IMG/VR virus record: IMGVR_UViG_3300021961_011210
Coordinates: 1 to 64,000 of that record
Length of the DNA stretch: 64,000 bases
Direction: 5' to 3' (one strand)
Source: a virus
The notes below the pieces were generated by a model. That model saw only the letters and a program-made list of their open reading frames with translations, made no database searches and had not been told where the DNA came from. Shown one piece after another: positions 1-64,000 of the stretch. The position numbers were made by a program, and so were the translations under genes. Positions within the stretch are counted from its first letter, which is position 1, and every line of letters begins with the position of its first letter.

Positions 1-127
1 TCCAAATAACAGGAGTCCAATACCACATATTCTTAATTCCGCGGACAATATTTTTGTGGATATACCTCCACTCGAATCTCCATTTCAAAGAGATTTTTTC
101 CAACCAAGATAGTTTTACATTTTCCAT
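1..127 (-). CDS. Unknown small phage protein, 3' part outside window
   Basis: An open frame begins with ATG at 127 and runs off the left edge; 42 codons are visible. The visible N-terminus is rich in Trp, Tyr, Arg and Lys (WRFEWRYIHKN, then MWYWTPVIW). I recall similar short aromatic/basic proteins as hypotheticals in large phages, but I cannot assign a function. The start is supported by a host-type -7 element (TATATTTG) that ends four bases before the ATG, so the transcript would be practically leaderless. The gene lies downstream of the terminator that closes the HAD/mgsA operon, so it is an independent unit. Confidence 0.6.
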   Translation of the reverse strand, partial: MENVKLSWLEKISLKWRFEWRYIHKNIVRGIKNMWYWTPVIW

Positions 128-131
128 AATA

Positions 132-139
132 CAAATATA
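132..139 (-). promoter_or_regulatory. Host-type -7 element TATATTTG
   Basis: TATATTTG matches the Bacteroidota consensus TAnnTTTG and ends 4 nt before the ATG at 127. The context TTTGTATTATG recurs before the genes at 3757 (+) and 10272 (-). Confidence 0.55.
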
Positions 140-165
140 AAAAAAAAGGTTGGGATTACCAACCT
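140..165 (-). terminator. Rho-independent terminator of the HAD/mgsA operon
   Basis: On the - strand a 7-bp stem (AGGTTGG/CCAACCT, loop of 5) is followed by an uninterrupted run of T. It starts just after the stop codon of the gene ending at 170. Confidence 0.75.
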
Positions 166-169
166 CGAA

Positions 170-766
170 TCAATCTGAAAGTAGACTCAGTATTTTTTCT
201 TTTACACTCAATTGTTTTATACCCTCATTTGAACGAGGAGTATGAACAAAGTTAGTAAGACCTGGTTTTGCATCAGAACCATCTTTGGATGAGAACCTAT
301 CACTTAAAAACTCTACACTCATATCCAAATCATCAACCGCTACCCAATTTGTAATCTCTGGATGATTTTCTATCCAATGTTCAATTTCCATGTATCGCTC
401 TAACTCCAATTCGGCTCTGAATCTTAAACCGGACCATTCTCTAGGGAACAGGTCTTTAAACATGCCAGTTACCGCAATGGGTTTTTTGATAATACCTTGT
501 GATTCGTAGTATTCTCCCAACTCTTCCAACGTAGCATGAAATCTCCAATCCGAACTAACAATAATTTCAGAACCTGTTGTTTCCAAAATTTCGTTTAGGG
601 TTTTGACTGCCTTTTTATCAAAGTTATCAAATCGGTATTCCAATGGAATATCTCTACCCTTCATAGAAAGTTTCATTCCTCCCCACTTCTTTTGTTTTTT
701 GTGGCGAGAACCCCAATTATTTGCCAAGCAAATAACCCCATCGTGATCTAAGAATATAACTTTCAT
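170..766 (-). CDS. HAD-superfamily phosphatase-like protein
   Basis: 198 aa. HAD motif I is visible at residues 7-11 (DHDGV, the two catalytic Asp being 7 and 9), motif II at 70-75 (VSSDWR) and an acidic motif IV at 142-148 (VAVDDLD). The SSDWR spacing and the short length resemble the HAD domains of phage and bacterial nucleic-acid repair proteins (HAD_SAK type), so a phosphatase acting on nucleotides or nucleic-acid ends is the best guess. The start overlaps the end of the methylglyoxal synthase gene by 4 nt, so the two are translationally coupled. The substrate cannot be read from the sequence. Confidence 0.7.
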   Translation of the reverse strand: MKVIFLDHDGVICLANNWGSRHKKQKKWGGMKLSMKGRDIPLEYRFDNFDKKAVKTLNEILETTGSEIIVSSDWRFHATLEELGEYYESQGIIKKPIAVTGMFKDLFPREWSGLRFRAELELERYMEIEHWIENHPEITNWVAVDDLDMSVEFLSDRFSSKDGSDAKPGLTNFVHTPRSNEGIKQLSVKEKILSLLSD

Positions 767-1137
767 TTTTCTGAAAAGTATTTGATTATAATGTGTCCCG
801 ATTTGTAATTAGTACCTAAAGGAATATCGTGAACATCACATAGTCTCATTAACATTTGGATGTCGGGTTCATGGGGATGTTTGTCTAAGGGGTCTCTAAA
901 AAAAATAACAGCATCTATTTCTTGTCTGGCAACCATTGCCGCGATTTCTGCGTCGCCACCAAGGGGTCCAGAATTAACTCGTTGTACTTTTTCAACACCC
1001 GCATGTAAAATCATTTTTCCTGTTGTACCTGTGGTGACAATGTCAACATCCTGTCGATTGAAAAATTCTAATCTTTTCATAACAAACGACACCATCGATG
1101 CTTTTTTTCCGTCATGTGCTATAAGTGCAATTTTCAT
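763..1137 (-). CDS. mgsA: Methylglyoxal synthase
   Basis: 124 aa, shorter than the E. coli enzyme (about 152 aa) but with its conserved core. Visible motifs are AHDGKK (His8, Asp9), TGTTGK (36-41), SGPLGGD (56-62), FFRDPLD (79-85) and HPHEPD (87-92). These cover the known catalytic and phosphate-binding positions of E. coli MgsA (Asp71, Asp91, His98, Asp101). The family converts dihydroxyacetone phosphate to methylglyoxal and phosphate, a cytoplasmic glycolytic bypass. All key residues are intact, so activity is likely. The gene is the middle member of a three-gene operon with 4-nt overlaps on both sides. MgsA is an unusual metabolic gene for a phage. Confidence 0.9.
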   Translation of the reverse strand: MKIALIAHDGKKASMVSFVMKRLEFFNRQDVDIVTTGTTGKMILHAGVEKVQRVNSGPLGGDAEIAAMVARQEIDAVIFFRDPLDKHPHEPDIQMLMRLCDVHDIPLGTNYKSGHIIIKYFSEK

Positions 1138-1367
1138 GACTCGATATCTTGGTTTAAAGTATCTAAAATCTCCACTAAGTCTTTCTTGGGTGACAAGTTT
1201 CTTTCCTCAACAATTTGTTTCCAAGTCCTATAAGTCATTAAGTGTCCCCTCTCGGATGTAGCACCTTGAGACAATCCTTGAAATGTACCCGCACTGATTA
1301 TATCATAGGTTCGGCGCTCGGCTATAACCCAAGGAAATTCATTTAGTAAATTCTTCGTTTCTGACAT
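1134..1367 (-). CDS. Unknown 77-aa protein, first gene of the mgsA operon
   Basis: I do not recognise this 77-aa soluble protein. It contains a GTFQGLSQGATSERG stretch and a charged C-terminus. The ATG at 1367 lies 4 nt after a TATCTTTG promoter element, which supports the start and suggests a leaderless mRNA. It overlaps mgsA by 4 nt (ATGA), so it is probably co-expressed and may act with MgsA or the HAD protein; that link is inferred from gene order only. Confidence 0.65.
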   Translation of the reverse strand: MSETKNLLNEFPWVIAERRTYDIISAGTFQGLSQGATSERGHLMTYRTWKQIVEERNLSPKKDLVEILDTLNQDIES

Positions 1368-1371
1368 GAAA

Positions 1372-1379
1372 CAAAGATA
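1372..1379 (-). promoter_or_regulatory. Host-type -7 element TATCTTTG
   Basis: Matches TAnnTTTG and ends 4 nt before the ATG of the first gene of the mgsA operon. Identical octamers precede the tRNA-Leu gene, the DUF6011-like gene and the tmRNA leader. Confidence 0.6.
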
Positions 1380-1384
1380 CTAAA

Positions 1385-1513
1385 TTATTTTGTATTTTCT
1401 ACATCCTCATTTTTAATTTCTTCAATCCATTCTGAATCCATATATCCTACATCTGAATTATTTTCAGTGTAATGAAATAAAGAATGGTTCGATAATGGGG
1501 TTTTTGGTTTCAT
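1385..1513 (-). CDS. Unknown 42-aa protein
   Basis: A 42-codon frame (MKPKTPLSNH... ending DVENTK) whose ATG shares one base with the upstream stop (TAATG). It is acidic in its C-terminal half. The tight coupling with the basic 46-aa gene upstream and the absence of another gene in this 440-nt stretch support it. No function can be given. Confidence 0.45.
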   Translation of the reverse strand: MKPKTPLSNHSLFHYTENNSDVGYMDSEWIEEIKNEDVENTK

Positions 1514-1653
1514 TATTCCGACTTTGGTTTGTTTTTTTTCTCTATTTTAATATTACCTTTCACAACTTTACGTTTTTTATTGGAAGAACTTTTCGGTCCA
1601 TACCCCTCATCATCGTAGTAGTTGTTTATATCATTCAATGAAATTTTAGACAT
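1513..1653 (-). CDS. Unknown 46-aa basic protein
   Basis: A 46-codon frame (MSKISLNDIN... ending NKPKSE). The last 25 residues are very lysine-rich (NKKRKVVKGNIKIEKKNK), which could suit nucleic-acid binding. The stop codon overlaps the ATG of the following 42-aa frame. An A/T-rich leader with no Shine-Dalgarno precedes the ATG, as elsewhere in the window. Confidence 0.5.
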   Translation of the reverse strand: MSKISLNDINNYYDDEGYGPKSSSNKKRKVVKGNIKIEKKNKPKSE

Positions 1654-1671
1654 CGTTTTTAAAATTGAAAG

Positions 1672-1827
1672 TTAATGCATATATATACGCAAAAAAAGAA
1701 AAACCGGCAGAACAATCTGTCTGCCGGTAAGTGCAGTAATGACGAATTTTTTCCTTAAAAACCCTACGGGGCTCCAACCCTTATAGCTTTCCTCTTCAGG
1801 TTCAGAAAAAATCGACGAGAACCGCAT
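1672..1827 (-). CDS. Doubtful 51-aa frame after the thioesterase gene
   Basis: An ATG at 1827 overlaps the thioesterase stop by one base and opens a 51-codon frame (MRFSSIFSEP...). Its 3' third coincides with a strong terminator hairpin. The stop-start coupling argues for a real small gene; the hairpin and low-complexity C-terminus argue against it. Confidence 0.3.
   Translation of the reverse strand: MRFSSIFSEPEEESYKGWSPVGFLRKKFVITALTGRQIVLPVFLFLRIYMH
1691..1728 (-). terminator. Rho-independent terminator
   Basis: A 9-bp perfect stem (ACCGGCAGA/TCTGCCGGT, at 1703-1711 and 1720-1728) is followed on the - strand by TTTTCTTTTTTT. It closes the endolysin/nuclease/thioesterase transcription unit. 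Confidence 0.85.
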
Positions 1828-2213
1828 CATTTCGTAAATTCGTTCCTGACTTTGTCGCTTATGGGGATCGGGTTACCATCTTCGTCAATTCTAACGAAGG
1901 TGATATTAGTTGATAATATAGTATCCTCTTCATGTGTATATACATTAAAACTTCTAGCTTCCATGTACATGTTACAACTTGTGTTGCCAACACCTACGAC
2001 TTGTCCATAAATTTTTAGAAGTGAGCCCTCTTTAGCTGGTTTTTTGAACACGCACTTGTCAATACATACAGTTACCATTCTCCTGTTGTGACAGAATTCC
2101 ATTGCATATGCTGCAGCTGCGGCGTCTATCCATGCCATTAGTTTTCCTCCAAATAGATTTCCGTGAAATCCTAAATCCGATTTTTTTATCGGGTGTGTAT
2201 TAAGTAGTTGCAT
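1827..2213 (-). CDS. Hotdog-fold acyl-CoA thioesterase (YciA-like)
   Basis: 128 aa, the normal size of a single hotdog domain. The N-terminal motif HGNLFGGKLMAWIDAAAAAYA (split here as HGNLFGGKLMAW and IDAAAAAYA, about residues 17-37) is the classic acyl-CoA thioester hydrolase signature, with the catalytic Asp in the IDAAA helix. A central strand pair follows (TVCIDKCVFKKP). The family hydrolyses acyl-CoA thioesters in the cytoplasm. It lies 3 nt after the secreted nuclease gene and upstream of a terminator, so it is the last main gene of a lysis-flanking operon. The role in infection is unknown; altering lipid or CoA pools is speculation. Confidence 0.8.
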   Translation of the reverse strand: MQLLNTHPIKKSDLGFHGNLFGGKLMAWIDAAAAAYAMEFCHNRRMVTVCIDKCVFKKPAKEGSLLKIYGQVVGVGNTSCNMYMEARSFNVYTHEEDTILSTNITFVRIDEDGNPIPISDKVRNEFTK

Positions 2214-2216
2214 ATA

Positions 2217-2795
2217 TTATTGTACTAAATAATGTTCGTATGTTTTGTTTGGTTTTTCGTTGGGGAAATAATAGGTAAATTTTAATTTGTTGTCCACATA
2301 AATGTATTTGTAAAAACCTTTGGGGACTGTTGCTCCTGTTGGTAGGACTTGACAATTTTTGTCAAATACTACTCGTATTACAACTTTGACTTTATTTGTT
2401 TTAGCAAGTTCTCGTTCATGTGCTTCGAGAAATCTCCAAGCCCCTCTGTTGAGGTTTTCTTGTTGTAGGGCGCAATTGACGTAGGAAAATGTTTTATATA
2501 ATGTTTCTGTATTGCAGTTGAAAGCCGCTGCTGGAGCCATATGCCCCTTGTCCCATTCATTTTTTTCATAGTCCAAATTGTCAGAGGTATAGACACCTTG
2601 AACACGGTAAAAGTCCATGCCTTTTCTACTAGCCGAACCATTAGGGCATTGAACTTCGTACGTAATTTTCTTAGGTTGTTGGAGAACTTCCGAGTAAACG
2701 ATTTCAAAAATTTCATTTTTAACATAGACACTATCTCTTGTTTGTGCAAATACTAATGTTGGGAAAACAAGAAGTAAAAGTAATATTTTCTTCAT
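2217..2795 (-). CDS. Secreted DNA/RNA non-specific endonuclease (NUC1 family)
   Basis: 192 aa. A signal peptide is clear (MKKILLLLLVFPTLVFAQ). The active-site motif WDKGHMAPAA at 81-90 corresponds to the DRGH motif of the Serratia nuclease family (His85 as general base), and NCALQQENLNRGAW (107-120) supplies the metal-binding Asn region. The protein should be exported to the periplasm or outside, where it would degrade DNA and RNA. It sits between the endolysin and thioesterase genes in the same direction and has a TATTTAT promoter, so it is probably made late, around lysis. It is shorter than typical family members (about 240-270 aa) but the core is complete. Confidence 0.85.
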   Translation of the reverse strand: MKKILLLLLVFPTLVFAQTRDSVYVKNEIFEIVYSEVLQQPKKITYEVQCPNGSASRKGMDFYRVQGVYTSDNLDYEKNEWDKGHMAPAAAFNCNTETLYKTFSYVNCALQQENLNRGAWRFLEAHERELAKTNKVKVVIRVVFDKNCQVLPTGATVPKGFYKYIYVDNKLKFTYYFPNEKPNKTYEHYLVQ

Positions 2796-2800
2796 ACAAT

Positions 2801-2809
2801 TATAAATAT
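2801..2809 (-). promoter_or_regulatory. Late promoter motif ATATTTATA
   Basis: Contains the TATTTAT core 5 nt upstream of the nuclease ATG. It is one of about two dozen copies at the same relative position in this window. Confidence 0.55.
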
Positions 2810-2810
2810 T

Positions 2811-2844
2811 ATAAAAAATAAAAAGGGGGTAATCAACCCCCTTT
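2811..2844 (-). terminator. Terminator downstream of endolysin
   Basis: On the - strand the stem AAAGGGGG/CCCCCTTT (2822-2844, 7-nt loop) is followed by a T-rich tract. It lies directly behind the endolysin stop codon. Confidence 0.8.
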
Positions 2845-2847
2845 CAT

Positions 2848-3672
2848 TTATTTGAGTAAGTTGTAATATTCTTTAAAATGTTTGATTCTATCTGCCAAAC
2901 CAATAGTTCCTCCGTTGACTCTTTTTGTTACGGTTGTTACGGTAGCATCATCCGCACCTCTATCAGCAATGGAATTTAACCCATTTTTAGAGAAGAACCA
3001 AGCTGCAGATGCTAATGGATACTTTGTTGCCACCAAATCAGGATTTCCAACAGTATCTTCATTAATTGCCTTAGCGAATGCTGTGTAGTTATCTTTTCCT
3101 GTTAATTGGATGTAACCACGACCTCTGAATTTATAACCTTCTTTAGTTTCTTCACCACCATTACCCATTCTTCCACCATACACTTTAGATGCAATTTTTT
3201 CAGGGTTTCTTGCGTAAGATTCTGCTAGATTTCCAGGAAAATATTTTGGGAATATTCTTTTTAATCCGTCTACTGAATAGTTAAGATTTTCTTGGACTGC
3301 CTTGAACCCTCCGGACTCATGTCCGCATTGTGCTAAGAAATGTGCCAATCTTAATGGTGTGTTTATTGCAAATTTCTCCATAACTGTGGGAATTTGTGCG
3401 ATTACAACATCAGGTACATGTCCCTTTAGTTTTTCTAAGGATATTGGACCACCTGTGGGGATAACAACGTCTTCTTTAAGTGTCGAAGATGCTAAACCCA
3501 TTTTTGCCCAAGTGGCGTCTCCTACTATACCGTCAGCGGTAAGTCCATTTTTGGATTGCCATTCTTTGACTGCTTTTTCCGTACCGGATCCGAATATTCC
3601 ATCGGCGCCCAATCCGAGCTTTTGTTGAAGTTTTTTAACATCTTCACCTTTAGAGCCATTTTTAAGTAACAT
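2848..3672 (-). CDS. Endolysin: peptidoglycan-binding domain plus GH19 lysozyme
   Basis: 274 aa. Residues 1-60 form a PG_binding_1 domain (GSKGEDVKKLQQKLG ... GIFGSGTEKAVKEWQ ... DGIVGDATW). Residues 75-274 form a glycoside hydrolase 19 domain with the catalytic Glu119 in HFLAQCGHESGGF and the family motif KFRGRGYIQLTG. It would cleave the glycan strands of peptidoglycan at the end of infection. There is no signal peptide, so a holin or another export route is needed; none is evident next to it. A TATTTAT element lies 32 nt upstream and a strong terminator follows. Confidence 0.92.
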   Translation of the reverse strand: MLLKNGSKGEDVKKLQQKLGLGADGIFGSGTEKAVKEWQSKNGLTADGIVGDATWAKMGLASSTLKEDVVIPTGGPISLEKLKGHVPDVVIAQIPTVMEKFAINTPLRLAHFLAQCGHESGGFKAVQENLNYSVDGLKRIFPKYFPGNLAESYARNPEKIASKVYGGRMGNGGEETKEGYKFRGRGYIQLTGKDNYTAFAKAINEDTVGNPDLVATKYPLASAAWFFSKNGLNSIADRGADDATVTTVTKRVNGGTIGLADRIKHFKEYYNLLK

Positions 3673-3704
3673 AAAAAATTTTTGTTTAATTGGTTTATTT
3701 TTCC

Positions 3705-3711
3705 ATAAATA
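3705..3711 (-). promoter_or_regulatory. Late promoter motif TATTTAT before endolysin
   Basis: Exact 7-mer 32 nt upstream of the endolysin ATG, further away than in most copies. Confidence 0.4.
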
Positions 3712-3744
3712 CGATTTTTTTTTGTTAAAATTGATTTTATTTAT

Positions 3745-3752
3745 TATTTTTG
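3745..3752 (+). promoter_or_regulatory. Host-type -7 element TATTTTTG
   Basis: Matches TAnnTTTG and is followed by TATTATG, so the -7 element ends 4 nt before the ATG at 3757. It is diverged from the endolysin promoter. Confidence 0.55.
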
Positions 3753-3756
3753 TATT

Positions 3757-4200
3757 ATGAAAAATTTTTTGTTTAGTTTAGTTTTTATAATTTCTACGGG
3801 TGCTTTTGCCCAATCTACATGTTTAGGATATTTTTGGGAGGAAAGTGGATTATTTGTGTCACGAGACAATTACCAAAAAAATATGGGATTTTATATGGGT
3901 GGGCATGTCTACTCACCTTACGTACCCCCCATTTATTTTACGTCACCGAGAAATTATCCAAATAGGTTAGGTATCAATTATGCCATTATGAACAACGGAA
4001 TCAATTTGGGTGGAGGAATAAAAGCCACCTACATCAACTTGACTGACGAAGTCACTTTCCGTCCCGATTTTGTTTTTAGATTTCATCCGTTAAAGTTTCT
4101 AACGGGTGATAATAAATCAATTGACATCTCGTTGATGGTTAATTATTCAGAACGTGTGTCATACGGTATTGGAATTTCCTTACCTTACCCAATGTATTAA
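3757..4200 (+). CDS. Exported outer-membrane-like protein
   Basis: 147 aa with a signal peptide (MKNFLFSLVFIISTGAFAQ). The mature part is rich in Tyr, Phe, Gly and Asn with alternating hydrophobic residues (INLGGGIKATYINL, PDFVFRFHPLKF, YGIGISLPYPMY), and ends in an aromatic residue, as small outer-membrane beta-barrels do. It resembles Bacteroidota outer-membrane proteins in style, but I cannot name a family. The host-type promoter suggests expression early or from the host polymerase. A role in altering the host surface, for example blocking superinfection, is possible but is inference only. Confidence 0.7.
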   Translation: MKNFLFSLVFIISTGAFAQSTCLGYFWEESGLFVSRDNYQKNMGFYMGGHVYSPYVPPIYFTSPRNYPNRLGINYAIMNNGINLGGGIKATYINLTDEVTFRPDFVFRFHPLKFLTGDNKSIDISLMVNYSERVSYGIGISLPYPMY

Positions 4201-4217
4201 TAAGATACATTAGCTGA

Positions 4218-4224
4218 TATTTAT
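4218..4224 (+). promoter_or_regulatory. Late promoter motif TATTTAT
   Basis: Exact 7-mer 6 nt before the ATG at 4231. Confidence 0.5.
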
Positions 4225-4230
4225 TTAGGT

Positions 4231-5169
4231 ATGTCAGAAGAATTTGAAGATTATTTCCAACAAGTCGAATCATTAATTGGTACCTGTACAGGTAACGATT
4301 ACTATGGTTTGAAGATGGCTCATAAAAATTATTTTAGGATAAAAACAGGATTTTACGAAGATGAAAATCCTGAAGATGTATCTAAAGAGTTATGTATGTC
4401 CATAAATGAATCCATGGATAATGGTAAAGTGAAATGTAATAAATGTGGATGGACTTGGGATTTATCAAATGGAGGTGACGATCCTTATGATTGTCATAAG
4501 TGTGGTAATAAAAATAATAATTTGAACGAATCCATATTAAACGAGAAAAGTCTTACAGACAACCCTGTTAGAACAGTGGTAAAAGATTTGGTTAATATAA
4601 TCAAATTACAAAAACCAGGGGTGTATGAACTTCCTGACTTTGTACAAAAAAATCAAATAGAATATGATTTCCCTAAATTACCGTTATTTTCGGTGGTTTT
4701 TGATTTAGATTTTCAAGATATTGATGTCCCATATATATTGGATGCTGGACATTACGGTGAAATGGAAGGAGACGACGAAGAGGGATATTATTTTGAAGAT
4801 GAAATCGAAATCGCATTGGTAATCAATCCTGAGGATTTTCCCCAAAGTTTATATGACATTATTGCCGATTTGAATGACAGTGTCCGTCATGAATTGGAAC
4901 ACGCATTCCAAAAAAACTACATGAGAGGAAAAGATTTTTCAACGGATGATACGCCACCAACAGATAAAGAATATTATAAACAAGAAAAGGAAGTACCTGC
5001 CGAAATTGCAGGTTTCAGACGTATTGTAAAACTTAGAAAAGAACCTGTTGAAAAAGTTATTAGAGATTGGTTTTATCGACACAAATCAACACATGGATTA
5101 CCTGACGAAGATATTGAAGAACTTGTAGTTTTTTTATCTGATAAGTACCGCGATTTTTATGGGGGATGA
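4231..5169 (+). CDS. Zinc-ribbon protein with HExxH metallopeptidase-like motif
   Basis: 312 aa. Two features stand out: a four-cysteine zinc ribbon (KCNKCGWTWDLS ... DCHKCG, Cys 69, 72, 88, 91) and a HELEH motif (residues 220-224) in an Asn/Asp/Arg-rich helix, the zinc-binding signature of metallopeptidases. The region between is acidic. Together they suggest a zinc-dependent protease or a protein binding other virion parts through the ribbon. I recall the GWTWDLSNGGDDPY-type ribbon as recurrent in large phages of Bacteroidota but cannot name the family. It overlaps the next gene by 4 nt and has a late-type promoter, so a virion or maturation role is plausible. Confidence 0.6.
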   Translation: MSEEFEDYFQQVESLIGTCTGNDYYGLKMAHKNYFRIKTGFYEDENPEDVSKELCMSINESMDNGKVKCNKCGWTWDLSNGGDDPYDCHKCGNKNNNLNESILNEKSLTDNPVRTVVKDLVNIIKLQKPGVYELPDFVQKNQIEYDFPKLPLFSVVFDLDFQDIDVPYILDAGHYGEMEGDDEEGYYFEDEIEIALVINPEDFPQSLYDIIADLNDSVRHELEHAFQKNYMRGKDFSTDDTPPTDKEYYKQEKEVPAEIAGFRRIVKLRKEPVEKVIRDWFYRHKSTHGLPDEDIEELVVFLSDKYRDFYGG

Positions 5170-5597
5170 AAAAGTCAGAAATACAAAAAAATATTAATGA
5201 GACTATCGAGATGTTAAAATACATCGCCGAGAGTATGGTTAATAACAAACAAATAAAATTTGTGGATATTTTTAAAGTTATTCCTGATTTTAGCATTGAT
5301 ACACTATCAAATTCAAATAATGAAGAGTCACCTATTATACATAGTGTTTATTTCGAAATAAAATATAGAAGTGATTCCGAAATTTGGGATGCGGATGATG
5401 TTCGCAATGCCACTTCAGAGATTTTGAAGTCCTATGATTCTTTCATCAGTACTGTTAATTTTGATTCTCAAGGTAACTTAACCGACAAACAATCTATTGA
5501 TAGTAGTTTAGGTATGATTACTAATATACAATATTCTATGTTTGACAAAAAAGGATATAAAATTACAATTGCCTCAGACATCACTACGGTAGATTAA
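5166..5597 (+). CDS. Unknown 143-aa protein
   Basis: No family is recognised. The protein is soluble, with a helical N-terminus (EIQKNINETIEMLKYIAES) and a mixed alpha/beta remainder. It overlaps the zinc-ribbon gene by 4 nt (ATGA), so it is likely co-translated with it. Confidence 0.6.
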   Translation: MKKSEIQKNINETIEMLKYIAESMVNNKQIKFVDIFKVIPDFSIDTLSNSNNEESPIIHSVYFEIKYRSDSEIWDADDVRNATSEILKSYDSFISTVNFDSQGNLTDKQSIDSSLGMITNIQYSMFDKKGYKITIASDITTVD

Positions 5598-5664
5598 ATT
5601 AAGGTTAATTTGTTTACAAATACCATATTTCATTATATTTAATAATGAAATAAAAATCCAAAAA

Positions 5665-5802
5665 ATGTTAGTTTTTACACCGAACCCAAATCCATTTCGC
5701 ACGCCCCAAAGCGAAAATTCTGAACCACAACCAATTTTTGATTCATCGTCGTTTTACGACTGGGAATTACATTGGGAACTTGAGACTGAAGAATCTGAAT
5801 GA
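5665..5802 (+). CDS. Unknown 45-aa acidic protein
   Basis: A 45-codon frame (MLVFTPNPNPFRTP... ending ETEESE) whose TGA stop overlaps the ATG of the next gene (ATGA). It is proline-rich at the N-terminus and acidic, with several Trp, at the C-terminus. Coupling to the SAP-domain gene supports it. Confidence 0.5.
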   Translation: MLVFTPNPNPFRTPQSENSEPQPIFDSSSFYDWELHWELETEESE

Positions 5803-6110
5803 GCGTATATACCAAAGACGAATTATCCAAAAAAAGTTTGGTAGAAGTTAAAGTAATTGCCAAGACTTTGCGTGTGCCTATTACGGGATCGAAAAATCAG
5901 ATTATCAATCAAATACTAGATAGTTTCAAACCAATTGTTTCCACTGTGAATAATCATTCACATATGGGTAAAAATTCATCCAAAATTTACGGTATAAAAT
6001 TAACAGATAAAGAAAAACTAATATCTAACTCAAAAGCGTTAGAAGAGAAAAAAAGTAAATTTTTATATTATAGTATGGGATTCATTTATTTTTCTTCTGA
6101 AGTTTCTTGA
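5799..6110 (+). CDS. SAP-like DNA-binding domain protein
   Basis: 103 aa. Residues 8-40 (ELSKKSLVEVKVIAKTLRVP, then ITGSKNQIINQIL) have the two-helix pattern of SAP/Rho-N-like domains, which bind nucleic acid. The C-terminal part has no recognisable fold and its last 24 nt overlap the convergent gene ending at 6086. It could be a small DNA-binding regulator or packaged protein; nothing more can be said. Confidence 0.6.
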   Translation: MSVYTKDELSKKSLVEVKVIAKTLRVPITGSKNQIINQILDSFKPIVSTVNNHSHMGKNSSKIYGIKLTDKEKLISNSKALEEKKSKFLYYSMGFIYFSSEVS

Positions 6111-6724
6111 GGATTGGAATTGATAATCCTTTTCAAAATCTCAGATATATATTTTCCAGAAAAATTTGTGACTTTATTTAGTATAATACCCGCGACAATA
6201 CTGGGTATCAATTCTGAAACGTCAAAGGTATATAACCCAGGAACTAAATAAGTCATAATGGGTAATAAAAAGGTGTATGCTAAAATATTAGTTCCTGTAT
6301 CCACGATACCTGGAAGTGCGTAAATTACATTTGATAATTTATTTTTTACCCTCTCTAAAAATTTAATACTTTCATTGAATTCTTCAGTCAAATTTTTGTC
6401 ATCAATAATTTTACGTAACTTTGAAATCTCGGATGTTTTTTGGTATACTACTGAAATTGCAGAAATTAAAAGTAGCGAAATTTCAGTTTCGGTTAGAGAA
6501 CTAAACCCTTCACCTGTCAAAAAATCCCATAAGGGTCTCATCAAAGCACCTATCCCTGCTGCGTATGAAAGTAAGAATCTATAGTCGAAGGATGTTTGGT
6601 TTTTAAATTCCTCCAAAGCTTGAAAACCTAGTTCTTTATTTTTACTCAAGATGCTTTTGATTTTCTCACCAACACCTTCGGTAACTAACATTTTATACTG
6701 ATGTTCAGACAGGATAACTTTCAC
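6086..6724 (-). CDS. Membrane protein with putative capsid-targeting N-terminus
   Basis: 212 aa from a GTG start at 6724. The first 16 residues (MKVILSEHQYKMLVTE, followed by Gly) belong to the N-terminal motif family seen in many proteins here, ending in a V-x-E site like those of T4-type prohead proteases. Hydrophobic segments at about 55-75, 85-105, 145-165 and 175-195 suggest three or four membrane spans. Such a protein could be packaged in the capsid and inserted into the host envelope during DNA entry; this is inference. A TATTTAT element lies 14 nt upstream. Confidence 0.6.
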   Translation of the reverse strand: MKVILSEHQYKMLVTEGVGEKIKSILSKNKELGFQALEEFKNQTSFDYRFLLSYAAGIGALMRPLWDFLTGEGFSSLTETEISLLLISAISVVYQKTSEISKLRKIIDDKNLTEEFNESIKFLERVKNKLSNVIYALPGIVDTGTNILAYTFLLPIMTYLVPGLYTFDVSELIPSIVAGIILNKVTNFSGKYISEILKRIINSNPQETSEEK

Positions 6725-6738
6725 TTTGAATTTTTTTA

Positions 6739-6745
6739 ATAAATA
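6739..6745 (-). promoter_or_regulatory. Late promoter motif TATTTAT
   Basis: Exact 7-mer on the - strand, 14 nt before the GTG at 6724 and divergent from the copy at 6773. Confidence 0.5.
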
Positions 6746-6772
6746 TATGTTTACGGCAAAGCAATTCTATAA

Positions 6773-6779
6773 TATTTAT
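6773..6779 (+). promoter_or_regulatory. Late promoter motif TATTTAT
   Basis: Exact 7-mer 5 nt before the ATG at 6785; divergent partner of the copy at 6739. Confidence 0.5.
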
Positions 6780-6784
6780 AGTTT

Positions 6785-8032
6785 ATGAGCGATGAAATGA
6801 ATCCCGAAGTCAAACCAGGTGATAGAATTATTTGTATTCACATGAGTGGAGACAATAAAAGTGTGCCAATTGGAACCGAAGGAACGGTTATGGGTACATC
6901 GATGACACCTTTTGGTGAAAATATACAAGTTCGATGGGACAATGGTTCAACTCTTGATTTGTTAACCGATGTTGACGTATGGGTATTATCTGATGCTGAT
7001 AAAATACAAGAACAACAAAAAAATAAAATTGGTTTGATGTTAGAAAGGGTTGAGTCTGAATTAGAACAAGAACTTTCGATGATTATGCCAAATGTAGCTC
7101 CAATTCCAAAGACAAAAAAACAATCCGCATTGGTGGTGTCTAAAATTATAGAAAAAGATTTTGGAAGATCTTTTACACCATTTGAATCTATAAATTTGGC
7201 AGAAAAGTTAAAACGTCCTATTGATAGAATTCGTTTTTTTGAATATTACAAAACTTTTTTATCTGAAAAAGAAAGTAGAGGTTTCGGTTTCGAAGGTATG
7301 ATTGCCGGATTATATGGAGGAGAAGTAATTGAAGGAAAAAACAAAGAAGATGTTGTGTTTCCTGGTAACAAATTTTATTCAATCAAATTGGTGGGTAATA
7401 ATGAAGAACGATACGATACTGGTTCGGTTAGAGAAGGTTTCGAAGCGGTAAAAAGAATCATGGATACGCACGAAATAGACACTACCAGGTTTAAAGTACC
7501 TGCAGATTTATTTGAGTCTAACGATGAAAATTTATTGAAGTACAAAAGACTAACACTTGACATATCTTTTGTTCCGGTGTCAAAAAGGGGAGATATTAAT
7601 GCCTTAAGTTGGATATTTGCAGTTGCAAACCCAAACTTTGAAATAGACGCATATCTTCTTACAAACCAACAAGTTAAAGAGTTATTGATGAACCCTACCA
7701 ATGTATTAAGAGGAAAAACACAAAATAGTTTAGGTTTACGTAATACTGCCGTGAGATCAGTGGGAGAAAAATTTACTATAAGATTTCCACAAATGGATGA
7801 GCAAGAACTTAAGAAGTTCAGATATGTGGCGGATAGAGGTTTGCAAACAGATAAAATAGCCGAATTATTTGGAGAATATAAGCAAAAAATCAGACACGAT
7901 GTTTTAGACTACATCTCAAAAAATCCTGACAAATTTGTAGGAAAAGTAATTGATTTATACAGAGATAGGGTTATGGATTTATTATTGAAGAATGGAGAAC
8001 TTGAAGATATCGAAACAGGTGTCAATGAATAA
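6785..8032 (+). CDS. Unknown 415-aa protein with N-terminal SH3-like domain
   Basis: Residues 8-66 (VKPGDRIICIHM ... VPIGTEGTVMG ... IQVRWDNGSTLDLL) look like a KOW/SH3-type beta-barrel that senses or binds a partner. A helical region follows. Around residues 160-205 the pattern FGFEGMIAGLYGG ... NKEDVVF ... YSIKLV is compatible with a PD-(D/E)xK nuclease core (Glu, Asp, then I-K), but this is weak. The rest is mixed alpha/beta. The gene heads a + strand run with late promoters. A structural or DNA-processing role are both possible. Confidence 0.55.
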   Translation: MSDEMNPEVKPGDRIICIHMSGDNKSVPIGTEGTVMGTSMTPFGENIQVRWDNGSTLDLLTDVDVWVLSDADKIQEQQKNKIGLMLERVESELEQELSMIMPNVAPIPKTKKQSALVVSKIIEKDFGRSFTPFESINLAEKLKRPIDRIRFFEYYKTFLSEKESRGFGFEGMIAGLYGGEVIEGKNKEDVVFPGNKFYSIKLVGNNEERYDTGSVREGFEAVKRIMDTHEIDTTRFKVPADLFESNDENLLKYKRLTLDISFVPVSKRGDINALSWIFAVANPNFEIDAYLLTNQQVKELLMNPTNVLRGKTQNSLGLRNTAVRSVGEKFTIRFPQMDEQELKKFRYVADRGLQTDKIAELFGEYKQKIRHDVLDYISKNPDKFVGKVIDLYRDRVMDLLLKNGELEDIETGVNE

Positions 8033-8042
8033 AAAATAAATG

Positions 8043-8049
8043 TATTTAT
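8043..8049 (+). promoter_or_regulatory. Late promoter motif TATTTAT
   Basis: Exact 7-mer (within GTATTTATAAATA) 12 nt before the ATG at 8062. Confidence 0.5.
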
Positions 8050-8061
8050 AAATAAAAAACT

Positions 8062-8796
8062 ATGAGAGGATTTTCAATAATGAGTGATGAAGAAAAACAA
8101 AGTATTCTTTCACAACACCAAACGGTTTATGATGGTTATGCCGTAGGAAATGTTCAGGGTAATATGTACCCATTAACTGTTGGTGATTATGCCCAAGATA
8201 AAGGTGGTGTCACAGTTAATAGTAAAGGTGAAGTTTCAACCTACAAAAATCACAATATAAATGAGTCAGTAGAAGAGGCTATGTGTGAACAGTGCGGTGG
8301 TAGTATCTCGGAAGGTGAATGCTCGGAATGTGGATACATGCAAGAGCAAATGTCCATGGAAAATCCCCAAGGAAACCCTTACGAAAATGAAGATTCTGCG
8401 TATAGTTTTGAAACAGGAGGTCCCGAACAATACGTTTCGACATCTGACGATGAAGATCCTTACGAACTCGATTTACAGGCGATTCAAAACATGTTTGACT
8501 ATGAAGACATACACGGACATGGTGATCAAGACGAAGATGAAAATATGATGGCACTCCAAAACAAAATGGATGATGAATTTTCAGGTAAAGAAAAAATGGG
8601 AGGAGAATGGAATCCCTACGACTTTAAATCCCAAGGGGGAAATATTTTAGTTTATGAAGAGGGTGACGAGGATTCACAGGAATTCGAAGAAATGTTAGAT
8701 GAAATAGAAGAAGAGGACGAAATGAAGTTAGAATCCTTGAAAGAAAAAAGAAATAAAATTATCGAAATGTTCGATAGATTTTCCAAATTTAATTAA
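8062..8796 (+). CDS. Acidic protein with zinc-ribbon motif
   Basis: 244 aa. The N-terminus (MRGFSIMSDEEKQSILSQHQ) is of the short amphipathic type common in this window. A four-cysteine cluster (CEQCGGSISEGECSECG, about residues 75-91) should bind zinc. The remaining 150 residues are strongly acidic, with runs of Asp and Glu and a C-terminal coiled-coil-like segment. This composition suits a scaffold or DNA-mimic-like virion protein, but no family is recognised. It follows a late-type promoter. Confidence 0.55.
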   Translation: MRGFSIMSDEEKQSILSQHQTVYDGYAVGNVQGNMYPLTVGDYAQDKGGVTVNSKGEVSTYKNHNINESVEEAMCEQCGGSISEGECSECGYMQEQMSMENPQGNPYENEDSAYSFETGGPEQYVSTSDDEDPYELDLQAIQNMFDYEDIHGHGDQDEDENMMALQNKMDDEFSGKEKMGGEWNPYDFKSQGGNILVYEEGDEDSQEFEEMLDEIEEEDEMKLESLKEKRNKIIEMFDRFSKFN

Positions 8797-8799
8797 AAA

Positions 8800-9036
8800 A
8801 TGTCTTACTTTGTCAGAAGAAAATCAGATTTGACTGTAGATTATGTTTCGGAAGTTCCATTGAGAGATAACTTAGATGGAACTTTTACAGTTGATGTGGA
8901 CAGTTCGGTTGGTTACCCAAATTGGAGTTTTGACGAGTTTGATTTAATTGAAGCTACTGTAAGTTTACCTGATTGGTTTACATTATCTACGCATGTATTA
9001 AAAGAAGTGAATGGCGTTTATACCCTGATTCTTTAA
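8800..9036 (+). CDS. Unknown 78-aa protein
   Basis: Starts 4 nt after the previous gene and has a beta-rich pattern (LDGTFTVDVDSS, NGVYTLIL). No family recognised. Its position suggests co-expression with the acidic zinc-ribbon protein. Confidence 0.55.
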   Translation: MSYFVRRKSDLTVDYVSEVPLRDNLDGTFTVDVDSSVGYPNWSFDEFDLIEATVSLPDWFTLSTHVLKEVNGVYTLIL

Positions 9037-9072
9037 AATTTTTATAATTCTATATTTTAGATTTTTTTTTTG

Positions 9073-9079
9073 TATTTAT
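9073..9079 (+). promoter_or_regulatory. Late promoter motif TATTTAT
   Basis: Exact 7-mer 33 nt before the ATG at 9113. Confidence 0.4.
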
Positions 9080-9112
9080 TACTAAAATTATTAAAATCTA
9101 ACACATTTTTGT

Positions 9113-9427
9113 ATGATAGAAGTCATAGAAATAGATGAACACTTTGTGAATCGTGATACAAATGTTATTGAAGTATCCTTTAGATGTTTAGAAGATGGGG
9201 ACGATGAAGTCCGAAGAGATGTGATTGAATATAGTTACTATGTAGATTACGGATATGAAGAAAAAAGTTTTTCAGACAATTTAGACTACGAACCTGATGA
9301 ATGGGACGATGATGAATTTGATCATTGGGATGATGAATATCTCGATGAAGAGAATCTAATTTCATTTCTTAACGAATACTATACAGTTCACCCTCAAAAA
9401 TTACCAAAGAAAGAATCAGATTTGTGA
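9113..9427 (+). CDS. Unknown 104-aa acidic protein
   Basis: Very acidic, with a run of Asp/Glu/Trp/Tyr at residues 55-85 (DEWDDDEFDHWDDEYLDEE). Such composition is seen in DNA mimics and in scaffold-type phage proteins; no specific family is recognised. Confidence 0.55.
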   Translation: MIEVIEIDEHFVNRDTNVIEVSFRCLEDGDDEVRRDVIEYSYYVDYGYEEKSFSDNLDYEPDEWDDDEFDHWDDEYLDEENLISFLNEYYTVHPQKLPKKESDL

Positions 9428-9434
9428 TATTTAT
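9428..9434 (+). promoter_or_regulatory. Late promoter motif TATTTAT
   Basis: Exact 7-mer, 5 nt before the GTG at 9440 and partly overlapping the stop of the previous gene. Confidence 0.45.
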
Positions 9435-9439
9435 CTTTT

Positions 9440-9898
9440 GTGGAGAACGTAAGAGATATCATTATTGGAATGCTTGGGAAAATTTTCCTAACCAAAAAAA
9501 CTATGCTTGGTTTGGACGAAAATAAAATAGTAATTGTTGTAAGTCCATCTCTAAAAATATATGTAATTTCAACATACCCAAAAAGGTTAGAACAAAAATT
9601 ACCATTTCATACTAATGAATTTTTGAATTTAGATAGTTTGAAAAAATGGGCAGACGATAATGGATATAAAGTAACCCACCAAGCCACTACACCCAAACTA
9701 TCTCGTAAATTATTGACGTACTTTGGTGAACCTGTAGTGGAAGGTGACATTAGTCGAAATCAAAGTGAAAAACAAATCGTTTTGGAGCAATTACAAAACT
9801 CACATTTACCTAAATCAATTCAGGAGTGGGCTCAACAAAATCCTGAAAAATTTATTGAGAATATAAAATTGATTCAGGAAATGTTGAAAAAAAATTAA
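9440..9898 (+). CDS. Unknown 152-aa protein
   Basis: Begins with GTG directly behind a TATTTAT element, which fixes the start. The N-terminal half is beta-rich (NKIVIVVSPSLKIYVIST) and the C-terminal half helical. No family recognised. The end overlaps the convergent gene at 9895 by 4 nt. Confidence 0.6.
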   Translation: MENVRDIIIGMLGKIFLTKKTMLGLDENKIVIVVSPSLKIYVISTYPKRLEQKLPFHTNEFLNLDSLKKWADDNGYKVTHQATTPKLSRKLLTYFGEPVVEGDISRNQSEKQIVLEQLQNSHLPKSIQEWAQQNPEKFIENIKLIQEMLKKN

Positions 9899-10272
9899 TG
9901 ATTTTTAAAAAGATACTCGAAGAGACTGAATCGGGTAAAATGATTACGAGCAGAAATCTTACAAAATAAATTTAAATACGCTACGATAAAGTCATCAAAC
10001 CTTTCTGATTCCGATTTGCTATAATAGTTCAACAATGACTCTTTTACAGATTTTTCTGAATCTGTTTTGACAGGAATTTCGGTAAGTGTAAAAATTGTTT
10101 TATATTCATCTGAATCATGATAACCCAAAAGTTGATTTTCAGGGTAACATAGAGAATCAGAAGTGTAGTAAATGTTCAAATCATCAATTGATTCCATATC
10201 TTTTACTTTTACAAGTCTTTTGGACTCTTTAACAATTGCGTAATCACCGATTTTGAATTTACTATTCATCAT
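9895..10272 (-). CDS. Unknown 125-aa protein with SH3-like N-terminus
   Basis: Residues 4-60 (FKIGDYAIVKESKRLVKVKDM ending near NQLLGY, shown here only in part) have the beta pattern of small SH3/KOW-like modules (KIGDYAIV ... RLVKVKDME). The C-terminus is helical. Two adjacent ATG codons are possible starts; the first lies 4 nt after a TATATTTG promoter element. This gene is one of the isolated - strand genes under host-type control. Confidence 0.6.
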   Translation of the reverse strand: MMNSKFKIGDYAIVKESKRLVKVKDMESIDDLNIYYTSDSLCYPENQLLGYHDSDEYKTIFTLTEIPVKTDSEKSVKESLLNYYSKSESERFDDFIVAYLNLFCKISARNHFTRFSLFEYLFKNH

Positions 10273-10276
10273 AATA

Positions 10277-10284
10277 CAAATATA
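10277..10284 (-). promoter_or_regulatory. Host-type -7 element TATATTTG
   Basis: Matches TAnnTTTG; the context TATATTTGTATTATG is the same as before the gene at 127. Confidence 0.55.
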
Positions 10285-10309
10285 TATACAATTTTTGACT
10301 TACACAAAC

Positions 10310-10316
10310 TATTTAT
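10310..10316 (+). promoter_or_regulatory. Late promoter motif TATTTAT
   Basis: Exact 7-mer 15 nt before the GTG at 10332. Confidence 0.5.
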
Positions 10317-10331
10317 TACAAAAACCTTGTA

Positions 10332-10646
10332 GTGAAGCCACTTAACGAAGAAATTTTACGTCTGAAAGAAATTATGGGTATCGAAGATGATCCTAATGGT
10401 TCTGCATACAAAGGACTCGAAGGATATGATGATAGTTGTGATTGTTATCCCGAAGATGAAGAGGTTATAGATGGAGAAATAGAAGAACAAGGTGAAGAGG
10501 GAGGTAGTTCTGAACCGTCAGCACCATCGTCACCTACTATGTCAAAATGGGAAACAGGTGTTGTTAGAGGAAAAGGGAATCCAATCGATCAGAATTCTAA
10601 GTGGGAGTCAGGAATAAATCGTGGTAAAGCCAATCCATTATGGTAA
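10332..10646 (+). CDS. Small protein with putative capsid-targeting N-terminus
   Basis: 104 aa from a GTG start. The N-terminus (NEEILRLKEIMG) is one of the recurrent amphipathic leaders, with an L-K-E site. An acidic middle and a Ser/Pro linker follow, then two imperfect repeats (KWETGVVRGKGNP and KWESGINRGKANP). The repeats and linker suggest a binding peptide rather than an enzyme. The stop overlaps the start of the next gene (ATGGTAA). Confidence 0.55.
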   Translation: MKPLNEEILRLKEIMGIEDDPNGSAYKGLEGYDDSCDCYPEDEEVIDGEIEEQGEEGGSSEPSAPSSPTMSKWETGVVRGKGNPIDQNSKWESGINRGKANPLW

Positions 10647-11593
10647 CTGAAAATTTGAATATAGAATTGAACAAATCATTACGTCTAATAAATTACAGAC
10701 GTGATTTAATCTTGTCAGAGCAGGTTGTTGCTGATTACGATTTGGGTGGGAGAGAAATGATATCTAACCCTAACAGTGGTAGTACCGGCACTTCGTACCA
10801 AGTTACGTGGGGACCAACGGAATTTCACCACTGGACTGACAGCCAAAAACCAACTGGAGGACCAGACATTCATGATGTTTTAGATATTATAGCAATTGGG
10901 GCTTTATTTGTTCCAGGAGGATTTCTTGTATCAATAGCAGCTGAACTAGCTAACGTTGGGATTTATGCCTACGAAGGAGATACGTGGGAAGTGGGTTTTA
11001 GATTAATATTTTTAGGATTACCTTTAGCTGCTTTGGTAAAAAAAATACCTGCAGTCAAACAATTAGGTGAGAAAGGAACAAAACTTTTTGTAGACAAAGT
11101 TTTAAGGGGCTCAAAGAATTTTTCTGAAGCAGAATGGAAAGTTTTACAAGAATTTAAGAAATTACCTAAAAATGAAATTTCACATCTTACAAGACAAGCC
11201 GCAAGGTGGGGGTTAAGAAAATCATTTGTGAAATTATTCACAGAAACTTCAATTTACGGATTTGTCAGATTTATTCAACTTATGAGAAAGGCTTTTCCAA
11301 AAATATACCAAGGTACGACGGCAGTAGTTTTCTTGGGTGGGACATGGTGGACTTATGATCAATTGATGGCTAAATTTGGTATTTACCCTCGAGGTGTGAT
11401 GACTGAAAAACAGAAATCTACCGATGTAAGTCAAATGGAGCAAGATTTTGAGAAGTATAAACCTCAAATCATGACGGAAGAAGAGAATAAAATTCAGAAA
11501 GTCATGGAACAGGCAAATTCCGAGTCTGCACAACAACAAGCGGCAGATGCTTTAGAACAGTTAAAAAATAAAAGAAAAATAACAACTAATTAA
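10640..11593 (+). CDS. Putative internal virion protein with hydrophobic core
   Basis: 317 aa. The first 30 residues include LRLINYRRDLILSE before Gln, matching the leader motif with an L-S-E site. Residues 70-130 form one or two long hydrophobic segments (DIIAIGALFVPGGFLVSIAA, then a GDTWEVGFRLIFLG region) that look like the membrane-active segments preceding polymorphic toxin domains. Another hydrophobic stretch lies near 225-245. The C-terminus is charged and coiled-coil-like. A protein packaged in the head and released to the membrane on infection would fit, but no family is recognised. Confidence 0.5.
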   Translation: MVTENLNIELNKSLRLINYRRDLILSEQVVADYDLGGREMISNPNSGSTGTSYQVTWGPTEFHHWTDSQKPTGGPDIHDVLDIIAIGALFVPGGFLVSIAAELANVGIYAYEGDTWEVGFRLIFLGLPLAALVKKIPAVKQLGEKGTKLFVDKVLRGSKNFSEAEWKVLQEFKKLPKNEISHLTRQAARWGLRKSFVKLFTETSIYGFVRFIQLMRKAFPKIYQGTTAVVFLGGTWWTYDQLMAKFGIYPRGVMTEKQKSTDVSQMEQDFEKYKPQIMTEEENKIQKVMEQANSESAQQQAADALEQLKNKRKITTN

Positions 11594-11595
11594 AA

Positions 11596-11602
11596 TATTT
11601 AT
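11596..11602 (+). promoter_or_regulatory. Late promoter motif TATTTAT
   Basis: Exact 7-mer 5 nt before the ATG at 11608. Confidence 0.5.
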
Positions 11603-11607
11603 TTGTT

Positions 11608-14496
11608 ATGAGAAATTTACAAGAAGAAAGGTTAAGAATCCAATCTTTAATAAACACAACTAACGGTAACTTAATTTCCGAAGGGGGTGGTTTAAGAGGT
11701 GCGGGATGGCAACTACTTAAAAAAGCGACGCAAGAATTGGGTGGTTTTACAGATGACCTTTTAAGAGCAACAGGACTTTCAAAAGAAAGTGAGCTCGTAC
11801 AAAATATTGAAAGAAGTGCTATCAGGAATAGTGAAGGTAAGATTATAGGTGGTGGTGCTGACGATGCGTGGAGACGACTAGCTTCGGGTATGAATTATGA
11901 AGAATTTATGAGATATTCGATGCGTAACAACCTACTTGGAAATGTTTCTGACGCACAGAGACTTCTCATTGATGATTTACTTGAAAAACAAAGACTCGCA
12001 GGTGGTTCTTTATCTGACGATGTTATTGAACAAGCAGAAGCCGATTATATAGAATTTTTGAATCAACAGGATATATTCCGTAACAACGACGAGTTACACC
12101 AACTCGCACAAAAAACGTTTAGAGAAGAAGCTGACAATGTACTTGTTAGATCGGGAGGCACCCTACCTGAGGTGGCGGCTTCTTCAAGAACAAGAAAAGA
12201 AATTTTAGATGACATTTTTAGAAAACCTATCTCAGAGGTAGCATCATTAACAAGAAGACAAATTAGGTTATTACAAAGAAAGGGATTTGTCAAAGATTTT
12301 ATTGAAAAGAACCTCAAGGTTTATTTCATGGACACCGCGGAAATACTTGAAAATTTACAATCACTTATCAAAACTTTACAGGATGATGCTTTGAAAGCCG
12401 GATCAGAGCGAATGATTAAAAGCGAAAGAGACGACATTTATAAAGCGATAGATAATCAATTGGAGTTGCTGGCTAGAAAAAAGAAAGGTTTAGATATCGA
12501 TCTTGAGGATTGGTTAAATAGGAATCTTGATACAAAAAATAAAGCAGAAAAGGCAATTTTGGATGAGTTTAATAAGTCTAAAGATGCTATTAAATTTTCG
12601 GGAAATATAATTCAAAACACGGGGACTGGAATAAGACAAGCTTGGAATTCGTATTCGTCTATTACAAAAAGAACTTTTAATAATTTAAAGGGTTTAACCA
12701 CCAGAGGTTCCCAAGTAAAGTCTGCGGGTGAAATTGTTTTGGGTGGGAATGAAAAAGACAGAGAATGGATTAGAAAAGTCACAAACCTCTTTTACGGTTC
12801 AAGAAGGACACCTGCGGAATTAAGGCAAGTAGCAAAAGAACTCGGAGTAGCTCCTGCAATAATATCTTACGGGACAGAGGCGGTATTACTCAGAGGTATT
12901 GAAATTGCAGTTCTAGTTGGTACTGGAAGGTTTATTAAAAACCTGATAGGAAGTGCAATGACAAATCCGTCAAGTTTTTGGCAGGGATGGGTTGAAGCCG
13001 ATGAAGATGCGTCCGATTTTGAACTGGTAGTGAATGCTATAATGAATTGGGCTAGTCCGGTTGTGGACACGTTCAAACTGACAGGATATCCGGGTATCGG
13101 TGACGACCTATTTAATTTTATGGCTTGGTTAGGTTCACTTAAAAGTGGGTGGGGTGCTACTGCCGAAGAAAAGGTTAATAAAACAATTGAGGATGGTGAG
13201 GAAGAAATGCGAAGACTAGAGAGTCAGTACGGTACTTCTTCTGGATCGACAGAAACAAATATATCATCTTTGTCTGAAACTGATTTGAAAACGAAAATTG
13301 ACACACAATTCAAAGATTATAGTCAAGAATTCTACCAAGATTTTCGTCCAACTATTGAAGAAATTAAAGATTCAATTACCAAACAGACCGACGGTAATTT
13401 TACATTCAAATATGATGGTGTTGTTTATGATATTTCGATCGATAACGACTTGATAAAATACAACGTACCAGAGTTACAAGGACAAAAGAAAAATATTGTA
13501 TACTTTTTAGCGGGTGATGTTGAAGGAATTAAAGAATCCAAAAAAGTGAAAGGTTTAGCAAAGATTTTATTTTACGAACAAGAACAAATTACAAATAACG
13601 AACAACCTTCAGCGGGTGATATTATCAAAAAGTATCAAGACACTTTTACCTTTAAAGATGTCGATGGTAATGAATTGAAAGTTAATATTGCAGATGCGGA
13701 GTTACTATCTCTATGGGATAACGTAAAAAAAATGACGGATAAAAATGGTGAGTTTTTCCAAGATGATGATGCGTTTGTAAGAGCAGTTATTATGTATCTT
13801 ATAGACAATGGAAAACCCGTTTATTCTGTAACGTACCGTCCGACAAGTGATATTAACATTGCATTGGACGAAAACAAAAAAGTTGTTGGACTTGCAATAC
13901 TTTTGGAACAAACCTACGAAGTTACAATCTATGTCGACAGAATGCCAGGTTCGGGTAATTTCAGTTTAAAAGCAACTCCAGGAAGAAAACCTGAAGAAAG
14001 TATCCAATTGGGAACTGTAGATGTTGTAGATAAAGCACCTGAAAAACCAACAAAAGTAAAACCCAAAAAACCTGAAGAAGATTTAAAGGTTGATTTGAAA
14101 GCAAAACAACTTGAAAAAAGAGCGCAGGCAATCGAAAAAAGCCAAGGGAATCTATCGGATAAACTTGAACAGTTAATTGTTTTAGCAACAACTCCTGATA
14201 AATATGGTTACCCAAATTTGGGACCGTGTAAAAGTATTTTCAGATTTTATTACAAATTGGCAATTAAAAAAACAAAGTCAGATTTAATTTCCGATAATTT
14301 ATTAGATAGTGCAGTAGATGCAATGTCTGAGTGTCAGGATAGATACAAAAATATTACACCAAAAATTGTTGAGTATCTCTCAAATACAATACCCGATGGT
14401 TCTGAATATAATCAGTTTAGATATAAAATTGATTTTGCCAGAAACAACCGACCTATCAAAACTTGGAGGGGTGGTATGATGAACAAACCACAATAA
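11608..14496 (+). CDS. Large (962 aa) putative internal virion protein
   Basis: The N-terminus (LQEERLRIQSLINTTNGN, then LISE before GGG) fits the leader motif with an I-S-E site. Long helical, charged segments follow. A hydrophobic region around residues 415-450 (ISYGTEAVLLRGIEIAVLVG) could cross a membrane. Repetitive beta-like modules at about 560-780 are followed by a Lys/Pro/Glu linker and a helical C-terminal domain. Size, leader and late promoter suggest an ejected internal protein, perhaps with enzymatic parts that I cannot identify. A strong terminator follows. Confidence 0.55.
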   Translation: MRNLQEERLRIQSLINTTNGNLISEGGGLRGAGWQLLKKATQELGGFTDDLLRATGLSKESELVQNIERSAIRNSEGKIIGGGADDAWRRLASGMNYEEFMRYSMRNNLLGNVSDAQRLLIDDLLEKQRLAGGSLSDDVIEQAEADYIEFLNQQDIFRNNDELHQLAQKTFREEADNVLVRSGGTLPEVAASSRTRKEILDDIFRKPISEVASLTRRQIRLLQRKGFVKDFIEKNLKVYFMDTAEILENLQSLIKTLQDDALKAGSERMIKSERDDIYKAIDNQLELLARKKKGLDIDLEDWLNRNLDTKNKAEKAILDEFNKSKDAIKFSGNIIQNTGTGIRQAWNSYSSITKRTFNNLKGLTTRGSQVKSAGEIVLGGNEKDREWIRKVTNLFYGSRRTPAELRQVAKELGVAPAIISYGTEAVLLRGIEIAVLVGTGRFIKNLIGSAMTNPSSFWQGWVEADEDASDFELVVNAIMNWASPVVDTFKLTGYPGIGDDLFNFMAWLGSLKSGWGATAEEKVNKTIEDGEEEMRRLESQYGTSSGSTETNISSLSETDLKTKIDTQFKDYSQEFYQDFRPTIEEIKDSITKQTDGNFTFKYDGVVYDISIDNDLIKYNVPELQGQKKNIVYFLAGDVEGIKESKKVKGLAKILFYEQEQITNNEQPSAGDIIKKYQDTFTFKDVDGNELKVNIADAELLSLWDNVKKMTDKNGEFFQDDDAFVRAVIMYLIDNGKPVYSVTYRPTSDINIALDENKKVVGLAILLEQTYEVTIYVDRMPGSGNFSLKATPGRKPEESIQLGTVDVVDKAPEKPTKVKPKKPEEDLKVDLKAKQLEKRAQAIEKSQGNLSDKLEQLIVLATTPDKYGYPNLGPCKSIFRFYYKLAIKKTKSDLISDNLLDSAVDAMSECQDRYKNITPKIVEYLSNTIPDGSEYNQFRYKIDFARNNRPIKTWRGGMMNKPQ

Positions 14497-14498
14497 AA

Positions 14499-14524
14499 AA
14501 AGGGGACGTTAGTCCCCTTTTTCT
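14499..14524 (+). terminator. Rho-independent terminator
   Basis: Stem AAAGGGGAC/GTCCCCTTT with a 4-nt loop and a T-rich tail just after the stop of the 962-aa gene. It lies between this gene and the convergent tRNA. Confidence 0.85.
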
Positions 14525-14749
14525 TTGTACCTCGGGCCGGACTCGAACCGGCACGGACATCACTGTCCAAGGGATTTTCTTACCACTATAGTTTTCACTA
14601 CCATATAATGTTTGTAGTCTGGACTTTACCTCAACCATAGTTTTGCAACCTTAGGCCACTCCCGTCAAGTCTCTACACCTTCCCTTTCGGGCTTGGCTCG
14701 GGGTTACCATTTAAAAGGATTCTCCGAATTTGAGAGTGTGTGCACAATA

Positions 14750-15199
14750 TCATTTCTGATATTTAGCTCCGATATTTTTTCCTCTGTATGTGTGAGTTTG
14801 TGAATGACAATTAGGACATATAATCCTCAAGTTTTCTATCTTGTGATTAGTCTTATTACCATCGATATGATCTAGTTCTAATGACAATTCTTGTCCCAAC
14901 CAACTATCAATACCACAAACTTCACAGTTTTTATTTTTTACACCTTCACTTATCAAACGTTTTCTCAATTTGTTCGTTTGGTAAGTCGGATGTTTACCTA
15001 ATAAAATTTCATCCAAAGAGATTTTAGTTCCGTTCCCTTTTTTTTTCATACCTTTACCTGATTGGTTGGGTGCAAAAACTTCAAGAGTTTGTGAGTAACG
15101 TTTCAGTGTTTTGTAATTTATCCCTAAAATTCTTGCTGCGTCTGCCATAGAATTTGAATTTTTACAAACTTCACGTATTCTATTTATGTCTATTTTCAT
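14750..15199 (-). CDS. Intron-encoded HNH homing endonuclease
   Basis: 149 aa from the ATG at 15199 (MKIDINRIREV). The N-terminal half carries a helix-turn-helix-like DNA-binding segment (SMADAARILGINYKTLKRYS). The C-terminal half has an HNH domain: CEVCGIDSW, ELDHIDGNKTNH, then NLRIICPNCHSQT, with both zinc CxxC pairs and the catalytic His. It should cut intron-less tRNA-Leu alleles so that the intron is copied in. A TATTTAT motif just before this ATG overlaps the alternative upstream ATG, favouring the chosen start. Confidence 0.9.
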   Translation of the reverse strand: MKIDINRIREVCKNSNSMADAARILGINYKTLKRYSQTLEVFAPNQSGKGMKKKGNGTKISLDEILLGKHPTYQTNKLRKRLISEGVKNKNCEVCGIDSWLGQELSLELDHIDGNKTNHKIENLRIICPNCHSQTHTYRGKNIGAKYQK

Positions 15200-15203
15200 A
15201 TCC

Positions 15204-15210
15204 ATAAATA
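15204..15210 (-). promoter_or_regulatory. Late promoter motif TATTTAT inside the intron
   Basis: Exact 7-mer 4 nt before the ATG at 15199. It would let the endonuclease be expressed late, independent of the tRNA transcript. Confidence 0.45.
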
Positions 15211-15312
15211 CCACACAAGTCAGAAAAAAATCATTTGTGTTTACCAAAGTCCCTCGTGGCTACCTTTACACCACCGAGGCAAAATTTCAAAGAACAGATT
15301 ATGTATCTTACT

Positions 15313-15320
15313 CAAAGATA
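15313..15320 (-). promoter_or_regulatory. Host-type -7 element TATCTTTG for tRNA-Leu
   Basis: Matches TAnnTTTG and lies 32 nt before the 5' end of the tRNA, leaving room for a short 5' leader trimmed by RNase P. Confidence 0.6.
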
Positions 15321-15325
15321 CGAAA

Positions 15326-15826
15326 TTAATTTGTATAAAAAAACTCTTCAGAAAATTCTTTCCAAATTTTATCTACATGTTCGGATATAACGACAGAAAA
15401 AATATTTGGTTGGTAAGGTTTCAATAATAATTTCATGCCCGCTTCTTCGGGTGTCCTATTATCTTTAATTCCATTACACCTTTTACATGATGTTATCATA
15501 TTCTCCCAAGTATTTTTACCACCTCTCGATTTAGGAATAACGTGGTCTATACTTAGATTTTTTGTGGATAGACAATACCCACATTGATGTCCATCACGAG
15601 CAAAAACTCTTTTTCGATTTACTCGTAAATTTTTCGGACGAAACCGCACGAAGTTGATTAATCGGATTATTAATGGACGAACAAAATTACCAACATTTGT
15701 GACAATATCATTTTCACCCTTTTTAATGACTTCCGCCTTTCCTTTGTTTACTAAAATAAATCCACGTATAAGAGGTACGACGTTAAGTGGTGAGTAATCA
15801 GAATTTAATACTAAAACAGTATCCAT
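15326..15826 (-). CDS. Free-standing HNH endonuclease
   Basis: 166 aa. The N-terminus (VLNSDYSPLNVVPLIRGFIL, about residues 6-25) and the HNH core (CGYCLSTKNLSIDHVIPKS, then GGKNTWENMITSCKRCNGIK) match the common bacterial and phage HNH family often annotated as HNH endonuclease 5. Both zinc-binding CxxC pairs and the DH motif are intact. It is not in an intron but sits next to one, as mobile endonucleases often do. It could be a restriction-like or homing enzyme, or act in packaging; the target is unknown. Confidence 0.85.
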   Translation of the reverse strand: MDTVLVLNSDYSPLNVVPLIRGFILVNKGKAEVIKKGENDIVTNVGNFVRPLIIRLINFVRFRPKNLRVNRKRVFARDGHQCGYCLSTKNLSIDHVIPKSRGGKNTWENMITSCKRCNGIKDNRTPEEAGMKLLLKPYQPNIFSVVISEHVDKIWKEFSEEFFYTN

Positions 15827-15874
15827 AAAATTTCATTATTTATAAAAATTAAAAAAAAATATCGTATCGTCAAA

Positions 15875-16348
15875 TTATAAATACACCCTTTGTTTTTCTC
15901 CAACTAACTGTGCATACCATTTTTTTTGTTCATCCAACCAAATATAGGGATTTTCAGGATTTTCATTCCATCCGAATTGTGAGTAAAATTCTGGTTCTTT
16001 TCTGAGCAAGTTAGCTCGGTGTGAAGAGTGAAAAAGTTCATTACCAATCCAACTAGGGAGTTCAAAGTTTTCGGGCACATACTCGTATTTCATAGTATTT
16101 TTGAAACCACGAGAAACCCAAACATCAATAGAAGTATTGTAGTAATGTTTGAGAGCATCTACATATTCTCTCCACATCACAGAACATGGGTGATTAACCC
16201 ATCCCTTGTATGGTTTTCCATCAAGTCGTTTGCGTCCCGTAATAGCGGAGATAATTTGATAAGATTCTACGCGTTGTTTACCCAATCTTTTGTTATCGAG
16301 AGATTCTAAAGATTTTTGAATGTCAGGGTAGGGTAAAAAGGTTTGCAT
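15875..16348 (-). CDS. MSMEG_6728/pyrimidine-dimer glycosylase-type protein
   Basis: 157 aa. The N-terminal signature MQTFLPYP ... SLDNKRLGKQRVES and the motif GWVNHPCSVMWREY (about residues 49-62) match the MSMEG_6728-like family, which is related to pyrimidine-dimer DNA glycosylase domains. Members are thought to act in DNA repair, but the reaction is not established for this branch. It follows the DUF6011-like gene by one base, so both are probably transcribed from the TATCTTTG promoter at 16800. Confidence 0.7.
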   Translation of the reverse strand: MQTFLPYPDIQKSLESLDNKRLGKQRVESYQIISAITGRKRLDGKPYKGWVNHPCSVMWREYVDALKHYYNTSIDVWVSRGFKNTMKYEYVPENFELPSWIGNELFHSSHRANLLRKEPEFYSQFGWNENPENPYIWLDEQKKWYAQLVGEKQRVYL

Positions 16349-16349
16349 A

Positions 16350-16781
16350 TTAATTATTGAATTTCAACATTACCGAACTGTAACCGTCCCATTGAGTGAT
16401 TTGTTTTTTGGTAATCCAAAAATCAAACTCACCAACTTTGTCGATTGCTTGGGAAACTTTTTGTTTGTAATCTTGGACTTGAGATTTGTCTTTTGGTTGT
16501 TTGACACCAATGTATTTTGAACACACAGGTCCGATACCCGACATTTGTGAAATTTCATCACGGAGGGTATGTGAGCAACAACGGCATTTCGTGCCTGTTT
16601 TTTCTGTCATCTTAGCTTTGAGGTGTACACGATCACCATCGAGTTCAATTACTTCGGTAACGTCAAGGACAATGGGAAAAAAACGTGTCTGATACGTATT
16701 TTTGATTTTCAAACCAACTTTACGCGCAATTTTGATGGTTTCACCAACAACAGGAATTTCTAAGGTAACTTTTTTGCTCAT
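16350..16781 (-). CDS. DUF6011-like zinc-binding protein
   Basis: 143 aa. The central motif CRCCSHTLRDEISQMSGIGP followed by VCSKYIG (about residues 71-97) has the spacing of the small DUF6011 zinc module (CxxC ... GIGPxC). The N-terminus is beta-rich and basic. The function of the family is unknown; nucleic-acid binding is likely. The ATG lies 18 nt after a host-type promoter element, and the next gene starts immediately downstream. Confidence 0.65.
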   Translation of the reverse strand: MSKKVTLEIPVVGETIKIARKVGLKIKNTYQTRFFPIVLDVTEVIELDGDRVHLKAKMTEKTGTKCRCCSHTLRDEISQMSGIGPVCSKYIGVKQPKDKSQVQDYKQKVSQAIDKVGEFDFWITKKQITQWDGYSSVMLKFNN

Positions 16782-16799
16782 CTTGTTTTTTTTCTTTTA

Positions 16800-16807
16800 C
16801 AAAGATA
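16800..16807 (-). promoter_or_regulatory. Host-type -7 element TATCTTTG
   Basis: Matches TAnnTTTG and lies 18 nt before the ATG at 16781; it would drive the DUF6011-like and glycosylase-like pair. Confidence 0.6.
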
Positions 16808-16906
16808 CTAAAAATAAATTATATGGCAAAAAAAATCCCTCCCAAATATCACGAGTTTCTTTCATTGCCTATAATGTATTTGGAAGGGGGACGTACCTTA
16901 AAACGA

Positions 16907-17309
16907 TGGTGGAGGTGGCGGGAATCGAACCCGCGTCTTGCTCAGTCTAACCACAAAGGACTACATGCTTAGGACAAGGTTTTTCATACCTTCCGAACTA
17001 TCTGAGTTCTTACACCGCTCAGTGACGGCGACAGTCAAGTTGTAATTCGGGGTGACTATACCCCGTTTTGTTTCTTTTATGGTAGAAACCACACCGTAAG
17101 GACTTCTGTTCATAGGTTTAATGTCCATCGACCCGATTCGCTGTTGCGTCTTACGCTACAGTTACTTCTTCAGTACGTAGAAGACCTACAGCCTGAAGTT
17201 TTGCGAAAGTTTCGCCATTTAAAAATTGCCTCCATAGATTTAAGTGATAGGAAACCTCTCACTGCATGCCCCGTATGACTAACCCTGCCAATCAATACCG
17301 GTCACCCCC
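16907..17309 (-). ncRNA. ssrA: Transfer-messenger RNA (tmRNA)
   Basis: 403 nt on the - strand. The 5' end GGGGGTGACC and the 3' end GGGTTCGATTCCCGCCACC-TCC-ACCA pair to form a tRNA-Ala-like acceptor (GGGGGTG with CACCTCC) and carry an encoded CCA at 16909-16907. The T arm is GCGGG-TTCGATT-CCCGC. The resume codon GGC at 17216 opens a tag of 21 codons beginning GETFAKL and ending EEVTVA before TAA. tmRNA with SmpB rescues ribosomes stalled on broken mRNA; no smpB gene is visible here, so host SmpB would be used. The tag is longer than usual and lacks the ALAA end. A G3-T70 wobble is present in the acceptor. Confidence 0.93.
17151..17216 (-). other. tmRNA tag reading frame
   Basis: 21 codons plus TAA, with the resume codon GGC preceded by an A/T-rich stretch (TTTTTAAAT). 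Charged Ala would precede GET, as in Bacteroidota tags that start GE[NT]. The end EEVTVA differs from the ALAA-type degron that ClpXP recognises. Confidence 0.85.
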
Positions 17310-17417
17310 ATATTTTCAAAGAACTATTAAAAATCACTTTCACCCCCTGTATAGACATAACGTCAGATGCTTAAGGTCAGCCTTAACTATTAAGGGAGTC
17401 ACCCGTGATTTCTTATA

Positions 17418-17425
17418 CAAAGATA
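17418..17425 (-). promoter_or_regulatory. Host-type -7 element TATCTTTG upstream of tmRNA
   Basis: Matches TAnnTTTG, about 109 nt before the mature 5' end of tmRNA. The leader between them holds the hairpin CCTTAA-TAG-TTAAGG and an AAATCAC/GTGATTT pairing, and would need processing. A closer unseen promoter is possible. Confidence 0.4.
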
Positions 17426-17449
17426 AATACTTTTTTTTAACTGACAAGG

Positions 17450-17456
17450 TATTTAT
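17450..17456 (+). promoter_or_regulatory. Late promoter motif TATTTAT
   Basis: Exact 7-mer 13 nt before the GTG at 17470. Confidence 0.5.
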
Positions 17457-17469
17457 AATAAAAAAATAC

Positions 17470-18591
17470 GTGAAAAAGATTGTACGCCTTACTGAATCTG
17501 ATTTAGAAAAAATAATTAGAAGAGTATTAGAAGAACAACAGGAAAACCCAAATGTCAATTTTGTGGATGTTATTGGAGGAATCTTAAAAATCGAAGGTTC
17601 ATCTTTATTTTGGGCTCAAGACGAAAAAAGTCCTTACACAAAAATTTGGGATGAAAATGCGGTTTTTTCGTTCAAGGTTGACAAAACTCAAGGAAGGTAT
17701 GAACCAACAGGTTACTTTGGTTTGCAAGAAAAAATTTTTAGTCCTGATGGGTATACACGAACATATACATGGTCGAGTATGAAGTCTCTTGGAATTAATC
17801 CAAGAGGTGATAAATGGCAACGCCAAATCAACGATCAATCAATTTTATGTTATACTTTGACTACTAATAACGAAGTAAGTGGTACTGCAGTTTCAATTAT
17901 TGAGATGACAAATCGGCAGGTGAAAGAACAAACTGAGCTTTCTAGATTTGGGGCTTACAATGGAAAAAAATTAGAAAGAAGTCGTGAAGGTAATTTAGTT
18001 TGGGGTCAAACTTATGTTAGAATTGGTAGAAATAGAAATTTAGTTGTCGTAAAACTTTCGGGGAAATCTATATCAGGACAACCAGAGAGTATTCCAACAA
18101 TTCCACCAAAAAAAATAAAGCTAACTTTACCATTGGTGGATTCATTTTTGTTTGACACAATTGAGTTTGTAAATGATTCAGAAGCAAATCAAAAAATTAT
18201 GGATTTTGTAAATGATTTGAAAAAATACGATGAAATGTATCCCCAAACGTTTAGAAATCATGTAAAACAGTCAAAACCCGTTGTTTATGGTTATGCCTCT
18301 ATAGATGCCGATCCGAACGAATCTATAACAGGAAAATTCCAACCTTGCCGAGGTGAATCAACAAGAGGTGAGTATAACAAATGTCTATCGCAGCACAGAG
18401 CAGACAAACTTGCTGAAATTTTGAACAGTAACTTATCAGATGTAGAAATGAATGTATTTGAGGGTGTAGGTGTTGGTGAAACTGATAAATTTGCGAAAGG
18501 AATGAAGTGGCCTCAAGTAACTGATAACACAAAGACTGCACCTAACAGAAGGGTAGAAACTGTTATTGATGAATTTACTTTTGTTGAATAA
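17470..18591 (+). CDS. OmpA-like domain protein with putative capsid-targeting N-terminus
   Basis: 373 aa. The GTG at 17470 is chosen because a TATTTAT element precedes it and the upstream frame runs into tmRNA. The first residues (MKKIVRLTESDLEKI) are nearly identical to those of the protein at 19089, although the rest differs. An L-E-E site follows at about 19-21. The C-terminal third has an OmpA-type pattern: VYGYASIDADPNES, LSQHRADKLAEIL, FEGVGVGETDKF and APNRRVETVI, which in cell proteins binds peptidoglycan. In a virion it could bind the cell wall or act after ejection. No signal peptide is present. Confidence 0.7.
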   Translation: MKKIVRLTESDLEKIIRRVLEEQQENPNVNFVDVIGGILKIEGSSLFWAQDEKSPYTKIWDENAVFSFKVDKTQGRYEPTGYFGLQEKIFSPDGYTRTYTWSSMKSLGINPRGDKWQRQINDQSILCYTLTTNNEVSGTAVSIIEMTNRQVKEQTELSRFGAYNGKKLERSREGNLVWGQTYVRIGRNRNLVVVKLSGKSISGQPESIPTIPPKKIKLTLPLVDSFLFDTIEFVNDSEANQKIMDFVNDLKKYDEMYPQTFRNHVKQSKPVVYGYASIDADPNESITGKFQPCRGESTRGEYNKCLSQHRADKLAEILNSNLSDVEMNVFEGVGVGETDKFAKGMKWPQVTDNTKTAPNRRVETVIDEFTFVE

Positions 18592-18596
18592 ATAAA

Positions 18597-19007
18597 TCAA
18601 CGAATAGACAATACTTTTGAGTCTTCTTTAGTGTAGAAAACAATAGTTTTACCTTTTAATTTACGATTCATTTTACGGAAGATTTTATTTTCGTAAACCC
18701 AAAATTTGCAATCATCCACGAAGAACTCCCAAGAAGTCTCAGGTTGTAAGTTTGAGTTTTGCGGACCTGATAATACATCATACCCAAGACAAGACGCTAA
18801 TACTACTAAAAAATCTCTTTTGTTTGACTTGTTAAAATCACGAACAATGATATTTTTTGTAACGTCCAAACGTAGAGTATCCGCATCCAAAACAGTGTTA
18901 CTGTCAATTGTATAAGGACATGACGTAATATCAACTGTCTGACTTTTCAATACAATGCTCTGTGAACAGATTAGAGCAAATACAAAGAATTTTTTAATGA
19001 GGTTCAT
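18597..19007 (-). CDS. Exported protein of unknown function
   Basis: 136 aa with a signal peptide (MNLIKKFFVFALICSQSIVLKSQ). The mature part has four Cys and a beta-rich C-terminus (WEFFVDDCKFWVYENKIF). No family recognised. It has its own host-type promoter (TATATTTG) and converges with the OmpA-like gene. Like the protein at 3757 it probably reaches the periplasm or outer membrane of the infected cell. Confidence 0.6.
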   Translation of the reverse strand: MNLIKKFFVFALICSQSIVLKSQTVDITSCPYTIDSNTVLDADTLRLDVTKNIIVRDFNKSNKRDFLVVLASCLGYDVLSGPQNSNLQPETSWEFFVDDCKFWVYENKIFRKMNRKLKGKTIVFYTKEDSKVLSIR

Positions 19008-19027
19008 GTGTATGGTTGTTTAGATTA

Positions 19028-19035
19028 CAAATATA
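19028..19035 (-). promoter_or_regulatory. Host-type -7 element TATATTTG
   Basis: Matches TAnnTTTG, 20 nt before the ATG at 19007. Confidence 0.55.
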
Positions 19036-19066
19036 CATAATATTTTCTATTTAACCAAATAGTTGG

Positions 19067-19073
19067 TATTTAT
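19067..19073 (+). promoter_or_regulatory. Late promoter motif TATTTAT
   Basis: Exact 7-mer 15 nt before the ATG at 19089. Confidence 0.5.
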
Positions 19074-19088
19074 ATTTAAAATGTATAC

Positions 19089-20378
19089 ATGAAAAAAGTC
19101 GTCCGTTTAACTGAATCTGATTTAGAAAATATAGTTTTGAGAGTAATAAAATCACGTATCGATGAGCAAATGATAAGTGCAGGAGTCATCGACAGACCAG
19201 ATTTGAATCGTACTTATTCTACTTCGAAAGAAGATTTCAAGAAATTCGAAGCTGTTTTGGCAACAAGAGCTAAAGATAAATCGGAAGTTATTCAGCGTTA
19301 TGAATCGCAGGGTTACAAAAAAGATGAAAGTTTTACTCCTTTGGCTTTGCAATTGTATGCGCTTAGTAGTTCGGTGATGTCGTTAAAAAGAAACCCTGAA
19401 ACCAAAATTATGAGTTTGGAACCAGGGGAATCCTATAAAAAATATGAATCTTCTTTAAAAAAATTGGAATCTATGATGGATGAAGTTTCTTTGAAAGTAT
19501 GGGAGACCACTAAAGAGGTGAATCCAGCTTTTTATTTATTCATCTTTCGTAAAAGTGAGGATATATTAGGTTTATTATCTTCTGTACGTAAAAAAACTAG
19601 AAGTATTATTGTTGACAATTCAAAAACCATCCAAGATGTACCAAAAACTCCCGAGGAGGTTGAAGTACCAAGTTTAGCTTTTACTGATACAGATGTAAAT
19701 TTTGATAATAAATTTGCCACAGGTTCACCAAATCTTAAGTCAGAATACATCCAAGGATTTACACAATCTTTATCGAAAATGATGAAAGACACCAAAGATT
19801 TATTGATTAAAAATAATACAAATCCTGCTGTTAGTTTTCCTGGTAGAATTTATATCTCTGAAATAATAATCAAATCTTCATCATCTAAAGTTCCACAAAG
19901 TAAATTACCTGCTCCTTATACTACTGATCCAAACAACCCACAAGATACAACAGGGTTTTTAAACTTGTCAAAGGATAGGGCTGAATCTATGAAAAAATTG
20001 GTGGAAAAGTTTATCTCCGATAATTCAAGGATGGTATTTACAGATGAAAAAACAAAAATGGAGGTAGATTTCAAAGGGAAAAATGGAGATGGTACTTCTG
20101 GTATTCCATGGGACAAATCCAAAGGTTCACAAGATCCTGCTTATTTGGAGGCCCAATATGCCAACATTTATATTAAGTTTACTGTACAACCTAAAATCGA
20201 CACTACTCCCGAATCAACACCTGAACCTATTGAGACTAACGGATATGTTTTGAAAATTTCAGGTGAAAGAAGAGGTAAATTTTACATAGACTTCAACTTT
20301 ACACCACCTAATATGTCAATCGGAGGGTTTAAAGGATTTTCAGGTGGTGATGTATTATGTGACGCATACAAAGGATGA
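19089..20378 (+). CDS. Virion-type protein sharing the RLTESDLE leader, degenerate OmpA-like C-terminus
   Basis: 429 aa. The leader MKKVVRLTESDLENI is shared with the protein at 17470 and is followed by an I-D-E site near residue 27. The middle is helical. A C-terminal stretch (LNLSKDRAESMKKLVEKFI, then YANIYIKFTVQ) recalls the LSxxRAxxVxxxL helix of OmpA-like domains in a diverged form. The C-terminal 40 residues are beta-rich. It overlaps the next gene by 4 nt. Probably a packaged or tail-associated protein; the enzymatic role, if any, is unknown. Confidence 0.6.
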   Translation: MKKVVRLTESDLENIVLRVIKSRIDEQMISAGVIDRPDLNRTYSTSKEDFKKFEAVLATRAKDKSEVIQRYESQGYKKDESFTPLALQLYALSSSVMSLKRNPETKIMSLEPGESYKKYESSLKKLESMMDEVSLKVWETTKEVNPAFYLFIFRKSEDILGLLSSVRKKTRSIIVDNSKTIQDVPKTPEEVEVPSLAFTDTDVNFDNKFATGSPNLKSEYIQGFTQSLSKMMKDTKDLLIKNNTNPAVSFPGRIYISEIIIKSSSSKVPQSKLPAPYTTDPNNPQDTTGFLNLSKDRAESMKKLVEKFISDNSRMVFTDEKTKMEVDFKGKNGDGTSGIPWDKSKGSQDPAYLEAQYANIYIKFTVQPKIDTTPESTPEPIETNGYVLKISGERRGKFYIDFNFTPPNMSIGGFKGFSGGDVLCDAYKG

Positions 20379-21457
20379 TGAACAAAACCCAAGACATATT
20401 ACGTATAAAAAAATTAATGCTCCTCAAAGAAAATAGTGAGGAAAAAAATCCTGTTGATTTACTTTGGGATTATATTAACCAAGTGGATGGTGTTGAATAT
20501 GAACCTATTCCTAGTGAAAATATAAAGTATAATAAAAGGGAGGGGTATTTTTATTTTAATTTCTACGATTTTAAAGATTATTTGGAGTATTTTTTTCCCG
20601 AGTCAAACTCAGAGGATACTTTAAGTCATTGGGAATGGGCACTAAACGATCCGAGAGGGTATTTTAGAGATGAAGATAGAGATTCAGAATTTGAATCTGA
20701 AGATTATTATTTTAATTCTTTACCAAATTCTACCAAAAAAGAATTAGTTGAGTACGTCAGAGACAATTTTGGTTTATTTTTAGAAATGGAAAATGAAAAT
20801 TTACCTATGCAGATACAAGACTTATTTGCGGCATTGGGATTAGATGAAGATTGGGTTTATGCGTATGACAGTTCCACACATGAGGCTCACTTGGTAAATT
20901 TTGAATCTGATTTTTACAAAAATAATTGTGAAAGATTAGAAAAAATTGGTTTAGAAAAGATTTTATGTTTTGAACAATATCGTATCCGTCCTGAGCAATT
21001 GTTGATTATGTACTCAACTTTGGGGAATGACAAATTGAACTATGATGAAGTAATTCAAAGTTATTTAGAAAAAAAGAGAATTAGTGATGGTTTACCTGAG
21101 TATCCTTATGAATTTTTTTGGGAAAGTTGGGATGAAAAAACATTTCAAACCCTCTATAAGTCTGAATTCAATTATGTATTTAATAAATTCAAAAAATCTA
21201 TTGAAGAATTTGACACGAAAGAAAAGAAAAAATTCGGGACAATTTTCAAAAAAGTCGAAAAACTAGGTGGTTGGAATATGTGGATAGATACGGCGAATGG
21301 AGATAAGATTATGTTTGTTGATTACGATCCAACCACTAAAGAAATTGGGTATAGATTTAGAGATAAAACAAAATCAACCTGGCAAGCATCAGGTGGTAAG
21401 ACAAAAGATTTCCAAATGTTAGTCGATAAAATTAACAATTTAGAGTTAGAATTTTAA
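20375..21457 (+). CDS. Unknown 360-aa protein with putative leader
   Basis: The N-terminus (MMNKTQDILRIKKLMLLKE before Asn) fits the leader motif with an L-K-E site. The remainder is acidic and aromatic-rich (EGYFYFNFYDFKDYLEYFF) with helical segments and no recognisable domain. It is translationally coupled to the preceding leader-bearing gene (ATGA), which supports a joint virion role. The two ATG codons at the start cannot be resolved. Its last bases overlap the convergent peptidase gene. Confidence 0.6.
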   Translation: MMNKTQDILRIKKLMLLKENSEEKNPVDLLWDYINQVDGVEYEPIPSENIKYNKREGYFYFNFYDFKDYLEYFFPESNSEDTLSHWEWALNDPRGYFRDEDRDSEFESEDYYFNSLPNSTKKELVEYVRDNFGLFLEMENENLPMQIQDLFAALGLDEDWVYAYDSSTHEAHLVNFESDFYKNNCERLEKIGLEKILCFEQYRIRPEQLLIMYSTLGNDKLNYDEVIQSYLEKKRISDGLPEYPYEFFWESWDEKTFQTLYKSEFNYVFNKFKKSIEEFDTKEKKKFGTIFKKVEKLGGWNMWIDTANGDKIMFVDYDPTTKEIGYRFRDKTKSTWQASGGKTKDFQMLVDKINNLELEF

Positions 21458-22506
21458 TCTTCAAAATAAGTTTTGAGAATTTCATAGAATTCTTTAGCGT
21501 CATCATAACTCATCACAATATTGTCGTTTGTATAAGAATCTTCTAAAGTGAAACCAAAATCACTTTCTTTAATCACCAAGTCTGAAATATTGTAAACAAA
21601 TTCTTCATAGTGAAATTCTTCATCGTCTGAATAGTCCCATGGAGGTGTGATATATTTGAGATTTGATGAATCATACTTTTGATTAATAAAAGGTACTTTT
21701 TGAAATCCAAGTGTATTATAAACTTTCTCGGCTAATTTTATCGCAGAGTCAACATCACTAATTACAACAAACTCTTTGTTGGTGTGCATGTTGTAATATC
21801 CACAAGAGAAATTTATACAAGAAAAATCACCTTTCATCTTCAGTTGAGAAACATCAGTATATGGGTGTGATTGTTCCATGGGTAAAAACCCAAAGACAGA
21901 TTTATAAATATTTCTAATTGTTTTGATAAAATCACCATCTTTTTCATACAATCGAACTCCCGAGCAAATTTCGGTGACTAAGTGATCACCAGGAGCATCG
22001 AATTGTACTGCATAACCAACATCAGATAAAAAATTCAAATCACATCTAGAGGAACCGTGACAACCAGTCTCCTCGGAAACAAAAAACGCAACCTTTATTG
22101 TTGGTAAATTTCTCAGTAATTCGAGACAAATGAAAATACCAGCCTTATCGTCACCACCGATACCAGTCTCTAAACCTTCAGTTGTATATGCCTTTAGAGA
22201 ACGGTGAGAAAAATCATCGAAAGATTTTCCAAATGTTGTTGGTTTATAAAGATATTCTTCTTTTACAACAATTTCATCAATCAGGGAGTGAACGGTATCG
22301 GTATGTGACAAAAACAATGGGTAATATTCCCCTTCGGAAATGGAACCTTTTGTTGCGTAGATATTGTTGATGGAGTCCCTGAAAAAGGTAACCCCTTCAA
22401 TTGTTTCCAAAACATCACAAATGTGTTCTACCATTTTTTCTTCCGAGTAAGTTTTACTCGGTACGGATAGAAGTTTTTTGAATCGTTCAAGTTGTATTGG
22501 TTCCAT
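21454..22506 (-). CDS. M20-family peptidase (peptidase T-like)
   Basis: 350 aa. Metal and catalytic motifs of the M20 family are in order: LSHTDTVH (His/Asp, about residues 65-72), GIGGDDKAG (about 116-124), VSEETGC (Glu-Glu, about 138-144), an Asp in FDAPGD, and CGYYNMHTNKEF (His near the C-terminal third). This is the pattern of tripeptide aminopeptidase PepT and relatives, cytoplasmic di-zinc enzymes that trim small peptides. It has its own TAATTTTG promoter and lies next to clpC, so a joint role in protein turnover is plausible. It is somewhat shorter than cellular PepT (about 410 aa). Confidence 0.82.
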   Translation of the reverse strand: MEPIQLERFKKLLSVPSKTYSEEKMVEHICDVLETIEGVTFFRDSINNIYATKGSISEGEYYPLFLSHTDTVHSLIDEIVVKEEYLYKPTTFGKSFDDFSHRSLKAYTTEGLETGIGGDDKAGIFICLELLRNLPTIKVAFFVSEETGCHGSSRCDLNFLSDVGYAVQFDAPGDHLVTEICSGVRLYEKDGDFIKTIRNIYKSVFGFLPMEQSHPYTDVSQLKMKGDFSCINFSCGYYNMHTNKEFVVISDVDSAIKLAEKVYNTLGFQKVPFINQKYDSSNLKYITPPWDYSDDEEFHYEEFVYNISDLVIKESDFGFTLEDSYTNDNIVMSYDDAKEFYEILKTYFED

Positions 22507-22523
22507 TTGTCTGTTTTGAATTA

Positions 22524-22531
22524 CAAAATTA
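22524..22531 (-). promoter_or_regulatory. Host-type -7 element TAATTTTG
   Basis: Matches TAnnTTTG, 17 nt before the ATG at 22506, and lies just upstream of the clpC terminator. Confidence 0.5.
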
Positions 22532-22544
22532 CAAATTTTTTTTC

Positions 22545-22573
22545 TAATAAAAAAGGGGATTATTCATCCCCTT
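22545..22573 (-). terminator. Terminator of clpC
   Basis: On the - strand the 8-bp stem AAGGGGAT/ATCCCCTT (5-nt loop) overlaps the clpC stop codon and is followed by a T tract. Confidence 0.8.
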
Positions 22574-24581
22574 CAATTAAAACCACTTTTTTATCTACAA
22601 AATCCAAAGTGTATGGAGTTTCGGGTATTATATTTTTTTTCAAAACTTCTTCTGAAATGAAATCTTCAATTTTTTCTTGTATTGCTCGTTTGATTGGACG
22701 AGCTCCGAACTTATCGTCAAAACCCTCTTTACCTATCATTGTTTTTACACTGTCAGTAACGAAAATTTCGTATTTCATTTCCTTGAGACGTTGTACCAAT
22801 TTATTGATTTCAATATCAACAATTTGAGTGATTTCATTTTCCTTGAGGGAGTTAAATACTACTACGTCGTCGATACGGTTTAAAAACTCCGGAGTGAAAT
22901 AATTTTTGAGTTCTTTTTGCAGAAGTCTATTACGTGTTTCGTCTTTGTCATTTTCTTTAGCCACTGTATCGAACCCTACTCCAGTCCCAAAGTCCTGTAG
23001 TTTTTTGACTCCCAAGTTAGATGTCATGATAACCAAAGTATTTTTGAAGTTAATCTTCCTTCCCATACTGTCGGTTAAGTGCCCATCGTCCAAAACTTGA
23101 AGTAGAAGTGAGAAGATATCACGGTTTGCCTTTTCAATTTCATCAAAAAGCACTACTGAATACGGTTTGTTTTTTACCGCCTCGGTGAGTTGTCCGCCTT
23201 CTCCGTGTCCGATGTATCCGGGAGGTGAACCAATCAAACGACTCATTGAGTGTTTTTCTTGATACTCAGACATATCTACACGAATGAGTGCGTTTTCATC
23301 TCCGAAAATTTCCTTTGCAAGTTGTTTTGCTAAGTGTGTTTTACCAACACCGGTAGAACCTAAGAAAACAAATGAACCAATTGGACGATTTGGATCTTTG
23401 ATACCTACACGGTTTCGTCGGATAGACTTAGAAATTTTACTAACAGCCTCCTGTTGTCCAATGACTTTTTTGTTTAGATTGGTTTCCAAGTTAAGTAAGG
23501 ATTCACTTTCATCAACGGTTAGTTTAGTTAAAGGGATTTTAGTCATCGAAGAAACTACTTCGTAAACGTGGTCTTCTGTAACCAAACTACGGTTGGTATT
23601 TGAATCCTCCTCGAACTTACGTTTTTCATCTTCGAGCTTTTTCAAAATTTTCTTTTCTTTATCACGAAGTTGAGCAGCCTCTTCATATTTTTGGCGTTTA
23701 ACCACCAACAATTTTTCTTCTTTGATGTTGAGAGCTTCTTGTTTCAATTTTTCGATAATTTCAGGTAACTTCATGTTAACCTGACTACGAGCACCGACTT
23801 CATCCATGATGTCAATCGCTTTATCGGGAAATCCACGATCAGTAATATAACGATCCGCCAATGTTACACAGAGTTTAAGAGACTCATCACTATATAGAAC
23901 TTTGTGATGGGATTCATATTTGTCTTTGATTTGTAAAAGAATTTCGAAGGTTTCTTCAGGTGTAGTTTGATCTACAAAGACTTTTTGGAATCGACGTTCT
24001 AATGCACCATCTTTTTCAATATGTTCACGGTATTCGTCCAAAGTAGTGGCACCAACACATTGGAGTTCACCTCGTGCAAGTGCGGGTTTGAATATGTTTG
24101 ATGCATCTAATGAACCTGATGAGTTACCTGCTCCAATTATGGTGTGAATTTCATCAATAAACACAATAATGTCACGATTTTCTTGTAGTTCATCCAAAAT
24201 AACTTTCAAACGTTCTTCAAATTGTCCACGGTATTTTGTACCTGCCACGATTGATGTCATATCCAAAGATACGATACGTTTATCTGCAAGATTTTGAGGA
24301 CAGTCCCCTTGGAATATTTTCATTGCTAGCCCTTCAATGATGGCGGTTTTTCCTGAACCAGGTTCTCCAATAATGATTGGGTTATTTTTTTTCCGACGAG
24401 ATAGGATTTGTGCTATTCGGTTGATTTCTTGCTCCCTACCTATGACGGGGTCCAATTTTCCTTGTTCTGCTAATCTAATCAAGTCTCTTGAAAAATTATC
24501 CAAAACAGGTGTTGAGGAATTTATAGTTTCCGAACGATTCTTACGAGAACCTTTTTCGTTGGGATCTGCCGATTCAATCAT
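22560..24581 (-). CDS. clpC: ClpC-type AAA+ unfoldase lacking the N-domain
   Basis: 673 aa from the ATG at 24581 ([11 protein letters not shown]); the longer upstream frame is not used because a TACCTTTG promoter lies inside it. Two AAA+ modules are complete: Walker A GEPGSGKT (72-79) and GSTGVGKT (408-415), Walker B FIDEIH (141-146) and LFDEIE (478-483). A UVR motif ([13 protein letters not shown], 299-311) lies in the linker, marking ClpC rather than ClpB. The loop TGVGF (533-537) may be the ClpP-binding loop. The N-terminal Clp_N domain, normally about 150 aa, is missing. It would unfold proteins for host ClpP. Divergent from hsp20 across two operators. Confidence 0.9.
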
Positions 24582-24600
24582 GTTTCTAATATTTGTTTTA

Positions 24601-24608
24601 CAAAGGTA
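24601..24608 (-). promoter_or_regulatory. Host-type -7 element TACCTTTG of clpC
   Basis: Matches TAnnTTTG and ends 19 nt before the ATG at 24581. The inverted repeat at 24636 lies about 28 nt further upstream. Confidence 0.6.
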
Positions 24609-24635
24609 ATAAAAATTATGTAACAAACAACTATT

Positions 24636-24648
24636 TGACAAACTGTCA
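24636..24648. promoter_or_regulatory. Inverted repeat TGACA-N3-TGTCA (operator 1)
   Basis: A perfect 5-bp inverted repeat with a 3-nt spacer, near the clpC promoter. Its centre is 42 bp (four helical turns) from the centre of the second copy. Confidence 0.65.
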
Positions 24649-24673
24649 TACTTTTTTATATTTTGGAAATTCC

Positions 24674-24694
24674 TATATGACAAAATGTCATATA
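24674..24694. promoter_or_regulatory. Inverted repeat TATATGACA-N3-TGTCATATA (operator 2)
   Basis: A perfect 9-bp inverted repeat with the same TGACA-N3-TGTCA core as operator 1. It ends 23 nt before the -7 element of hsp20, so a bound dimer would cover its -33 region. Confidence 0.7.
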
Positions 24695-24717
24695 TAATCA
24701 AATAATTTGTTTTGGCA

Positions 24718-24725
24718 TATTTTTG
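24718..24725 (+). promoter_or_regulatory. Host-type -7 element TATTTTTG of hsp20
   Basis: Matches TAnnTTTG; the ATG follows 41 nt downstream, giving a real A-rich leader. Confidence 0.55.
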
Positions 24726-24766
24726 GCAAATATAGGGAAAAATAAACATTAAAAAAAAATTAAGTT

Positions 24767-25135
24767 ATGTTTTTGTCAACACGTAGAAATTCATTGTTAG
24801 ATCACTTTTTCAATTCTTGGGAAGTACCAACCGTTACTTACAGTACTACAGGGAATTATTCAACTAAAAAAAATGAGTCGGGTTATAATTTTGAAATGAT
24901 TGTACCTGGCTCTAATAAAGAAAATGTTAAAGTAACTGTTGAGGGTGAATACTTAAAAATAAAATGTAAGTATGAATCTGATTTTCAGTCATACGATATT
25001 GATAAGAGTTTTTCCATACCTGAAGATGTTGAAACATCAAAAATCAAAGCAACTGTCGAAGATGGAATATTAAAAGTCAATCTCCCATTGATGAAGAAAA
25101 AAGAAAAAGAAAAAAACATTATAGAAGTTCTTTGA
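24767..25135 (+). CDS. hsp20: Small heat-shock protein (Hsp20/alpha-crystallin)
   Basis: 122 aa. The alpha-crystallin domain spans about residues 35-122: YNFEMIVPGSNKENVKVTVE, YLKIKCKY, the YDIDKSFSIPEDVETSKIKA stretch, then the signature EDGILKVNLPL. The N-terminal arm is short and the C-terminal IIEVL supplies the I-x-V type anchor. It would hold unfolding proteins as an ATP-independent chaperone in the cytoplasm. It is divergent from clpC and shares its control region, so the two are probably induced together. A strong terminator follows. Confidence 0.92.
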   Translation: MFLSTRRNSLLDHFFNSWEVPTVTYSTTGNYSTKKNESGYNFEMIVPGSNKENVKVTVEGEYLKIKCKYESDFQSYDIDKSFSIPEDVETSKIKATVEDGILKVNLPLMKKKEKEKNIIEVL

Positions 25136-25137
25136 TA

Positions 25138-25161
25138 AAAACCCCCATTTTTGGGGGTTTT
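25138..25161 (+). terminator. Rho-independent terminator of hsp20
   Basis: Stem AAAACCCCC/GGGGGTTTT with a 6-nt loop directly after the hsp20 stop. Confidence 0.88.
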
Positions 25162-25164
25162 CTA

Positions 25165-25171
25165 TATTTAT
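25165..25171 (+). promoter_or_regulatory. Late promoter motif TATTTAT
   Basis: Exact 7-mer 5 nt before the ATG at 25177 and just after the hsp20 terminator. Confidence 0.55.
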
Positions 25172-25176
25172 AAACT

Positions 25177-25485
25177 ATGGAACCCTCTTGGTTAAAATTT
25201 TTAAATACTGTTTTGAAAGAAGACTTTCAGGTTTTGCTTCATGAGTATAGAAGACTCAGAGAAATGTTCCAAGAAAACAATATAGGAACGTCACAACTAG
25301 AGAAGGGTGTTGGAATGGATAATAACATGTACTTACAAAGAGACCTATTACTTAAGATGATAGAAAAGTTAAACAAAAACTTATATAAATATGGAATGTT
25401 GAGTGATGAGAACAAGGAAGAATTTTCTAATTACTTATTACACAAATTAAGTAAAATTGACATTGAAACCCCTTTAAAAGATTAA
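25177..25485 (+). CDS. Unknown 102-aa helical protein
   Basis: Mostly charged helix (LHEYRRLREMFQEN ... LLKMIEKLNKNLYKYGM). No family recognised. It is the first gene after a terminator and a TATTTAT element, and is followed 4 nt later by a KTSC-domain gene. Confidence 0.6.
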   Translation: MEPSWLKFLNTVLKEDFQVLLHEYRRLREMFQENNIGTSQLEKGVGMDNNMYLQRDLLLKMIEKLNKNLYKYGMLSDENKEEFSNYLLHKLSKIDIETPLKD

Positions 25486-25489
25486 TATT

Positions 25490-25738
25490 ATGGCAGTAAA
25501 AAACGAAAAAATCGAAGGAACCAAAATCATCAATGAAATCGAGTCGTCAAATATCAAAAAAACTGTTTATGACACGTCTAATAAATCATTGATAGCGACA
25601 TTCAATAATGGTGCAGAGTACGAATACGAGAATGTACCTCATCAAATTTACACAAAGTTTAGAATTGCAGAATCCCAAGGAAAGTTTTTCAACACCGAAA
25701 TCTCAAAAAAATACAAATACAAAAAAATAGAAAAGTAA
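25490..25738 (+). CDS. KTSC-domain protein
   Basis: 82 aa. The whole protein fits the KTSC domain: SSNIKKTVYDTSNKSLIATF, NGAEYEYENVP, then AESQGKFFNTEISKKY. The domain is common in phages and next to Lys-tRNA synthetases; nucleic-acid binding has been proposed but its function is not established. It shares an operon with the helical 102-aa protein. Confidence 0.8.
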   Translation: MAVKNEKIEGTKIINEIESSNIKKTVYDTSNKSLIATFNNGAEYEYENVPHQIYTKFRIAESQGKFFNTEISKKYKYKKIEK

Positions 25739-25743
25739 CATAC

Positions 25744-25750
25744 TATTTAT
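25744..25750 (+). promoter_or_regulatory. Late promoter motif TATTTAT
   Basis: Exact 7-mer 6 nt before the ATG at 25757. Confidence 0.5.
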
Positions 25751-25756
25751 ATTGGT

Positions 25757-26506
25757 ATGACTGATTTTGCAAAAATACTATCGAGCTTTTATGTTCAAGA
25801 TTCTTTAAACCCTAAAATTTGGGTAAATCCAGAATCCACCGAGTCGAGTATGATACCCGAAGTTAAAGAAAAATTGTTGGAAATCGCCAATGAATTTGTA
25901 AATTTTCTTGGAGTTGAAATTTTTGTGCAAGACATACATATGACAGGATCATTGGCTAATTACAATTGGAGCGAATACTCAGACATTGATTTACATATTC
26001 TCTACGACTTCAATGAATCAGGTGATAAAAAAGAATTATTGGTTGAACTATTCAAACTAAAAAAAACATTATTTAATTCTACTCATAACATAAAAGTTCG
26101 TGGATTTGACGTAGAGATGTATGTACAAGACACCAAAGAATCCCATTTTTCTACCGGTGTGTATTCTGTGCTATTTGATGAATGGATTGCCACACCATCT
26201 AAAGATGAAGTTACTATTGATGAAGAAAAACTAAAATCTAAAGTTGACTCTTGGACTGACTTAATCGACACCACCATAGAGAATGTTGAGGATGATGAAC
26301 TTGATGATGCGATGTTAACTATCGACGGTATAAAAGATAAATTAAAGAAATATCGTTCGATTGGATTGGAAAATTTTGGAGAATATTCCTATGAAAATTT
26401 AACTTTTAAATTTTTGAGACGTAACGGGTATATTCAGAAATTATTTGATTTTACAAACGAGTTAATGGATAAGAGGTTGTCCTTGGAGCAAAATATTATT
26501 GAATAA
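25757..26506 (+). CDS. Nucleotidyltransferase-fold protein
   Basis: 249 aa. Residues about 62-81 contain the pol-beta NTase signature MTGSLANYNWSEYSDIDLHI (GS, then DxD), and VEMYVQD about 35 residues later can supply the third acidic residue. The C-terminal half is helical. The substrate could be a protein, tRNA end or antibiotic-like molecule; the sequence does not say. The key acidic triad appears intact, so the enzyme is probably active. Confidence 0.7.
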   Translation: MTDFAKILSSFYVQDSLNPKIWVNPESTESSMIPEVKEKLLEIANEFVNFLGVEIFVQDIHMTGSLANYNWSEYSDIDLHILYDFNESGDKKELLVELFKLKKTLFNSTHNIKVRGFDVEMYVQDTKESHFSTGVYSVLFDEWIATPSKDEVTIDEEKLKSKVDSWTDLIDTTIENVEDDELDDAMLTIDGIKDKLKKYRSIGLENFGEYSYENLTFKFLRRNGYIQKLFDFTNELMDKRLSLEQNIIE

Positions 26507-26550
26507 GAAACAATTGAGCCAAAAAAAAATACAAAAGAGATATTTCTGTA

Positions 26551-26557
26551 TATTTAT
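26551..26557 (+). promoter_or_regulatory. Late promoter motif TATTTAT
   Basis: Exact 7-mer 15 nt before the ATG of the 56-aa gene at 26573; it may start the transcript running into the head module. Confidence 0.5.
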
Positions 26558-26572
26558 TTAATAAAAATTGTT

Positions 26573-26743
26573 ATGGCAGATCAGAACGTTGTAGGTTATT
26601 TACCTGGCTCAGGTGACACTTTAGGTGTCGTTGCAGAATTTTATAGCCCTCACCCAGTATGGACTGAAGGGGAAGACCCTTCACAAACTGTCACACAAGG
26701 AAATGCAATCACATTAGGTGGTTTTAACGGATTAAACAATTAA
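26573..26743 (+). CDS. Unknown 56-aa protein before the head module
   Basis: A 56-codon frame beginning MADQNVVGYLPGSGDTLG and ending GGFNGLNN, with an upstream late promoter motif and only 11 nt to the next gene. Rich in Gly, Thr and Asn, like a small structural or decoration peptide. No family recognised. Confidence 0.6.
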   Translation: MADQNVVGYLPGSGDTLGVVAEFYSPHPVWTEGEDPSQTVTQGNAITLGGFNGLNN

Positions 26744-26754
26744 TTATAAAAAAA

Positions 26755-28005
26755 ATGGGAGATTTAAAACCTATTGGAAGTGAAAAATTAACAGGACAGG
26801 CGAAACTTGCAAGAATCATGGAAATTGCAAGATATGGTGAAGCACCTAAGTCCGAGATAAATGAGACATCTACTAAAGAATACTCACGTGTATTAGCAGA
26901 TGGTTACACTTATGCTATCATCAAAGAAAAATCAGGATACATCATCAAAAAAGGTATCAACGAATCTGAGTTGGAATATATTGAACCAATGAAGAATAGA
27001 AAATATCACAAATCATTTTCACAAGCAATGAAAAAGGTTAATTTGGTTGCTGGTGAATTGAATAGGTTACATGAAAATCATGAGGGTTTATCTTTATTTG
27101 GTGAGCAAAAAAAGTTTGTTTTAAAAACTCCTGAAAGTGAAGTGGACGTGACTCCCGCACCGTCGGATGAACCAACTGATATTGCGGTTGATTCAGAACC
27201 TCAAACTGATGATGAGTTGGATATTGATATGAGTGCCGATGAAACACCTATGGGTGATGAGACGGATTTAGATATTACTGCGGATGATGAAGCTGAAGGT
27301 GACATCGATACCGATTTGGATGTTGAAATGGGAGGTGATGAAATGCCGAACGCAGATGATGAAGAAATGAGTTTCAAAACCATCGAAAAATTAACAGGTA
27401 AGTTGGGACAAAAATTAAGAAAAATGGATCAAGCTGAGGGTTTATCGTCAGATAATATGAAGTACGTTATAAATTCCATTTTGTCTGCTTTGGATTTAGA
27501 AAACTTAGATGAGGCTGATAGAGAAGACATCTTAGCGTATTTCGATGAAGATGAAGACAGTATTGATTATGGTGTTGATGATGAATCAGATTTAGATGTT
27601 GAAGTTGGTGATGAGCTTGACTTGGACATTGATTCGGATGTTGAACTTGAACCCGAAACTCAAGAAGTTGAAATGAAAGAAGACGATGGGAATAATACCA
27701 ACGAATTATATTCTGAGTCAAAAATTGATAGAGTACTTTCTAAGTATTATAAAGAAACAGAATCTGAACAAACTTTGAATGAAAATAAGAAGGTTCAGAA
27801 CTTCTTAAAAAACAAGATTAAAACTGTTTCTGTTAAATCAATGATTAGGGAATTCGCGGAAACTGTTGAGCAGGAATTGGCGTCAGAGTTTTTAGTGAAA
27901 GAAAGTGATAACCTGAAATTCATCGGTAAAACAAATTTAAAAAATTTGGTTTTTGAAGCTGATGGTAAAGAAGTAAAAATTACACGTTCAGGTGAGATAT
28001 TATGA
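26755..28005 (+). CDS. Acidic head-module protein, unknown
   Basis: 416 aa. The N-terminus (KPIGSEKLTGQAKLARIMEI) recalls structural proteins of T4-like phages of Bacteroidota. The middle (about residues 125-310) is an extreme Asp/Glu-rich low-complexity region. The C-terminal 100 residues are helical and basic and end in a small beta motif (NLVFEADGKEVKITRSGEIL). This resembles scaffold or core proteins, and the position at the head of the terminase/portal operon agrees, but no T4 equivalent can be named. Confidence 0.6.
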   Translation: MGDLKPIGSEKLTGQAKLARIMEIARYGEAPKSEINETSTKEYSRVLADGYTYAIIKEKSGYIIKKGINESELEYIEPMKNRKYHKSFSQAMKKVNLVAGELNRLHENHEGLSLFGEQKKFVLKTPESEVDVTPAPSDEPTDIAVDSEPQTDDELDIDMSADETPMGDETDLDITADDEAEGDIDTDLDVEMGGDEMPNADDEEMSFKTIEKLTGKLGQKLRKMDQAEGLSSDNMKYVINSILSALDLENLDEADREDILAYFDEDEDSIDYGVDDESDLDVEVGDELDLDIDSDVELEPETQEVEMKEDDGNNTNELYSESKIDRVLSKYYKETESEQTLNENKKVQNFLKNKIKTVSVKSMIREFAETVEQELASEFLVKESDNLKFIGKTNLKNLVFEADGKEVKITRSGEIL

Positions 28006-28412
28006 GTTTTTTAATCTACGTAAACGCTCTCGGACCTAATTATAAGGGAGACAATATTTACGAATTCATTTTTGGTGAAAACGTAGATAATGTTGAGGGT
28101 GATTACTGGGATTATGAACCTGCAGGTGGAAAACCAACACCACCAAATATAGAATTTATTAAGTCAGTCGGAGTTTTGAAAAATTCAGAAATAAATCTGA
28201 ACCTCATTCAAAATTCCGATTTTTTTTCAGTATATGATGCAGTTGAAAATGTAATTGCGTTGGCTTGGGAAAACACTGATTCAGAGTATGTAGTTAATGG
28301 ATATAAAAGATTAGTTTTTCATTACGGTGAAGATATTGCTAGTGTAAAAGATAAATTATACGAACGGGATACCGTTTTAAAATTCGATAAAAATTTAGTT
28401 GAAAATGAATAA
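28002..28412 (+). CDS. Unknown 136-aa protein
   Basis: Overlaps the preceding gene by 4 nt and the next by 8 nt (ATGAATAA). Aromatic-rich with a WDYEPAGGKPTPPN loop. No family recognised; conserved coupling suggests a head-assembly role. Confidence 0.6.
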   Translation: MSFLIYVNALGPNYKGDNIYEFIFGENVDNVEGDYWDYEPAGGKPTPPNIEFIKSVGVLKNSEINLNLIQNSDFFSVYDAVENVIALAWENTDSEYVVNGYKRLVFHYGEDIASVKDKLYERDTVLKFDKNLVENE

Positions 28413-29175
28413 ATTGAACCCAAAAATAGTAAGTTTGATTAAAGAAGGATTCAAGTATGAAACCCTTCGACAGTTGGATAATAAACAAATCGATGCGCTT
28501 TATAAAAGAATAGTGTCTGAAGTGACTATGGTTAGTAAAAGTGACACAGACACAATCAATAGACTTAAGTCAGAAAAAAAACCTTTTGAGGTTTACGAGG
28601 ACGATACTCTTGATGATGAAGATGCTTTGGGAGCAATGGCAATGCAAGGTGACACCGGACAGCAGATGCCTCACGATGCTGATGATATGGCACCAGACGG
28701 TATGAGTGATGATTCAGATGATGACAGAAAGATGATGTCGGACGGAGAGGTTAAAGAAAAGTTTCAATCAAAAGCACAGCAAGGTTATTTCTTTGCTAGA
28801 TGTGAAGAAGAAGGTCCAAAATCTAAATGGTGTAAAATGGCAGATGAATTTGCATCCAAAACTAAAAATTGGAAAAAATTACCTGAAAAAGTAAAAACAG
28901 AATCTTTCGATGAAAAAGTTGACATTATAGAGTCAACTTTACTAAATTTGATTCATAAGCACCTACCACCTCAAATGAGCAAAAAAGATTTTTTAGAGTT
29001 AGTTGAAGCAGATACAAAAGAAGCACCAACAAAAACCCCAACTAAGACTCCAAGTAAACCAGAAAGGAAAACCCCATATCAACCTAAACATAAGCCAGCT
29101 CCAAAAGCTGAACTTCCCAAAGAATTAAAGTTTGGAAGTTTAAAAATTAAATTCAAGGATGAAAAGAAAGATTAA
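28405..29175 (+). CDS. Head-module protein with possible leader
   Basis: 256 aa from the ATG at 28405, which overlaps the previous stop. The N-terminus (LNPKIVSLIKE before Gly) fits the leader motif with an I-K-E site. An acidic Met-rich linker follows, then a domain with RCEEEGPKSKWCKMADEFAS (about residues 133-152). The C-terminus is Lys/Pro/Thr-rich (TKTPTKTPSKPERKTP). No enzyme motif is seen; a packaged or core protein is likely. Confidence 0.55.
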   Translation: MNKLNPKIVSLIKEGFKYETLRQLDNKQIDALYKRIVSEVTMVSKSDTDTINRLKSEKKPFEVYEDDTLDDEDALGAMAMQGDTGQQMPHDADDMAPDGMSDDSDDDRKMMSDGEVKEKFQSKAQQGYFFARCEEEGPKSKWCKMADEFASKTKNWKKLPEKVKTESFDEKVDIIESTLLNLIHKHLPPQMSKKDFLELVEADTKEAPTKTPTKTPSKPERKTPYQPKHKPAPKAELPKELKFGSLKIKFKDEKKD

Positions 29176-30421
29176 CGAAGCACCTATATCTTATGATTCA
29201 CCCGAAAGGATGGATCCGAGTTTACAGTCCAAATTAGAAAAAGGAGAAACACCATTTTCAGAAAATCCAGCTTTACCAAGTTCTGAACCTGATTCTTTTG
29301 AAGAAATAATTGCATCCAAAAGATTTAAAGATGTCGTTGAAAAGGTAAAAAGATATACTGGTTTACAAACCGTAACAAATCAAAATGCATTCATGCAGTT
29401 ACAAATGATGATGATGAATGCGGTACGTGAAGTAAAAGGTATAGAAAACAGACATACAGAGGAACTTGAAAACTTGGCAATTGAATTAGTAAAGAAAGAG
29501 TTGGCAATACCTGAGGATGCTTTTCAGTATGATGTCCAACTATCAACGGGTATGGGACAGGTTGACACAAGTAAAATGAGGAAAACTTCAGAAGAACCTA
29601 CACCCGAAGAAATACAACAAGAATTTAACGTATCTGAAGATGAAGCTGAAGAGGACATTTTGAATTTCATTGATGCGTTCGAAAAATTCGACTTGGAAAA
29701 AGCAAAAAGAAGATTTATCAACTCACTTATACAAGGAGCATCTAAGAAAGGACATTATATGTTCGAATTAATAAGTACAGAATTGAATGCAATCGATAAT
29801 AGATTATTGAATCTTTACGGGGTTTTAATGTCTATTAATGATTTGTTATATTGGGTGATGCCTGACGAAATGATGCAAATGATGAGTGGTTCGGGACAAA
29901 GTGCTGAGGGTAGTACGGAGGTTGATCCAGAAACTGATCCTCCAACAATTAAAGCTAAAGGTTTATTTTTCCCCATTCTTGTTCACGAAATTATCAAAGG
30001 GGTTTATGAAGTACTTGGAAGTCAGGGATTGCCTGATGATCCCAAGAAGGCTGAAATGGTTATGGCGTCCCAAGACACTCTTCCTTATGAAATATGGGAT
30101 TTAAGGTTAGGTCCCGTAATTTGGGAAAAGTTTGTAGAGGCATATCCTGACGAACTTTTTGAAGATGACATGAGAGAAATTCAAAATTATTTATTCTCAA
30201 GATTTTCAATGCTAACAACTGAAGAATTCTTCGAAGTCGCTAAATTAATATTGTCAGGTTCAAAAGAAGGTAAAACTGTTGTTAAAAAAATGGTTGACGA
30301 AATTGTAGAAGAATTGCGTAACGAAGAGTATAAATCAGTAATGGATTTGATGTCGGACGAAGAAGATGATGACGACTTTACAGATTTCTTAGGTTCTTTG
30401 GGGATAGGACCTTCAAAATAA
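29159..30421 (+). CDS. Conserved-type head-module protein upstream of terminase
   Basis: 420 aa, overlapping the previous gene by 17 nt. The very short N-terminus MKRKINEAP contains an I-N-E-A site like that of the capsid protein. The rest is helical with Met/Asp-rich loops (YWVMPDEMMQMMSGSG) and an acidic tail. It stands directly before terL, where T4-like phages may carry gp16 or completion proteins, but the size does not match gp16. Function unknown. Confidence 0.55.
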   Translation: MKRKINEAPISYDSPERMDPSLQSKLEKGETPFSENPALPSSEPDSFEEIIASKRFKDVVEKVKRYTGLQTVTNQNAFMQLQMMMMNAVREVKGIENRHTEELENLAIELVKKELAIPEDAFQYDVQLSTGMGQVDTSKMRKTSEEPTPEEIQQEFNVSEDEAEEDILNFIDAFEKFDLEKAKRRFINSLIQGASKKGHYMFELISTELNAIDNRLLNLYGVLMSINDLLYWVMPDEMMQMMSGSGQSAEGSTEVDPETDPPTIKAKGLFFPILVHEIIKGVYEVLGSQGLPDDPKKAEMVMASQDTLPYEIWDLRLGPVIWEKFVEAYPDELFEDDMREIQNYLFSRFSMLTTEEFFEVAKLILSGSKEGKTVVKKMVDEIVEELRNEEYKSVMDLMSDEEDDDDFTDFLGSLGIGPSK

Positions 30422-30444
30422 ACTACTCAAAATGATAAACCCCT

Positions 30445-32202
30445 TTGACAAAAGAACAAGTATTACTCGAATATGCTAAGTGCTTAAAGAATACACCTTA
30501 CGCGCTTAAAACTTATTTGCAAACATACGATAATACACAGTCAAGATATGTCCCTTTGGAATTATTTCCAGATCAGGTTCACCTGATTGAGGACTATGAT
30601 ACTTTTGAGGAAAATATCGCACTGAAGTACAGACAAGCAGGAGTGTCTACAGTTACTTCAGCATGGGCATCGAAAAGATTGGTTTTTGCAAAAAAAACTA
30701 AACCTGAAAAAATTCTGATTATCGCCAACAAGCAAGACACTGCAATTGAAATGGCAAATAAAATTCGTTCGTTTGTGGAGCAGTGGCCTTCATGGGTTGG
30801 GGTTGGTTTTTCTAATGAAAAAAATGCTCAAAAACATTTTAAATTAAGTAATGGTTGTGAAGTTAAAGCGGTTGCAACATCCAAAGACGCTTTGCGTGGG
30901 TATACTCCCACGATATTGATATTTGACGAAGCCGCATACATTGATGCTGATGAAGATTTCTGGTCGGCATGTATGGCTTCCCTTTCTACGGGTGGTAAAG
31001 TAATTGTAATTAGCACCCCTAACGGATTCGATCCAATATATTATGGAATCTACGAACAAGCACTCAGAGGTATGAATGATTTCAAGATTACCGAAATGTT
31101 TTGGTATAGGGACCCGAGGTATTCCAAAGATTTGAAATTGTTAAAAGTGAAAGATATTGTCCATTACATGTTAAACAGAGAGGATTACAAGGATGATGAA
31201 ATAACTTTGGATTATAGTGATGTATCACCAAGAGAAAGAAATTTTGAAGAAATTAAAACAAAATTTAATGATGGTTATAAACCATACTCATCTTGGTTTG
31301 AATCTATGGCAAAAAAACTCAAGTTTGACAGAAGGAAAATCGCACAGGAATTAGAATGTAATTTTTTAGGTTCGGGTGATAGTGTTATACCTTCTGACAC
31401 AATAGAAAGAATCAAAGAAAATTATATTACCAATCCTGAACATAAATTCATGGGAGGAGCTTTATGGCAGTGGAAAGAACCTGTAATGGGACATAAATAC
31501 ATTATGGGTATTGACGTATCTCGTGGTGATTCCGAAGATTTCACAACTTTTAGTATCATCGATTTTGATGAAAGAGAGCAGGTATTGGAATACTTAGGCA
31601 AAATTCCACCTGACGTTGCGGCTGAAGTTGCAATCAAATGGGCGGTTATGTATAACGCATTTGTGGTTATTGATATCACTGGGGGCATGGGTGTATCAAC
31701 TTCAAGGAAAATGCAGGAACTTGGGTACAAAAATCTATATGTTGATGGGGTTAATTTTGCTGACAAATGGAAATACAATCCAAAGGCGGATGAAAAGATA
31801 CCTGGAATCAATTTTAATAGCAAAAGGGTTCAGATTGTCGCCGCATTCGAAGAGGCTTTGAGACATGGATTTAAAATAAGATCCAGCAGACTTTTGAACG
31901 AATTGAATACTTTTGTTTATGTTAATGGGCGTCCCGATCACCTTAAAGGGCAACATGACGATTTAATTATGGCTTGTGCAATGCCGATATATGTTGGTGA
32001 AACTTCATTTGCCCAACTTGACAAAGTCACTGAGGTTACAAAGGCTATGGTTGAAAGTTGGACTGTAAATTCTATACCCAATAACCATGTTACTGACTTC
32101 GATCCGAATGTTCCTGTATTCCCAAATGAGAGACTGAGTCAATTCAACACTAACCCTACAAGAGAAGAGTATTTGAAGTATTCTTGGTTATTTGGCAAAT
32201 AA
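30445..32202 (+). CDS. terL: Terminase large subunit (gp17-like)
   Basis: 585 aa from a TTG start, the only usable start in frame after an upstream stop. ATPase motifs: a Walker A-like YRQAGVST (62-69), Walker B ILIFDEA (157-163) and the coupling motif STPNG (190-194). The RNase H-like nuclease domain has acidic residues in MGIDVSRGDS (about 355), VVIDITGG (about 408) and HDDL (about 502). The Walker A Lys of the GK[ST] form is replaced (GVST), as in other terminases with an upstream Arg. It pumps DNA into the prohead with the portal and cuts concatemers. Confidence 0.93.
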   Translation: MTKEQVLLEYAKCLKNTPYALKTYLQTYDNTQSRYVPLELFPDQVHLIEDYDTFEENIALKYRQAGVSTVTSAWASKRLVFAKKTKPEKILIIANKQDTAIEMANKIRSFVEQWPSWVGVGFSNEKNAQKHFKLSNGCEVKAVATSKDALRGYTPTILIFDEAAYIDADEDFWSACMASLSTGGKVIVISTPNGFDPIYYGIYEQALRGMNDFKITEMFWYRDPRYSKDLKLLKVKDIVHYMLNREDYKDDEITLDYSDVSPRERNFEEIKTKFNDGYKPYSSWFESMAKKLKFDRRKIAQELECNFLGSGDSVIPSDTIERIKENYITNPEHKFMGGALWQWKEPVMGHKYIMGIDVSRGDSEDFTTFSIIDFDEREQVLEYLGKIPPDVAAEVAIKWAVMYNAFVVIDITGGMGVSTSRKMQELGYKNLYVDGVNFADKWKYNPKADEKIPGINFNSKRVQIVAAFEEALRHGFKIRSSRLLNELNTFVYVNGRPDHLKGQHDDLIMACAMPIYVGETSFAQLDKVTEVTKAMVESWTVNSIPNNHVTDFDPNVPVFPNERLSQFNTNPTREEYLKYSWLFGK

Positions 32203-32229
32203 ACTTTAGTTTAATTATCTAAAGATTAC

Positions 32230-32236
32230 TATTTAT
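32230..32236 (+). promoter_or_regulatory. Late promoter motif TATTTAT
   Basis: Exact 7-mer 14 nt before the portal ATG. Confidence 0.55.
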
Positions 32237-32250
32237 TATAAAATTCGTAC

Positions 32251-34098
32251 ATGGCAGATAATTTGACAGTTTGGCAAAGATTAAGTAAGGTTTTCGGTCC
32301 TGATTCTACACTGGATCAGCAGAGTCCTGTTTATCAATTTGATAAAAAGGAACTGTTGAGAACAACTTCCAAACAAGAGTACGAGAAAGAAAAACTTGAA
32401 GCACAGCAAACATTATATCTTGGACAACAATGGGCAAAGGTTGAAAGTAATCTCTACACCCAGTCTGTGTATTACGAACCAACAAGACTTTCGGCGTTCT
32501 ACGACTATGAGAGTATGGAATACACACCCGAGATATCCGCCGCTTTAGACATCTATGCAGAAGAATCTACAACCACAAATGAAAACGGTTTCATGTTGCA
32601 GATTTATTCTGAGTCTAAAAGAATCAAGTCAGTACTAGCCGATTTGTTCAACAATAAGTTGGATGTAAATACCAACCTACCAATGTGGACAAGAAATACT
32701 TGTAAATACGGTGACAATTTTGTTTATCTGAAATTAGATCCTGAAAAGGGAGTTGTAGGTTGTCAACAACTACCAAACATTGAGTTGGAAAGAATTGAAA
32801 GGGGTATGAAGTATAAACCTTTAGATCAGAACAAACAAGGTGAGAGTAGAGGTTTAAAATTTACATGGAAAAACAAAGATTTGGAATTCAACACTTGGGA
32901 AATTGCACACTTCCGTCTTTTGGGTGATGATAGAAAATTACCCTACGGTACGTCAATGTTGGAAAAGGCTAGAAGAATTTGGAAACAACTTCTTCTTTCT
33001 GAAGATGCAATGATGATATATCGTGTATCACGAGCGCCCGAAAGAAGAGTATTCAAAGTATTTGTTGGAAATATGGATGATAAAGATGTTGAACCATATG
33101 TACAACGTGTTGCTAATAAATTCAAAAGGGATACAGTGGTGGACAACAAAACGGGTAATGTTGATTTGAGATATAATCAAATGGCTGTCGATCAAGATTA
33201 CTTCATTCCTGTAAGAGATCCGAATGCACCTAACCCTATTGATACACTACCAGGTGCTACAAACCTTTCAGAAATTGCTGACATTGAATATATCCAAAAG
33301 AAATTACTTACAGCGTTAAGAGTACCAAAAGCTTTCTTAGGATTTGAAGAGGCGGTGGGTGATGGTAAAAACTTAGCTCTACAAGATATACGATTCGCAA
33401 GAACTATCAATAAGATTCAAAAATCGATGATTCAAGAATTGAATAAGATTGCAATCATCCACCTTTATGTTTTGGGTTTTGAAGATGAATTGGCTAACTT
33501 TACCTTATCATTGACAAACCCATCTACACAAGCAGATTTACTGAAGGTAGAAAATTGGCAACAAAAAATTCAACTGTATAAAGATGCTGTTGCTGATCCA
33601 GGAAATGGTATACAACCCGTTTCATCATCTTGGGCTAAAAAACATATTTTAGGGTTTTCGGATGAAGAAATTAAATTAGACATCCAACAACAACGAATCG
33701 AAAAAGCAGTTGCATCTGAACTGGAAAAAACACCTGAAGTTATTATACACACAGGATTGTTCGATAACATCGATAAATTATATGGTAAGAAACCTGGAGA
33801 AGAGGCACCTGAAGGTGGTGGGGAAGATGAGGGTGGAATCGGAGATTTAGGTGCAGATTTGGGTGGTGATTTAGGAGCCGAATTAGGTGGTGCCGGAATT
33901 ACTGACACCGGAGGTGCTGAAACTGAAACACCTGAAACCCCTGTTGGTGAAACAGTCCCCGAGTCTAAAGAAAAGGATTTGAATTTAATTTTGGAAACAA
34001 ACGATTTTTTACAAGAAGATTTAGAGATTGATTTGTCCAAGGCAAAAACTCCCTTGAGTGAGATTTCAAAAAAACTTGGTGAGTTATTAAATGAATGA
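32251..34098 (+). CDS. Portal protein (gp20-like)
   Basis: 615 aa, slightly longer than T4 gp20 (524 aa). T4-like portal features: YDYESMEYTPEISAALDIYA near residue 90, a clip/stem region with LPYGTSMLEKARRIWKQLLL and the YRVSRAPERRVFKVFVGN stretch, followed by ALRVPKAFLGFEEAVG. The C-terminus carries a Gly/Glu-rich low-complexity extension (about 520-570) not found in T4. It forms the dodecameric DNA entry channel at one capsid vertex and binds TerL. It has its own late promoter. Confidence 0.92.
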   Translation: MADNLTVWQRLSKVFGPDSTLDQQSPVYQFDKKELLRTTSKQEYEKEKLEAQQTLYLGQQWAKVESNLYTQSVYYEPTRLSAFYDYESMEYTPEISAALDIYAEESTTTNENGFMLQIYSESKRIKSVLADLFNNKLDVNTNLPMWTRNTCKYGDNFVYLKLDPEKGVVGCQQLPNIELERIERGMKYKPLDQNKQGESRGLKFTWKNKDLEFNTWEIAHFRLLGDDRKLPYGTSMLEKARRIWKQLLLSEDAMMIYRVSRAPERRVFKVFVGNMDDKDVEPYVQRVANKFKRDTVVDNKTGNVDLRYNQMAVDQDYFIPVRDPNAPNPIDTLPGATNLSEIADIEYIQKKLLTALRVPKAFLGFEEAVGDGKNLALQDIRFARTINKIQKSMIQELNKIAIIHLYVLGFEDELANFTLSLTNPSTQADLLKVENWQQKIQLYKDAVADPGNGIQPVSSSWAKKHILGFSDEEIKLDIQQQRIEKAVASELEKTPEVIIHTGLFDNIDKLYGKKPGEEAPEGGGEDEGGIGDLGADLGGDLGAELGGAGITDTGGAETETPETPVGETVPESKEKDLNLILETNDFLQEDLEIDLSKAKTPLSEISKKLGELLNE

Positions 34099-34105
34099 TA
34101 TTTAT
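34099..34105 (+). promoter_or_regulatory. Late promoter motif TATTTAT
   Basis: Exact 7-mer directly after the portal stop and 14 nt before the next ATG. Confidence 0.55.
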
Positions 34106-34119
34106 AAAATAAAATATCT

Positions 34120-34851
34120 ATGAAATCGTTCGGACAAATTAAAAGTAATTTTGAAACTGCTTTAGTTAAAAACTATGGTAAAGACTCTTTCAAGTCTATA
34201 ATCAAAAACTTTAAAACCGTTGTTTTGGAGAGTAAAAGTCTTTCTAAGATTTTTTATCTTTATGATGACTTATTGACAAAAAAGTCTTTGTCCGAAGAAG
34301 TTGCTGTTGAATATCTGAATGAAAGTTTATCAACCTTAAAAGATTTAATAGAGAAATCCAAAGGTGAAATAGAATCTCTCCAAATGTGGGTTGATACTTT
34401 GGTTGAAAGCGATTGTGAGAATCAATACATCAATATTGATACGGTATTATACTCAAATTCAGTAACAAAATTACAACAAGTTGCAGAGGCTAAACTTTCA
34501 ATAAAAAAGTTAATCACTTCCAAAGATACAACAAAACTAAACGAGTCACTCAATTTACCATTATCTTCAATGTTGAGAATAGCGACAAACACATTCAACA
34601 ATGAGTATTCACATTTAAACGAACAAGACAAAACTACACTCAAACATTTGTTGTCTTTAAATAAAACTGAGTTAGTTGAAGAATACAACAAAACCAAGGA
34701 AGAGGTAATGTCGAAGTTAAGTGAATCGTTGAGCTCAAGTGAAGATTCGGATTTGAAGGAAACAATTCAGCAGACAATTAACAAAATTAATGAGTCAGAA
34801 ATCGAGCTTGTTTCTTTGTACAAACTAACGCAACTGAAGGAAAATCTTTAA
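34120..34851 (+). CDS. Unknown 243-aa helical head-module protein
   Basis: Almost entirely helical, Lys/Ser/Glu-rich with coiled-coil patterns (LNESLSTLKDLIEKSKGEIE). In T4 the small core proteins gp67 and gp68 lie between portal and protease, so a prohead core protein is possible, but no similarity is visible. It ends by overlapping the convergent bS21 gene by 4 nt. Confidence 0.6.
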   Translation: MKSFGQIKSNFETALVKNYGKDSFKSIIKNFKTVVLESKSLSKIFYLYDDLLTKKSLSEEVAVEYLNESLSTLKDLIEKSKGEIESLQMWVDTLVESDCENQYINIDTVLYSNSVTKLQQVAEAKLSIKKLITSKDTTKLNESLNLPLSSMLRIATNTFNNEYSHLNEQDKTTLKHLLSLNKTELVEEYNKTKEEVMSKLSESLSSSEDSDLKETIQQTINKINESEIELVSLYKLTQLKENL

Positions 34852-35042
34852 TCCTGTTCTTTTGATTTTACGGAATTAGTATAGACTGCTTTAAGTTTAT
34901 CTTTTCGTCTTTGTACTGATTTTTTTACAAATTCCTGTTTTTTTCTAAGATACTCTAATTGTTTAGTTTTTATAACTTTATACTTGTATTTTTTGAGTGC
35001 CTTATCAATGTTTTCACCTTTTTTTATTTCGATGTGAATCAT
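34848..35042 (-). CDS. rpsU: Ribosomal protein bS21
   Basis: 64 aa, the full length of Bacteroidota bS21. The pattern EIKKGENIDKALKKYKYKV followed by LEYLRKKQEFVKKSVQRR is characteristic: a short beta start and two basic helices that bind the 30S platform near the anti-Shine-Dalgarno end of 16S rRNA. It is the only - strand gene inside the + strand head module and has its own TATTTAT element. It would replace or compete with host bS21 and bias initiation towards phage mRNAs; this role is inference, though phage-borne bS21 is known from other phages. Confidence 0.88.
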   Translation of the reverse strand: MIHIEIKKGENIDKALKKYKYKVIKTKQLEYLRKKQEFVKKSVQRRKDKLKAVYTNSVKSKEQD

Positions 35043-35054
35043 AATTTTTTTTTA

Positions 35055-35061
35055 ATAAATA
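35055..35061 (-). promoter_or_regulatory. Late promoter motif TATTTAT before bS21
   Basis: Exact 7-mer on the - strand 12 nt before the ATG at 35042. Confidence 0.5.
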
Positions 35062-35130
35062 TGAATGTTTTGACAGTTTTTGACAATTGTTAATTTAATT
35101 TTTATTATTGTACATATAATAAACATTTTA

Positions 35131-35137
35131 CATTTAT
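35131..35137 (+). promoter_or_regulatory. Variant late motif CATTTAT
   Basis: One mismatch to TATTTAT, 7 nt before the ATG at 35145, the usual position. Confidence 0.35.
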
Positions 35138-35144
35138 ATGATTA

Positions 35145-35600
35145 ATGAAAAAAGGAAAAACTTCCAAGATAAACTTGTTCGAAAAGGCAAAATGTCATTA
35201 CGGAACAGTAGATTCTAAAAATTTTAAGTCCGTCTATATCGTTTTACAAAGTTGGGTTTGTCCAAAAAAAGAACTAGAACAATGGGAAAGAACAACTTCT
35301 AATTTACACAGAAAAATAAAACATACGGTATGTGAGGTATTGGACTCACTTTATTTCGATAAAAATTTTATTGTTGATTTGGATTTGAGAAGTAGTGGAA
35401 TTCAAATGGAAAAACGAAGTTTTATGAATTTGGAAATTACTTTGTTTTTAAAAAATGAAGTTGATTTCAAAAGTCCAATTTTGAAAGACAAACTAAAAAC
35501 TATCATTAGTAGTGTTTATAAGTTTGACTTATTAGACTCTGAACATTTCTCACTTCATAAAACAAAAACAGAAAAAGCAATAGATATTCAAGATTTATGA
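35145..35600 (+). CDS. Unknown 151-aa protein
   Basis: A soluble, basic protein (SKINLFEKAKCHYGT ... SVYIVLQSWVCPKKELEQWE). No family recognised. The gene is between bS21 and the prohead protease with its own weak promoter motif. The alternating beta/alpha pattern might indicate a small RNA- or protein-binding fold. Confidence 0.6.
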   Translation: MKKGKTSKINLFEKAKCHYGTVDSKNFKSVYIVLQSWVCPKKELEQWERTTSNLHRKIKHTVCEVLDSLYFDKNFIVDLDLRSSGIQMEKRSFMNLEITLFLKNEVDFKSPILKDKLKTIISSVYKFDLLDSEHFSLHKTKTEKAIDIQDL

Positions 35601-35601
35601 G

Positions 35602-35608
35602 TATTTAT
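35602..35608 (+). promoter_or_regulatory. Late promoter motif TATTTAT
   Basis: Exact 7-mer 14 nt before the prohead protease ATG. Confidence 0.55.
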
Positions 35609-35622
35609 ATAAAAAAAATTCT

Positions 35623-36348
35623 ATGAAAGTTTTAAGTCCGAATGAGATTGGTAAAGGAATTCTTATTGAATACGATGCGGGGCACGTATCACCCTACGAT
35701 ACGAGAAATCTCGAAGTTTTAAGAGAACAAAAAACCCAACTCGATTATTCAAAACCTTTTGAATTCTATGCGGTTTTGCAAAAGTTTAACACCCCTAATC
35801 GTAACGGAAGAATTTATCCCGAAAAAGTACTTAGAAGAGAAGCCGAAAATTACAAAAAAGCTATTGAAAAAGGGACTGCACTTTCTGAATTAAACCATCC
35901 TGAATCTTCATTGATTGACTTAGATAGGGTATCACATATCATCACAGATATTTGGTGGGAAGGAAATGTTTTGATGGGTAAGTTAAAATTATTGACATCT
36001 CCTGGTTTTCATGAAAGAGGTGTGATTTCTTGTAAAGGTGATATGGCGGCGAACTATCTAAGACAAGGTGTTACCATGGGCGTCTCATCTAGAGGAGTCG
36101 GTTCACTTGTAAAAAAGGGAGAACAAAATGAAGTTCAAGACGATTTCGAATTAATTTGTTTTGACTTAGTGTCTTCCCCGTCAACTCCAGGTGCATATCT
36201 ATTTTCCAACAAGGAAGACAGATACAAATATGACGAGAACTTAGAAGAAGAAAAAAAATTAAAAGATGAAAGAGTTATATCATCAACATCTAAAATGGAT
36301 AAGTCACTTGACTTAATGAAAAAATTATCAGATTATTTGGGAAATTAA
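35623..36348 (+). CDS. Prohead maturation protease (gp21-like)
   Basis: 241 aa, similar to T4 gp21 (212 aa). The serine-protease motifs of the family are present: RNGRIYPEKVL (about 60-70), the catalytic His92 in ELNHPE, and the catalytic Ser in GVSSRGVGS (Ser155/156). It assembles inside the prohead core and cuts scaffold, capsid protein and packaged proteins after [LI]-x-E. The capsid protein here has such a site (LINE before Ala), and many other proteins in the window carry similar sites near the N-terminus. Confidence 0.93.
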   Translation: MKVLSPNEIGKGILIEYDAGHVSPYDTRNLEVLREQKTQLDYSKPFEFYAVLQKFNTPNRNGRIYPEKVLRREAENYKKAIEKGTALSELNHPESSLIDLDRVSHIITDIWWEGNVLMGKLKLLTSPGFHERGVISCKGDMAANYLRQGVTMGVSSRGVGSLVKKGEQNEVQDDFELICFDLVSSPSTPGAYLFSNKEDRYKYDENLEEEKKLKDERVISSTSKMDKSLDLMKKLSDYLGN

Positions 36349-36354
36349 TTAACA

Positions 36355-36561
36355 ATGGACGAAAAATATTTTATAGCAAAAGTACAATACGATTTGCCTG
36401 ATGAAAACTCAGGACGTATTAAAAAAATCCGCGAAGAGAAATTAGTTCAAGGATACAACGTTACGGAAGTAGAGGCGAAAGTAACAAAAAAATTTGAAGG
36501 GTTTCCACATGATTGGAGAATCACTTCAGTAGCTGAAAGTAAAATTGATGAAGTTTTTTAA
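36355..36561 (+). CDS. Unknown 68-aa protein (possibly DUF4494-like)
   Basis: Pattern YFIAKVQYDLPDENSGR, then EEKLVQGYNVTEVEAKVTK: a beta strand pair followed by a helix. It recalls DUF4494-type small proteins of Bacteroidota and their phages, but similarity is limited. It starts 6 nt after the protease gene and ends before a strong terminator. Confidence 0.55.
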   Translation: MDEKYFIAKVQYDLPDENSGRIKKIREEKLVQGYNVTEVEAKVTKKFEGFPHDWRITSVAESKIDEVF

Positions 36562-36589
36562 ATTTTTTATTTAATTTTTTTTGATTAAG

Positions 36590-36616
36590 ATCAGGACTCA
36601 GTCCTGATTTTTTTTT
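36590..36616 (+). terminator. Rho-independent terminator before the scaffold gene
   Basis: Perfect 8-bp stem ATCAGGAC/GTCCTGAT, loop TCA, followed by nine T. Confidence 0.9.
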
Positions 36617-36657
36617 GATCCAAATATTGTAATGTCAAATTTTTTGTAAAATGGATA

Positions 36658-36664
36658 TATTTAT
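36658..36664 (+). promoter_or_regulatory. Late promoter motif TATTTAT
   Basis: Exact 7-mer 40 nt before the scaffold ATG; the long leader is A-rich. Confidence 0.45.
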
Positions 36665-36704
36665 AGAGTAAAATAAACCAAAACGTTTGCAAAAAAAAAT
36701 AAAG

Positions 36705-38237
36705 ATGAGTAATAAAGAAAAATCTTTAGTTGAAGAGGCATTACTACAAATGAAAAATTTGGAAGAAGCCGTTACACAAAACGCAAAAGGAATACTTGCT
36801 TCTACAATGAAGGAAGAAATCAAAGAATTAGTAAAAGAATCTCTTGAAGAAGAGATTGAAGAAGGAATGGAGATGAAAAGTTCAGAAGAAGAAAAAGAGT
36901 CAAATATGGCTGAACAAGCAGAAATGGAACTTGATATCGACGACACAGAAGAGGAATCTGATGAAGTAGAAAATGACGAAGAGGAAATCGAGTTAGATTC
37001 TATGGATATCGATTCTGATGAATCTGACGAGGAAGAATTCGAACTTGGAATTGACGACGAGGAAGTTATGTTACCACTTGATTTGACAGGTGCATCTGAT
37101 GAAGAAATTTTGAAGGTGTTCAAGGCAATGGGTGACGAAGACGGAATCATTGTTAAAAAGGACGGGGAAGAAATCCACTTGAAAGATGAGACTTCTGATG
37201 TTGAATATAAAATTGATCTTGGTGAGTCAGAAGAAGAGGAATCTATCGATGAAATGATGGATGACGATTTTGAAGATTTGGATGAAATCGTTTATGAAAT
37301 CGAACTCGATGAAGAAGAGGACGATGACGATGACGAGGAAGAAATGATGTCAGAAGAAAAAATGACAGTTTCTCCGAAAGGTGAAGGAATGGGTAAACCT
37401 AAATTCAAGTATCCTTCTAAAATGAAGGGTGGTGTTACTGAAACTGAAGACATCGAAGAGATGACTGAAGGTGAAATGTCAGTAAAACCAAAAGGTGAAG
37501 GAATGGGTAAACCTAAATTCAAGTATCCTTCTAAAATGAAGGGTGGTGTTACCGAAACCGAAGATGTCGAAGAAATGGAAGAAGAATGGGGAGGTAAGAA
37601 AGGTGATGACTCTAAGTCTCACAAAGATTACGAAACTACTGAAGAGTGGGGAGGTAAGAAAGGTGACGACTCTAAGTCTCACAAAGATTACGAAACTACT
37701 GAAGAGTGGGGAGGTAAGAAAGGTGACGACTCTAAGTCTCACAAAGATTACGAAACTACTGAAGCTGCACGTACACTCGGAAACGGGAAAAGAAATGCAG
37801 CTAACAGACATTCTTTACCAAAAATGAAAGTAATTCCAAATCAAGCTCTAGCGGAAGAAGTTGAATCATTGAGAGCTAAAAATGACGAATACAGAAAAGC
37901 TCTTAACATATTCAAAGACAAGCTCAACGAAGTTGCAGTATTCAATTCTAATCTCGCATATGCTGTTAGACTATTTACTGAAAACTCCACGACTAAACAA
38001 GAAAAAATAAACATCCTAAGAAGATTCGACAATGTTGAAACTTTAAAGGAATCAAAAGCTCTTTATAAGACAATCAAAGATGAGTTGGTACCACAGTCAG
38101 TTGTTAGTGAGTCTGTTGAAACAAAATTACAACAAACACCAACTGCAGGTTCTTCAACAACTTTGATTGAGAGCAAAACTTATGAAAATCCTCAATTCCA
38201 AAGAATGAAGGATTTGATGGGTAAATTAAATAAATAA
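36705..38237 (+). CDS. Prohead scaffold/core protein (gp22-like) with internal repeats
   Basis: 510 aa from the ATG at 36705. Position between protease and capsid protein is that of T4 gene 22. The N-terminal half is extremely acidic (long Asp/Glu runs), as expected for a scaffold. The middle holds two 38-residue repeats with the core KGEGMGKPKFKYPSKMKGG and three 20-residue repeats EEWGGKKGDDSKSHKDYETT. The C-terminal 150 residues form a coiled coil (LAEEVESLRAKNDEYRKAL). T4 gp22 is only about 270 aa, so the repeat region is an expansion. It should be degraded by the protease during maturation. Confidence 0.82.
   Translation: MSNKEKSLVEEALLQMKNLEEAVTQNAKGILASTMKEEIKELVKESLEEEIEEGMEMKSSEEEKESNMAEQAEMELDIDDTEEESDEVENDEEEIELDSMDIDSDESDEEEFELGIDDEEVMLPLDLTGASDEEILKVFKAMGDEDGIIVKKDGEEIHLKDETSDVEYKIDLGESEEEESIDEMMDDDFEDLDEIVYEIELDEEEDDDDDEEEMMSEEKMTVSPKGEGMGKPKFKYPSKMKGGVTETEDIEEMTEGEMSVKPKGEGMGKPKFKYPSKMKGGVTETEDVEEMEEEWGGKKGDDSKSHKDYETTEEWGGKKGDDSKSHKDYETTEEWGGKKGDDSKSHKDYETTEAARTLGNGKRNAANRHSLPKMKVIPNQALAEEVESLRAKNDEYRKALNIFKDKLNEVAVFNSNLAYAVRLFTENSTTKQEKINILRRFDNVETLKESKALYKTIKDELVPQSVVSESVETKLQQTPTAGSSTTLIESKTYENPQFQRMKDLMGKLNK
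37377..37573 (+). repeat. Two-copy 114-bp repeat inside the scaffold gene
   Basis: The block starting AAAGGTGAAGGAATGGGTAA occurs at 37377 and again at 37491, with about 70-80 nearly identical bases each. It encodes the KGEGMGKPKFKYPSK units. Confidence 0.85.
37581..37760 (+). repeat. Three tandem 60-bp repeats inside the scaffold gene
   Basis: Copies at 37581-37640, 37641-37700 and 37701-37760 start GAAGA[AG]TGGGGAGGTAAG and are almost identical. They encode three 20-residue units and keep the frame. Confidence 0.95.
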
Positions 38238-38258
38238 ACATCCTAAAAAAATATTAAA

Positions 38259-40061
38259 ATGGGAGCATTATTAGAATCAGGTCTTGTTGGTAACATCGGT
38301 CTTAAGCACTTGAAGGTTATCAAAGAAGACACAATCAACAAATGGGACAAATTAGGATTCCTTGAGGGTCTTAAAGGTCACTTAAAGGAAAACGTAGCTC
38401 AGTTATACGAAAACCAAGCTTCATACTTAATCAATGAGGCTGCGTCTACAACTGACTCAGGTTCATTCGAAACTGTAGTTTTCCCTATCGTTAGAAGAGT
38501 TTTCTCTAAACTTTTAGCTAACGATATCGTATCAGTACAAGCTATGAACTTACCTATCGGTAAATTGTTCTACTTTGTACCAAAAATTCAAAACAGAGCA
38601 AATAACAGTCACTTCGCACCTATCGGAGCACCAAACGGTCCTACAGATCCAAACGTAGGTTACGGTACTGGTAAAAACCTTTACGATAGATTCTACGAAG
38701 GTACAGAACCAGGATTGGATCCTGAAGGTTTGTTCGATTACTCTAAAGGAGAATACTCAGCAAGAACTGTAAACTTGGTAACTCAAAGATGGGTTGGTGA
38801 TAGCTTATTAGCTTTCAACTACTTAGCAGATACAGAATACAGAAAAGTTCTTGTTGCAATGTCAGGTTTCAACAACGCAGGCGCTGGTAAACTTATCGGA
38901 CCTGATGGTAACGAAATGGACAACGAAGCTTTCTTGGCGGGATTGACTATTAATGTTAATGGTAACTCAGCAATTAACTTCTTCTCAGGTATTACTGGTA
39001 CTTCAGCAGTTTCAAACGGTAACTTGTTATTCAGAGTTGTAACACAACAATACGGTAAGGGTATCGTTCAGTATGGTTCACCAAACACTGCAACTGTATT
39101 CCCAACTACTGGTAACGGTGGTACATACGACAACCTTTGTGATGCGAATGGTGTTATCTACTTGGAAATTGACACTCAAGTTCCATGTACTGTAACTACT
39201 AATTCAATCGATGGTTATTCTGGTTTCACTACAGGTTCAGGTGCAACTAACGCTAATTCTGCGTTCACTGCAACTTACAGAATCTACAAAGAGTTGGAAT
39301 TCGAAGATGCTATCGGTGAAGTTTCTTTCGACTTAGAGTCAGTAACTGTATCAGTTACAGAAAGAAAACTTAGAGCACAATGGTCTCCTGAATTAGCACA
39401 AGACGTTTCTGCATTCCACAACATCGACGCTGAAGCTGAATTAACAGCTTTATTGTCTGAGCAAGTTGCGGCAGAAATCGACCGTGAAATCTTAAGAGAC
39501 TTGAGAAAAGGTGCGGCTTGGAACCTACGTTGGGACTACAACGGATGGAAGAGAGGTACTACAGCTAATCCATTAACTCAGTACACTCAAAAAGACTGGA
39601 ACCAAACTCTTATCACAGCTATCAACCAAATCTCTGCACAGATTCACAAATCTACATTGAGAGGTGGTGCTAACTGGATTGTTGTTTCTTCTGAAATCAG
39701 TGCTATCTTTGATGACTTGGAGTACTTCCACGTTTCAAACGCAGCTCCTGAGCAAGATCAATACAACATGGGTATTGAAAGAGTTGGTACATTAGCAGGT
39801 AGATATCAAGTTTATCGTGATCCTTACTTCCCACCTAACACAGTATTGTTGGGACACAAAGGTACATCATTACTTGACACTGGTTACGTTTACGCACCAT
39901 ATGTACCTCTACAGTTGACTCCAACTATGTACAACCCATTCAACTTTACACCTATCAAGGGTATCATGACTAGATACGCTAAGAAGATGGTTAACAACCG
40001 TTTCTATGGTAGAATCACAGTTGATGGTGTTAGAACATTCGACTTGAGAGAATTGAGATAA
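38259..40061 (+). CDS. Major capsid protein (gp23-like)
   Basis: 600 aa, longer than T4 gp23 (521 aa). gp23 features: N-terminal propeptide ending SYLINE-AAS (predicted cut after Glu60), FPIVRRVFSKLLANDIVSVQ, NLPIGKLFYFVP, the SPELAQDVSAFHNIDAEAEL stretch and EIDREILRDL, and a C-terminus with YGRITVDGVRTFDLREL. An insertion near residues 205-330, rich in Gly, Thr and Asn, probably forms a surface domain. Codon choice differs from neighbours, with many AAC, TTC, TAC and GGT codons, fitting very high expression. A terminator follows. Confidence 0.95.
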   Translation: MGALLESGLVGNIGLKHLKVIKEDTINKWDKLGFLEGLKGHLKENVAQLYENQASYLINEAASTTDSGSFETVVFPIVRRVFSKLLANDIVSVQAMNLPIGKLFYFVPKIQNRANNSHFAPIGAPNGPTDPNVGYGTGKNLYDRFYEGTEPGLDPEGLFDYSKGEYSARTVNLVTQRWVGDSLLAFNYLADTEYRKVLVAMSGFNNAGAGKLIGPDGNEMDNEAFLAGLTINVNGNSAINFFSGITGTSAVSNGNLLFRVVTQQYGKGIVQYGSPNTATVFPTTGNGGTYDNLCDANGVIYLEIDTQVPCTVTTNSIDGYSGFTTGSGATNANSAFTATYRIYKELEFEDAIGEVSFDLESVTVSVTERKLRAQWSPELAQDVSAFHNIDAEAELTALLSEQVAAEIDREILRDLRKGAAWNLRWDYNGWKRGTTANPLTQYTQKDWNQTLITAINQISAQIHKSTLRGGANWIVVSSEISAIFDDLEYFHVSNAAPEQDQYNMGIERVGTLAGRYQVYRDPYFPPNTVLLGHKGTSLLDTGYVYAPYVPLQLTPTMYNPFNFTPIKGIMTRYAKKMVNNRFYGRITVDGVRTFDLRELR

Positions 40062-40084
40062 TTCTTCAAAAGGAGATAAAAACT

Positions 40085-40111
40085 AAGGGGGACTGAAAAG
40101 TCCCCCTTTTT
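40085..40111 (+). terminator. Terminator of the capsid gene
   Basis: Stem AAGGGGGACT/AGTCCCCCTT with a 4-nt loop GAAA followed by T residues. Confidence 0.9.
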
Positions 40112-40289
40112 ATTTTCTTTTTTTACAGTATTTCGAATCTTCTCCGAAGTACAAACACCTTAATATATTTAATTCTGATCTTTGTTCTTGATATTTATCA
40201 CCAATGAAAGGACGATGTCCATTTCTAACTGCTTTAGTTATTTCATATTCAATTTGTACTATCCGTCTGAATAATTCTACTTTATTCAT
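40110..40289 (-). CDS. Unknown 59-aa protein
   Basis: A 59-codon frame (MNKVELFRRIVQIEYEI... ending CKKRK) overlapping the previous gene by 8 nt with the ATGAATAA junction seen also at 28405. It is basic and helical. No family recognised. Confidence 0.55.
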   Translation of the reverse strand: MNKVELFRRIVQIEYEITKAVRNGHRPFIGDKYQEQRSELNILRCLYFGEDSKYCKKRK

Positions 40290-40518
40290 TAGTTTCAGTA
40301 TTTTTAGTAAATACTCTTAATGATTTAGAAATTACTTCACTTTCCTCTAATGAAAACAAACCTTTTGATTGAGAATATTTCAAAGATAAATTCAATATAT
40401 AAAAAGCCTGTTCTGGATTCATATTTTCAACAAACTTGTCGATGTCAGATTGAGATGTATAGTTTATAGTTCCAAATAATTGTCCTATAGGGTTTTTGGG
40501 TGTTTCTGATGATTCCAT
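40282..40518 (-). CDS. Unknown 78-aa protein
   Basis: Helical protein (DIDKFVENMNPEQAFYILNL) with no recognised family. Its ATG overlaps a TATTTATGG sequence, so the motif cannot be its own promoter. Divergent from the 559-aa gene. Confidence 0.55.
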   Translation of the reverse strand: MESSETPKNPIGQLFGTINYTSQSDIDKFVENMNPEQAFYILNLSLKYSQSKGLFSLEESEVISKSLRVFTKNTETNE

Positions 40519-40532
40519 AAATAATTCTGAGA

Positions 40533-40539
40533 TATTTAT
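40533..40539 (+). promoter_or_regulatory. Late promoter motif TATTTAT
   Basis: Exact 7-mer 17 nt before the ATG at 40557. Its reverse strand reads ATAAATA, so the site is nearly symmetrical with flanking bases. Confidence 0.5.
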
Positions 40540-40556
40540 ATTAATAAAGTTATTCT

Positions 40557-42236
40557 ATGAAAAATATAAAAGAAATGACAACAAGTCAAAGCGATGGTAA
40601 GTTTGAAGGTAAATTAGTTTTAGGAAAACGAAATTTCTCCAAAGAATTAGCACCCTTTGATATTACTTTAGAAGATACTTTAGAGCCTGAACCCATCCAT
40701 GAGGACTTAGCAGTTTGGTTTGGTAAAAAAAAGAAACCTAAGGGAAGTAAACAACCTAAAGGTCCTTGGGTGGATATTTGTCGTAAAGAGGATGGAAAAC
40801 ATCCCCCGTGTGGTAGATCGACTTCAGATAAGGGTGCGTATCCAAAATGTAGAGCTGCGGGAGTTGCGGGTAAAATGTCCGATGCGGAAAAAAAGGCGGC
40901 TTGTGCACAAAAAAGACGTGCAGAAAAAAAGGACACTCAAACGGGAAAAGGACAAAAACCCATCATGACTTCCCACAAAAAAAGGAAACCAAAAAAAGAA
41001 TCTGTACGTGAATTGGCAATAAAAGTTCTTCAAAGTATTAATGAAGAAAAAAACATTGATATTAAACCGTCTTCACGTGTAGAAAAAAATATCTGTGAAA
41101 CAAAAAAGTTTTGTTCGGCACAAGGTCCAATAACATTCGGACAACTTAAATCAATCATTTCTTTTGCAATTAATAAAAGATTGGGGATACATATGGGGGA
41201 AGGTTTTATAAAAGCATTGATTAGGTTATTACCTTGGTTCATACCTCAAATTGCGGTGGCAGGTTTTGTTGGTTCTGCTATGAGAGCGGCTAACAAAATT
41301 ATCAGCCCTACTTTGAAGGAAACTTCATCTTACAAAACATGGTGGGCAAAAACCATATTGAAACTTTTCAATTTAGTTGAGGGTGAAATAAATGCTACAG
41401 ATCCTTTTAGTAAAATTTTCTTTATTGGAGATGGATTGATGCATTTAATGACAGAAGAATCTAAAATCCAATTTGCTGAATATATTTCTGATCTTGTTTC
41501 TACGAAATCTGATGATGAAGTTGTTCCTGATTATTTTGTAGAAAATGAGTTAAGGAATTGGATTAATCAAAAGTTTTTAATAAACCCTCCTTTGTCAACT
41601 GTGTCTAATATTGACAGGATGGATGAAGTTAAAAAAGTAAAAATTACAAAAGAGAATTTTCAAGAATACATAGGTATATTTGAAAAAGACAAAAAAGATA
41701 TTGTAAAATTATCACTATCGGAAAATTCGAATCATTATTGTGAGTTATATTATCTTGATATGTTAGACAATGTAAAAAGTATATCCATAGCCGAAAAGTT
41801 TTGTAGAACCTCGGAATATTTAATTGAATCCGAAAACGGAAAATATTCAGAAATAAATTTTGTACCACCTGTTTCGGTGAGTTCAGAGGCAAAAAAAGGT
41901 TTAGATTATCGAAAAAAAGCGGGAGGTAAAGGGGGACTAACACCTGCACAGGCAGCAGCATCAAATAGAAGTGGAGAAACTAAAAATTTAGGTTCAGGTG
42001 TGCAGAGAGCGGTAAATCTTAAAAATAGAACCAAGTTATCACCTTCCACAGTGAAAAGAATGAAAGCATTTTTTGATAGACATCAAAAAAACAAAACAAT
42101 TAACCCTGAAAATAGAGGAACACCTTGGAACGACAAAGGATATGTTGCTTGGTTATTGTGGGGTGGTGATGCAGGTTATGCGTGGGCAAGAAAAGTCGTT
42201 AGACAAATGGAGACGGCAGACAAAAAGAAAAATTAA
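40557..42236 (+). CDS. Multidomain virion-type protein with DUF5872-like Lys/Cys domain
   Basis: 559 aa. Residues about 55-125 (WVDICRKEDGKHPPCGRS, DKGAYPKCRAAGVAGKMSDA) match the small basic DUF5872-like module of phages. A middle region near 200-300 is hydrophobic (IKALIRLLPWFIPQIAVAGF). The C-terminal 100 residues (GLDYRKKAGGKGGLTPAQAA, KLSPSTVKRMKAFFDRH, YVAWLLWGGDAGYAWARKVV) form another module that recurs in phage structural proteins. The domains are known by pattern only. Packaged or ejected protein is the best guess. Confidence 0.6.
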   Translation: MKNIKEMTTSQSDGKFEGKLVLGKRNFSKELAPFDITLEDTLEPEPIHEDLAVWFGKKKKPKGSKQPKGPWVDICRKEDGKHPPCGRSTSDKGAYPKCRAAGVAGKMSDAEKKAACAQKRRAEKKDTQTGKGQKPIMTSHKKRKPKKESVRELAIKVLQSINEEKNIDIKPSSRVEKNICETKKFCSAQGPITFGQLKSIISFAINKRLGIHMGEGFIKALIRLLPWFIPQIAVAGFVGSAMRAANKIISPTLKETSSYKTWWAKTILKLFNLVEGEINATDPFSKIFFIGDGLMHLMTEESKIQFAEYISDLVSTKSDDEVVPDYFVENELRNWINQKFLINPPLSTVSNIDRMDEVKKVKITKENFQEYIGIFEKDKKDIVKLSLSENSNHYCELYYLDMLDNVKSISIAEKFCRTSEYLIESENGKYSEINFVPPVSVSSEAKKGLDYRKKAGGKGGLTPAQAAASNRSGETKNLGSGVQRAVNLKNRTKLSPSTVKRMKAFFDRHQKNKTINPENRGTPWNDKGYVAWLLWGGDAGYAWARKVVRQMETADKKKN

Positions 42237-42394
42237 AATTTTCTTTGTTTTAAACCTATACTGTATTTTGTAAAGTTATCGTATAAATCTGGTTTCATTT
42301 CCATGAAATAATCTACGGCACTATCCACTGAAGCTGCTTGTGTTTCCATAATAACTTGTTCATTTTCAGAAAGGATGTAGGTAACTTGGTTCAT
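42233..42394 (-). CDS. Unknown 53-aa protein
   Basis: A 53-codon frame (MNQVTYILSENEQVIMET... ending LKQRKF). It fills the gap between two genes and its stop overlaps that of the convergent 559-aa gene. No family recognised. Confidence 0.5.
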   Translation of the reverse strand: MNQVTYILSENEQVIMETQAASVDSAVDYFMEMKPDLYDNFTKYSIGLKQRKF

Positions 42395-42421
42395 GTTGGA
42401 AATTTTTTGCTAAGATATGAT

Positions 42422-42886
42422 TTATTTTTTACCTGAACAATATTTTCCTGAACATTTTTTTTCACCATCTAAACCGGGCATAGTTCCTTTACATACTTGT
42501 ACGGCGTAACCATTGGCATATGCAGAAGGGTAAACTTCAAATTTAGCCTTTGCTGCTGACTTACCCCGAGCACAAAGAGTTGTGTCCTTCTTTTTTTTCT
42601 TTTTTTTACCTTCCTCTAATTCAACAAAATCTACATATTGGGATTCTTTTTCCATTTCATTCTTAAAAAAGTCAAAAACCTGATCGATGTTTGTCTTAGC
42701 TTCGGATATATGATCATCCGCCCAATCGTGCCCTCCTTGTAGTATTTCTTCTATCATGTCAGCATCCATTTCTAACATCATGTCGATTTGTCTTCTCATT
42801 TGTTTCAAATTACTGAAGAACATATAATTTTCAGTATAATTTTCTTTCAAAATTCTACGAATAGTGTTTCTTAGTTGTGCACTCAT
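42422..42886 (-). CDS. Small protein with leader motif and Cys-rich C-terminus
   Basis: 154 aa. The N-terminus (MSAQLRNTIRRILKE before Asn) fits the leader motif with an L-K-E site. A helical acidic region follows, then a polylysine linker and a C-terminal module with LCARGKSAAKAKFEVYPSAY and AVQVCKG. That Cys/Lys/Tyr module recurs in phage proteins of this group; DNA binding inside the capsid would fit its charge. It overlaps the tail protein gene by 4 nt. Confidence 0.6.
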   Translation of the reverse strand: MSAQLRNTIRRILKENYTENYMFFSNLKQMRRQIDMMLEMDADMIEEILQGGHDWADDHISEAKTNIDQVFDFFKNEMEKESQYVDFVELEEGKKKKKKKDTTLCARGKSAAKAKFEVYPSAYANGYAVQVCKGTMPGLDGEKKCSGKYCSGKK

Positions 42887-44397
42887 ATTTTGTTTACAAT
42901 TTGGAATGTTAATTCTCTTTTATAAGTATTTGTTTCATAATCAGAAAGTACTTTTATATCAACATAATATTGATTGGGAACTTTATCTCTTGTGTCGAAT
43001 ATGAAATAATAGGCGTCAGGAGTTCGGTTAATTCGTGTCCAATCCTGAACTTGAACTTCTGTGTTAGCACCCTCTCGTACATACACCCGGTAATATGCCT
43101 GAACATCATTCAGAACTTCATTTGTTGTATATGCTTTTTTTATTGTAACATTAACCTTACGAACGTCAGTATTTAATATTTTTTCGTTTTGTTTTATACC
43201 CGAAAAATCGAAACCGTATATTGATGGATCTTTTGTGGATGAACCAATTTGGTAGTAACCTGTACTCTGCTTTATGACAAATTCATTAGTGACTAATCCA
43301 ACATCAACACCATTTATTGTAATACCACTCCACTGATCATAAAACATACAAGGAGTTGTCTGTCCTGTAATAATTGGTACACTAACCTCATATACCCCTT
43401 CAGTCACTAAACAAGTGGATAATCCCGTATAACTACTACCCAAATATTCTTCATTTGAATTCAAGATGTTCACAATAGGTAGATTGTCAAAGTTTGTGGG
43501 TTGTCCATTTATGTATGAATAAAGATAAAGTTTGTTGACTTTATTTTGATAAAATGAATTTCGGTCATCTAAAATTAAATCGTCGTAATTTGTTTCTAAA
43601 AATGGCTCATAGAAAGTTTGGGTATGACGAGTAAAGAATCCAACTGAATAATTCTCCGTTAACCCTGAGATATTTTCAATTGCAGGTACATATGCAATAC
43701 CCCAACCTGTAAATCCTGAAGTGTTTCCTGTCAAAACTTCATTTATTTCATTTGTCATGTCGAATTCTATGTTTTCGTTTCCGAATTCGAAATGTTGTGT
43801 TGCCACAATGGTAAGTCCCGAGTAATTGTAACAACTGTCACCTGATAAAGAATTGGTGTTGTCATAAATTCCGGGTTGTCCCCAATTTGACACTGTCTCT
43901 GATTGGTACCAGTTCGACGGACGACTTGAAAAACTTTTGTCTGTTTCTAATGCTAAAGATATTGTTGAACCATTACTCGAGTTCAAATTTGTTGCGGAAT
44001 TGTAGTAATCATAACCAACACCTTCGTCCCAAGTTTGTCCTGAACCTGTACAACCCGAAACAGGGATTCTGAAAAGAATTAAATCAAATGAAGTTGCCCT
44101 TCTTCTACCTTCAGATGTTGTGGTGTTCAATAACTCAGTGTCAAAAGCGGACGTGTTCGTCATTTTTAACGTGTGTGAGACGCTTTTACTACAACCTGTA
44201 GAAATTGTACCATTATAATATAATTGTCTCAGTTGCGACAAATCAATGTCAAAAATGAATCTACTAAATCCTATTGGGGAACTCAAATCTTGAACACCTC
44301 CATAAAAAAGTTCTGTCACAGGGTTTCTCCCTGTGTTAGTATATGAATTGGATATTATGGTGTTATTTCTATTGAAATAGGATCTGAAAATTGACAT
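42883..44397 (-). CDS. Virion structural protein, probably tail or baseplate
   Basis: 504 aa, beta-rich, Asn/Thr/Ser/Tyr/Gly-dominated (TNTGRNPVTELFYGG, SSPIGFSRFIFDIDL, then many short strands). The C-terminal half has Ig-like or beta-sandwich patterns (YRVYVREGANTEVQVQDWTR, KVPNQYYVDIKVLS). This style is typical of baseplate, neck or fibre proteins, but the exact part is not recognised. It has its own TATTTAT promoter. Confidence 0.6.
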   Translation of the reverse strand: MSIFRSYFNRNNTIISNSYTNTGRNPVTELFYGGVQDLSSPIGFSRFIFDIDLSQLRQLYYNGTISTGCSKSVSHTLKMTNTSAFDTELLNTTTSEGRRRATSFDLILFRIPVSGCTGSGQTWDEGVGYDYYNSATNLNSSNGSTISLALETDKSFSSRPSNWYQSETVSNWGQPGIYDNTNSLSGDSCYNYSGLTIVATQHFEFGNENIEFDMTNEINEVLTGNTSGFTGWGIAYVPAIENISGLTENYSVGFFTRHTQTFYEPFLETNYDDLILDDRNSFYQNKVNKLYLYSYINGQPTNFDNLPIVNILNSNEEYLGSSYTGLSTCLVTEGVYEVSVPIITGQTTPCMFYDQWSGITINGVDVGLVTNEFVIKQSTGYYQIGSSTKDPSIYGFDFSGIKQNEKILNTDVRKVNVTIKKAYTTNEVLNDVQAYYRVYVREGANTEVQVQDWTRINRTPDAYYFIFDTRDKVPNQYYVDIKVLSDYETNTYKRELTFQIVNKI

Positions 44398-44411
44398 TAC
44401 AAACTTTTATA

Positions 44412-44418
44412 ATAAATA
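44412..44418 (-). promoter_or_regulatory. Late promoter motif TATTTAT
   Basis: Exact 7-mer on the - strand 14 nt before the ATG at 44397. Confidence 0.5.
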
Positions 44419-44440
44419 TCGAAAAGTATGAAATAGAAAT

Positions 44441-45244
44441 TTATTCCACTTCATATATAATTTTCATCGTCAAATTATAAATAGATTCGGGTGTACAATT
44501 TTGTTCATACCACTCAATTACATTTGCAGAAAGATACTCCCATTCTTCTTGAGTGGTATTTTTTATTACATCCTTAGCATGTTCAAAATTATCAACTAAA
44601 AGATAATGTTTGTTTTGTTCCAACTTATTGAAATATTCCACACTTACCTCCCTTGTAAACAAAGGTACAACACCCATACCCATATACTCAACATCTCTTA
44701 AACACTTTGGACCAACACCTGTGAGAGATAATCCAAATTTATGTTGGGACATAAATCTAATATAGTCCTCGTAATTCAAGGGGGATACTTCGTCTGTTAG
44801 ACTAAAGTTTTCTACTACATCACCCCAATTGTGATTTCGATTTCCTCTTCCTCTTGCTCCCGTACCAAAAAAAATACTTTCATATGGGCGTTGACTGTAT
44901 GATTTTATTCCTTCAGATCTCAACTTTTCATATCTAATTGGATGGGTGGGCCAAAAGGTCCACCTGTAAGTCCCATCAAACGGGACAAATTCATTTGCCA
45001 TTAGACACTTTTGCCAACCAAAACGTATTCTAGTATCCCAAAGTGGTTTATCATACAACAAGTACTTACCAATCTCTTCTAACCAAACATGACTTTCAAT
45101 ATATTGTCCAACCAAATTGTCTTCGAATTCTTCTTTTGTGATTGGTACCAATTCAACCAAACCTTTTTGTTTCCATATTTTTAAAATTTCTCGAAAACAA
45201 CAACCCGAATGTTTATCGATTGTTGGTACGTGTATTTTCAACAT
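44441..45244 (-). CDS. Exostosin-like glycosyltransferase
   Basis: 267 aa. The C-terminal half has the exostosin-type donor-site pattern HKFGLSLTGVGPKCLRDVEY, then MGMGVVPLF, and an upstream YESIFFGTGARGRGNRN strand-loop. The enzyme would transfer a sugar from a nucleotide donor, perhaps to a virion protein, since it lies between baseplate-type genes rather than in the sugar operon. It overlaps the preceding baseplate gene by one base. The specificity is unknown. Confidence 0.65.
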   Translation of the reverse strand: MLKIHVPTIDKHSGCCFREILKIWKQKGLVELVPITKEEFEDNLVGQYIESHVWLEEIGKYLLYDKPLWDTRIRFGWQKCLMANEFVPFDGTYRWTFWPTHPIRYEKLRSEGIKSYSQRPYESIFFGTGARGRGNRNHNWGDVVENFSLTDEVSPLNYEDYIRFMSQHKFGLSLTGVGPKCLRDVEYMGMGVVPLFTREVSVEYFNKLEQNKHYLLVDNFEHAKDVIKNTTQEEWEYLSANVIEWYEQNCTPESIYNLTMKIIYEVE

Positions 45245-46809
45245 TAGTTGATTCTAATTTTATTATTGAGAACTGTTTGTTGAGCGGTTTGTAACTTGGT
45301 GAGTAACTTCGAAATTGTTGAGTTTCCGTCTATTGCCGTTGGAAGGGCGGGTTGTCCATGATAGGGGTGTACATGCAAAACCAAAAAATTTACTATGTCA
45401 TTCAACAAAATTAATAATTCTTCACCTCTAACAGTTGATGAAGTGTTCAGTTGTAAATCTTTTAAGAACGATTCTGAAACACCATAGAGTGTATTTGTCA
45501 AATCTATTTTTTTATCTCCAGCACCTTCACTGGTATGTGACAACAAATATAGAGTATCTCCACCAAAAATACCGACAGTCTGAAGTTCTGTAGTTTTTGT
45601 TATATTTTCCTCAGTTTCTAAGACTGATTGTGTCGGCACACCAATGGTATCTTTTTCGTAGACTAAATCATATCCCTCAGACGAATCTGTCACATTAAGT
45701 TTTATTTGTGACATCATTGTGGCAACGTTTAATGTCCCTGTAAAACCGTTTTGCAGACTTATATTTTTGATATATTCATAAGTTGTTTGTGATGGGCGAA
45801 AATAAAATGGAAACTGATAAGTTATTGGGGTATTTGTTTGCTCAATTAATCCGTTGTTGACTTCTTTGATAAAGGTATTGATAGTCTCAACAACCTCTTC
45901 AATTGTTAAGTTGGTGAAAGGTATCACGAGTTGTAAAGAAACGTAATCTGTCAAATCAGTATCTACCACAAAATTGTTTGTGAGTACAGCTTCCTCCTGT
46001 TTCAAATTGTACAAGTAGATTCTACCTGTGAAACTATTTTGAGTGTTTTCAGGGTTGTCTAATTGATATTCGATAAGTTTTTTACAGTAGGTGTTTTGTT
46101 CTACAAATCTCAAACGTTTTTTAGGTTCACCTATTTTTGTTGTTTCACCAAAATTTGATAATTGTAAAAAGGCTCTGTTTACGTTCCCAACAGGAGGGGT
46201 ATTACGCCTTAGGGTGGTACCAACAATTTTACCGGCACGTAGTATAACCTCATTTTCTTTAAGAATAACATCTGAGTTAAATCTACCTAAAATTGCATTG
46301 TCACCCGGTTCGGGATAGACTCCAGTACTCGACTCGTTACTATATGGTATTCTTGCGGGTGCTTGTGTATTACCAAAATTTATTTCATACTGTGAGTTTT
46401 TAAGAGGGGTGGGGGGTAAATTTTGAGCTCCGTCGTCTAACCAAGTTTTTGCGTTTTGAAACTCCTCTAAATTTGAATTGTTTGGGGTTGAAAAAGGTCC
46501 TTGTAAATAGAAACGATTTTTGGTTGCTTGGTAAGCCGAATCTTGGTATATAATGTGAACATACTCATTGACTTTAGGAACTTGAAATACAAAGTAAGGT
46601 AATAATGGTAAAACAACAAAGGGATCTTTTTTTGTCCATTTATCTTTTTTTTCATCAAAGTCAGGAAAGGATTTCAAAATATTTTGATAATACTCCGACT
46701 CTGGTTGAACTCTAATTCTACCTAACATCCATGGGTCTTGGTTGTCAATAACTTGCCCTGGATATAGAATTTGTCTGAAATTTGGAGGTAAATTTTTTAT
46801 TGAGTCCAT
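45244..46809 (-). CDS. Baseplate hub/spike protein with gp5-like OB domain
   Basis: 521 aa. The N-terminus (YPGQVIDNQDPWMLGRIRVQ, then DPFVVLPLLPYFVFQVPKVN and EYVHIIYQD) has the strand order of the OB-fold in T4 gp5 and VgrG-type hubs. A central beta-rich domain and a C-terminal segment with LHVHPYHGQPALPTAIDG, a histidine motif often found in baseplate spike proteins, follow. The lysozyme domain of T4 gp5 is absent. It probably sits at the centre of the baseplate. Confidence 0.7.
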   Translation of the reverse strand: MDSIKNLPPNFRQILYPGQVIDNQDPWMLGRIRVQPESEYYQNILKSFPDFDEKKDKWTKKDPFVVLPLLPYFVFQVPKVNEYVHIIYQDSAYQATKNRFYLQGPFSTPNNSNLEEFQNAKTWLDDGAQNLPPTPLKNSQYEINFGNTQAPARIPYSNESSTGVYPEPGDNAILGRFNSDVILKENEVILRAGKIVGTTLRRNTPPVGNVNRAFLQLSNFGETTKIGEPKKRLRFVEQNTYCKKLIEYQLDNPENTQNSFTGRIYLYNLKQEEAVLTNNFVVDTDLTDYVSLQLVIPFTNLTIEEVVETINTFIKEVNNGLIEQTNTPITYQFPFYFRPSQTTYEYIKNISLQNGFTGTLNVATMMSQIKLNVTDSSEGYDLVYEKDTIGVPTQSVLETEENITKTTELQTVGIFGGDTLYLLSHTSEGAGDKKIDLTNTLYGVSESFLKDLQLNTSSTVRGEELLILLNDIVNFLVLHVHPYHGQPALPTAIDGNSTISKLLTKLQTAQQTVLNNKIRIN

Positions 46810-46811
46810 GA

Positions 46812-47021
46812 TTAAGATTTTGTTCTTTTTTGGTATTCCTTCAATATGTTATTATATAAAGATTCTGTAGCGTCTAAATGATAGGACAATTTCATGAGTA
46901 ATTCTTTAGTATTTTCAAAATCTTTTTGTAATTTGTCCATTGCGATAATTAAATCTTGGTTTGAGTGATTCTTGAAATCATCAATTATATTTTTCAATTT
47001 TTCGAATTCTTTACTGTCCAT
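46812..47021 (-). CDS. Unknown 69-aa coiled-coil protein
   Basis: A single predicted coiled coil (EKLKNIIDDFKNHSNQDLII, DKLQKDFENTKELLMKLS). It lies 2 nt from both flanking structural genes in a tight operon. Possibly a small assembly chaperone or connector; not recognised. Confidence 0.55.
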   Translation of the reverse strand: MDSKEFEKLKNIIDDFKNHSNQDLIIAMDKLQKDFENTKELLMKLSYHLDATESLYNNILKEYQKRTKS

Positions 47022-47023
47022 GA

Positions 47024-48967
47024 TTAAATCAATTTACCCCCACCTCTACTTGGTACTGTTATTAATGCCCCTGATGGACTTGGAATAACCGTAAGAGTCG
47101 GTATACCTACAGATAATTTTCCGTTCTGATCCTGTTCATTTAAGTGTGCAACTGCTTTTGCTAAATCTGCAAGTAATGCGGTGTTAGTTGCACCTCCAGG
47201 GTAATCTCCAGTGGGTATACCTACTTTTTCATATTCCTCGATAATATTAGCAAATATTCTTGTTGGTGACATTCCAGGTAAAGAATCTGTACTTAATAAC
47301 AACGGTAGTGGAATATCATTCTGAACTCTTTTTGCTATATTCAATAAGGCTAAAAGTTCATCCAATAAACTGTTACATCTCCTATAATCTATGACACCTT
47401 GAACAACAACCAAAATACTTTCAACAATTGCTAGAATAATTCTATTTCTTTTTTGTGTTGCTTCTGTTCCAATATCACGTATAATACTCTGAACAAGAAG
47501 TAAAAAATCTTTTTTAATTATTAGATACAATTCCTCCAAGTATATTGCGTAAACTCTACTTTGAACTTGGATTAAATAATTTTTATATTTTTTTGCGAAA
47601 TCCTCCAAAGAGTCAATAAAGTCTGATAAATTATCACCCAAGACTTTTGACAATAAAATTAGTGGAATAATATTCTTTGGTGACAGAAGTGTGTTTACAA
47701 TTGCCTTTGGTAATATTTTCAAAAAATCTTCTTGGATTTTTAACTGTATATTTACGTCAGGTAACAATAATTTCCATTCATTTGACATTTCGTTCAACAT
47801 ACTTTCTGCGGTGGCGTCTTCTTGGGAAAGATTGTTTGAATTTAAAATCCTTGTAACTAATGTAATCATGTCCTCAACTTGAACAGGTAGTTTTACATTA
47901 TCACAATCTTCGAATTCGGTTACACGTCCTTGTATATTATTAATTCTGTCATCAATAATTCGTAAATCAATTTCACTCATTTCGAAAAATGACTCATCAA
48001 TTAAATCTACTGATAATTTGGAAATACCACTAACGTCAATTTCATTTGTAGTGTCAAAACATAATCCTAAAATTCTTTGTAATATTCTTTCAAATGTAGT
48101 CTGATCTCTGATGGTGTCAGCACCTAAATCAACTTTCATTGATATAGCACCCGTCAAATAGTCCATAACTTTACCATATAATTCATGAACATCGAATAGA
48201 TTTATACTGGAATAATAGTCAACAATAAAGTCGCCTATTCTATTTGAATTACCGAATCTATTCCTTAGAGTAATTTTGAAAAAGTCCCCGACATTACCAA
48301 CGTCATCTGTTGGTGAGTATTCAATATCAAATAATGGTTGTCCCGAACTTCCCACATAGTAGTTAGAATATTCACCTAAAAAGGATTGAGTGGGATCTTG
48401 TATTCTATGATAAAGTTGGCGGTTCATCGAATATGGATAAACACCTAAAGAATAATCATTTTTTTCATACAAAAGTTTTCCTACAGAAGTTGATGGATCT
48501 TCCTTTAGTATTGAAAACAAATCAACGGCGGGTATTCTTATATAGTAAACAGCTGGGCTCGAAGGGGTTGAAATCGGAAAAGATTGTTCTTGACTACAAC
48601 CAAGTGCACTGATAGTTTCTTCGGCTAAAATTATTTTTAATTTATCTATTGTCCTGTTTGCTGCACGAATAAATCTTTTGGTAAGAAAACTAATTGTTGA
48701 AGTCCCTGAACCTTCAGTCAGTTTAAATAACTCTAACAGTTCATCTAAACTGTTGGGACCTTGTCCTAATTGATTTTGTGAAAACTTTTTTGCGGAATCA
48801 TTAAAATCTGATAATTTTTTCTGAACTTTTGCGTTGAGTTGTTCTGCGTTGTTTCCGAAGGAGTCTATCCGTGACTTTATTTCGTCTTCTTTTGCCTTTT
48901 TAGTCTTCTTGTATGCGGAGACTTTGGCTTTGATTTTTTTTAATTTTGTTTTCCTATCTACTGGCAT
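47024..48967 (-). CDS. Large baseplate/tail structural protein
   Basis: 647 aa. The N-terminal 80 residues are a basic coiled coil; the middle contains aromatic beta-rich stretches (GVYPYSMNRQLYHRI, FLGEYSNYYVGSSGQPLFDIE), and the C-terminal half is helical and hydrophobic (IILAIVESILVVVQGVIDY). Gene order in front of the gp5-like hub suggests a baseplate wedge or hub component. No T4 homologue can be named from the sequence. Confidence 0.55.
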   Translation of the reverse strand: MPVDRKTKLKKIKAKVSAYKKTKKAKEDEIKSRIDSFGNNAEQLNAKVQKKLSDFNDSAKKFSQNQLGQGPNSLDELLELFKLTEGSGTSTISFLTKRFIRAANRTIDKLKIILAEETISALGCSQEQSFPISTPSSPAVYYIRIPAVDLFSILKEDPSTSVGKLLYEKNDYSLGVYPYSMNRQLYHRIQDPTQSFLGEYSNYYVGSSGQPLFDIEYSPTDDVGNVGDFFKITLRNRFGNSNRIGDFIVDYYSSINLFDVHELYGKVMDYLTGAISMKVDLGADTIRDQTTFERILQRILGLCFDTTNEIDVSGISKLSVDLIDESFFEMSEIDLRIIDDRINNIQGRVTEFEDCDNVKLPVQVEDMITLVTRILNSNNLSQEDATAESMLNEMSNEWKLLLPDVNIQLKIQEDFLKILPKAIVNTLLSPKNIIPLILLSKVLGDNLSDFIDSLEDFAKKYKNYLIQVQSRVYAIYLEELYLIIKKDFLLLVQSIIRDIGTEATQKRNRIILAIVESILVVVQGVIDYRRCNSLLDELLALLNIAKRVQNDIPLPLLLSTDSLPGMSPTRIFANIIEEYEKVGIPTGDYPGGATNTALLADLAKAVAHLNEQDQNGKLSVGIPTLTVIPSPSGALITVPSRGGGKLI

Positions 48968-48975
48968 GGTTAAAC

Positions 48976-49350
48976 TTATTTGTTTAGTTTATAACCACCG
49001 TTATCTTCATTTTCCAAATCCTTATTAATTAACGTTTGCAACATGTCTTCATCCATGTCAGATAAAGAAAAATCTTCCTCATTATTGTTTTGAGACTTTT
49101 CCCAAATTGAAGATTGTAATTTAGAAAGTGTTAATTTTTTTTCAATTGTTTCGTTTATAATTTTTTGTTGCTCTTTGAGAATACCTGAAATGGCTGGCAT
49201 GTCTTTTGAATTGTTCATCATACCAATCAGTTTGTTTTGAATTCTTATTGCAGTTGCTCTTTGTTCTACAAGTTCATTGTAGATTTCCTGCATAAGACTC
49301 AAAACAGAATCCTTACTTAGTACTATTTCTTTTTTCTTTGGACGTGGCAT
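48976..49350 (-). CDS. Coiled-coil protein, possible small terminase
   Basis: 124 aa. A basic N-terminus (MPRPKKKEIVLSKDSV) precedes a long helix (LMQEIYNELVEQRATAIRIQ ... ILKEQQKIINETIEKKL) and an acidic tail. This layout, DNA-binding head plus oligomerising helices, resembles phage small terminase subunits such as gp16 (about 164 aa), none of which is visible next to TerL. The assignment is a guess; an assembly chaperone is equally possible. Confidence 0.4.
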   Translation of the reverse strand: MPRPKKKEIVLSKDSVLSLMQEIYNELVEQRATAIRIQNKLIGMMNNSKDMPAISGILKEQQKIINETIEKKLTLSKLQSSIWEKSQNNNEEDFSLSDMDEDMLQTLINKDLENEDNGGYKLNK

Positions 49351-49355
49351 ATCTA

Positions 49356-49362
49356 ATAAATA
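49356..49362 (-). promoter_or_regulatory. Late promoter motif TATTTAT
   Basis: Exact 7-mer on the - strand 5 nt before the ATG at 49350; would start the baseplate operon. Confidence 0.5.
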
Positions 49363-49380
49363 TTTTGTCTGATATTTTTA

Positions 49381-50142
49381 TCAATCACTGAACTTTTTCA
49401 TAAGTTCATAATATAAAGTTTTATATTTTTTAAGAGAACTTCTTATTTCTTTTGTTGACATGTTAGTCATCTCCCTTAAAGAAAGTAAAATTATATTTTT
49501 ATTAAATTTGTTGTTGTCGTTACCTATAAAAATTTCGTTGTAGTTTTCGAATAAATCAACTAACGCCTGTCCAAGTTTTCTTTCGTTAGAATTCAAATCA
49601 TTTTCGTTAATAAAATCTTTGAGGTCTTTAAGAAACTGTTTTATTATTTGTTCGGGTTCGACTTTTTCAAATTCTAAATAATAAATCATATCAGGACGAT
49701 TTTCTAAGGTAGATGATATGTCTTCATATGAAATTTTACGGTTAATTTCTTTTTGATCCTTAATTATTTGTCCCATCAAATAATTTTTACAGATTGTGCC
49801 AAAGTAGGAATAGGCTTTTTTGTTTTTGTCTGGTTTGAATTTATCTACTTTTGTGATTAAAAAAGAGTGAGTGTCATTATGAATTTCTATAAAGTCCATA
49901 TCTTTTCTATAAAGTTTATACCTTCTAATAATTGATTCAATCATCTTATCAAGAGGTGCTTTCAAGAATTCATTATAAATTGCATTTTTTTCGTATGAAG
50001 TTTGGGCGGAAAGAAACAATCTTACCGCCTCCTCTTCACGTACGTCAAAATAGTTATTATTAGTGGGTTTACGTCCTCTTTTTTTAGCCTCTGGTTGATC
50101 TACCAAATTCAAAGAGGTTCCACTTATCACATCCAAAGTCAT
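49381..50142 (-). CDS. gp55-like late sigma factor
   Basis: 253 aa. Residues about 75-130 (DFIEIHNDTHSFLITKVDKF, KPDKNKKAYSYFGTICKNYL, then MGQIIKDQKEINRK) reproduce the sigma region 2 pattern of T4 gp55: a helix ending in a K-F-x-P loop, an aromatic YSYF motif and a basic helix for promoter opening. The C-terminal part (LSLREMTNMSTKEIRSSLKK) may be a region-4-like helix-turn-helix that T4 gp55 itself lacks. It would redirect host RNA polymerase to the TATTTAT promoters. It is the last gene of the sugar operon (TAATG overlap). Confidence 0.72.
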   Translation of the reverse strand: MTLDVISGTSLNLVDQPEAKKRGRKPTNNNYFDVREEEAVRLFLSAQTSYEKNAIYNEFLKAPLDKMIESIIRRYKLYRKDMDFIEIHNDTHSFLITKVDKFKPDKNKKAYSYFGTICKNYLMGQIIKDQKEINRKISYEDISSTLENRPDMIYYLEFEKVEPEQIIKQFLKDLKDFINENDLNSNERKLGQALVDLFENYNEIFIGNDNNKFNKNIILLSLREMTNMSTKEIRSSLKKYKTLYYELMKKFSD

Positions 50143-50945
50143 TAATCATTTTCAGGTTGATATTTTATTCCCCTGTCATCTGTAAAAAAATATTCTTTTT
50201 TTGCAGATTCAATCCAAAATTTCACCTCGTCATCTGACATTTTTGCTGTGTTATTTTTGTAATTCCAAAATATCGAACCCTCTCTCATGTTGGTGTGTTT
50301 GTAACCTATTTTCGGAATCGTCATAATTTTTGCCGAATTGTAAGTTAGTCTAAGTAGTAGTTCATAGACAAAGGTTAACTTAAAGGAAGGTTTAAAAGCA
50401 CCAAATTCTTCAATTGTACTTTTTCTGATTACCATACCACTTGATTGAAAGTTTTGGTAAGCTAATAACATTTCATTTGTTAAATATCCAATTTCAGCGG
50501 TCATACTGGCTGCGAATGTTGCTTCATTAGTGAAACCCGCAAAAGTTCCTTTGTCGTCTACATCTACAACCAACGGTAAAAATCCGTCAACATCCGAATA
50601 AGCTTCCATGTATTCTGCGACGTTTTTGAACCAAATTGACGAATATTCGTCGTCAAATTCGTAAAATGACAACCACTCAGACTTAGCATTCTGAACACCA
50701 ATCGAAATTTGATTGGCATACGAAAAATCATTTTGATTGGCAACGATATTGACTGTAAGTCCGCTGAAGTCGAAATTTGACAAATAGTTTTTTAGACTTT
50801 CTTCGTTTGAATGAACAATCACTAATTCGTTAATATTTACTGATTGATTTTTAAGCGATAAAACCGCTTTTGTAAAATATGATTCAAAATCTTTTGCCTT
50901 TGAACTACTGATTGGTAGTATAACTGATATATCTAATTTTTTCAT
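50142..50945 (-). CDS. Family 2-type glycosyltransferase
   Basis: 267 aa. The Rossmann-like GT-A start (DISVILPISSSKAKDFESYF, INELVIVHSNEES) is followed by an acidic DxD-like motif in SFYEFDDEYSSIWF (about residues 92-105). The C-terminal part has KIGYKHTNMREGS. Probably transfers a sugar in phage-directed polysaccharide or virion glycan synthesis. It overlaps its neighbours by 1 and 4 nt. Confidence 0.72.
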   Translation of the reverse strand: MKKLDISVILPISSSKAKDFESYFTKAVLSLKNQSVNINELVIVHSNEESLKNYLSNFDFSGLTVNIVANQNDFSYANQISIGVQNAKSEWLSFYEFDDEYSSIWFKNVAEYMEAYSDVDGFLPLVVDVDDKGTFAGFTNEATFAASMTAEIGYLTNEMLLAYQNFQSSGMVIRKSTIEEFGAFKPSFKLTFVYELLLRLTYNSAKIMTIPKIGYKHTNMREGSIFWNYKNNTAKMSDDEVKFWIESAKKEYFFTDDRGIKYQPEND

Positions 50946-52009
50946 TGTTCTGATTCGTTTTTAATTTTTTCAACTTGGGATTCAAAATTCTGTAATCTCA
51001 ATTGGTTATATTCGTTAAAAAGATGAAAAATATTTTTGTTAAATTTCTCATAGTCAACGTATTGTTGTGCGGTTTCGTAACCTGCAGTGTATATTTCTTC
51101 TGAAATATTATCCTCTAACCAATTTTGAGTAAATTCTGCTAAAGTATCGACAATATCCAAATACTCTGTTGTCCAAACTCCGTTGGTTTCATTCATCCAT
51201 TCGGGACGTAGATGTGGGATTTTTCCAATAACGGGTGTTCCTGAAATCATAGATTCGAGTGGAAAACTCCCAAACGCCGAATTATCATCAACCCATACAG
51301 AAACAAAACTTTCTTTCAAATTTTGAGCAAATTCTTCTAAGGATAATCCTCTCATGTCTCTAAATGTTATCCAACGGTATTGAGGATATTTCAAATAAAA
51401 AGTTTTGATAATTTTCATTGCATCTCTCTGATCTCGTGTGTGGATTGTCACAACAGGTAAAGGTGGTTTTTGTTTCTTTGTGAACCCTTTATAAATAATT
51501 GGTTCCAAAACATCTATAGATACACTTTTAAAAATTGACGATAAATAATTTTTTTGTGTTTCGGATGTTGTTATTGCTTTGTAAGTACCAAACTGAACCC
51601 AAGTCGATCCAGGTGCTAGTGTTTCAAGTGCATAATCATATGCTTGACATAAAACAATTTTTGCACAAGGTAGATTTGAAACCTGCTCAAGTGCGTGAGC
51701 AAAAAGTTCAGGAATTACTAAAATATCTTCAGGAGAAACTTGTAATTTTTGTTCTTCAATGTTCTGATGAGGAATTTCAGACATATACTCCTCACCCAAC
51801 CAACTTGCAACCCCGTCGTATTCTTTTTTTTCGTGTAAGATAATCGGGTTGAATCCACTATTTTTAAGTGACATTGCAATGTCGTAGATGTGTTTTATTC
51901 CTGCCTTCGCATTTCCTTTTGTATCTTGGGTTAAAAAGAAAATTTTATTTTCATTTTTTCTCAATATGTCGATAGACTTGAGAATTTTTTCTTGTAGTTC
52001 TTGACTCAT
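50942..52009 (-). CDS. GT-B-type glycosyltransferase
   Basis: 355 aa. Two Rossmann-like halves are suggested: KIFFLTQDTKGNAKAGIKHI at the start and a donor-binding half with PVVTIHTRDQRD ... VDDNSAFGSFPLESMISGTP followed by VIGKIPHLRPEW. The E in FPLESM matches the EAM-type acidic residue of GT4 enzymes. The C-terminal helix is a charged coil. Substrate unknown. Confidence 0.72.
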   Translation of the reverse strand: MSQELQEKILKSIDILRKNENKIFFLTQDTKGNAKAGIKHIYDIAMSLKNSGFNPIILHEKKEYDGVASWLGEEYMSEIPHQNIEEQKLQVSPEDILVIPELFAHALEQVSNLPCAKIVLCQAYDYALETLAPGSTWVQFGTYKAITTSETQKNYLSSIFKSVSIDVLEPIIYKGFTKKQKPPLPVVTIHTRDQRDAMKIIKTFYLKYPQYRWITFRDMRGLSLEEFAQNLKESFVSVWVDDNSAFGSFPLESMISGTPVIGKIPHLRPEWMNETNGVWTTEYLDIVDTLAEFTQNWLEDNISEEIYTAGYETAQQYVDYEKFNKNIFHLFNEYNQLRLQNFESQVEKIKNESEQ

Positions 52010-52013
52010 TTGG

Positions 52014-52283
52014 TTAAATACTTTTGATAATATTATTAACTAATAATGTATTAAATGCAATTCTAAAGGGAATACTTACTTCTTTGGATTTGCTTGACAA
52101 CATTTCATCCATCGGTTCATGTTCAGACATTATTACTTCAACCATTGTTTTCATTATTTCAAATTTTATTGGACTAATGGTTGATTCATTTTCTTGAGAA
52201 TCCTGAGAATTTGATTCTGTTCTTGTTTCTAATTCTTTTAGATCCAAGTAATAGGTTTCACCCCAAATCTTAAACATTGACAT
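52014..52283 (-). CDS. Unknown 89-aa protein
   Basis: A short soluble protein (MSMFKIWGETYYLDLKELE ... FNTLLVNNIIKSI) with a Ser/Gln/Glu linker. No family recognised. It overlaps the HAD gene by 14 nt. Confidence 0.55.
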   Translation of the reverse strand: MSMFKIWGETYYLDLKELETRTESNSQDSQENESTISPIKFEIMKTMVEVIMSEHEPMDEMLSSKSKEVSIPFRIAFNTLLVNNIIKSI

Positions 52284-52881
52284 TTTCTATTATTTTTTGA
52301 ATTGATGGTAAAAACTCTTCAATGGTATCGATGCATATTTCAGAGTTGACTTCACTATTATAAAGTTTGTTAAATTTTACAATTTGTGTATTGTTTTTTT
52401 GATTTTTTATTAAATCCGGATTTGCCGTTAATATTAAATCAAAATCATCCCAAAGTTTATCTTCTGTCAGTTTGGAATAAAAACGTATATTTTCGACTAA
52501 ACATCCATATTTTGCAAGAAAAAATAGAGTTGCCGGTTTGCTTTTCTCCATTTCCTCAGAGATGATAGTGATTTCGTGATTATCTCTTAATTTTTTATAT
52601 ATCTCATCCAAAACATTAAATGTGTTACCGCTCACTGATGGAGAGTGCCCAAAAATTTCCATTGGGAAGTCCACATAAAAAAAATCATAAAAAGATTCTT
52701 CAGTTGGGAAGGAAAAATGATTGGATAGTGTGGTGGATGTGATAGGCAAATTCAAAGAGTATTCAAACTCATCTTCACCCTCTTCTCTTACATAATCCTC
52801 AATAAAAAATTTACGGTAAACTTGTTCCGCTTTACGAAGTGTATCTCTAATTACACCATTTATGTCTATAGCAATTTTCAT
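52270..52881 (-). CDS. HAD-like phosphatase
   Basis: 203 aa. Motif I reads IAIDINGVIRD (Asp5; the second Asp of DxD is Asn7, an uncommon change), motif II is ITIISEEMEKS (about 105-115) and a lysine near KSKPATLFFLAKYG may serve as motif III. It recalls 5'-nucleotidase-type HAD proteins. In a sugar operon it could dephosphorylate a heptose bisphosphate (GmhB-like), which the pathway needs between kinase and adenylyltransferase, but the Asn raises doubt about activity. Confidence 0.55.
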   Translation of the reverse strand: MKIAIDINGVIRDTLRKAEQVYRKFFIEDYVREEGEDEFEYSLNLPITSTTLSNHFSFPTEESFYDFFYVDFPMEIFGHSPSVSGNTFNVLDEIYKKLRDNHEITIISEEMEKSKPATLFFLAKYGCLVENIRFYSKLTEDKLWDDFDLILTANPDLIKNQKNNTQIVKFNKLYNSEVNSEICIDTIEEFLPSIQKIIENVNV

Positions 52882-52882
52882 C

Positions 52883-53635
52883 TTATATTAGTTTTTTTGA
52901 CGGTAAGGCAACTCCACGTTTTGATACAACTTCAGCCGACATTTCATTTGCAAAATTTATTGCCATTTCAATGTCTTTATGTAAAAAATAATGACATGAA
53001 AATGATGAAAGAAATGTGTCACCAGCGCCACTTACATCTATCGTTTCTTGCGGATTAGGGGATGGGTATATTTTGTCATTATATCTGACGCCTTCTTTAC
53101 CTAAAGTCACAATAACATTTGTTTTTTTTACCATTGTTTTATTCAATTCAGATTCACCTTTATTCATTTTAATGAACGAATAATTGATAACTTTTTTTAA
53201 ATTTAGTTTTTTTTTGGAATCTAAAAAAGATAATTCAGAATTCTCCGAAATATATTTTAAATCATTTTGACTTAAAAACCCTTTGTTATAATCACTCACC
53301 ACAACAAAATCGTATTTTTTCAACTTTTTTGGTTTGAGTTGTTTTCGGTCGAATCGGGTTATTTTTGATTCCCCTTCATCGAATCTTAAAAACATGTGAT
53401 TCGATTTTTTTTCCACAAATCTAGTTTTGGTTATTTTTTCTTTTTGATGGTAAAAATCTATACGAGCATCAGGGCAAAGTTTCTTAAGGTTTTGATAGAC
53501 ATTTCCCGCCATTCCCATGTTTGATACCGTATCTATTGGATTTAAAATAGGAACAGGGGCTTCAGGACAAATTCTGTCTGCAGTACAATAAATGAAATTA
53601 TCTTCACAAAGTTCTCCTACCACTAATATTTTCAT
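52883..53635 (-). CDS. hldA: PfkB-family heptose-7-phosphate kinase (HldA-like)
   Basis: 250 aa, shorter than usual (about 315-330). The signature ADRICPEAPVPILNP (about 19-33), MGMAGNVYQNL (40-50) and the catalytic anion-hole motif DVSGAGDTFLSSF (200-212, base Asp206) match the kinase half of HldE/RfaE. It would phosphorylate D-glycero-beta-D-manno-heptose 7-phosphate at C1. The adjacent 141-aa adenylyltransferase overlaps it by 32 nt, so the two HldE halves are encoded separately. The middle of the protein looks trimmed, and the lid region is short. Confidence 0.8.
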   Translation of the reverse strand: MKILVVGELCEDNFIYCTADRICPEAPVPILNPIDTVSNMGMAGNVYQNLKKLCPDARIDFYHQKEKITKTRFVEKKSNHMFLRFDEGESKITRFDRKQLKPKKLKKYDFVVVSDYNKGFLSQNDLKYISENSELSFLDSKKKLNLKKVINYSFIKMNKGESELNKTMVKKTNVIVTLGKEGVRYNDKIYPSPNPQETIDVSGAGDTFLSSFSCHYFLHKDIEMAINFANEMSAEVVSKRGVALPSKKLI

Positions 53636-54029
53636 TCTGTAATATTTTTGTTGTTGAGTATTCTTCTATCCTGTCAAAAAATATGATTTCTTTCACATAT
53701 TGTGAACCTATGATTTTTTTATTTTTATAATCACTACCTATAACCATATAATCGATATCTAAATTTTTGATTATAGTTTCTAACTCTTCGTCTGATGAAA
53801 AACTGTAAACTTCATTTATATTTTTAAGGTATTTTAAAAATTCAATTCTATCTGACAATTTGTTGAAAGGACGATCAGTCCCCTTCAATTGTTTTACTCT
53901 TTCATCAGTGTCTACCCCAACAAATAAATTACCGAAGTTTGATGCAAATTCAAATAGACGTATGTGTCCGATATGGAGGACATCGAATGTTCCATTAATC
54001 CAAACTCGTTTCGGGTATGGTATTAACAT
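53604..54029 (-). CDS. hldC: Heptose-1-phosphate adenylyltransferase (HldC-like)
   Basis: 141 aa, the size of the HldE C-terminal domain. NGTFDVLHIGH (12-22) contains the HxGH nucleotide-binding motif; VGVDTDERVKQLKG and RPFNKLSDRIEFLKYL follow, as in HldE/HldC. It would make ADP-heptose from heptose 1-phosphate. It overlaps the kinase gene and starts at the end of the cupin gene. Other cytidylyltransferase-fold enzymes (TagD-like) are the alternative, but the kinase neighbour favours heptose. Confidence 0.8.
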   Translation of the reverse strand: MLIPYPKRVWINGTFDVLHIGHIRLFEFASNFGNLFVGVDTDERVKQLKGTDRPFNKLSDRIEFLKYLKNINEVYSFSSDEELETIIKNLDIDYMVIGSDYKNKKIIGSQYVKEIIFFDRIEEYSTTKILQNENISGRRTL

Positions 54030-54418
54030 TATTTTTGACTATCTCCTTTCCAAACTCTATATGAATCCGAATCGTAATGTGTGGTTGAAACCTCATATAT
54101 GATACCATCGGTAAGTGCTAACAATTGGTGTGGTTGTCCCGGACGTTGACGAACCGAGTCACCAACAACTAAAGCTTCTTGCTCTACCTCTGCGGTTTCA
54201 GTATTTATCCATTTGTAAATAAATTCACCCTCCTGTACATACCATGTCTCATCTTTAATCATGTGGTAATGCATTGAGAAACTAGCCCCTTTTTTGAACA
54301 CCAATAATTTACCACAATAAAGTTCGTTGTTTTCAAAAACAATTTCATGTCCCCAACCTTTGGGGATATGACACCCTTCACATTCACTTACATTTTTAAC
54401 AATTGGTTTTTCCATCAT
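54029..54418 (-). CDS. Cupin protein, sugar-isomerase-like
   Basis: 129 aa single cupin. The metal-binding motif 1 is HYHMIKDETWYVQEG (His, His, Glu; about 49-63) and motif 2 includes RPGQPHQLLAL (His about 97). KGWGHEIVFENNELYCGKLL precedes them. This small cupin type resembles the C-terminal domain of mannose-6-phosphate isomerase/GDP-mannose pyrophosphorylase and is often found in capsule loci. It might modify a hexose or heptose intermediate; the reaction is not assigned. Confidence 0.65.
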   Translation of the reverse strand: MMEKPIVKNVSECEGCHIPKGWGHEIVFENNELYCGKLLVFKKGASFSMHYHMIKDETWYVQEGEFIYKWINTETAEVEQEALVVGDSVRQRPGQPHQLLALTDGIIYEVSTTHYDSDSYRVWKGDSQK

Positions 54419-54426
54419 ATTTCAAT

Positions 54427-55413
54427 TTAATATATTGAGTCGTTGTAATAGTTCATCCAATATTCAACCATTTCATCCAACATGGTTTCGAATGAATATG
54501 TAGGACTCCATCCCGTTGTATTTTTAAGTTTATTATTATCACCCTTCAAATCGTTTAGCTCTTCAGGGCGTAGAAATTTCTCATCCATGGTAACATATTC
54601 TTTGTAGTCCAAATCAAGACTTGAGAATACGTATTCACACAAATCTCTAACTGAGTGAGAAATACCCGTAGAACAAACAAAATCATCGGGAGATTCTTGT
54701 TGGAGGATTAACCACATTGCCTCAACATAATCTTTAGCGTGTCCCCAATCTCGGGTGGCTTCTAAGTTACCCAATTTTAACTCATTTGACAACCCAAGTT
54801 TAATTTTTACGGCTTCTTTTGCTACTTTGTTTGTTACAAAGTTTGTGCCTCTACGTGGGGATTCATGGTTGAAGAGTATGCCATTTGATACAAACATGTT
54901 GTAAGAGTTTCTGTAGTTTCTACAAATGTTGTAAGAATATACTTTTGCACACCCATATGGTGATACTGGATTCATAGGTGTTGTTTCTCTTTGAAAACCA
55001 TCTTCGTCTATTGAGTTTCCAAACATTTCAGATGAAGATGCCTGATAAATTTTGGTATTTGGTTTAATTAATCTGACAGCTTCTAGTAAATTCAAAGTAC
55101 CAACACCTGTTACTTGTGCAGTATAGATTGGTTGATCGAAAGAAATTCTTACATGAGACTGTGCGGCTAAATTGTAGATTTCATCAGGTTGTACTTTTTG
55201 AATTGTATTTACCAATGAAGACAAATCAGTCATGTCTGCGTAATGTAAGTTTGATTTAATTTTATCATAGATAGAATCCAATCTAAATGTTTGATTTTCT
55301 GAAACAGAATTTCTTTTGAGAGTACCATGTACCTCGTATCCTTTGTTGATTAAAAATTCTGCAAGATAACTACCATCTTGTCCGTTTATACCTGTTATTA
55401 ATGCTTTTTTCAT
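54427..55413 (-). CDS. gmd: GDP-mannose 4,6-dehydratase
   Basis: 328 aa extended short-chain dehydrogenase. Cofactor motif TGINGQDGSYLAEF (7-20), active-site SSSEMFG (126-132) and YxxxK in SPYGCAKVYSY (Tyr153, Lys157). The motif NHESPRRGTNFVTNKV and RDWGHAKDYVEAMW are specific for Gmd. It converts GDP-D-mannose to GDP-4-keto-6-deoxymannose in the cytoplasm. It directly precedes, in transcription order after, the ColD- and ColC-like genes with a 4-nt overlap, so the three form a pathway. Confidence 0.94.
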   Translation of the reverse strand: MKKALITGINGQDGSYLAEFLINKGYEVHGTLKRNSVSENQTFRLDSIYDKIKSNLHYADMTDLSSLVNTIQKVQPDEIYNLAAQSHVRISFDQPIYTAQVTGVGTLNLLEAVRLIKPNTKIYQASSSEMFGNSIDEDGFQRETTPMNPVSPYGCAKVYSYNICRNYRNSYNMFVSNGILFNHESPRRGTNFVTNKVAKEAVKIKLGLSNELKLGNLEATRDWGHAKDYVEAMWLILQQESPDDFVCSTGISHSVRDLCEYVFSSLDLDYKEYVTMDEKFLRPEELNDLKGDNNKLKNTTGWSPTYSFETMLDEMVEYWMNYYNDSIY

Positions 55414-56567
55414 ATGTGTTTGTTAACTATTTCAATTACTCTATCTAATTCTTCTTCTGTCATTAAGTGATTGTTCGGAATATACATTCCATATTCGTGT
55501 ACTCGTTTTGCTATTGGTAAGTCGACTTTTTCGAATCTTTCATACCAAAATGGGTGCTCATTTATAGAACCACAAATCAGAGGACGGCATTCTATGTTAT
55601 TTTCCATTAACTCCTTAGTTAATTCTTTAATATTTTCTGTAATAATCGGATACGAAAAATTAGAAACCATAGAGTGAGGTTGGGGATTTATTTTCCAACC
55701 GTCTGTTTTAATTTCTCGGTGGTATTTTAAAAAATTTTTATTTCTATTAAAAACAATATCATCTAACTTTTCTAATTGTTGGAGTCCTATGAATGCTTGT
55801 AAATCTGTTGCTCTCAGATTAAATCCGGGATAATAAAATGTGTATAAAGCCCGAAAATCACCTATACCATATTTTTCTCTAAGTTGTTTCTGCTTTTCAA
55901 TCGGTAAATCTCTGTCCCATCCATGAGAACGAATAGATAAAAGAATATGATAAAGTTCTTCAGAATTTGTGGATACCATTCCACCCTCTATTGTGGACAT
56001 GTGGTGTCCAAAATAAAATGAAAAAGTAGATAAATCACCAAAAGTCCCGAGTTTTTGTCCATCGTACATGGTACCAGTTGATTCACAAGTATCTTCGATA
56101 AGAAGTATATCATGTTCCTTACACAATTCCATAATTTCATTCATGTGATTTGGAAAACCTAATACATGTACAAGTATTATACATCCGGGGTTTTCCTTTT
56201 CTATAATTTCCTTCAGGTGGTTGATATTTAATCCCAAATTATCTTCATCACATTCACACATGATGGGTGTCATACCGAGTTGTACTGCGGGAGTTACTGT
56301 AGTTACCCAAGATACTGCGGGGACGACAATCTTGTTATTTTTCAATTTACCTGAAAGTAATAAAGAATATACCGCAGCTAAGTTTGCAGAAGAACCTGAG
56401 TTAACAAATACAGAATATTTTACACCCAACCACTCAGACCATTTTTGTTCGAATTCAACATTCAACTGTCCTTTTGTTAAACGAGGGTTAGTCTTTAACC
56501 ATTCAATAAGTTTTTCGATATCTTTGGTATCGATGGTGTCTTTAACTAAATCAATTTTATTCATCAC
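55410..56567 (-). CDS. colD: ColD-like GDP-4-keto-6-deoxymannose 3-dehydratase
   Basis: 385 aa, DegT/DnrJ/EryC1 aminotransferase fold. The PLP pocket motifs NSGSSANLAAVY (56-67) and EDTCESTGT (158-166) are present, but at the PLP-lysine position the motif is FSFYFGHHMSTIEGGMV with His188 instead of Lys. A His there is the hallmark of ColD and related 3-dehydratases, which remove the C3 hydroxyl rather than transaminate. It would act on the Gmd product with pyridoxal phosphate and glutamate. Neighbours Gmd and a Fcl/ColC-like reductase complete a GDP-L-colitose route. Confidence 0.88.
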   Translation of the reverse strand: MMNKIDLVKDTIDTKDIEKLIEWLKTNPRLTKGQLNVEFEQKWSEWLGVKYSVFVNSGSSANLAAVYSLLLSGKLKNNKIVVPAVSWVTTVTPAVQLGMTPIMCECDEDNLGLNINHLKEIIEKENPGCIILVHVLGFPNHMNEIMELCKEHDILLIEDTCESTGTMYDGQKLGTFGDLSTFSFYFGHHMSTIEGGMVSTNSEELYHILLSIRSHGWDRDLPIEKQKQLREKYGIGDFRALYTFYYPGFNLRATDLQAFIGLQQLEKLDDIVFNRNKNFLKYHREIKTDGWKINPQPHSMVSNFSYPIITENIKELTKELMENNIECRPLICGSINEHPFWYERFEKVDLPIAKRVHEYGMYIPNNHLMTEEELDRVIEIVNKHI

Positions 56568-57490
56568 TTTCTTATATTTGGATAATTTTCAGTAAACCAT
56601 TGTATTGTATTCTTCAACCCATCCTTCAATGGTGTGAATTCAAAGTCGGAAGGTGCGTGGGTAATTGCTGGTTTACGCATTTGCCCTTTGGGTTTTGTGT
56701 CATCGAAAATTAAATCTTCACTATCGACGTTTAGCAAATTACATATTGTTTTAGCGGTTTCTAAGATGGTAACTTCTTCGGGGTTAATTGCCATAAATGC
56801 GTCGTCGGACTTCCAATTATCCATGGACCAAATGATTAATTTTGCTAAATCGTCAGAATATATTAATTGTCTCAACGGTGAACCATCACCCCAAACCAAC
56901 ATTTTTTCTTTGTTTTTTCTTGCCAAAAAGGCTCTATGAATCATTGCAGGAACCATATGTCCTTCTTCTAAATGGTAATTATCGTTTATCCCATATACAT
57001 TTGTAGGTATCACAGACACCCAATTCGCTTTTAGGACATTTTTGACAATTTTCATTTCATAACCGGCAAGTCTTTTTGCATAGGAATAACCATAGTTTGT
57101 GAAGTGAGGGGCTCCATTGTCGATTTGATCTGGTGTGAGAGGGTATGTGACTTCTTTGTCGGGAAATATACACGTGGATAATAAATTAACAAAATTGGGT
57201 ATTTCATTTCTAAATGCAGCTTCGATAACATTATTGTTAAGAATAAAGTTATCCAGAAAGAATCCTGTGTTGTTCTTCATATTGGCTTGGACACCACCAA
57301 CCTTAGCCGCGCAGTTTATGATTGTGTTGACTCCGTTTCTCTTAACTTGATGAGTAATGTAATCTAAAGTTTTGTTTCTGTCGGTTAAATCGACTTCAGT
57401 TCTTTTATGATATACATGTGAGTCACCTAATTGTCTTTTAAGTGATGATCCGACTAATCCCTCGGAACCCAATACTAAAATTTTTTTCAT
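56564..57490 (-). CDS. colC: GDP-L-colitose/GDP-L-fucose synthase-like epimerase-reductase
   Basis: 308 aa. NADP-binding start LVLGSEGLVGSSL (5-17), conserved NCAAKVGGVQANM (59-71), LLSTCIFP (103-110, Cys107), YSYAKR (135-140; Tyr135, Lys139) and EEGHMVPAMI (His178). These are the catalytic residues of GDP-fucose synthase Fcl. With a ColD-type enzyme next door the substrate is more likely GDP-4-keto-3,6-dideoxymannose, giving GDP-L-colitose; Fcl activity alone cannot be excluded. It overlaps the colD gene by 4 nt. Confidence 0.85.
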   Translation of the reverse strand: MKKILVLGSEGLVGSSLKRQLGDSHVYHKRTEVDLTDRNKTLDYITHQVKRNGVNTIINCAAKVGGVQANMKNNTGFFLDNFILNNNVIEAAFRNEIPNFVNLLSTCIFPDKEVTYPLTPDQIDNGAPHFTNYGYSYAKRLAGYEMKIVKNVLKANWVSVIPTNVYGINDNYHLEEGHMVPAMIHRAFLARKNKEKMLVWGDGSPLRQLIYSDDLAKLIIWSMDNWKSDDAFMAINPEEVTILETAKTICNLLNVDSEDLIFDDTKPKGQMRKPAITHAPSDFEFTPLKDGLKNTIQWFTENYPNIRK

Positions 57491-58548
57491 TTCATATTAT
57501 TTATTAAGTCCTCCCAAAGTTTATATACTTTTTGTTTTTTTACAATATTAAACTTTTTCATTTCATTAGAAATAGAAGTACTGTCAAAATCCTCAATAAT
57601 ATTGTGTAAATGATTGAAGTCATCAAAATACGTGATACATGGCATCCAATTTTCGTCATAAAAATCTGATAAAGAAATCCATTTTTTTATTATATCATCA
57701 TTTTTGAAGTTGTTTGGATCGACACCAGTAATTGGATTAATTACAGATTTGTTTCCCATATTATTCATGTAATACCAAGAAGATTCTCCCATGACTTTGT
57801 AATCTTTTTTGAATAAATCAAATAAAAACTTCTCACTTGGAAATAGAAGTGGCGTATTCGAGGTGTACTGTTCAAATACCGACATGTACGAAGGACAATA
57901 TGGAAAATGAACTATTCCTTTGTGAGATATTAAATCTTGATACTTGTGATTACCTAAATCAGACTTGTTTATAAATTTATCTGAGTTTAACTCTGTAAGA
58001 GTAGATTTACTGTAATAAACAAATTTATCTTTTGATTGTACGTAACCCTCTCCGTTATAATCACAAAGACTAGGGATATGTTGAACCTCTACATCTAAAA
58101 ATTGTTCGGTGTAAAATTTATCGTACAAGTTGTTTGCCACTAAAATTATTTGTCCATTTTTGTATCCGCTTTGTATAAAATCATTCGTTTTTTTCCATGA
58201 ATCTTCTTTAAAAGAAAAGGGCCACTCATACCTTATAGGTATATTCACAATTATTGGTTTGTCAAAGTTTTTGTAAAGATTCACAAAGGTTGGGGGGTAT
58301 GTTACAATAAACGCATCGAAACTGTTTAATTTTGTACCAAAACTCGAAAAAAATTCATTCTGATAATCCTCTGCAGATAAATGCATCCATCTTCCGTTGT
58401 CTAACATAGGAATAGAATCTTTTCTTCGATTAAAAACCCATGTATGATCAGATAAAGACATATCAAAAACTTTATGTCCCAATTCACCAAATATTTTTTT
58501 CATATCGGCAATTACGGAAATGTGTAAGTCAACATTAAAAAATTTCAT
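57487..58548 (-). CDS. Putative glycosyltransferase
   Basis: 353 aa. The N-terminus (FFNVDLHISVIADMKKIFGE) resembles a GT-B first strand and helix, and GIVHFPYCPSYMSVFEQYTS, then NTPLLFPSEKFL, looks like the acidic donor-site motif (E followed by P-L-L-F-P). No classic signature is complete. Its position inside the glycosyltransferase operon, overlapping the ColC-like gene by 4 nt, supports the call. Confidence 0.55.
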   Translation of the reverse strand: MKFFNVDLHISVIADMKKIFGELGHKVFDMSLSDHTWVFNRRKDSIPMLDNGRWMHLSAEDYQNEFFSSFGTKLNSFDAFIVTYPPTFVNLYKNFDKPIIVNIPIRYEWPFSFKEDSWKKTNDFIQSGYKNGQIILVANNLYDKFYTEQFLDVEVQHIPSLCDYNGEGYVQSKDKFVYYSKSTLTELNSDKFINKSDLGNHKYQDLISHKGIVHFPYCPSYMSVFEQYTSNTPLLFPSEKFLFDLFKKDYKVMGESSWYYMNNMGNKSVINPITGVDPNNFKNDDIIKKWISLSDFYDENWMPCITYFDDFNHLHNIIEDFDSTSISNEMKKFNIVKKQKVYKLWEDLINNMK

Positions 58549-58549
58549 A

Positions 58550-59248
58550 TTATTTGTAATTTGTCATTATTGGGTAAGGAAGTTCTCTAAGAATTCGTTC
58601 TCTGTGTTTGTATGATAATGGATGAAAAATATTTCCTAAAATTGTACTCCAATATAAAGGGTAATTTGAACTATTTTGTTCGTGGGGATGTTTGTGATCT
58701 CTTGGGTTTTGGGCGGGATTATTTTTAAGTAAATCATAATAACTTGTCAGTTTTTGATTTACAATATCAAACCATTCTTTGGTAAAATCTGTTTGAGGTT
58801 TACATATGAATGCTCCGCAACCAATTAATAAATTATAATTTTGTTTTAACAATGAATTATCCTTGGGTTCGAAGTCGTCTAACATGGTGTTGGCTATGTG
58901 ATCGGGATGTCGTTCTTGATATCCGACTACGTCAACCTTATGAGTGGAAATTAAAAAATTGAAATACCCTAACCATGAACCTTGTACATTTTTTATGTCC
59001 GAATACCCTCCACCATAAAAATGCATAAAATAACATCTCAAATAATCAGTTTTATGAACTTCCGATAAAAACTCGAAAGAGGGGTGTAACGGGTATTCCG
59101 TCAATACCCATGATTTCAAATTATACTTTGTAATTAACTGAATTGGAACCCCGCAGTTATTTGTGAGTAATTCAAGATTTTTTTTCCTGATTTCAGGTAA
59201 ATCCCCTTCATTCATCCAAAAACAAAATATTCTTTTTTCAAAACCCAT
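58550..59248 (-). CDS. GT32-like glycosyltransferase
   Basis: 232 aa. The motif HKTDYLRCYFMHFYGGGYSD (about residues 65-84) is the GT32/capsule-type signature with the DxD-like YSDIK. NYNLLIGCGAFICKP is typical for the acceptor side. It should use a nucleotide sugar and a divalent metal. It overlaps the next gene by 11 nt. Confidence 0.78.
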   Translation of the reverse strand: MGFEKRIFCFWMNEGDLPEIRKKNLELLTNNCGVPIQLITKYNLKSWVLTEYPLHPSFEFLSEVHKTDYLRCYFMHFYGGGYSDIKNVQGSWLGYFNFLISTHKVDVVGYQERHPDHIANTMLDDFEPKDNSLLKQNYNLLIGCGAFICKPQTDFTKEWFDIVNQKLTSYYDLLKNNPAQNPRDHKHPHEQNSSNYPLYWSTILGNIFHPLSYKHRERILRELPYPIMTNYK

Positions 59249-59873
59249 GTTTTATATAATTCGAAAGTTTTTCTGTTATTAATGTAGGAAATATATTTTG
59301 AATAACCAAATTACGGAGGTAGTAGGCATCTTCCGTGAAATATTTTGTTTCATCAAATTTATGATTTGCAAAAATTTCTTTTGTTATTGACACATGTCCG
59401 CAGGTAAAATCTAAATGTCCTTGAGTGCTTGTTGGGTAAATGTGACTATCTACTACCATATCAAGATAATTTTTTAAGATTGTTGGCTTTTCATATTTGG
59501 TTCTGCTGAAATCATAATCGGGATAAGATGATTTTTTGTAGTCATGCACAACAACCTTTGAATTTTTGAAGGCTTCTAATAAGAACTCATTTCGTTGTAC
59601 ATGACATGTATCATCTGCATCAATAAATGAAATTATATCTGTATCCAAATTAGATGCTGCTATGTTGCGATTGGCAGATGCTCCCAAGTTATAATTAACC
59701 ATCGAAACAATAACTTCAAACTTATAATCTTTAGGTAATTGGTAGTTTGAAACACCTGAAATACTTAAAGAAACTTTGTCAGGGAGTACTGTTGATTCTT
59801 CAATCGAATCCAAAATTCTTGTGAGGTATGCTAAGTCTTTTCTACCTACAGGGATTGCAATTCCTAAAGTCAT
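59238..59873 (-). CDS. Family 2 glycosyltransferase
   Basis: 211 aa. GT-A start LGIAIPVGRKDLAYLTRILD, then GASANRNIAASNLDTDIISF and the DxD motif FIDADDTCH (about 88-96). CGHVSITKEIF and TEDAYYLRNLV match the ED motif of GT2. All motifs expected for activity are present. It overlaps its upstream neighbour by 4 nt. Confidence 0.85.
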   Translation of the reverse strand: MTLGIAIPVGRKDLAYLTRILDSIEESTVLPDKVSLSISGVSNYQLPKDYKFEVIVSMVNYNLGASANRNIAASNLDTDIISFIDADDTCHVQRNEFLLEAFKNSKVVVHDYKKSSYPDYDFSRTKYEKPTILKNYLDMVVDSHIYPTSTQGHLDFTCGHVSITKEIFANHKFDETKYFTEDAYYLRNLVIQNIFPTLITEKLSNYIKHGF

Positions 59874-60538
59874 AATACTAATTTATAATCGTCGGTTAAT
59901 GGTTCATCATTTATATTCATACGTTCCCCAACAAATCTGCCGTTTACCCTTTCAATGGGGAACGGTTTTTTTTCGAAAAAGTCGTCATGTGTGGTTCTAT
60001 CTTCTTGAAACATTTGATAGATTACTCTCAGAAAATTCTGATCATCTCCATAGTTATTTCTCGAAACATTTGGGTATTTCAAAATAAGTTTAGTTAGATT
60101 TACAACACCTCCTTTAATTCCCCACATTCCTCCTAACATTCCCAATTCAAAGTTTCCTGCTGGTACACTGTGGTACGGGTGATCTCTCATTACATGTAAT
60201 GTTTTACCACTTGAAATCCATTCTTCTACTGCCAACTTCTCACGAACACTGACTCTTGAATCTGTGTCACGAAATATCGCATATTCACAGTCCTCCAAAT
60301 CGGCAGCCAAAAATCTCCAAAACATTCCATAGATTCCCATGGTTGTAACATCAATACATTTAATCCCCATTGATTCTAGTTTACGAATAATTGCGGGAGA
60401 AACTGTATTGTTATAATATACTATCATCTCCCAACCTTCATAAATCAATTTGTATTGTTCTGCATTTTTAATTGCACCAATGCTGTAAATCGGATCTTTT
60501 CCCCAAAGACTAAAACTAATGTATCGTTTATTTCTCAT
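59870..60538 (-). CDS. Glycosyltransferase-like protein
   Basis: 222 aa. The motif AIFRDTDSRVSVRE (about 87-100) is a DxD motif in GT-A context, preceded by MFWRFLAADLEDCEY. FELGMLGGMWGIKGG is an acceptor-loop-like segment. The family is not named by me. Coupled to its neighbours by 4-nt overlaps. Confidence 0.68.
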   Translation of the reverse strand: MRNKRYISFSLWGKDPIYSIGAIKNAEQYKLIYEGWEMIVYYNNTVSPAIIRKLESMGIKCIDVTTMGIYGMFWRFLAADLEDCEYAIFRDTDSRVSVREKLAVEEWISSGKTLHVMRDHPYHSVPAGNFELGMLGGMWGIKGGVVNLTKLILKYPNVSRNNYGDDQNFLRVIYQMFQEDRTTHDDFFEKKPFPIERVNGRFVGERMNINDEPLTDDYKLVL

Positions 60539-61275
60539 TTCAGTTGTTCATAAAATTTTTCAAATCTATTTGGTTCCAAAGGTGATGTACCATGCGAGTT
60601 CAGTTGAAAATGCTCAACATAATCTTTGGCTAAAAAAACTTTTCCTTTCGTTGTAAAATAAAAAAAACTTAAACTTCTTTCGTGTGCATGTCCGGCATAT
60701 TGAAAATCTTTCATCGATTCAAAAACAGGTTCAAACCACTTTAAATATTCTATGAGATATTCTGTTCTCCATGTTGTGTTACTTGTTGCACTCCATTGTG
60801 TATTAGATGGGAGTTTGGATAGTAACTCATCTATGTCGACACCGTGTTTATCTTTAATTTTCTCAATCATCAAATCACTCCATATTCTGTCTTTGATATA
60901 ACAAGGTTCTTGTAACGACATAGGAAAAAACCCAATAAAATCCATTTTTGTCTTCGATAATTTAGTGACAAAGTCGGAGACATCCTTTTTGATATTCATA
61001 TCATATTCAAACATTATTGAATATTCAGAAGTTAAAAGTCCATTTTTCCAAAGAGCATACCATCCGGTAAATGACGTCCATTTAGGGTACTGTTCTATAT
61101 TGATTGGAAGGTTTCGAGCTATTATGACGTTCTCTAAATTTTCTACTTTATCAATATTCCCATTACCGACAAAAACATATTTGAGATTAGGGAGTTCGGA
61201 AAATTTATTGGTGTTCAAATAATCAATTATAACGTTTTGATTATGTACAAATATAAAAGAAGATATCAGGTTCAT
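60535..61275 (-). CDS. Putative glycosyltransferase
   Basis: 246 aa. SIMFEYDMNIKKDVSDF (about 83-100) may carry the acidic EYD metal motif of a GT-A enzyme, preceded by GWYALWKNGLLTSEY. GHAHERSLSFFYFT lies in the C-terminal half. The similarity to known families is weak; operon context supports the call. Confidence 0.55.
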   Translation of the reverse strand: MNLISSFIFVHNQNVIIDYLNTNKFSELPNLKYVFVGNGNIDKVENLENVIIARNLPINIEQYPKWTSFTGWYALWKNGLLTSEYSIMFEYDMNIKKDVSDFVTKLSKTKMDFIGFFPMSLQEPCYIKDRIWSDLMIEKIKDKHGVDIDELLSKLPSNTQWSATSNTTWRTEYLIEYLKWFEPVFESMKDFQYAGHAHERSLSFFYFTTKGKVFLAKDYVEHFQLNSHGTSPLEPNRFEKFYEQLK

Positions 61276-62000
61276 ATCAATTTAATTGCGTTTTTATTTA
61301 GATATGCAGTATACTCCACAGCGTTTTTAAGTCTATAATGAGTATTTAAATTGTGTTGTCTGTTAAATGTTGATTGTCGGGATGCTAATGTTTCATATCT
61401 TTTGATTACATATTCTGGCGCCAAATACTTGTAATGTAAAAGCATCAATTCGGCTTTTTCCGATTCTTTATAATCACTTGCATTTGACTGATGTGCTCCG
61501 AAACCAAAAACCATGTCAACATCAGGATTGAAAACAATATTTTTACACATTGGTTCATAAGTTTCATGTGAACCGTATTGTACGATTTCAGTAATGAGTC
61601 TACCATCGTATTGTGGAAATTTTTTACTAAACATATCTCTCCCGTCTATTTTAGGAACTTGAATACCTTTTTCTTTGTATTCAGCAAGTTTTTGCAGTAG
61701 ATTCGGGTGGTATAGTATTTCATCACAATCACAAGTGATAACCCAATCAACATTTTGATTTCTACTTTTTGTACGATATTCTAAAGATTTTATCTTTCTG
61801 TTTATATCGTCGTTCATAGAGTCTTCACTTTCCCACTTTATAACCTCGACTTTTTCGTACTTTTCATAAATTTCATCAGAAGAATCTGTGGACATGTTAT
61901 CATACACAAAAATTTTACTACAAATAGTTGAGTAATAATCCAAAATGAATGGGAGAATTTTTTCTTCATTCCAAGCTATTATATGTGCGTGAATATTCAT
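61272..62000 (-). CDS. Glycosyltransferase (GT2/GT92-like)
   Basis: 242 aa. AHIIAWNEEKILPFILDYY, FVYDNMSTDSSDEI and WVITCDCDEILYHP (the DxDE motif, about 92-105) are the signature of the Glyco_tranf_2_4 group. GAHQSNASDY and LLHYKYLAPEYVIKRY match its C-terminal motifs. It should be active, with an unknown sugar. Confidence 0.85.
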   Translation of the reverse strand: MNIHAHIIAWNEEKILPFILDYYSTICSKIFVYDNMSTDSSDEIYEKYEKVEVIKWESEDSMNDDINRKIKSLEYRTKSRNQNVDWVITCDCDEILYHPNLLQKLAEYKEKGIQVPKIDGRDMFSKKFPQYDGRLITEIVQYGSHETYEPMCKNIVFNPDVDMVFGFGAHQSNASDYKESEKAELMLLHYKYLAPEYVIKRYETLASRQSTFNRQHNLNTHYRLKNAVEYTAYLNKNAIKLI

Positions 62001-62001
62001 A

Positions 62002-62787
62002 TTACAATTTTAAATTTTTTTTCCATAATTCTAAAACTTCTTGATTGGACAATTTAGAAACTTCATTTTGTGTTTCTTCATTACCGTAAAAATCTGTGCC
62101 TGTAAGATAAGATTCGTCCTTCACTAAACAAGCAACTTCTCCCTTTGACGAATGGTAAACCCTTCCAATCATGTCATACATTTCTTGTTTGTTTGTAGTA
62201 TGCCCATAAAGAACAACTTCAGGAGTTAAAAGCGGTTTGACAAACTTTTGGAAATAGTTTGAATCACCAATATGTCCGAATAAGTAAATTTTTTCGCATT
62301 TATCTTTTTTAGCTCGTATTATAGAAATGTGTGTTTGTTTTCTTTCCTCGATTGTTCCAATTATACCAGCCACTTTTGAAACTTGGGTTTTGTCTTTTTT
62401 TTCTAAATTTTCTTTCAGATTCGGAATAATAACAAAGTCTTCATTGTAATCCGAGTGGTAATCACGATGTTGTTGATGTAGAAATACTACTTTGTCAAAA
62501 TATTTTTTTATTTTACCAACAGGAAACCACCATTTTTCATGGCAAGACAATAGAACAACTTCAGCGTTTGGACGAGAGTCGAGTTGTGTGAAATGATAAA
62601 TAAGTCTATCATCCTCTTCAATTTTTAAATTTTCAATTTTGTCTGATTTACATTTTCCCAAGTGATAATCTTGATTACCATATAGAGTGCAATCGATACC
62701 GTTTTCGTTCAAAAAATTTGTCAGTGTTATAAAAGCAACCGTAGAACCGCCTTTATCTGTGTATCCTGATATAATTTTTACTTTCAT
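62002..62787 (-). CDS. GT-B-like glycosyltransferase
   Basis: 261 aa. N-terminal SGYTDKGGSTVAFITLTNFL is the GGS-type loop of GT4 enzymes. A second domain begins at VAGIIGTIEERKQTHISI and continues with IYLFGHIGD ... VVLYGHTTNKQEMYDMIGRV. The usual E-x7-E motif is degenerate (KGEVACLVKDE). It is shorter than typical GT4 proteins, so it may be a reduced member. Confidence 0.65.
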   Translation of the reverse strand: MKVKIISGYTDKGGSTVAFITLTNFLNENGIDCTLYGNQDYHLGKCKSDKIENLKIEEDDRLIYHFTQLDSRPNAEVVLLSCHEKWWFPVGKIKKYFDKVVFLHQQHRDYHSDYNEDFVIIPNLKENLEKKDKTQVSKVAGIIGTIEERKQTHISIIRAKKDKCEKIYLFGHIGDSNYFQKFVKPLLTPEVVLYGHTTNKQEMYDMIGRVYHSSKGEVACLVKDESYLTGTDFYGNEETQNEVSKLSNQEVLELWKKNLKL

Positions 62788-64000
62788 TTTTGTTGTGTGA
62801 TGAAGGGGTGTAGTTCCTTATTATTTTGCACAGATTGATTCAAATTTTTAAAGTCCAACAAAGTTCTTTCCAAAAAGTAGTCAGCCAAAAATCCATTTTG
62901 AACCACTAAAGAATTAGTGTCAACCAAAACTTTTTTCTTTTTGGATGATAACATCATTGCAAACTCATTGAAAAATAAACTGTTCTCGTAGTTAATGTTA
63001 AACCAATCAACTAATTTTAAACTCGCGGGTGACGTACATATAAAATTAACAAAATTACCTACAGGATTATTGACGTTTCCAAACGAATAATTGTAGAAAG
63101 AGTTTTGATGATTCAAATGAAGTCCTAAGTGATTTTGTTTACTCAAAGTGATGTATAATGATGAAGATAATACGTTATTTCTCTCATCAAAAGCTAAAGG
63201 GAATGAGCATCCAAATTCACGTTTGGATTGCTTATAAGTCTCAGACATATTGAAAAAAACATCATTTAAAATATCAACTTCATCTGTTGAAATGAATACC
63301 AATTCAACACCCTCCAAAATTTCATCTTGATATTTTAGTATTGAAGAATTTTTTGGGAAGTCGTTGAAAAAACCCTCAAAAACTTCTACTCCTTCAATTG
63401 ACTGCAAATCTTCATAGTTGTTGTCATTAGATATAACACAAATTTCTAGGGTTTCGTGATTATATGTTTTAACAGTTTCTACAAAGTTTTTTGTTTTTTC
63501 TGTGTCAGTCGATTGAACAAGTAGGATTGAAGGAATTTTCAATTTATTTATTTTCTTGTTAAGAATAATTTCAGGTTTCATAAAAATAGGTAAGTTATCA
63601 TCATACTTTTCGATAAAGTATTCACGATTAGTTTCCCATTGCTCATTGGTTTGTCCCACAGATTTATGGGTAATTCTAACGTCAAAAATGACACCGATTT
63701 TTACGTTTTGAAGGTAATTCGAGACACAAAAATCTAAATCATAAAAGTGAAAACCTTCAATATCCTTTCCAAAAGGATTTTGTATTTTTGTTTTATTAAC
63801 TGCGATGAAAACTCCATCAACAATCACAGTAGGGATTATTTCATTAACCCAATTTTTACAATATTTTGATTCCCAACGTTTACCATCACTTTCGTGGTTT
63901 ACAATGCCAACCATTTTCGACGGGTCTTCCCACCATTTACCTGATGCTGGTAAATTTGTAGTTCCTGCCACACCAAGAATTCCGTAATCAGATTCTTCAA
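62784..64000 (-). CDS. Glycosyltransferase, N-terminus outside window
   Basis: The frame stays open to the right edge, so the gene starts beyond 64000. The visible start reads ESDYGILGVAGTTNLPAS, and then KWWEDPSKMVGIVNH, VIVDGVFIAVNK (DGVF motif) and EGFHFYDLDFCVSNYL follow. These are the conserved blocks of the Glyco_tranf_2_5 family, normally found in the second half of its domain, which proves that the N-terminal part is missing here. A second region after about residue 165 of the visible part looks like another Rossmann-like domain. Confidence 0.82.
   Translation of the reverse strand, partial: EESDYGILGVAGTTNLPASGKWWEDPSKMVGIVNHESDGKRWESKYCKNWVNEIIPTVIVDGVFIAVNKTKIQNPFGKDIEGFHFYDLDFCVSNYLQNVKIGVIFDVRITHKSVGQTNEQWETNREYFIEKYDDNLPIFMKPEIILNKKINKLKIPSILLVQSTDTEKTKNFVETVKTYNHETLEICVISNDNNYEDLQSIEGVEVFEGFFNDFPKNSSILKYQDEILEGVELVFISTDEVDILNDVFFNMSETYKQSKREFGCSFPLAFDERNNVLSSSLYITLSKQNHLGLHLNHQNSFYNYSFGNVNNPVGNFVNFICTSPASLKLVDWFNINYENSLFFNEFAMMLSSKKKKVLVDTNSLVVQNGFLADYFLERTLLDFKNLNQSVQNNKELHPFITQQK

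Follow-up and report, generated by a model that had tools for sequence, protein, structure and literature searches.

The group I intron of the tRNA-Leu(UAA) gene (trnL) is a textbook case of an intron inherited by plastids from cyanobacteria, and its patchy occurrence in bacteria is ascribed to unknown transfers. The initial annotation of a 64,000-nucleotide stretch of viral DNA (hereafter the window) described such an intron in a phage and regarded it as a mobile version that could explain these transfers. This raises the question of whether the phage gene is split by a functional and mobile intron, and of which lineage this intron comes from.

The window and its phage

The window is part of a 72,885-base IMG/VR virus record (positions 1 to 64,000 of IMGVR_UViG_3300021961_011210). 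It encodes a terminase, a portal protein and a T4-type major head protein, in agreement with the phage origin initially proposed. The Bacteroidota-like host proposed along with it is only plausible: the proteins closest to its capsid and terminase come from a Flavobacterium phage, uncultured huge phages and a Microcystis phage. Among the leucine codons of 32 genes, UUA is the commonest (42%), followed by UUG (27%). A tRNA-Leu(UAA) would therefore suit the needs of the phage. The window also contains a tmRNA (16907-17309, minus strand; Rfam, 86.7 bits) with an encoded CCA, whose predicted tag is odd in that it ends in VTVA, not ALAA.

A tRNA-Leu(UAA) gene split after U34

All features of the split gene lie on the minus strand. 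The 5' exon (15247..15280, 34 nt; GCCTCGG...GACTT, read from 15280 to 15247) runs from the acceptor strand to U34. The 3' exon (14528..14578, 51 nt; AAAATCCC...GGTA, read from 14578 to 14528) runs from A35 to the discriminator A73 and includes a class II variable arm. Once spliced in silico, the exons give 85 nt that ARAGORN calls tRNA-Leu(taa), with the acceptor, D, anticodon, variable and T arms all paired. The class II tRNA-Leu with anticodon UAA read earlier from the sequence was thus recovered. A default ARAGORN scan of the unspliced gene gave no tRNA at this locus, and allowing introns led to a miscall as tRNA-Ser(tga). Standard annotation overlooks or miscalls such split genes, and phage tRNA inventories are therefore incomplete. 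In the last 8.9 kb of the record, outside the window, ARAGORN detected no further tRNA.

Intronless genes were located by searching viral contigs with the joined exons, and a search with the 5' exon added more. Sister phages with an intronless tRNA-Leu(UAA) at the same locus were found in this way (L333, L334, L336, L337 and L338). When the window was compared to L337 by blastn, L337 was contiguous across 11780|11781, while the window match halted at 14578 and restarted at 15247. The insert is therefore exactly 14579..15246, a group I intron of 668 nt whose last base is G (14579). Both the insertion after U34 and the terminal G of the initial annotation are thereby fixed by an intronless sibling, and the insertion point is the same in the cyanobacterial introns read here. 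Altogether, a tRNA-Leu(UAA) gene split by a group I intron, with exact borders, is confirmed.

The sister loci resemble the window beyond the tRNA gene. A second, freestanding HNH gene (15326..15826, minus strand; Pfam HNH_5) lies directly upstream of the tRNA in the window and is kept beside the intronless tRNA in the siblings; it is common to the window, L333, L334, L336-L338 and L341 (66-69% protein identity). Gene 16350 is 47-49% identical between the window and the sister phages, and a Clp-like ATPase, present in two longer sister loci, shows 74-75% identity to that of the window. Within the tRNA, the D-arm and anticodon arm are identical in the window and its intronless siblings. The acceptor stems differ (GCCTCGG/CCGAGGT in the window, GCCGACG/CGTCGGT in the siblings), but by paired changes. 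Since these changes are compensatory, they indicate that the tRNA is under selection. Siblings with and without the intron amount to mobility at one locus.

Ribozyme core

In a 1-kb search, the Rfam group I intron model RF00028 matched the intron with 45 bits (E 5e-10), 5 bits short of its gathering score of 50, which is a curation threshold and not a structural feature. A score under this threshold is not peculiar to the window intron, because the bacterial trnL intron L087 also reaches 45 bits; two viral trnL introns score above it (67.8 and 51.9). RF00028 run over the whole record gave no match although the narrow scan did, and the whole-record scan was not counted as a negative. R1, a covariance model of the trnL-type core, gave 111.7 bits (E 1.7e-23), the window being one of its 29 training sequences.

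The catalytic core extends over 14619..14734 (minus strand) and comprises P3 (CUCUC/GGGAG), P4 (UCGG/CCGA), P5, P6 (GCC/GGU) with P6a, P7 and P8. In P7, the 5' strand GAGACU (14668..14673) pairs with the 3' strand AGUCC (14621..14625), and the pair types are invariant in 28-29 of the 29 aligned cores; the group I core and the perfect P7 of the initial annotation are both present. The pairings were also assessed by covariation in an alignment of 29 diverse cores, window included, against 500 shuffles. Paired cells amounted to 91.4% (74.3% in shuffles), 20 of the 29 pairs were changed on both sides, and compensatory cells numbered 135 (48.5 in shuffles). None of the 500 shuffles matched the observed values, and sliding the pair partners abolished the signal. 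From its motifs and kinship, the intron is a putative member of subgroup IC3. The weak spots of the predicted ribozyme are an A.C mismatch closing P4 and a poor P10.

The end of the HNH gene holds the guide sequence and P2

P1, left unplaced in the initial annotation, was located at the end of the HNH gene. The guide GGAGCU lies at 14770-14765, and the Rfam alignment sets its GGAGC on the model's 'uGagc'. The internal guide sequence and P1 3' strand, UAUCG-GAG-CU (14765..14774, minus strand, in HNH codons ATC GGA GCT), is predicted to pair with GG(A)CUU|UGGUA at -8.0 kcal/mol, the splice-site wobble being U34.G14769. This P1 has flaws, namely a bulged A and several G.U pairs. A guide placed before the HNH gene (CUGACUU) was rejected, as it leaves a C-C mismatch and pairs at only -2.6 kcal/mol. 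By folding and by the Rfam alignment, P2 is a hairpin AAUAUCA-GAAA-UGAUAUU (14746..14763, minus strand), and its 3' strand contains the HNH stop codon UGA.

The final codons of the HNH gene (ATC GGA GCT AAA TAT CAG AAA TGA) are thus the very bases of the guide and P2: the P1 loop is occupied by the gene, the tail of which specifies the guide together with most of P2. As expected for a reading frame that extends into ribozyme sequence, the tail of the protein (NIGAKYQK) exceeds those of its aligned homologues in length. In most trnL introns read here, a guide GAGU or GAGC stands immediately 5' of P2. Gene and guide overlap likewise, at the homologous site, in other introns whose P1 loop houses an endonuclease gene; the guide UGAGUG of L001 and L162, for instance, includes the stop codon UGA.

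These features bear on whether the intron is still active. It could be dead, the tRNA being unable to mature, the HNH gene persisting as a selfish gene and the phage using the tRNA-Leu of its host. The P4 mismatch, the weak P10, an HNH gene intruding into P1 and P2 and the sub-threshold Rfam score would all fit such a decayed element. However, P3, P6, P7 and the last G are intact, the exon stems are perfect, with lineage-specific compensatory changes in the acceptor, and the intrusion recurs in other P1-loop introns. We therefore consider a dead intron very improbable.

A promoter-like element, TATTTAT (15204..15210, minus strand), lies 4 nt before the start codon of the HNH gene. The motif occurs within 40 nt upstream of 17 of the 69 ORFs of the window (2.25 expected; at most 8 in 500 shuffles). 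It is likely a phage promoter giving leaderless or near-leaderless transcripts and, given this enrichment, the HNH gene probably has its own phage promoter. Likewise, the gene of I-TevI is preceded by its own promoter. In most of the cases in the window the motif stands 5-17 nt before the start (e.g. 4218, 6773, 11596, 25165 and 32230). A hairpin TATTTAT...ATG...ATAAATA hiding the start codon was also considered. This was discarded, the z-score in the window being only -1.5 and the motif being general upstream of the phage ORFs.

The intronic endonuclease and its relatives

The intronic gene (14750..15199, minus strand) encodes a 149-aa protein that matches Pfam HNH with 25.5 bits (cutoff 21.4) and PHROG 10822 with E 9e-37. 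Its motif, CxxC...LELDHIDGN...N..CPNCH, is intact, with the catalytic His, Asn and His and the CxxC pairs all present, and the CxxC, DH/EH, N and CPNCH positions are invariant across the aligned homologues. The intron thus does carry an HNH endonuclease gene, as first described.

The nearest 11 viral homologues among those fetched (L001-L011) are all located at tRNA-Leu genes, called tRNA-Leu(UAA). Three are inside an intron: L001, the closest to the window HNH (61%), in the P1 loop, and L002 and L004 in a later loop before P7. L005 lies 2 nt upstream of an intron-bearing tRNA-Leu(UAA). L003, L007, L008, L009 and L010 lie 2-6 nt upstream of an intronless one (L007 and L008 being near-identical), and L011 overlaps an intronless tRNA-Leu(UAA) on the opposite strand. 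The L006 homologue is just downstream of a tRNA-Leu in which a 34-nt insert in the anticodon loop was identified by eye. This insert (L006, ~2820-2915; CUU|...CUG|AAAAUC) can form a hairpin, occupies the same anticodon position and is perhaps an intron remnant.

The association with tRNA genes was also apparent in a larger sample. A same-strand tRNA was found within 80 nt of the gene end for 36 of 80 HNH homologues and for 81 of 514 control ORFs (16%), the controls being the other ORFs of the same tRNA-rich loci. Among the 36, 15 are at tRNA-Thr(UGU) and 8 at intronless tRNA-Leu(UAA); members of the wider HNH family also precede tRNA-Thr and further tRNAs. One nuclease family is thus seen at successive steps of an association with an intron: beside a bare tRNA gene, beside a split one and inside the intron. 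As the nearest homologues are all at the same tRNA, the intronic HNH would cut the site that the intron occupies; from this gene neighbourhood, we infer that its target is the tRNA-Leu(UAA) gene.

The nuclease may also be of a freestanding type that acts on tRNA genes and landed in an existing intron, which would then have spread through the second HNH (15326-15826) or by plain recombination. Among the homologues fetched, more are indeed freestanding than intronic, and the second HNH also stands beside intronless tRNA genes. In those intronless siblings, however, the second HNH has not brought the intron in, and the nearest homologues of the intronic HNH, whether intronic or not, are all at tRNA-Leu(UAA). 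We regard this scenario as unlikely, though it is the most probable of the competing explanations.

The most likely reading is that the intron is a homing element of the tRNA-Leu(UAA) gene. More precisely, we estimate at almost nine in ten the probability of a self-splicing trnL-family intron, inserted after U34, whose HNH nuclease would promote homing into intronless tRNA-Leu(UAA) genes. The mobility suggested in the initial annotation is consistent with the intronless sister alleles and with the linkage of this HNH family to the tRNA-Leu(UAA) gene. P1 would arise in the precursor RNA through pairing of the last bases of the 5' exon with GGAGCU, close to the 3' end of the HNH gene. Splicing initiated by guanosine is the standard chemistry of group I introns; here, guanosine would attack after U34, and joining of the exons would give the 85-nt tRNA-Leu(UAA), which would read UUA, the commonest leucine codon of the phage. 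The HNH protein, probably expressed from the promoter within the P1 loop, would cut those tRNA-Leu(UAA) genes of co-infecting phages that lack the intron, and the intron would be copied into them during repair.

Occurrence in viruses and bacteria

A strict pattern of the intron 3' end matched at least 120 viral stretches, and a looser one gave at least 118 matches in bacterial genomes. The pattern matches listed, together with earlier loci, yielded 190 complete split tRNA-Leu(UAA) genes, all called Leu(taa) by ARAGORN after intron removal: 100 from bacterial genomes, the others from about 90 viral contigs or phage records, one plasmid and the window. The viral introns are mostly bimodal in length (185-300 nt or roughly 670-780 nt). 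An endonuclease ORF is present in most of the long ones, its location varying between the P1 loop, a site before P7 and other positions. Named carriers include Agrobacterium phage Atu_ph07, whose record has no tRNA annotation for the split gene, the 735-kb phage LR756501, the 595-kb phage LR756511 and the Prevotella Lak phages. Viruses are therefore a large and little-noticed reservoir of the tRNA-Leu(UAA) intron.

Endonuclease genes are also found in bacterial trnL(UAA) introns. In several gammaproteobacteria and one acidobacterium (L222, L224, L229, L254, L260, L293, L327 and L324), an HNH gene lies antisense in the intron. The viral intron L108 carries an antisense HNH gene 55-60% identical to these, which points to exchange between phages and bacteria. 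The window intron, first presented as the mobile version of this intron, is thus not a lone case. This large phage pool, partly equipped with endonuclease genes, provides a concrete and testable vehicle for the transfer of trnL introns.

Two further loci were noted. On a Bacteroidota contig with mutS (L228), the tRNA-Leu(UAA) intron clusters with those of phages and adjoins a serine recombinase gene, possibly as a result of transfer from phage to chromosome. The tRNA-Arg gene of a Microcoleus phage (L088, 1308-1593) is interrupted by a group I intron of this kind.

Descent of the intron

The initial annotation stressed a strong resemblance to plastid introns and a cyanobacterial descent. This was examined with viral, alphaproteobacterial, gammaproteobacterial and cyanobacterial introns. 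The core of the window intron is closest to viral ones (median identity 75.5%, best 80.8%), followed by those of alphaproteobacteria (median 71.4%), gammaproteobacteria (66.7%) and cyanobacteria (62.7%, best 66.0%). The P3-P4 likeness first noticed is a general trait of trnL introns in bacteria and viruses, and the cores of cyanobacteria rank with the least similar. A special kinship with plastid or cyanobacterial introns is therefore not supported by these sequences.

Trees were built on 162-168 columns and do not settle the order of the large groups. In the 168-column tree, the window falls in a mostly viral group of 44 (support 83/94) that also holds the intron of the Bacteroidota mutS contig and introns from capsid genes of Pelagibacter-type phages, and cyanobacterial introns come together in a single long-branched clade (100/99). 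The AU test rejected a grouping of the window with cyanobacteria and proteobacteria (p 0.004), but not with cyanobacteria alone (p 0.502; 0.315 with a second alignment). The tree places the window among phage introns, but the AU test leaves a sister relation to cyanobacteria unrejected. The capsid-gene introns, L082 and L089, are placed among phage tRNA-Leu introns, which implies that introns of this type have crossed between tRNA genes and protein-coding genes.

As the initial annotation implies, the cyanobacterial/plastid trnL lineage could have been made mobile and recently passed on by cyanobacteria or their phages. Such a transfer would account for the shared gene and position and is compatible with these AU results. 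Moreover, L001, whose HNH is the nearest to that of the window, has an intron that groups with cyanobacteria in the tree (96/92). By identity, however, the L001 core is nearer to alphaproteobacterial and viral introns than to cyanobacterial ones, and the low similarity of cyanobacterial cores to the window and their single long-branched clade also argue against this origin, which we judge improbable. The opposite direction, in which phages would be a main and old reservoir and a phage homing system, made up of the HNH nuclease and an intron aimed at this tRNA gene, would have seeded bacterial chromosomes and perhaps even given rise to the ancestor of the cyanobacterial and plastid intron, is a speculative proposal to which we give little weight.

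Comparison with known systems

There is precedent for bacterial trnL introns, for their horizontal transfer and for HNH-bearing group I introns in phages. The window intron shares with the cyanobacterial/plastid and proteobacterial tRNA-Leu(UAA) introns (IC3 type) the tRNA, the U34 site, the core motifs and the last G, as well as a GAGC/GAGU guide and a P2 hairpin with a GAAA-type loop. It differs from them in being phage-borne, in having an HNH gene in the P1 loop and in a core whose sequence identity is clearly higher with viral introns. In protein genes of phages such as T4 (td), SPO1, Twort and Bastille, group I introns occur together with HNH or GIY-YIG endonucleases; the window intron likewise belongs to a phage, is of group I and encodes a homing-type endonuclease, but splits a tRNA gene. 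Two other nucleases associated with tRNA genes, I-Ssp6803I and T4 SegB, belong to families other than that of the window HNH.

I-Ssp6803I is encoded in a cyanobacterial tRNA-fMet intron (Bonocora and Shub 2001, cited in PMC3984707). Like the window HNH, whose target is deduced, it resides in a tRNA group I intron and is aimed at the anticodon region of a tRNA gene; the tRNA is different and the location is a bacterial chromosome. T4 SegB, a freestanding nuclease beside tRNA genes that favours their inheritance (cited in PMC3984707), resembles the freestanding HNH homologues found here, and is not intronic. Horizontal transfer of bacterial trnL introns has been described (Rudi et al. 2002, cited in PMC3984707).

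According to the review of Hausner et al. (2014, PMC3984707), all phage introns known until then were in protein-coding genes. In the open-licence papers searched, we found no description of phage trnL(UAA) group I introns or of their endonucleases, which is not proof of absence. Devoto et al. (2019, PMC6784885) reported 'enigmatic' introns in Lak megaphage tRNAs, as the first in phage tRNAs, and named tRNA-Tyr and tRNA-Thr; no group I assignment and no link to tRNA-Leu or to an endonuclease was found in the main text. These introns, like that of the window, interrupt phage tRNA genes, and Lak-B1 and Lak-C1 share with the window the anticodon intron of tRNA-Leu(UAA). In these two phages (L084, ~815-1575, and L085, ~825-1560), the tRNA-Leu(UAA) gene apparently contains two group I introns: the first lies in the D-loop after U20 and has an R1 core match (1001-1127; 55 bits), and the second follows U34.

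Follow-up and report, generated by a model that had tools for sequence, protein, structure and literature searches.

A conserved phage tmRNA tag family distinct from Bacteroidota ssrA tags and linked to a phage ClpC

Described tmRNA systems in bacteria and phages

The one-piece tmRNAs of the Bacteroidota (RF00023) have a tRNA-like domain (TLD) with a G3-U70 pair, a T-arm, the pseudoknot PK1, a downstream pseudoknot and a tag that starts G[EN], and the phage tmRNA described here has all of these. The two differ in the tag itself, which is 21-22 aa long in the phages, with a conserved internal motif and a -VTVA-type end, and 8-10 aa long in the bacteria, with the end A[LM]AA. A longer and altered tag has a precedent in Mesoplasma florum, where a protease switch has occurred and the tag (mf-ssrA) is read by Lon (mf-Lon) (PMC9382460). 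As in that system, the phage tag is longer and its C-terminus is changed, and the Mesoplasma reader is a protease other than ClpXP. However, the Mesoplasma case concerns a bacterial genome without active ClpXP, whereas ours concerns a group of very large, uncultured phages with an unrelated tag and ClpC-ClpP as the candidate reader.

Phage genomes are also known to carry tmRNA genes (mycobacteriophages, phage G, Streptomyces phages, and Melnitz-like marine phages), but the annotated tags examined from these phages end in ALAA, unlike the family reported here. Huge phages with tmRNA and SmpB have been described (Al-Shayeb et al. 2020; PMC7162821). In comparison with these, LR745206 and LR756502 (W01 and W02; 635 and 642 kb) encode a ClpC 57-59% identical to the one studied here, together with ClpP and SmpB, but both lack a tmRNA over the Rfam cut-off and lack such a tag by profile. 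Their ClpC therefore does not need this tag. The literature searched offered no paper describing either a ClpP encoded by a phage or a tag of this kind, and no report of a conserved non-ALAA family linked to phage ClpC/ClpP. Annotated phage records likewise showed neither this family with its links to ClpC, ClpP, and SmpB nor the difference from host tags; the tmRNA database may nevertheless contain an entry.

The tmRNA gene, its tag, and the host tags

The window (the whole 64,000-nucleotide stretch of DNA that was analysed) is part of a 72,885-base IMG/VR virus contig, itself a fragment. It carries a one-piece tmRNA (ssrA) gene of 403 nt on the minus strand at 16907..17309. ARAGORN and Rfam RF00023 agree on both ends, and the Rfam match spans the full model (86.7 bits against a cut-off of 47, E 3e-32), confirming the full gene with encoded CCA that the first-pass annotation had placed at the same coordinates. 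The 5' end, GGGGGUG, base-pairs with CACCUCC, which precedes ACCA. The 3' strand of this acceptor stem (16911..16917, minus strand, partner 17303-17309) contains the G3-U70 alanine identity pair, which is kept in 49 of 51 related tmRNAs. PK1 (helices 2 and 3) lies directly 5' of the resume codon at 17228..17263 (minus strand, gene positions 47-82), and a further pseudoknot (helices 4 and 5) lies 3' of the tag at 17100..17134 (minus strand, gene positions 176-210).

The fold is conserved in 30 relatives: across the 31 named base pairs of the acceptor, T-arm, PK1, and PK2, 90.3% of cells are paired, against 44-55% when the structure is slid. Two-sided changes in these pairs numbered 107, compared to 37 expected from shuffles. 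In PK1, helices 2 and 3 are paired in 93% and 86% of cells, with two-sided changes in 8 of 11 pairs; helices 4 and 5 of the downstream pseudoknot are paired in 100% and 96% of cells, with two-sided changes in 4 of 8 pairs. Covariation is present in the T-arm of the TLD and in the two pseudoknots, and the acceptor-stem signal in the alignment is blurred by ragged 5' ends. With an over-cut-off RF00023 match, a TLD with G3-U70 and T-arm, a pseudoknot upstream of the resume codon, and a stop-ended tag frame, the phage tmRNA belongs to the known family on all features tested.

The tag frame with its stop occupies 17151..17216 (minus strand, gene positions 94-159). Its codons (GGC GAA ACU UUC ... 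GUA GCG UAA) encode 21 residues, called by ARAGORN as GETFAKLQAVGLLRTEEVTVA followed by the stop, and the tag profile matches at 17154-17216 (E 1e-13). Posterior values in the RF00023 alignment are low over the tag and the pseudoknots that follow it, where the fit is loose, and the frame was therefore tested by comparing related tmRNAs. Relatives were drawn from viral contigs with the phage terminase, the phage ClpC, and a tmRNA 3'-end pattern as baits; the gene neighbouring the tmRNA (16350-16781) retrieved no relatives from viral contigs when used as bait. A tmRNA passes the Rfam cut-off in 37 of 50 related records, and the tag profile adds three more (G009, G010, and G042), so that at least 40 of the 50 carry the tag. 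The remaining ten contigs measure 28 to 59 kb.

The 51 tmRNAs from related contigs (45 distinct sequences, 42 distinct tag frames, 39 distinct peptides) all give one tag family of 21-22 residues with the pattern G[NED]x[LFI]xK[ML]xxxGLxRxxEVxVA. G1 and G11 are invariant across the 38 distinct 21-codon frames, K6 (35), L12 (37), and A21 (37) are nearly so, and V18 and V20 occur in 31 and 28, respectively. The frame of 21 sense codons noted in the first-pass annotation is thus conserved in related tmRNAs. A sub-group has 22-residue tags with endings like -QDELVNVA, and certain family tags end VYAA or VVAA, near the ordinary ssrA end. A 21-residue tag of another kind, AKNNLPTVASNDSDFHMAIAA, is present in viral contig L167 (8265-8673).

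Entropy at codon positions 1, 2, and 3 of the tag is 18.9, 11.7, and 27.7, highest at the third and lowest at the second. The median pN/pS over all pairs is 0.59, which is probably an overestimate because pS is high (0.57). A subset of 16 sequences gave 0.58 against a mean of 0.97 for column shuffles, none of which (0/60) was as low. The tag is under selection as protein, and this codon-position pattern and pN/pS, together with family conservation in the 51 tmRNAs, rule out a chance frame. An alternative frame with an ALAA-type end was also rejected, since in the 45 distinct tmRNAs the frames up to 30 nt from the resume codon all lack an ALAA, AMAA, or LAA end. ARAGORN called AEEATVVA, EKKQNPCLSGMEG, or EKEQTLIIRG in several relatives; these calls had wrong starts or places, and translation from the aligned resume codon yielded the family tag. 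A tmRNA could also act as a decoy that titrates host tmRNA or SmpB, like the tag-less form of phage DS6A (PMC11915505). This role is very improbable here, where a full tag frame, the resume site, and the pseudoknots are conserved under selection.

Profile searches of 26 phage records and 296 Bacteroidota genomes gave no sign that the tag derives from a protein of phage or host. In the phage records the profile found tmRNA tags only, plus two weak matches (E 0.2 and 0.87), and in the Bacteroidota genomes it found a single weak match at about chance level (E 0.006). A tblastn search of 50,697 records of isolated phages gave no match to the tag, short queries being found less reliably. Tag-like C-termini were absent from the window's own long ORFs, which are too few to carry meaning.

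The host phylum is likely Bacteroidota, judging by the nearest sequence matches. Among annotated terminases, the best matches come from Flavobacterium phages (28.5%), the 635 and 642 kb genomes hold the 57-59% identical ClpC, and the hosts predicted for huge-phage genomes >634 kb are Bacteroidetes (PMC7162821). Host tags were taken from the best-scoring Bacteroidia loci, which gave 30 chromosomal tags in addition to one misplaced ARAGORN tag and two loci without a tag. In agreement with the first-pass description of Bacteroidota tags as short and ALAA-ended, these have 8-10 residues and all 30 end in A[LM]AA. None of the 39 phage tag peptides ends in ALAA or AMAA, the G[EN] start is the sole part they have in common with the Bacteroidia tags, and the phage tag falls outside the short, A[LM]AA-ended Bacteroidota type.

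The non-ALAA end (-VTVA) was correctly described at first, but it does not imply escape from ClpXP, because the LVA, AAV, and SVA forms of the E. coli tag are in use as signals for degradation (PMC9382460). Tolerance of such -VA and -AAV-type ends makes host ClpXP the main rival reader, and it could still read the -VA/-AA endings of the phage tags. The tag may then be an ordinary degron, with a hydrophobic-Ala end read by host ClpXP (or host ClpA/C or Lon), an internal part that drifts or serves an adaptor, and a tmRNA that adds tagging capacity. Ala-ended tags in 37 of the 38 distinct 21-codon frames, some of them with AA, fit this explanation. We consider it unlikely, as the separation of phage from host ends is complete, internal motif and length are kept across divergent phages, and an unfoldase is encoded in the same block.

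ClpC, ClpP, and the conserved gene block

The unfoldase (22560..24584, minus strand) is a ClpC-type double-ring AAA+ protein of 674 aa without the Clp N-domain, as assigned from Pfam, PDB, and a 41-sequence family. Two AAA+ rings with Walker A/B motifs, pore loops, and an [LIV]GF ClpP loop identify it as ClpC. Its PDB match to S. aureus ClpC (770 bits) starts at S. aureus residue 143. The N-terminal adaptor-binding domain is absent, with upstream open frames of 0-41 codons in relatives and one of 60 codons in the window that holds no N-domain by inspection. Loss of this domain would remove adaptor control. All 41 ClpC sequences have the KYRG and GY[VI]G pore loops and both Walker A/B sets, and all 41 keep a [VIM]GF ClpP-docking loop (GVGFD in the window, MGF in one relative).

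Between ClpC and the tmRNA lie a PepT-like peptidase (21454..22506, minus strand; weak M20/M42 matches to Pfam PF05343/PF01546 and NCBIfam PepT) and, on the tmRNA side of it, a conserved phage protein (20375..21457, plus strand). Both families occur in 13 of 13 compared neighbourhoods, where the order is ClpC, peptidase, conserved phage protein, and then the tmRNA where located. An Hsp20 small heat-shock protein (24767..25135, plus strand; PF00011, E 9e-15) is divergent from ClpC, and a small heat-shock-like protein stands on ClpC's other side in most of the 13. Records picked with the terminase alone contain ClpC in 17 of 19 cases, as does one record picked with the tmRNA pattern alone, so the linkage of tmRNA and ClpC was not made by the baits. 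Co-conservation of tag and ClpC may merely reflect their common neighbourhood.

A true ClpP (about 170-196 bits) is encoded in 16 of 37 IMG/VR records, each with a GM[AC]ASMG-type serine motif; in one ClpP aligned residue by residue, the Ser, the MLHQ His, and the RD Asp correspond to those of solved ClpP. Among records >150 kb, ClpP is found in five of seven and is absent from those of 154 and 304 kb, which have tag and ClpC and would therefore need host ClpP. The large relatives G030 and G054 (L117 and L141) have tag and ClpC with no ClpP found, and the VGF loop is still present in their ClpC. SmpB is encoded in three of 37 IMG/VR records and adjoins the tmRNA in two relatives. Neither ClpP nor SmpB is found in the window's 72.9 kb record, which is a fragment.

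These genes bear on two further proposals. The first-pass annotation had suggested rescue without degradation, in which the tag evades host proteases and rescued phage products persist. In its favor, no member has retained the ALAA end. However, persistence needs no conserved, protein-selected motif of 21 residues, and the hydrophobic-Ala end, the intact ClpP loop of the linked ClpC, and the ClpP brought by many relatives argue for degradation; we regard mere rescue as improbable. Slightly less probable still is that the tail is an address by which incomplete phage proteins reach a chaperone, such as a ClpC + Hsp20 disaggregase, or a structure of the phage instead of a protease. Conserved hydrophobic spacing in the tag, the adjoining Hsp20, and ClpC without ClpP in certain phages are consistent with an address, but the ClpP loop is kept throughout the ClpC family, even in phages without ClpP, and other phage proteins in the 26 records profiled have no tag-like stretch.

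Several other features of the window were observed. Several phage proteins, with starts at 10332, 11608, and 20375 and others at 17380-17500 and 19089, open with similar short motifs, either (I/R)L(R/K)(I/L)(K/Q)x(L/I)(M/I) or KK(V/I)VRLTESDLExI(V/I)xRV, the latter also present in relatives L094 and L128; these are perhaps head-targeting or propeptide signals. An acidic protein at 36687-38237 has near-identical tandem repeats of EEWGGKKGDDSKSHKDYETT. A long run of sugar-nucleotide/glycosyltransferase-like genes at 50142-63971 includes, by inspection, GDP-mannose dehydratase, fucose synthase, aminotransferase, kinase-like, and nucleotidyltransferase-like genes.

A candidate phage-run trans-translation module

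The explanation we favor, and consider probable, is a phage-run trans-translation module with its own degradation tag read by ClpC-ClpP; its expression, the tagging, and the reader are inferred from the genes. The phage tmRNA would be charged with alanine and would work with SmpB, supplied by the host in most of these phages and phage-encoded in a few. Together they would enter stalled ribosomes, free them, and append the tail A-GETFAKLQAVGLLRTEEVTVA. This tail would be read mainly by the neighbouring phage ClpC and not by the host route (ALAA, ClpXP). Lacking its N-domain, ClpC would feed the unstructured tail directly into its pore and hand the substrate to ClpP, encoded by the phage in many relatives and supplied by the host in the others. 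Final breakdown of the peptides may fall to the block's PepT-like peptidase.

A reader is implied because the tag is conserved and selected as protein. ClpC is the best candidate because it is linked, because loss of its N-domain would end adaptor control, and because an unstructured tail suits its pore. Degradation is favored over mere release because ClpC has a ClpP loop and the phages have ClpP genes. The phage ClpC, raised in the first-pass annotation as an alternative reader, has thereby become the favored one, given its conserved block, its retained docking loop, and ClpP in many relatives. More tentatively, the module might be a self-contained orthogonal line, with a private degron written by the phages' own tmRNA (in some with their own SmpB) and read only by their own N-domain-less ClpC with ClpP, away from host ClpXP and adaptor control; this stronger form is possible but rather less probable.

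A conserved non-host tag beside a candidate reader bears on why phages carry tmRNA. If ClpC-ClpP reads the tag, Mesoplasma would be joined by a second natural case in which the protease for an ssrA tag has been switched. The virus would then supply the writer of a degron together with its reader, and the pair might serve as a tool for orthogonal degradation.

Follow-up and report, generated by a model that had tools for sequence, protein, structure and literature searches.

The virus from which this DNA comes appears to infect Bacteroidota and to drive its small heat-shock gene, hsp20, with a copy of the host heat-shock switch. We put at roughly four in five the probability that the region upstream of hsp20 is a phage copy of a Bacteroidota heat-shock promoter, at which a host activator of the bEBP type and sigma-54 would drive hsp20. 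More broadly, and with somewhat less assurance, sequence comparison suggests that Bacteroidota mount their heat-shock response via sigma-54 and a bEBP of the miaB-lptE family, devoid of a sensory domain, acting at phased enhancers, and that diverse phages have repeatedly placed Hsp20, UVR, DnaK and GroEL genes under this control.

The clp-hsp20 region and its relatives

The window, by which we mean the whole stretch of 64,000 nucleotides analysed, makes up most of a 72,885-base IMG/VR virus record in which the phage hallmark genes for terminase, portal and major head proteins are present. As the preliminary description of this DNA had it, an unfoldase gene and a small heat-shock gene are divergently placed, here with 185 bp between them (Table 1). 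The Clp protein has two AAA+ domains, lacks the N-domain and scores below the NCBIfam cut-offs for ClpB and ClpA; by eye, the middle region shows a motif of UVR type, and a VGF loop can also be recognized. The clp ORF stays open up to an ATG at 24749, and the palindromes discussed below are read as intergenic because the clp matches of relatives begin at the position that corresponds to the 24581 ATG.

Two inverted repeats with the same TGACA-N3-TGTCA core lie between the genes, their centres 42 bp or four helical turns apart, exactly as had been described. What had been called an 18-bp perfect arm pair is indeed a perfect pairing of 18 bases, with arms of 9 bp each. The palindromes are beyond chance: the window holds two against 0.11 expected, none of 100 dinucleotide shuffles of the window yielded two, and the whole record contains no others. 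Overlooked in the preliminary description was the adjacent sigma-54 -24/-12 element, TTGGCATATTTTTGGCA, which has GG at -24 and GC at -12 with 10 bp between, the arrangement (GC or G- at -12) by which we recognized sigma-54 promoters. This element is 21 bp from palindrome 2 and 63 bp from palindrome 1, that is, two and six turns. As upstream dyads in helical phase with the -24 box, the arrangement looked for in bEBP sites, the palindromes are most plausibly upstream activating (enhancer) sites for an hsp20 sigma-54 promoter, and the earlier suggestion that their spacing suits a dimeric regulator is upheld. Transcription of hsp20 would be expected to start near 24739, about 28 bases 5' of its ATG; the palindromes lie 57-100 bp from this predicted start, near for classical enhancers.

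The clp gene appears to have a vegetative-type promoter of its own, with a match to the -7 consensus TAnnTTTG (PMC9723704), and similar boxes occupy the same position in many relatives. The palindromes had been described as operators between divergent clp and hsp20 promoters; of this reading the hsp20 side survives, with enhancer sites in place of a generic operator, and control of clp by the palindromes is at most possible.

Table 1. Features of the divergent clp-hsp20 region, in window positions
Feature	Position	Strand	Basis
clp unfoldase gene, ClpC-like	22560..24581	-	Pfam AAA_2, ClpB_D2-small, AAA_lid_9
clp promoter of the Bacteroidota vegetative type, TTTG ... TACCTTTG	24601..24627	-	TACCTTTG at 24601-24608; -7 TAnnTTTG consensus
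Palindrome 1, TGACAAACTGTCA, putative distal enhancer site	24636..24648	.	motif match
Palindrome 2, TATATGACA-AAA-TGTCATATA, putative proximal enhancer site	24674..24694	.	core TGACAAAATGTCA at 24678-24690
Putative sigma-54 -24/-12 element of hsp20, TTGGCATATTTTTGGCA	24712..24728	+	GG-N10-GC; kept in relatives
hsp20, small heat-shock protein, 122 aa	24767..25135	+	PF00011, E=9e-15

The element is conserved with the partner gene of clp. Among 80 viral clp loci sampled, 52 scanned members, the window counted in, have a divergent gene for Hsp20 (14) or for a small UVR-motif protein (38), and a palindrome with at most one mismatch is found in 50 of these 52, compared with 2 of the 19 loci where clp has other neighbours (KTSC and others); the p value of this contrast, 3e-12, is nominal, the loci being related. 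We scored 36 distinct loci in which GG(C/T)A, the part of the box used for selection, follows the palindrome; the other positions and the distance were left free. The box continues with Y in 36, R in 32, T at -14 in 36 and G at -12 in 23. Distances from palindrome to box fall at about 11, 22, 33, 42 or 53 bp, which amounts to between one and five turns of the helix (at a period of 10.5 bp Rayleigh R is 0.93, with related loci taken as independent). Where palindromes occur in pairs, their spacing is 30-32 or 42-43 bp, corresponding to three or four turns. Two loci, L042 and L054, retain one or more palindromes upstream of clp with no Hsp20/UVR partner. In both, KTSC or a KTSC-like gene is divergent from clp, and the palindrome is not followed by a sigma-54 box. 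Either the partner was lost recently or the palindromes serve clp, a role that these loci thereby make possible.

When IMG/VR was scanned with the hsp20 protein, a single close relative was found. A wider phage regulon was not apparent: most of the other exact palindromes in phage genomes fall within ORFs, and none is accompanied by a phased box. The box TATCTTTG, present near the divergent gene in many phages, was weighed as a part of that gene's promoter and rejected, since its distance from TTGGCA ranges from 8 to 33 bp and many loci lack it. In most relatives Hsp20 is replaced beside Clp by a small protein with a double UVR motif (L002-L020 and other clp loci, e.g. L010:4351-4827), possibly a Clp adaptor. 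KTSC genes are the commonest clp neighbour among relatives without the palindrome, and the window has a KTSC-domain gene of its own at 25490-25738, two genes past hsp20.

The element in Bacteroidota and in other viruses

The preliminary description had raised the idea that the phage captured a host stress operator and had proposed a motif search of Bacteroidota genomes. A broader search bears the idea out, and the repeats prove to be conserved in related phages and hosts alike. Genomes representing 84,980 species of bacteria and archaea were scanned blind for the palindrome followed, after 9-35 bp, by TTGGYAYRNNNNTTG. Bacteroidota names stand on 78 of the 80 loci among the matches listed. The downstream host genes were identified by recognizable N-termini, and, among the matches listed, 70 of 76 readable ORFs encode chaperones or proteases: dnaK (47), htpG (8), groES (7), clpB (3), lon (3) and hsp20 (2). 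The same element thus stands before host chaperone genes, as it should in a sigma-54 heat-shock regulon, and the gaps between host palindrome and box, again among the matches listed, cluster at 10-12, 20-23 and 32-34 bp.

Since the blind scan selected for the motif, and since the exact composite of palindrome and box occurs in 6 of 148 sampled Bacteroidota genomes, we also took a motif-free sample consisting of the dnaK promoters of 30 genomes from a phylum-wide set, each encoding a close match to the candidate activator described below. A sigma-54 box with at most one mismatch is present in all 30 promoters, and a palindrome with at most one mismatch lies within 75 bp upstream in 19, against 0.06 expected from shuffles; the gaps are 11, 21-22, 42-43 and 53-54 bp. 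The rarity of exact composites indicates that sites in hosts generally deviate from the motif by one or two bases, the phage sites being good matches. All 148 genomes, a sample that spans the phylum, encode rpoN (PF04552). Where the genome has only a distant version of the activator, the box precedes dnaK in 1-2 of 13 cases; with dnaK mostly boxless in such genomes, the circuit is not uniform across the phylum.

Many other viruses appear, from the composites they carry, to drive chaperone genes by the same element. When viral contigs were scanned for the palindrome plus box, at least 82 matches were obtained, of which 41 precede dnaK (16), Hsp20 (14), a UVR protein (10) or groEL (1); several Hsp20 and one DnaK are confirmed by Pfam and the others were assigned by likeness. 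Among the matches listed, all 41 chaperone-linked composites are helically phased (R=0.96), compared with 12 of the 41 remaining, about the chance share (R=0.08). In the listed dnaK contigs (L324, L325, L339, L340, L352, L358, L361, L362, L367, L368, L370, L379, L384, L389, L395 and L397) and the groEL contig (L371) the gene lies directly behind a phased palindrome and sigma-54 box, dnaK encoding a protein of about 620-630 aa. The viral groEL is taken as phage DNA because its neighbours encode a glucosyltransferase and a DNA polymerase of phage type; the dnaK contigs are assigned to phages less firmly, from their IMG/VR classification and from small neighbouring ORFs that resemble the ones in the clp phages. 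The glucosyltransferase (L371:875-2248) is of the beta-glucosyl-HMC kind (phrog_842), and the DNA of that phage possibly contains modified bases. Elsewhere a phage protein of about 597 aa is encoded behind a phased composite (N=12; L387:4856-6652 and L388:2326-4119); the L388 copy has no match in Pfam or PHROGs, and the protein is possibly a non-chaperone member of the phased set.

The candidate activator and competing explanations

The likely activator of the palindromes is a bEBP of about 420 aa encoded between miaB and lptE, which we name as the candidate on the basis of elimination and linkage to groESL. PF00158 proteins are encoded in 41 of the 44 genomes with the composite. Nine genomes have exactly one, and in each of the eight from which it was retrieved it is a member of the miaB-lptE family, as is the sole PF00158 member with both GAFTGA and an HTH in each of two small flavobacterial genomes; this elimination was made partly from draft genomes. 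The protein matches PF00158 and PF02954, with the AAA+ domain at its extreme N-terminus, no sensory domain, and a C-terminal Fis-type HTH that bears a near-invariant IS(E/D)RTLYRK helix. GAFTGA or a close variant is found in nearly all family members, in L236 with a one-residue insertion. The gene follows miaB in flavobacteria; after it come lptE, a further ORF and secG, and in several genomes these lead on to groES-groEL. A published table for F. psychrophilum likewise has this regulator together with lptE, at a distance of four locus tags from groESL (PMC9723704). Upstream of groES in L228 there is a palindrome and box 32 bp apart, and in L230 a palindrome lies 61 bp 5' of the miaB start. 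The family was detected in 71 of 148 genomes at E<=1e-130, a threshold that missed members; a looser search found it in 16 of 17 genomes checked, including ones initially missed. In the flavobacterial genomes L203, L205, L237 and L239 a PF00158 protein of about 388 aa is conserved beside the true bEBP; it has a receiver-like N-terminal start, no GAFTGA match and no usual HTH at its end, and is probably not a sigma-54 activator.

It is conceivable, if unlikely, that the sigma-54 enhancer layout is as proposed and that the palindromes are bound by some other activator, be it a second bEBP of the host or a protein of the phage. Many hosts encode 2-11 PF00158 proteins, and binding by the miaB-lptE bEBP is itself only predicted. 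This possibility is nonetheless opposed by the genomes with a single PF00158 protein, by the two small flavobacterial genomes and by the linkage of the bEBP gene to groESL; moreover, the window proteins scanned, a subset of the phage genes, include no sigma-54 activator.

Less probable again is a dimeric repressor of host or phage origin, resembling HrcA, HspR or CtsR, that would occupy the palindromes and silence clp and hsp20 until stress. Dyad symmetry, a location between two stress genes, the position of palindrome 1 just upstream of the clp -33 region and the palindromes retained in L042 and L054 could all be accommodated by such a protein. The sites are, however, upstream of the -24/-12 box and not over it, a simple repressor has no need of whole-turn spacing over up to five turns, and a sigma-54-type box requires an activator. 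CIRCE (TTAGCACTC-N9-GAGTGCTAA, bound by HrcA), HAIR (CTTGAGT-N7-ACTCAAG, bound by HspR) and the sites of CtsR are inverted or direct repeats that serve as repressor sites on the housekeeping promoters of chaperone genes. The phage element shares with them the use of repeats for chaperone genes, but its sequence differs and its architecture suggests activation. Neither the CIRCE nor the HAIR consensus was found on reading 24582-24766, and identity with either is excluded, in agreement with the preliminary description.

We consider it very unlikely that TATTTTTG (24718-24725) serves hsp20 as a vegetative promoter and that the TTGGCA box is fortuitous. In the window the -12 region is TTTTTGGCA, which deviates from TTGC, and the TAnnTTTG match overlaps the box. 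Relatives, however, keep a TTGG(C/T)A(C/T) box and lose this TAnnTTTG match, for which reason such a promoter was dismissed, and it would leave the phasing of palindrome and box meaningless. Chance repeats in AT-rich intergenic DNA, although the motif is short and single exact matches occur in a few phage genomes, mostly inside ORFs, have a negligible probability given two sites for 0.11 expected, their conservation with the partner gene and their helical phasing.

Proposed mechanism and relation to known systems

In the mechanism that we propose for a host-driven sigma-54 promoter, dimers of the host bEBP would bind the two TGACA-N3-TGTCA sites, form an AAA+ ring on the DNA face that also carries the -24/-12 element, and so enable sigma-54 RNA polymerase to use the opened promoter. 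Because it has no N-terminal sensory domain, the bEBP is probably held inactive by a partner protein, perhaps a chaperone (compare PspF-PspA), so that phage hsp20 would come on as unfolded protein is sensed by the host. The divergent clp gene would be read from its own vegetative-type promoter. The phage Hsp20, UVR, DnaK or GroEL protein may then aid folding during infection and, if this is true, phage chaperones would be made in step with host folding stress. Chaperone genes of several unrelated kinds would in this way have been put by phages under a stress enhancer of the host, and when phage chaperones are made becomes a matter for experiment.

PspF, of the phage shock response, is a bEBP without an N-terminal regulatory domain that works from paired upstream sites on a sigma-54 promoter. 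The candidate bEBP also lacks such a domain and would likewise act from paired sites on sigma-54 promoters, with chaperone genes as its targets; it is not PspF, since it scores 271.7 bits with NCBIfam TIGR02974, far below the cut-off of 443.55. The partnership of a small UVR-motif protein with a Clp unfoldase is familiar from McsA-ClpC of Firmicutes, and in most relatives of the phage locus a gene for a UVR-motif protein likewise sits beside that for the Clp unfoldase. Similarity of the phage UVR protein to McsA is confined to the UVR motif (E=1e-6) and is below the NCBIfam cut-off.

Sigma-54 control of Bacteroidota chaperones has already been published (PMC9723704, PMC12316311). In F. psychrophilum, sigma-54-type (SM4) starts precede groESL, lon, dnaK, grpE-dnaJ, htpG and clpB (PMC9723704) and a Bacteroidota sigma-54 chaperone regulon has been predicted (PMC12316311), with -24/-12 elements placed as here; unlike the present work, the available parts of these two papers describe no enhancer sequence, phasing, activator or phage copies. 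Our literature search found the enhancer, its phasing, the activator assignment and the phage use undescribed, preprints and most subscription papers being outside its coverage and absence therefore unproven. The phage element may thus supply an enhancer sequence, together with one candidate activator, for the sigma-54 chaperone promoters of Bacteroidota. Elsewhere in the window, positions 2848-3672 encode a peptidoglycan-binding domain and a GH19 chitinase-type domain, probably an endolysin.
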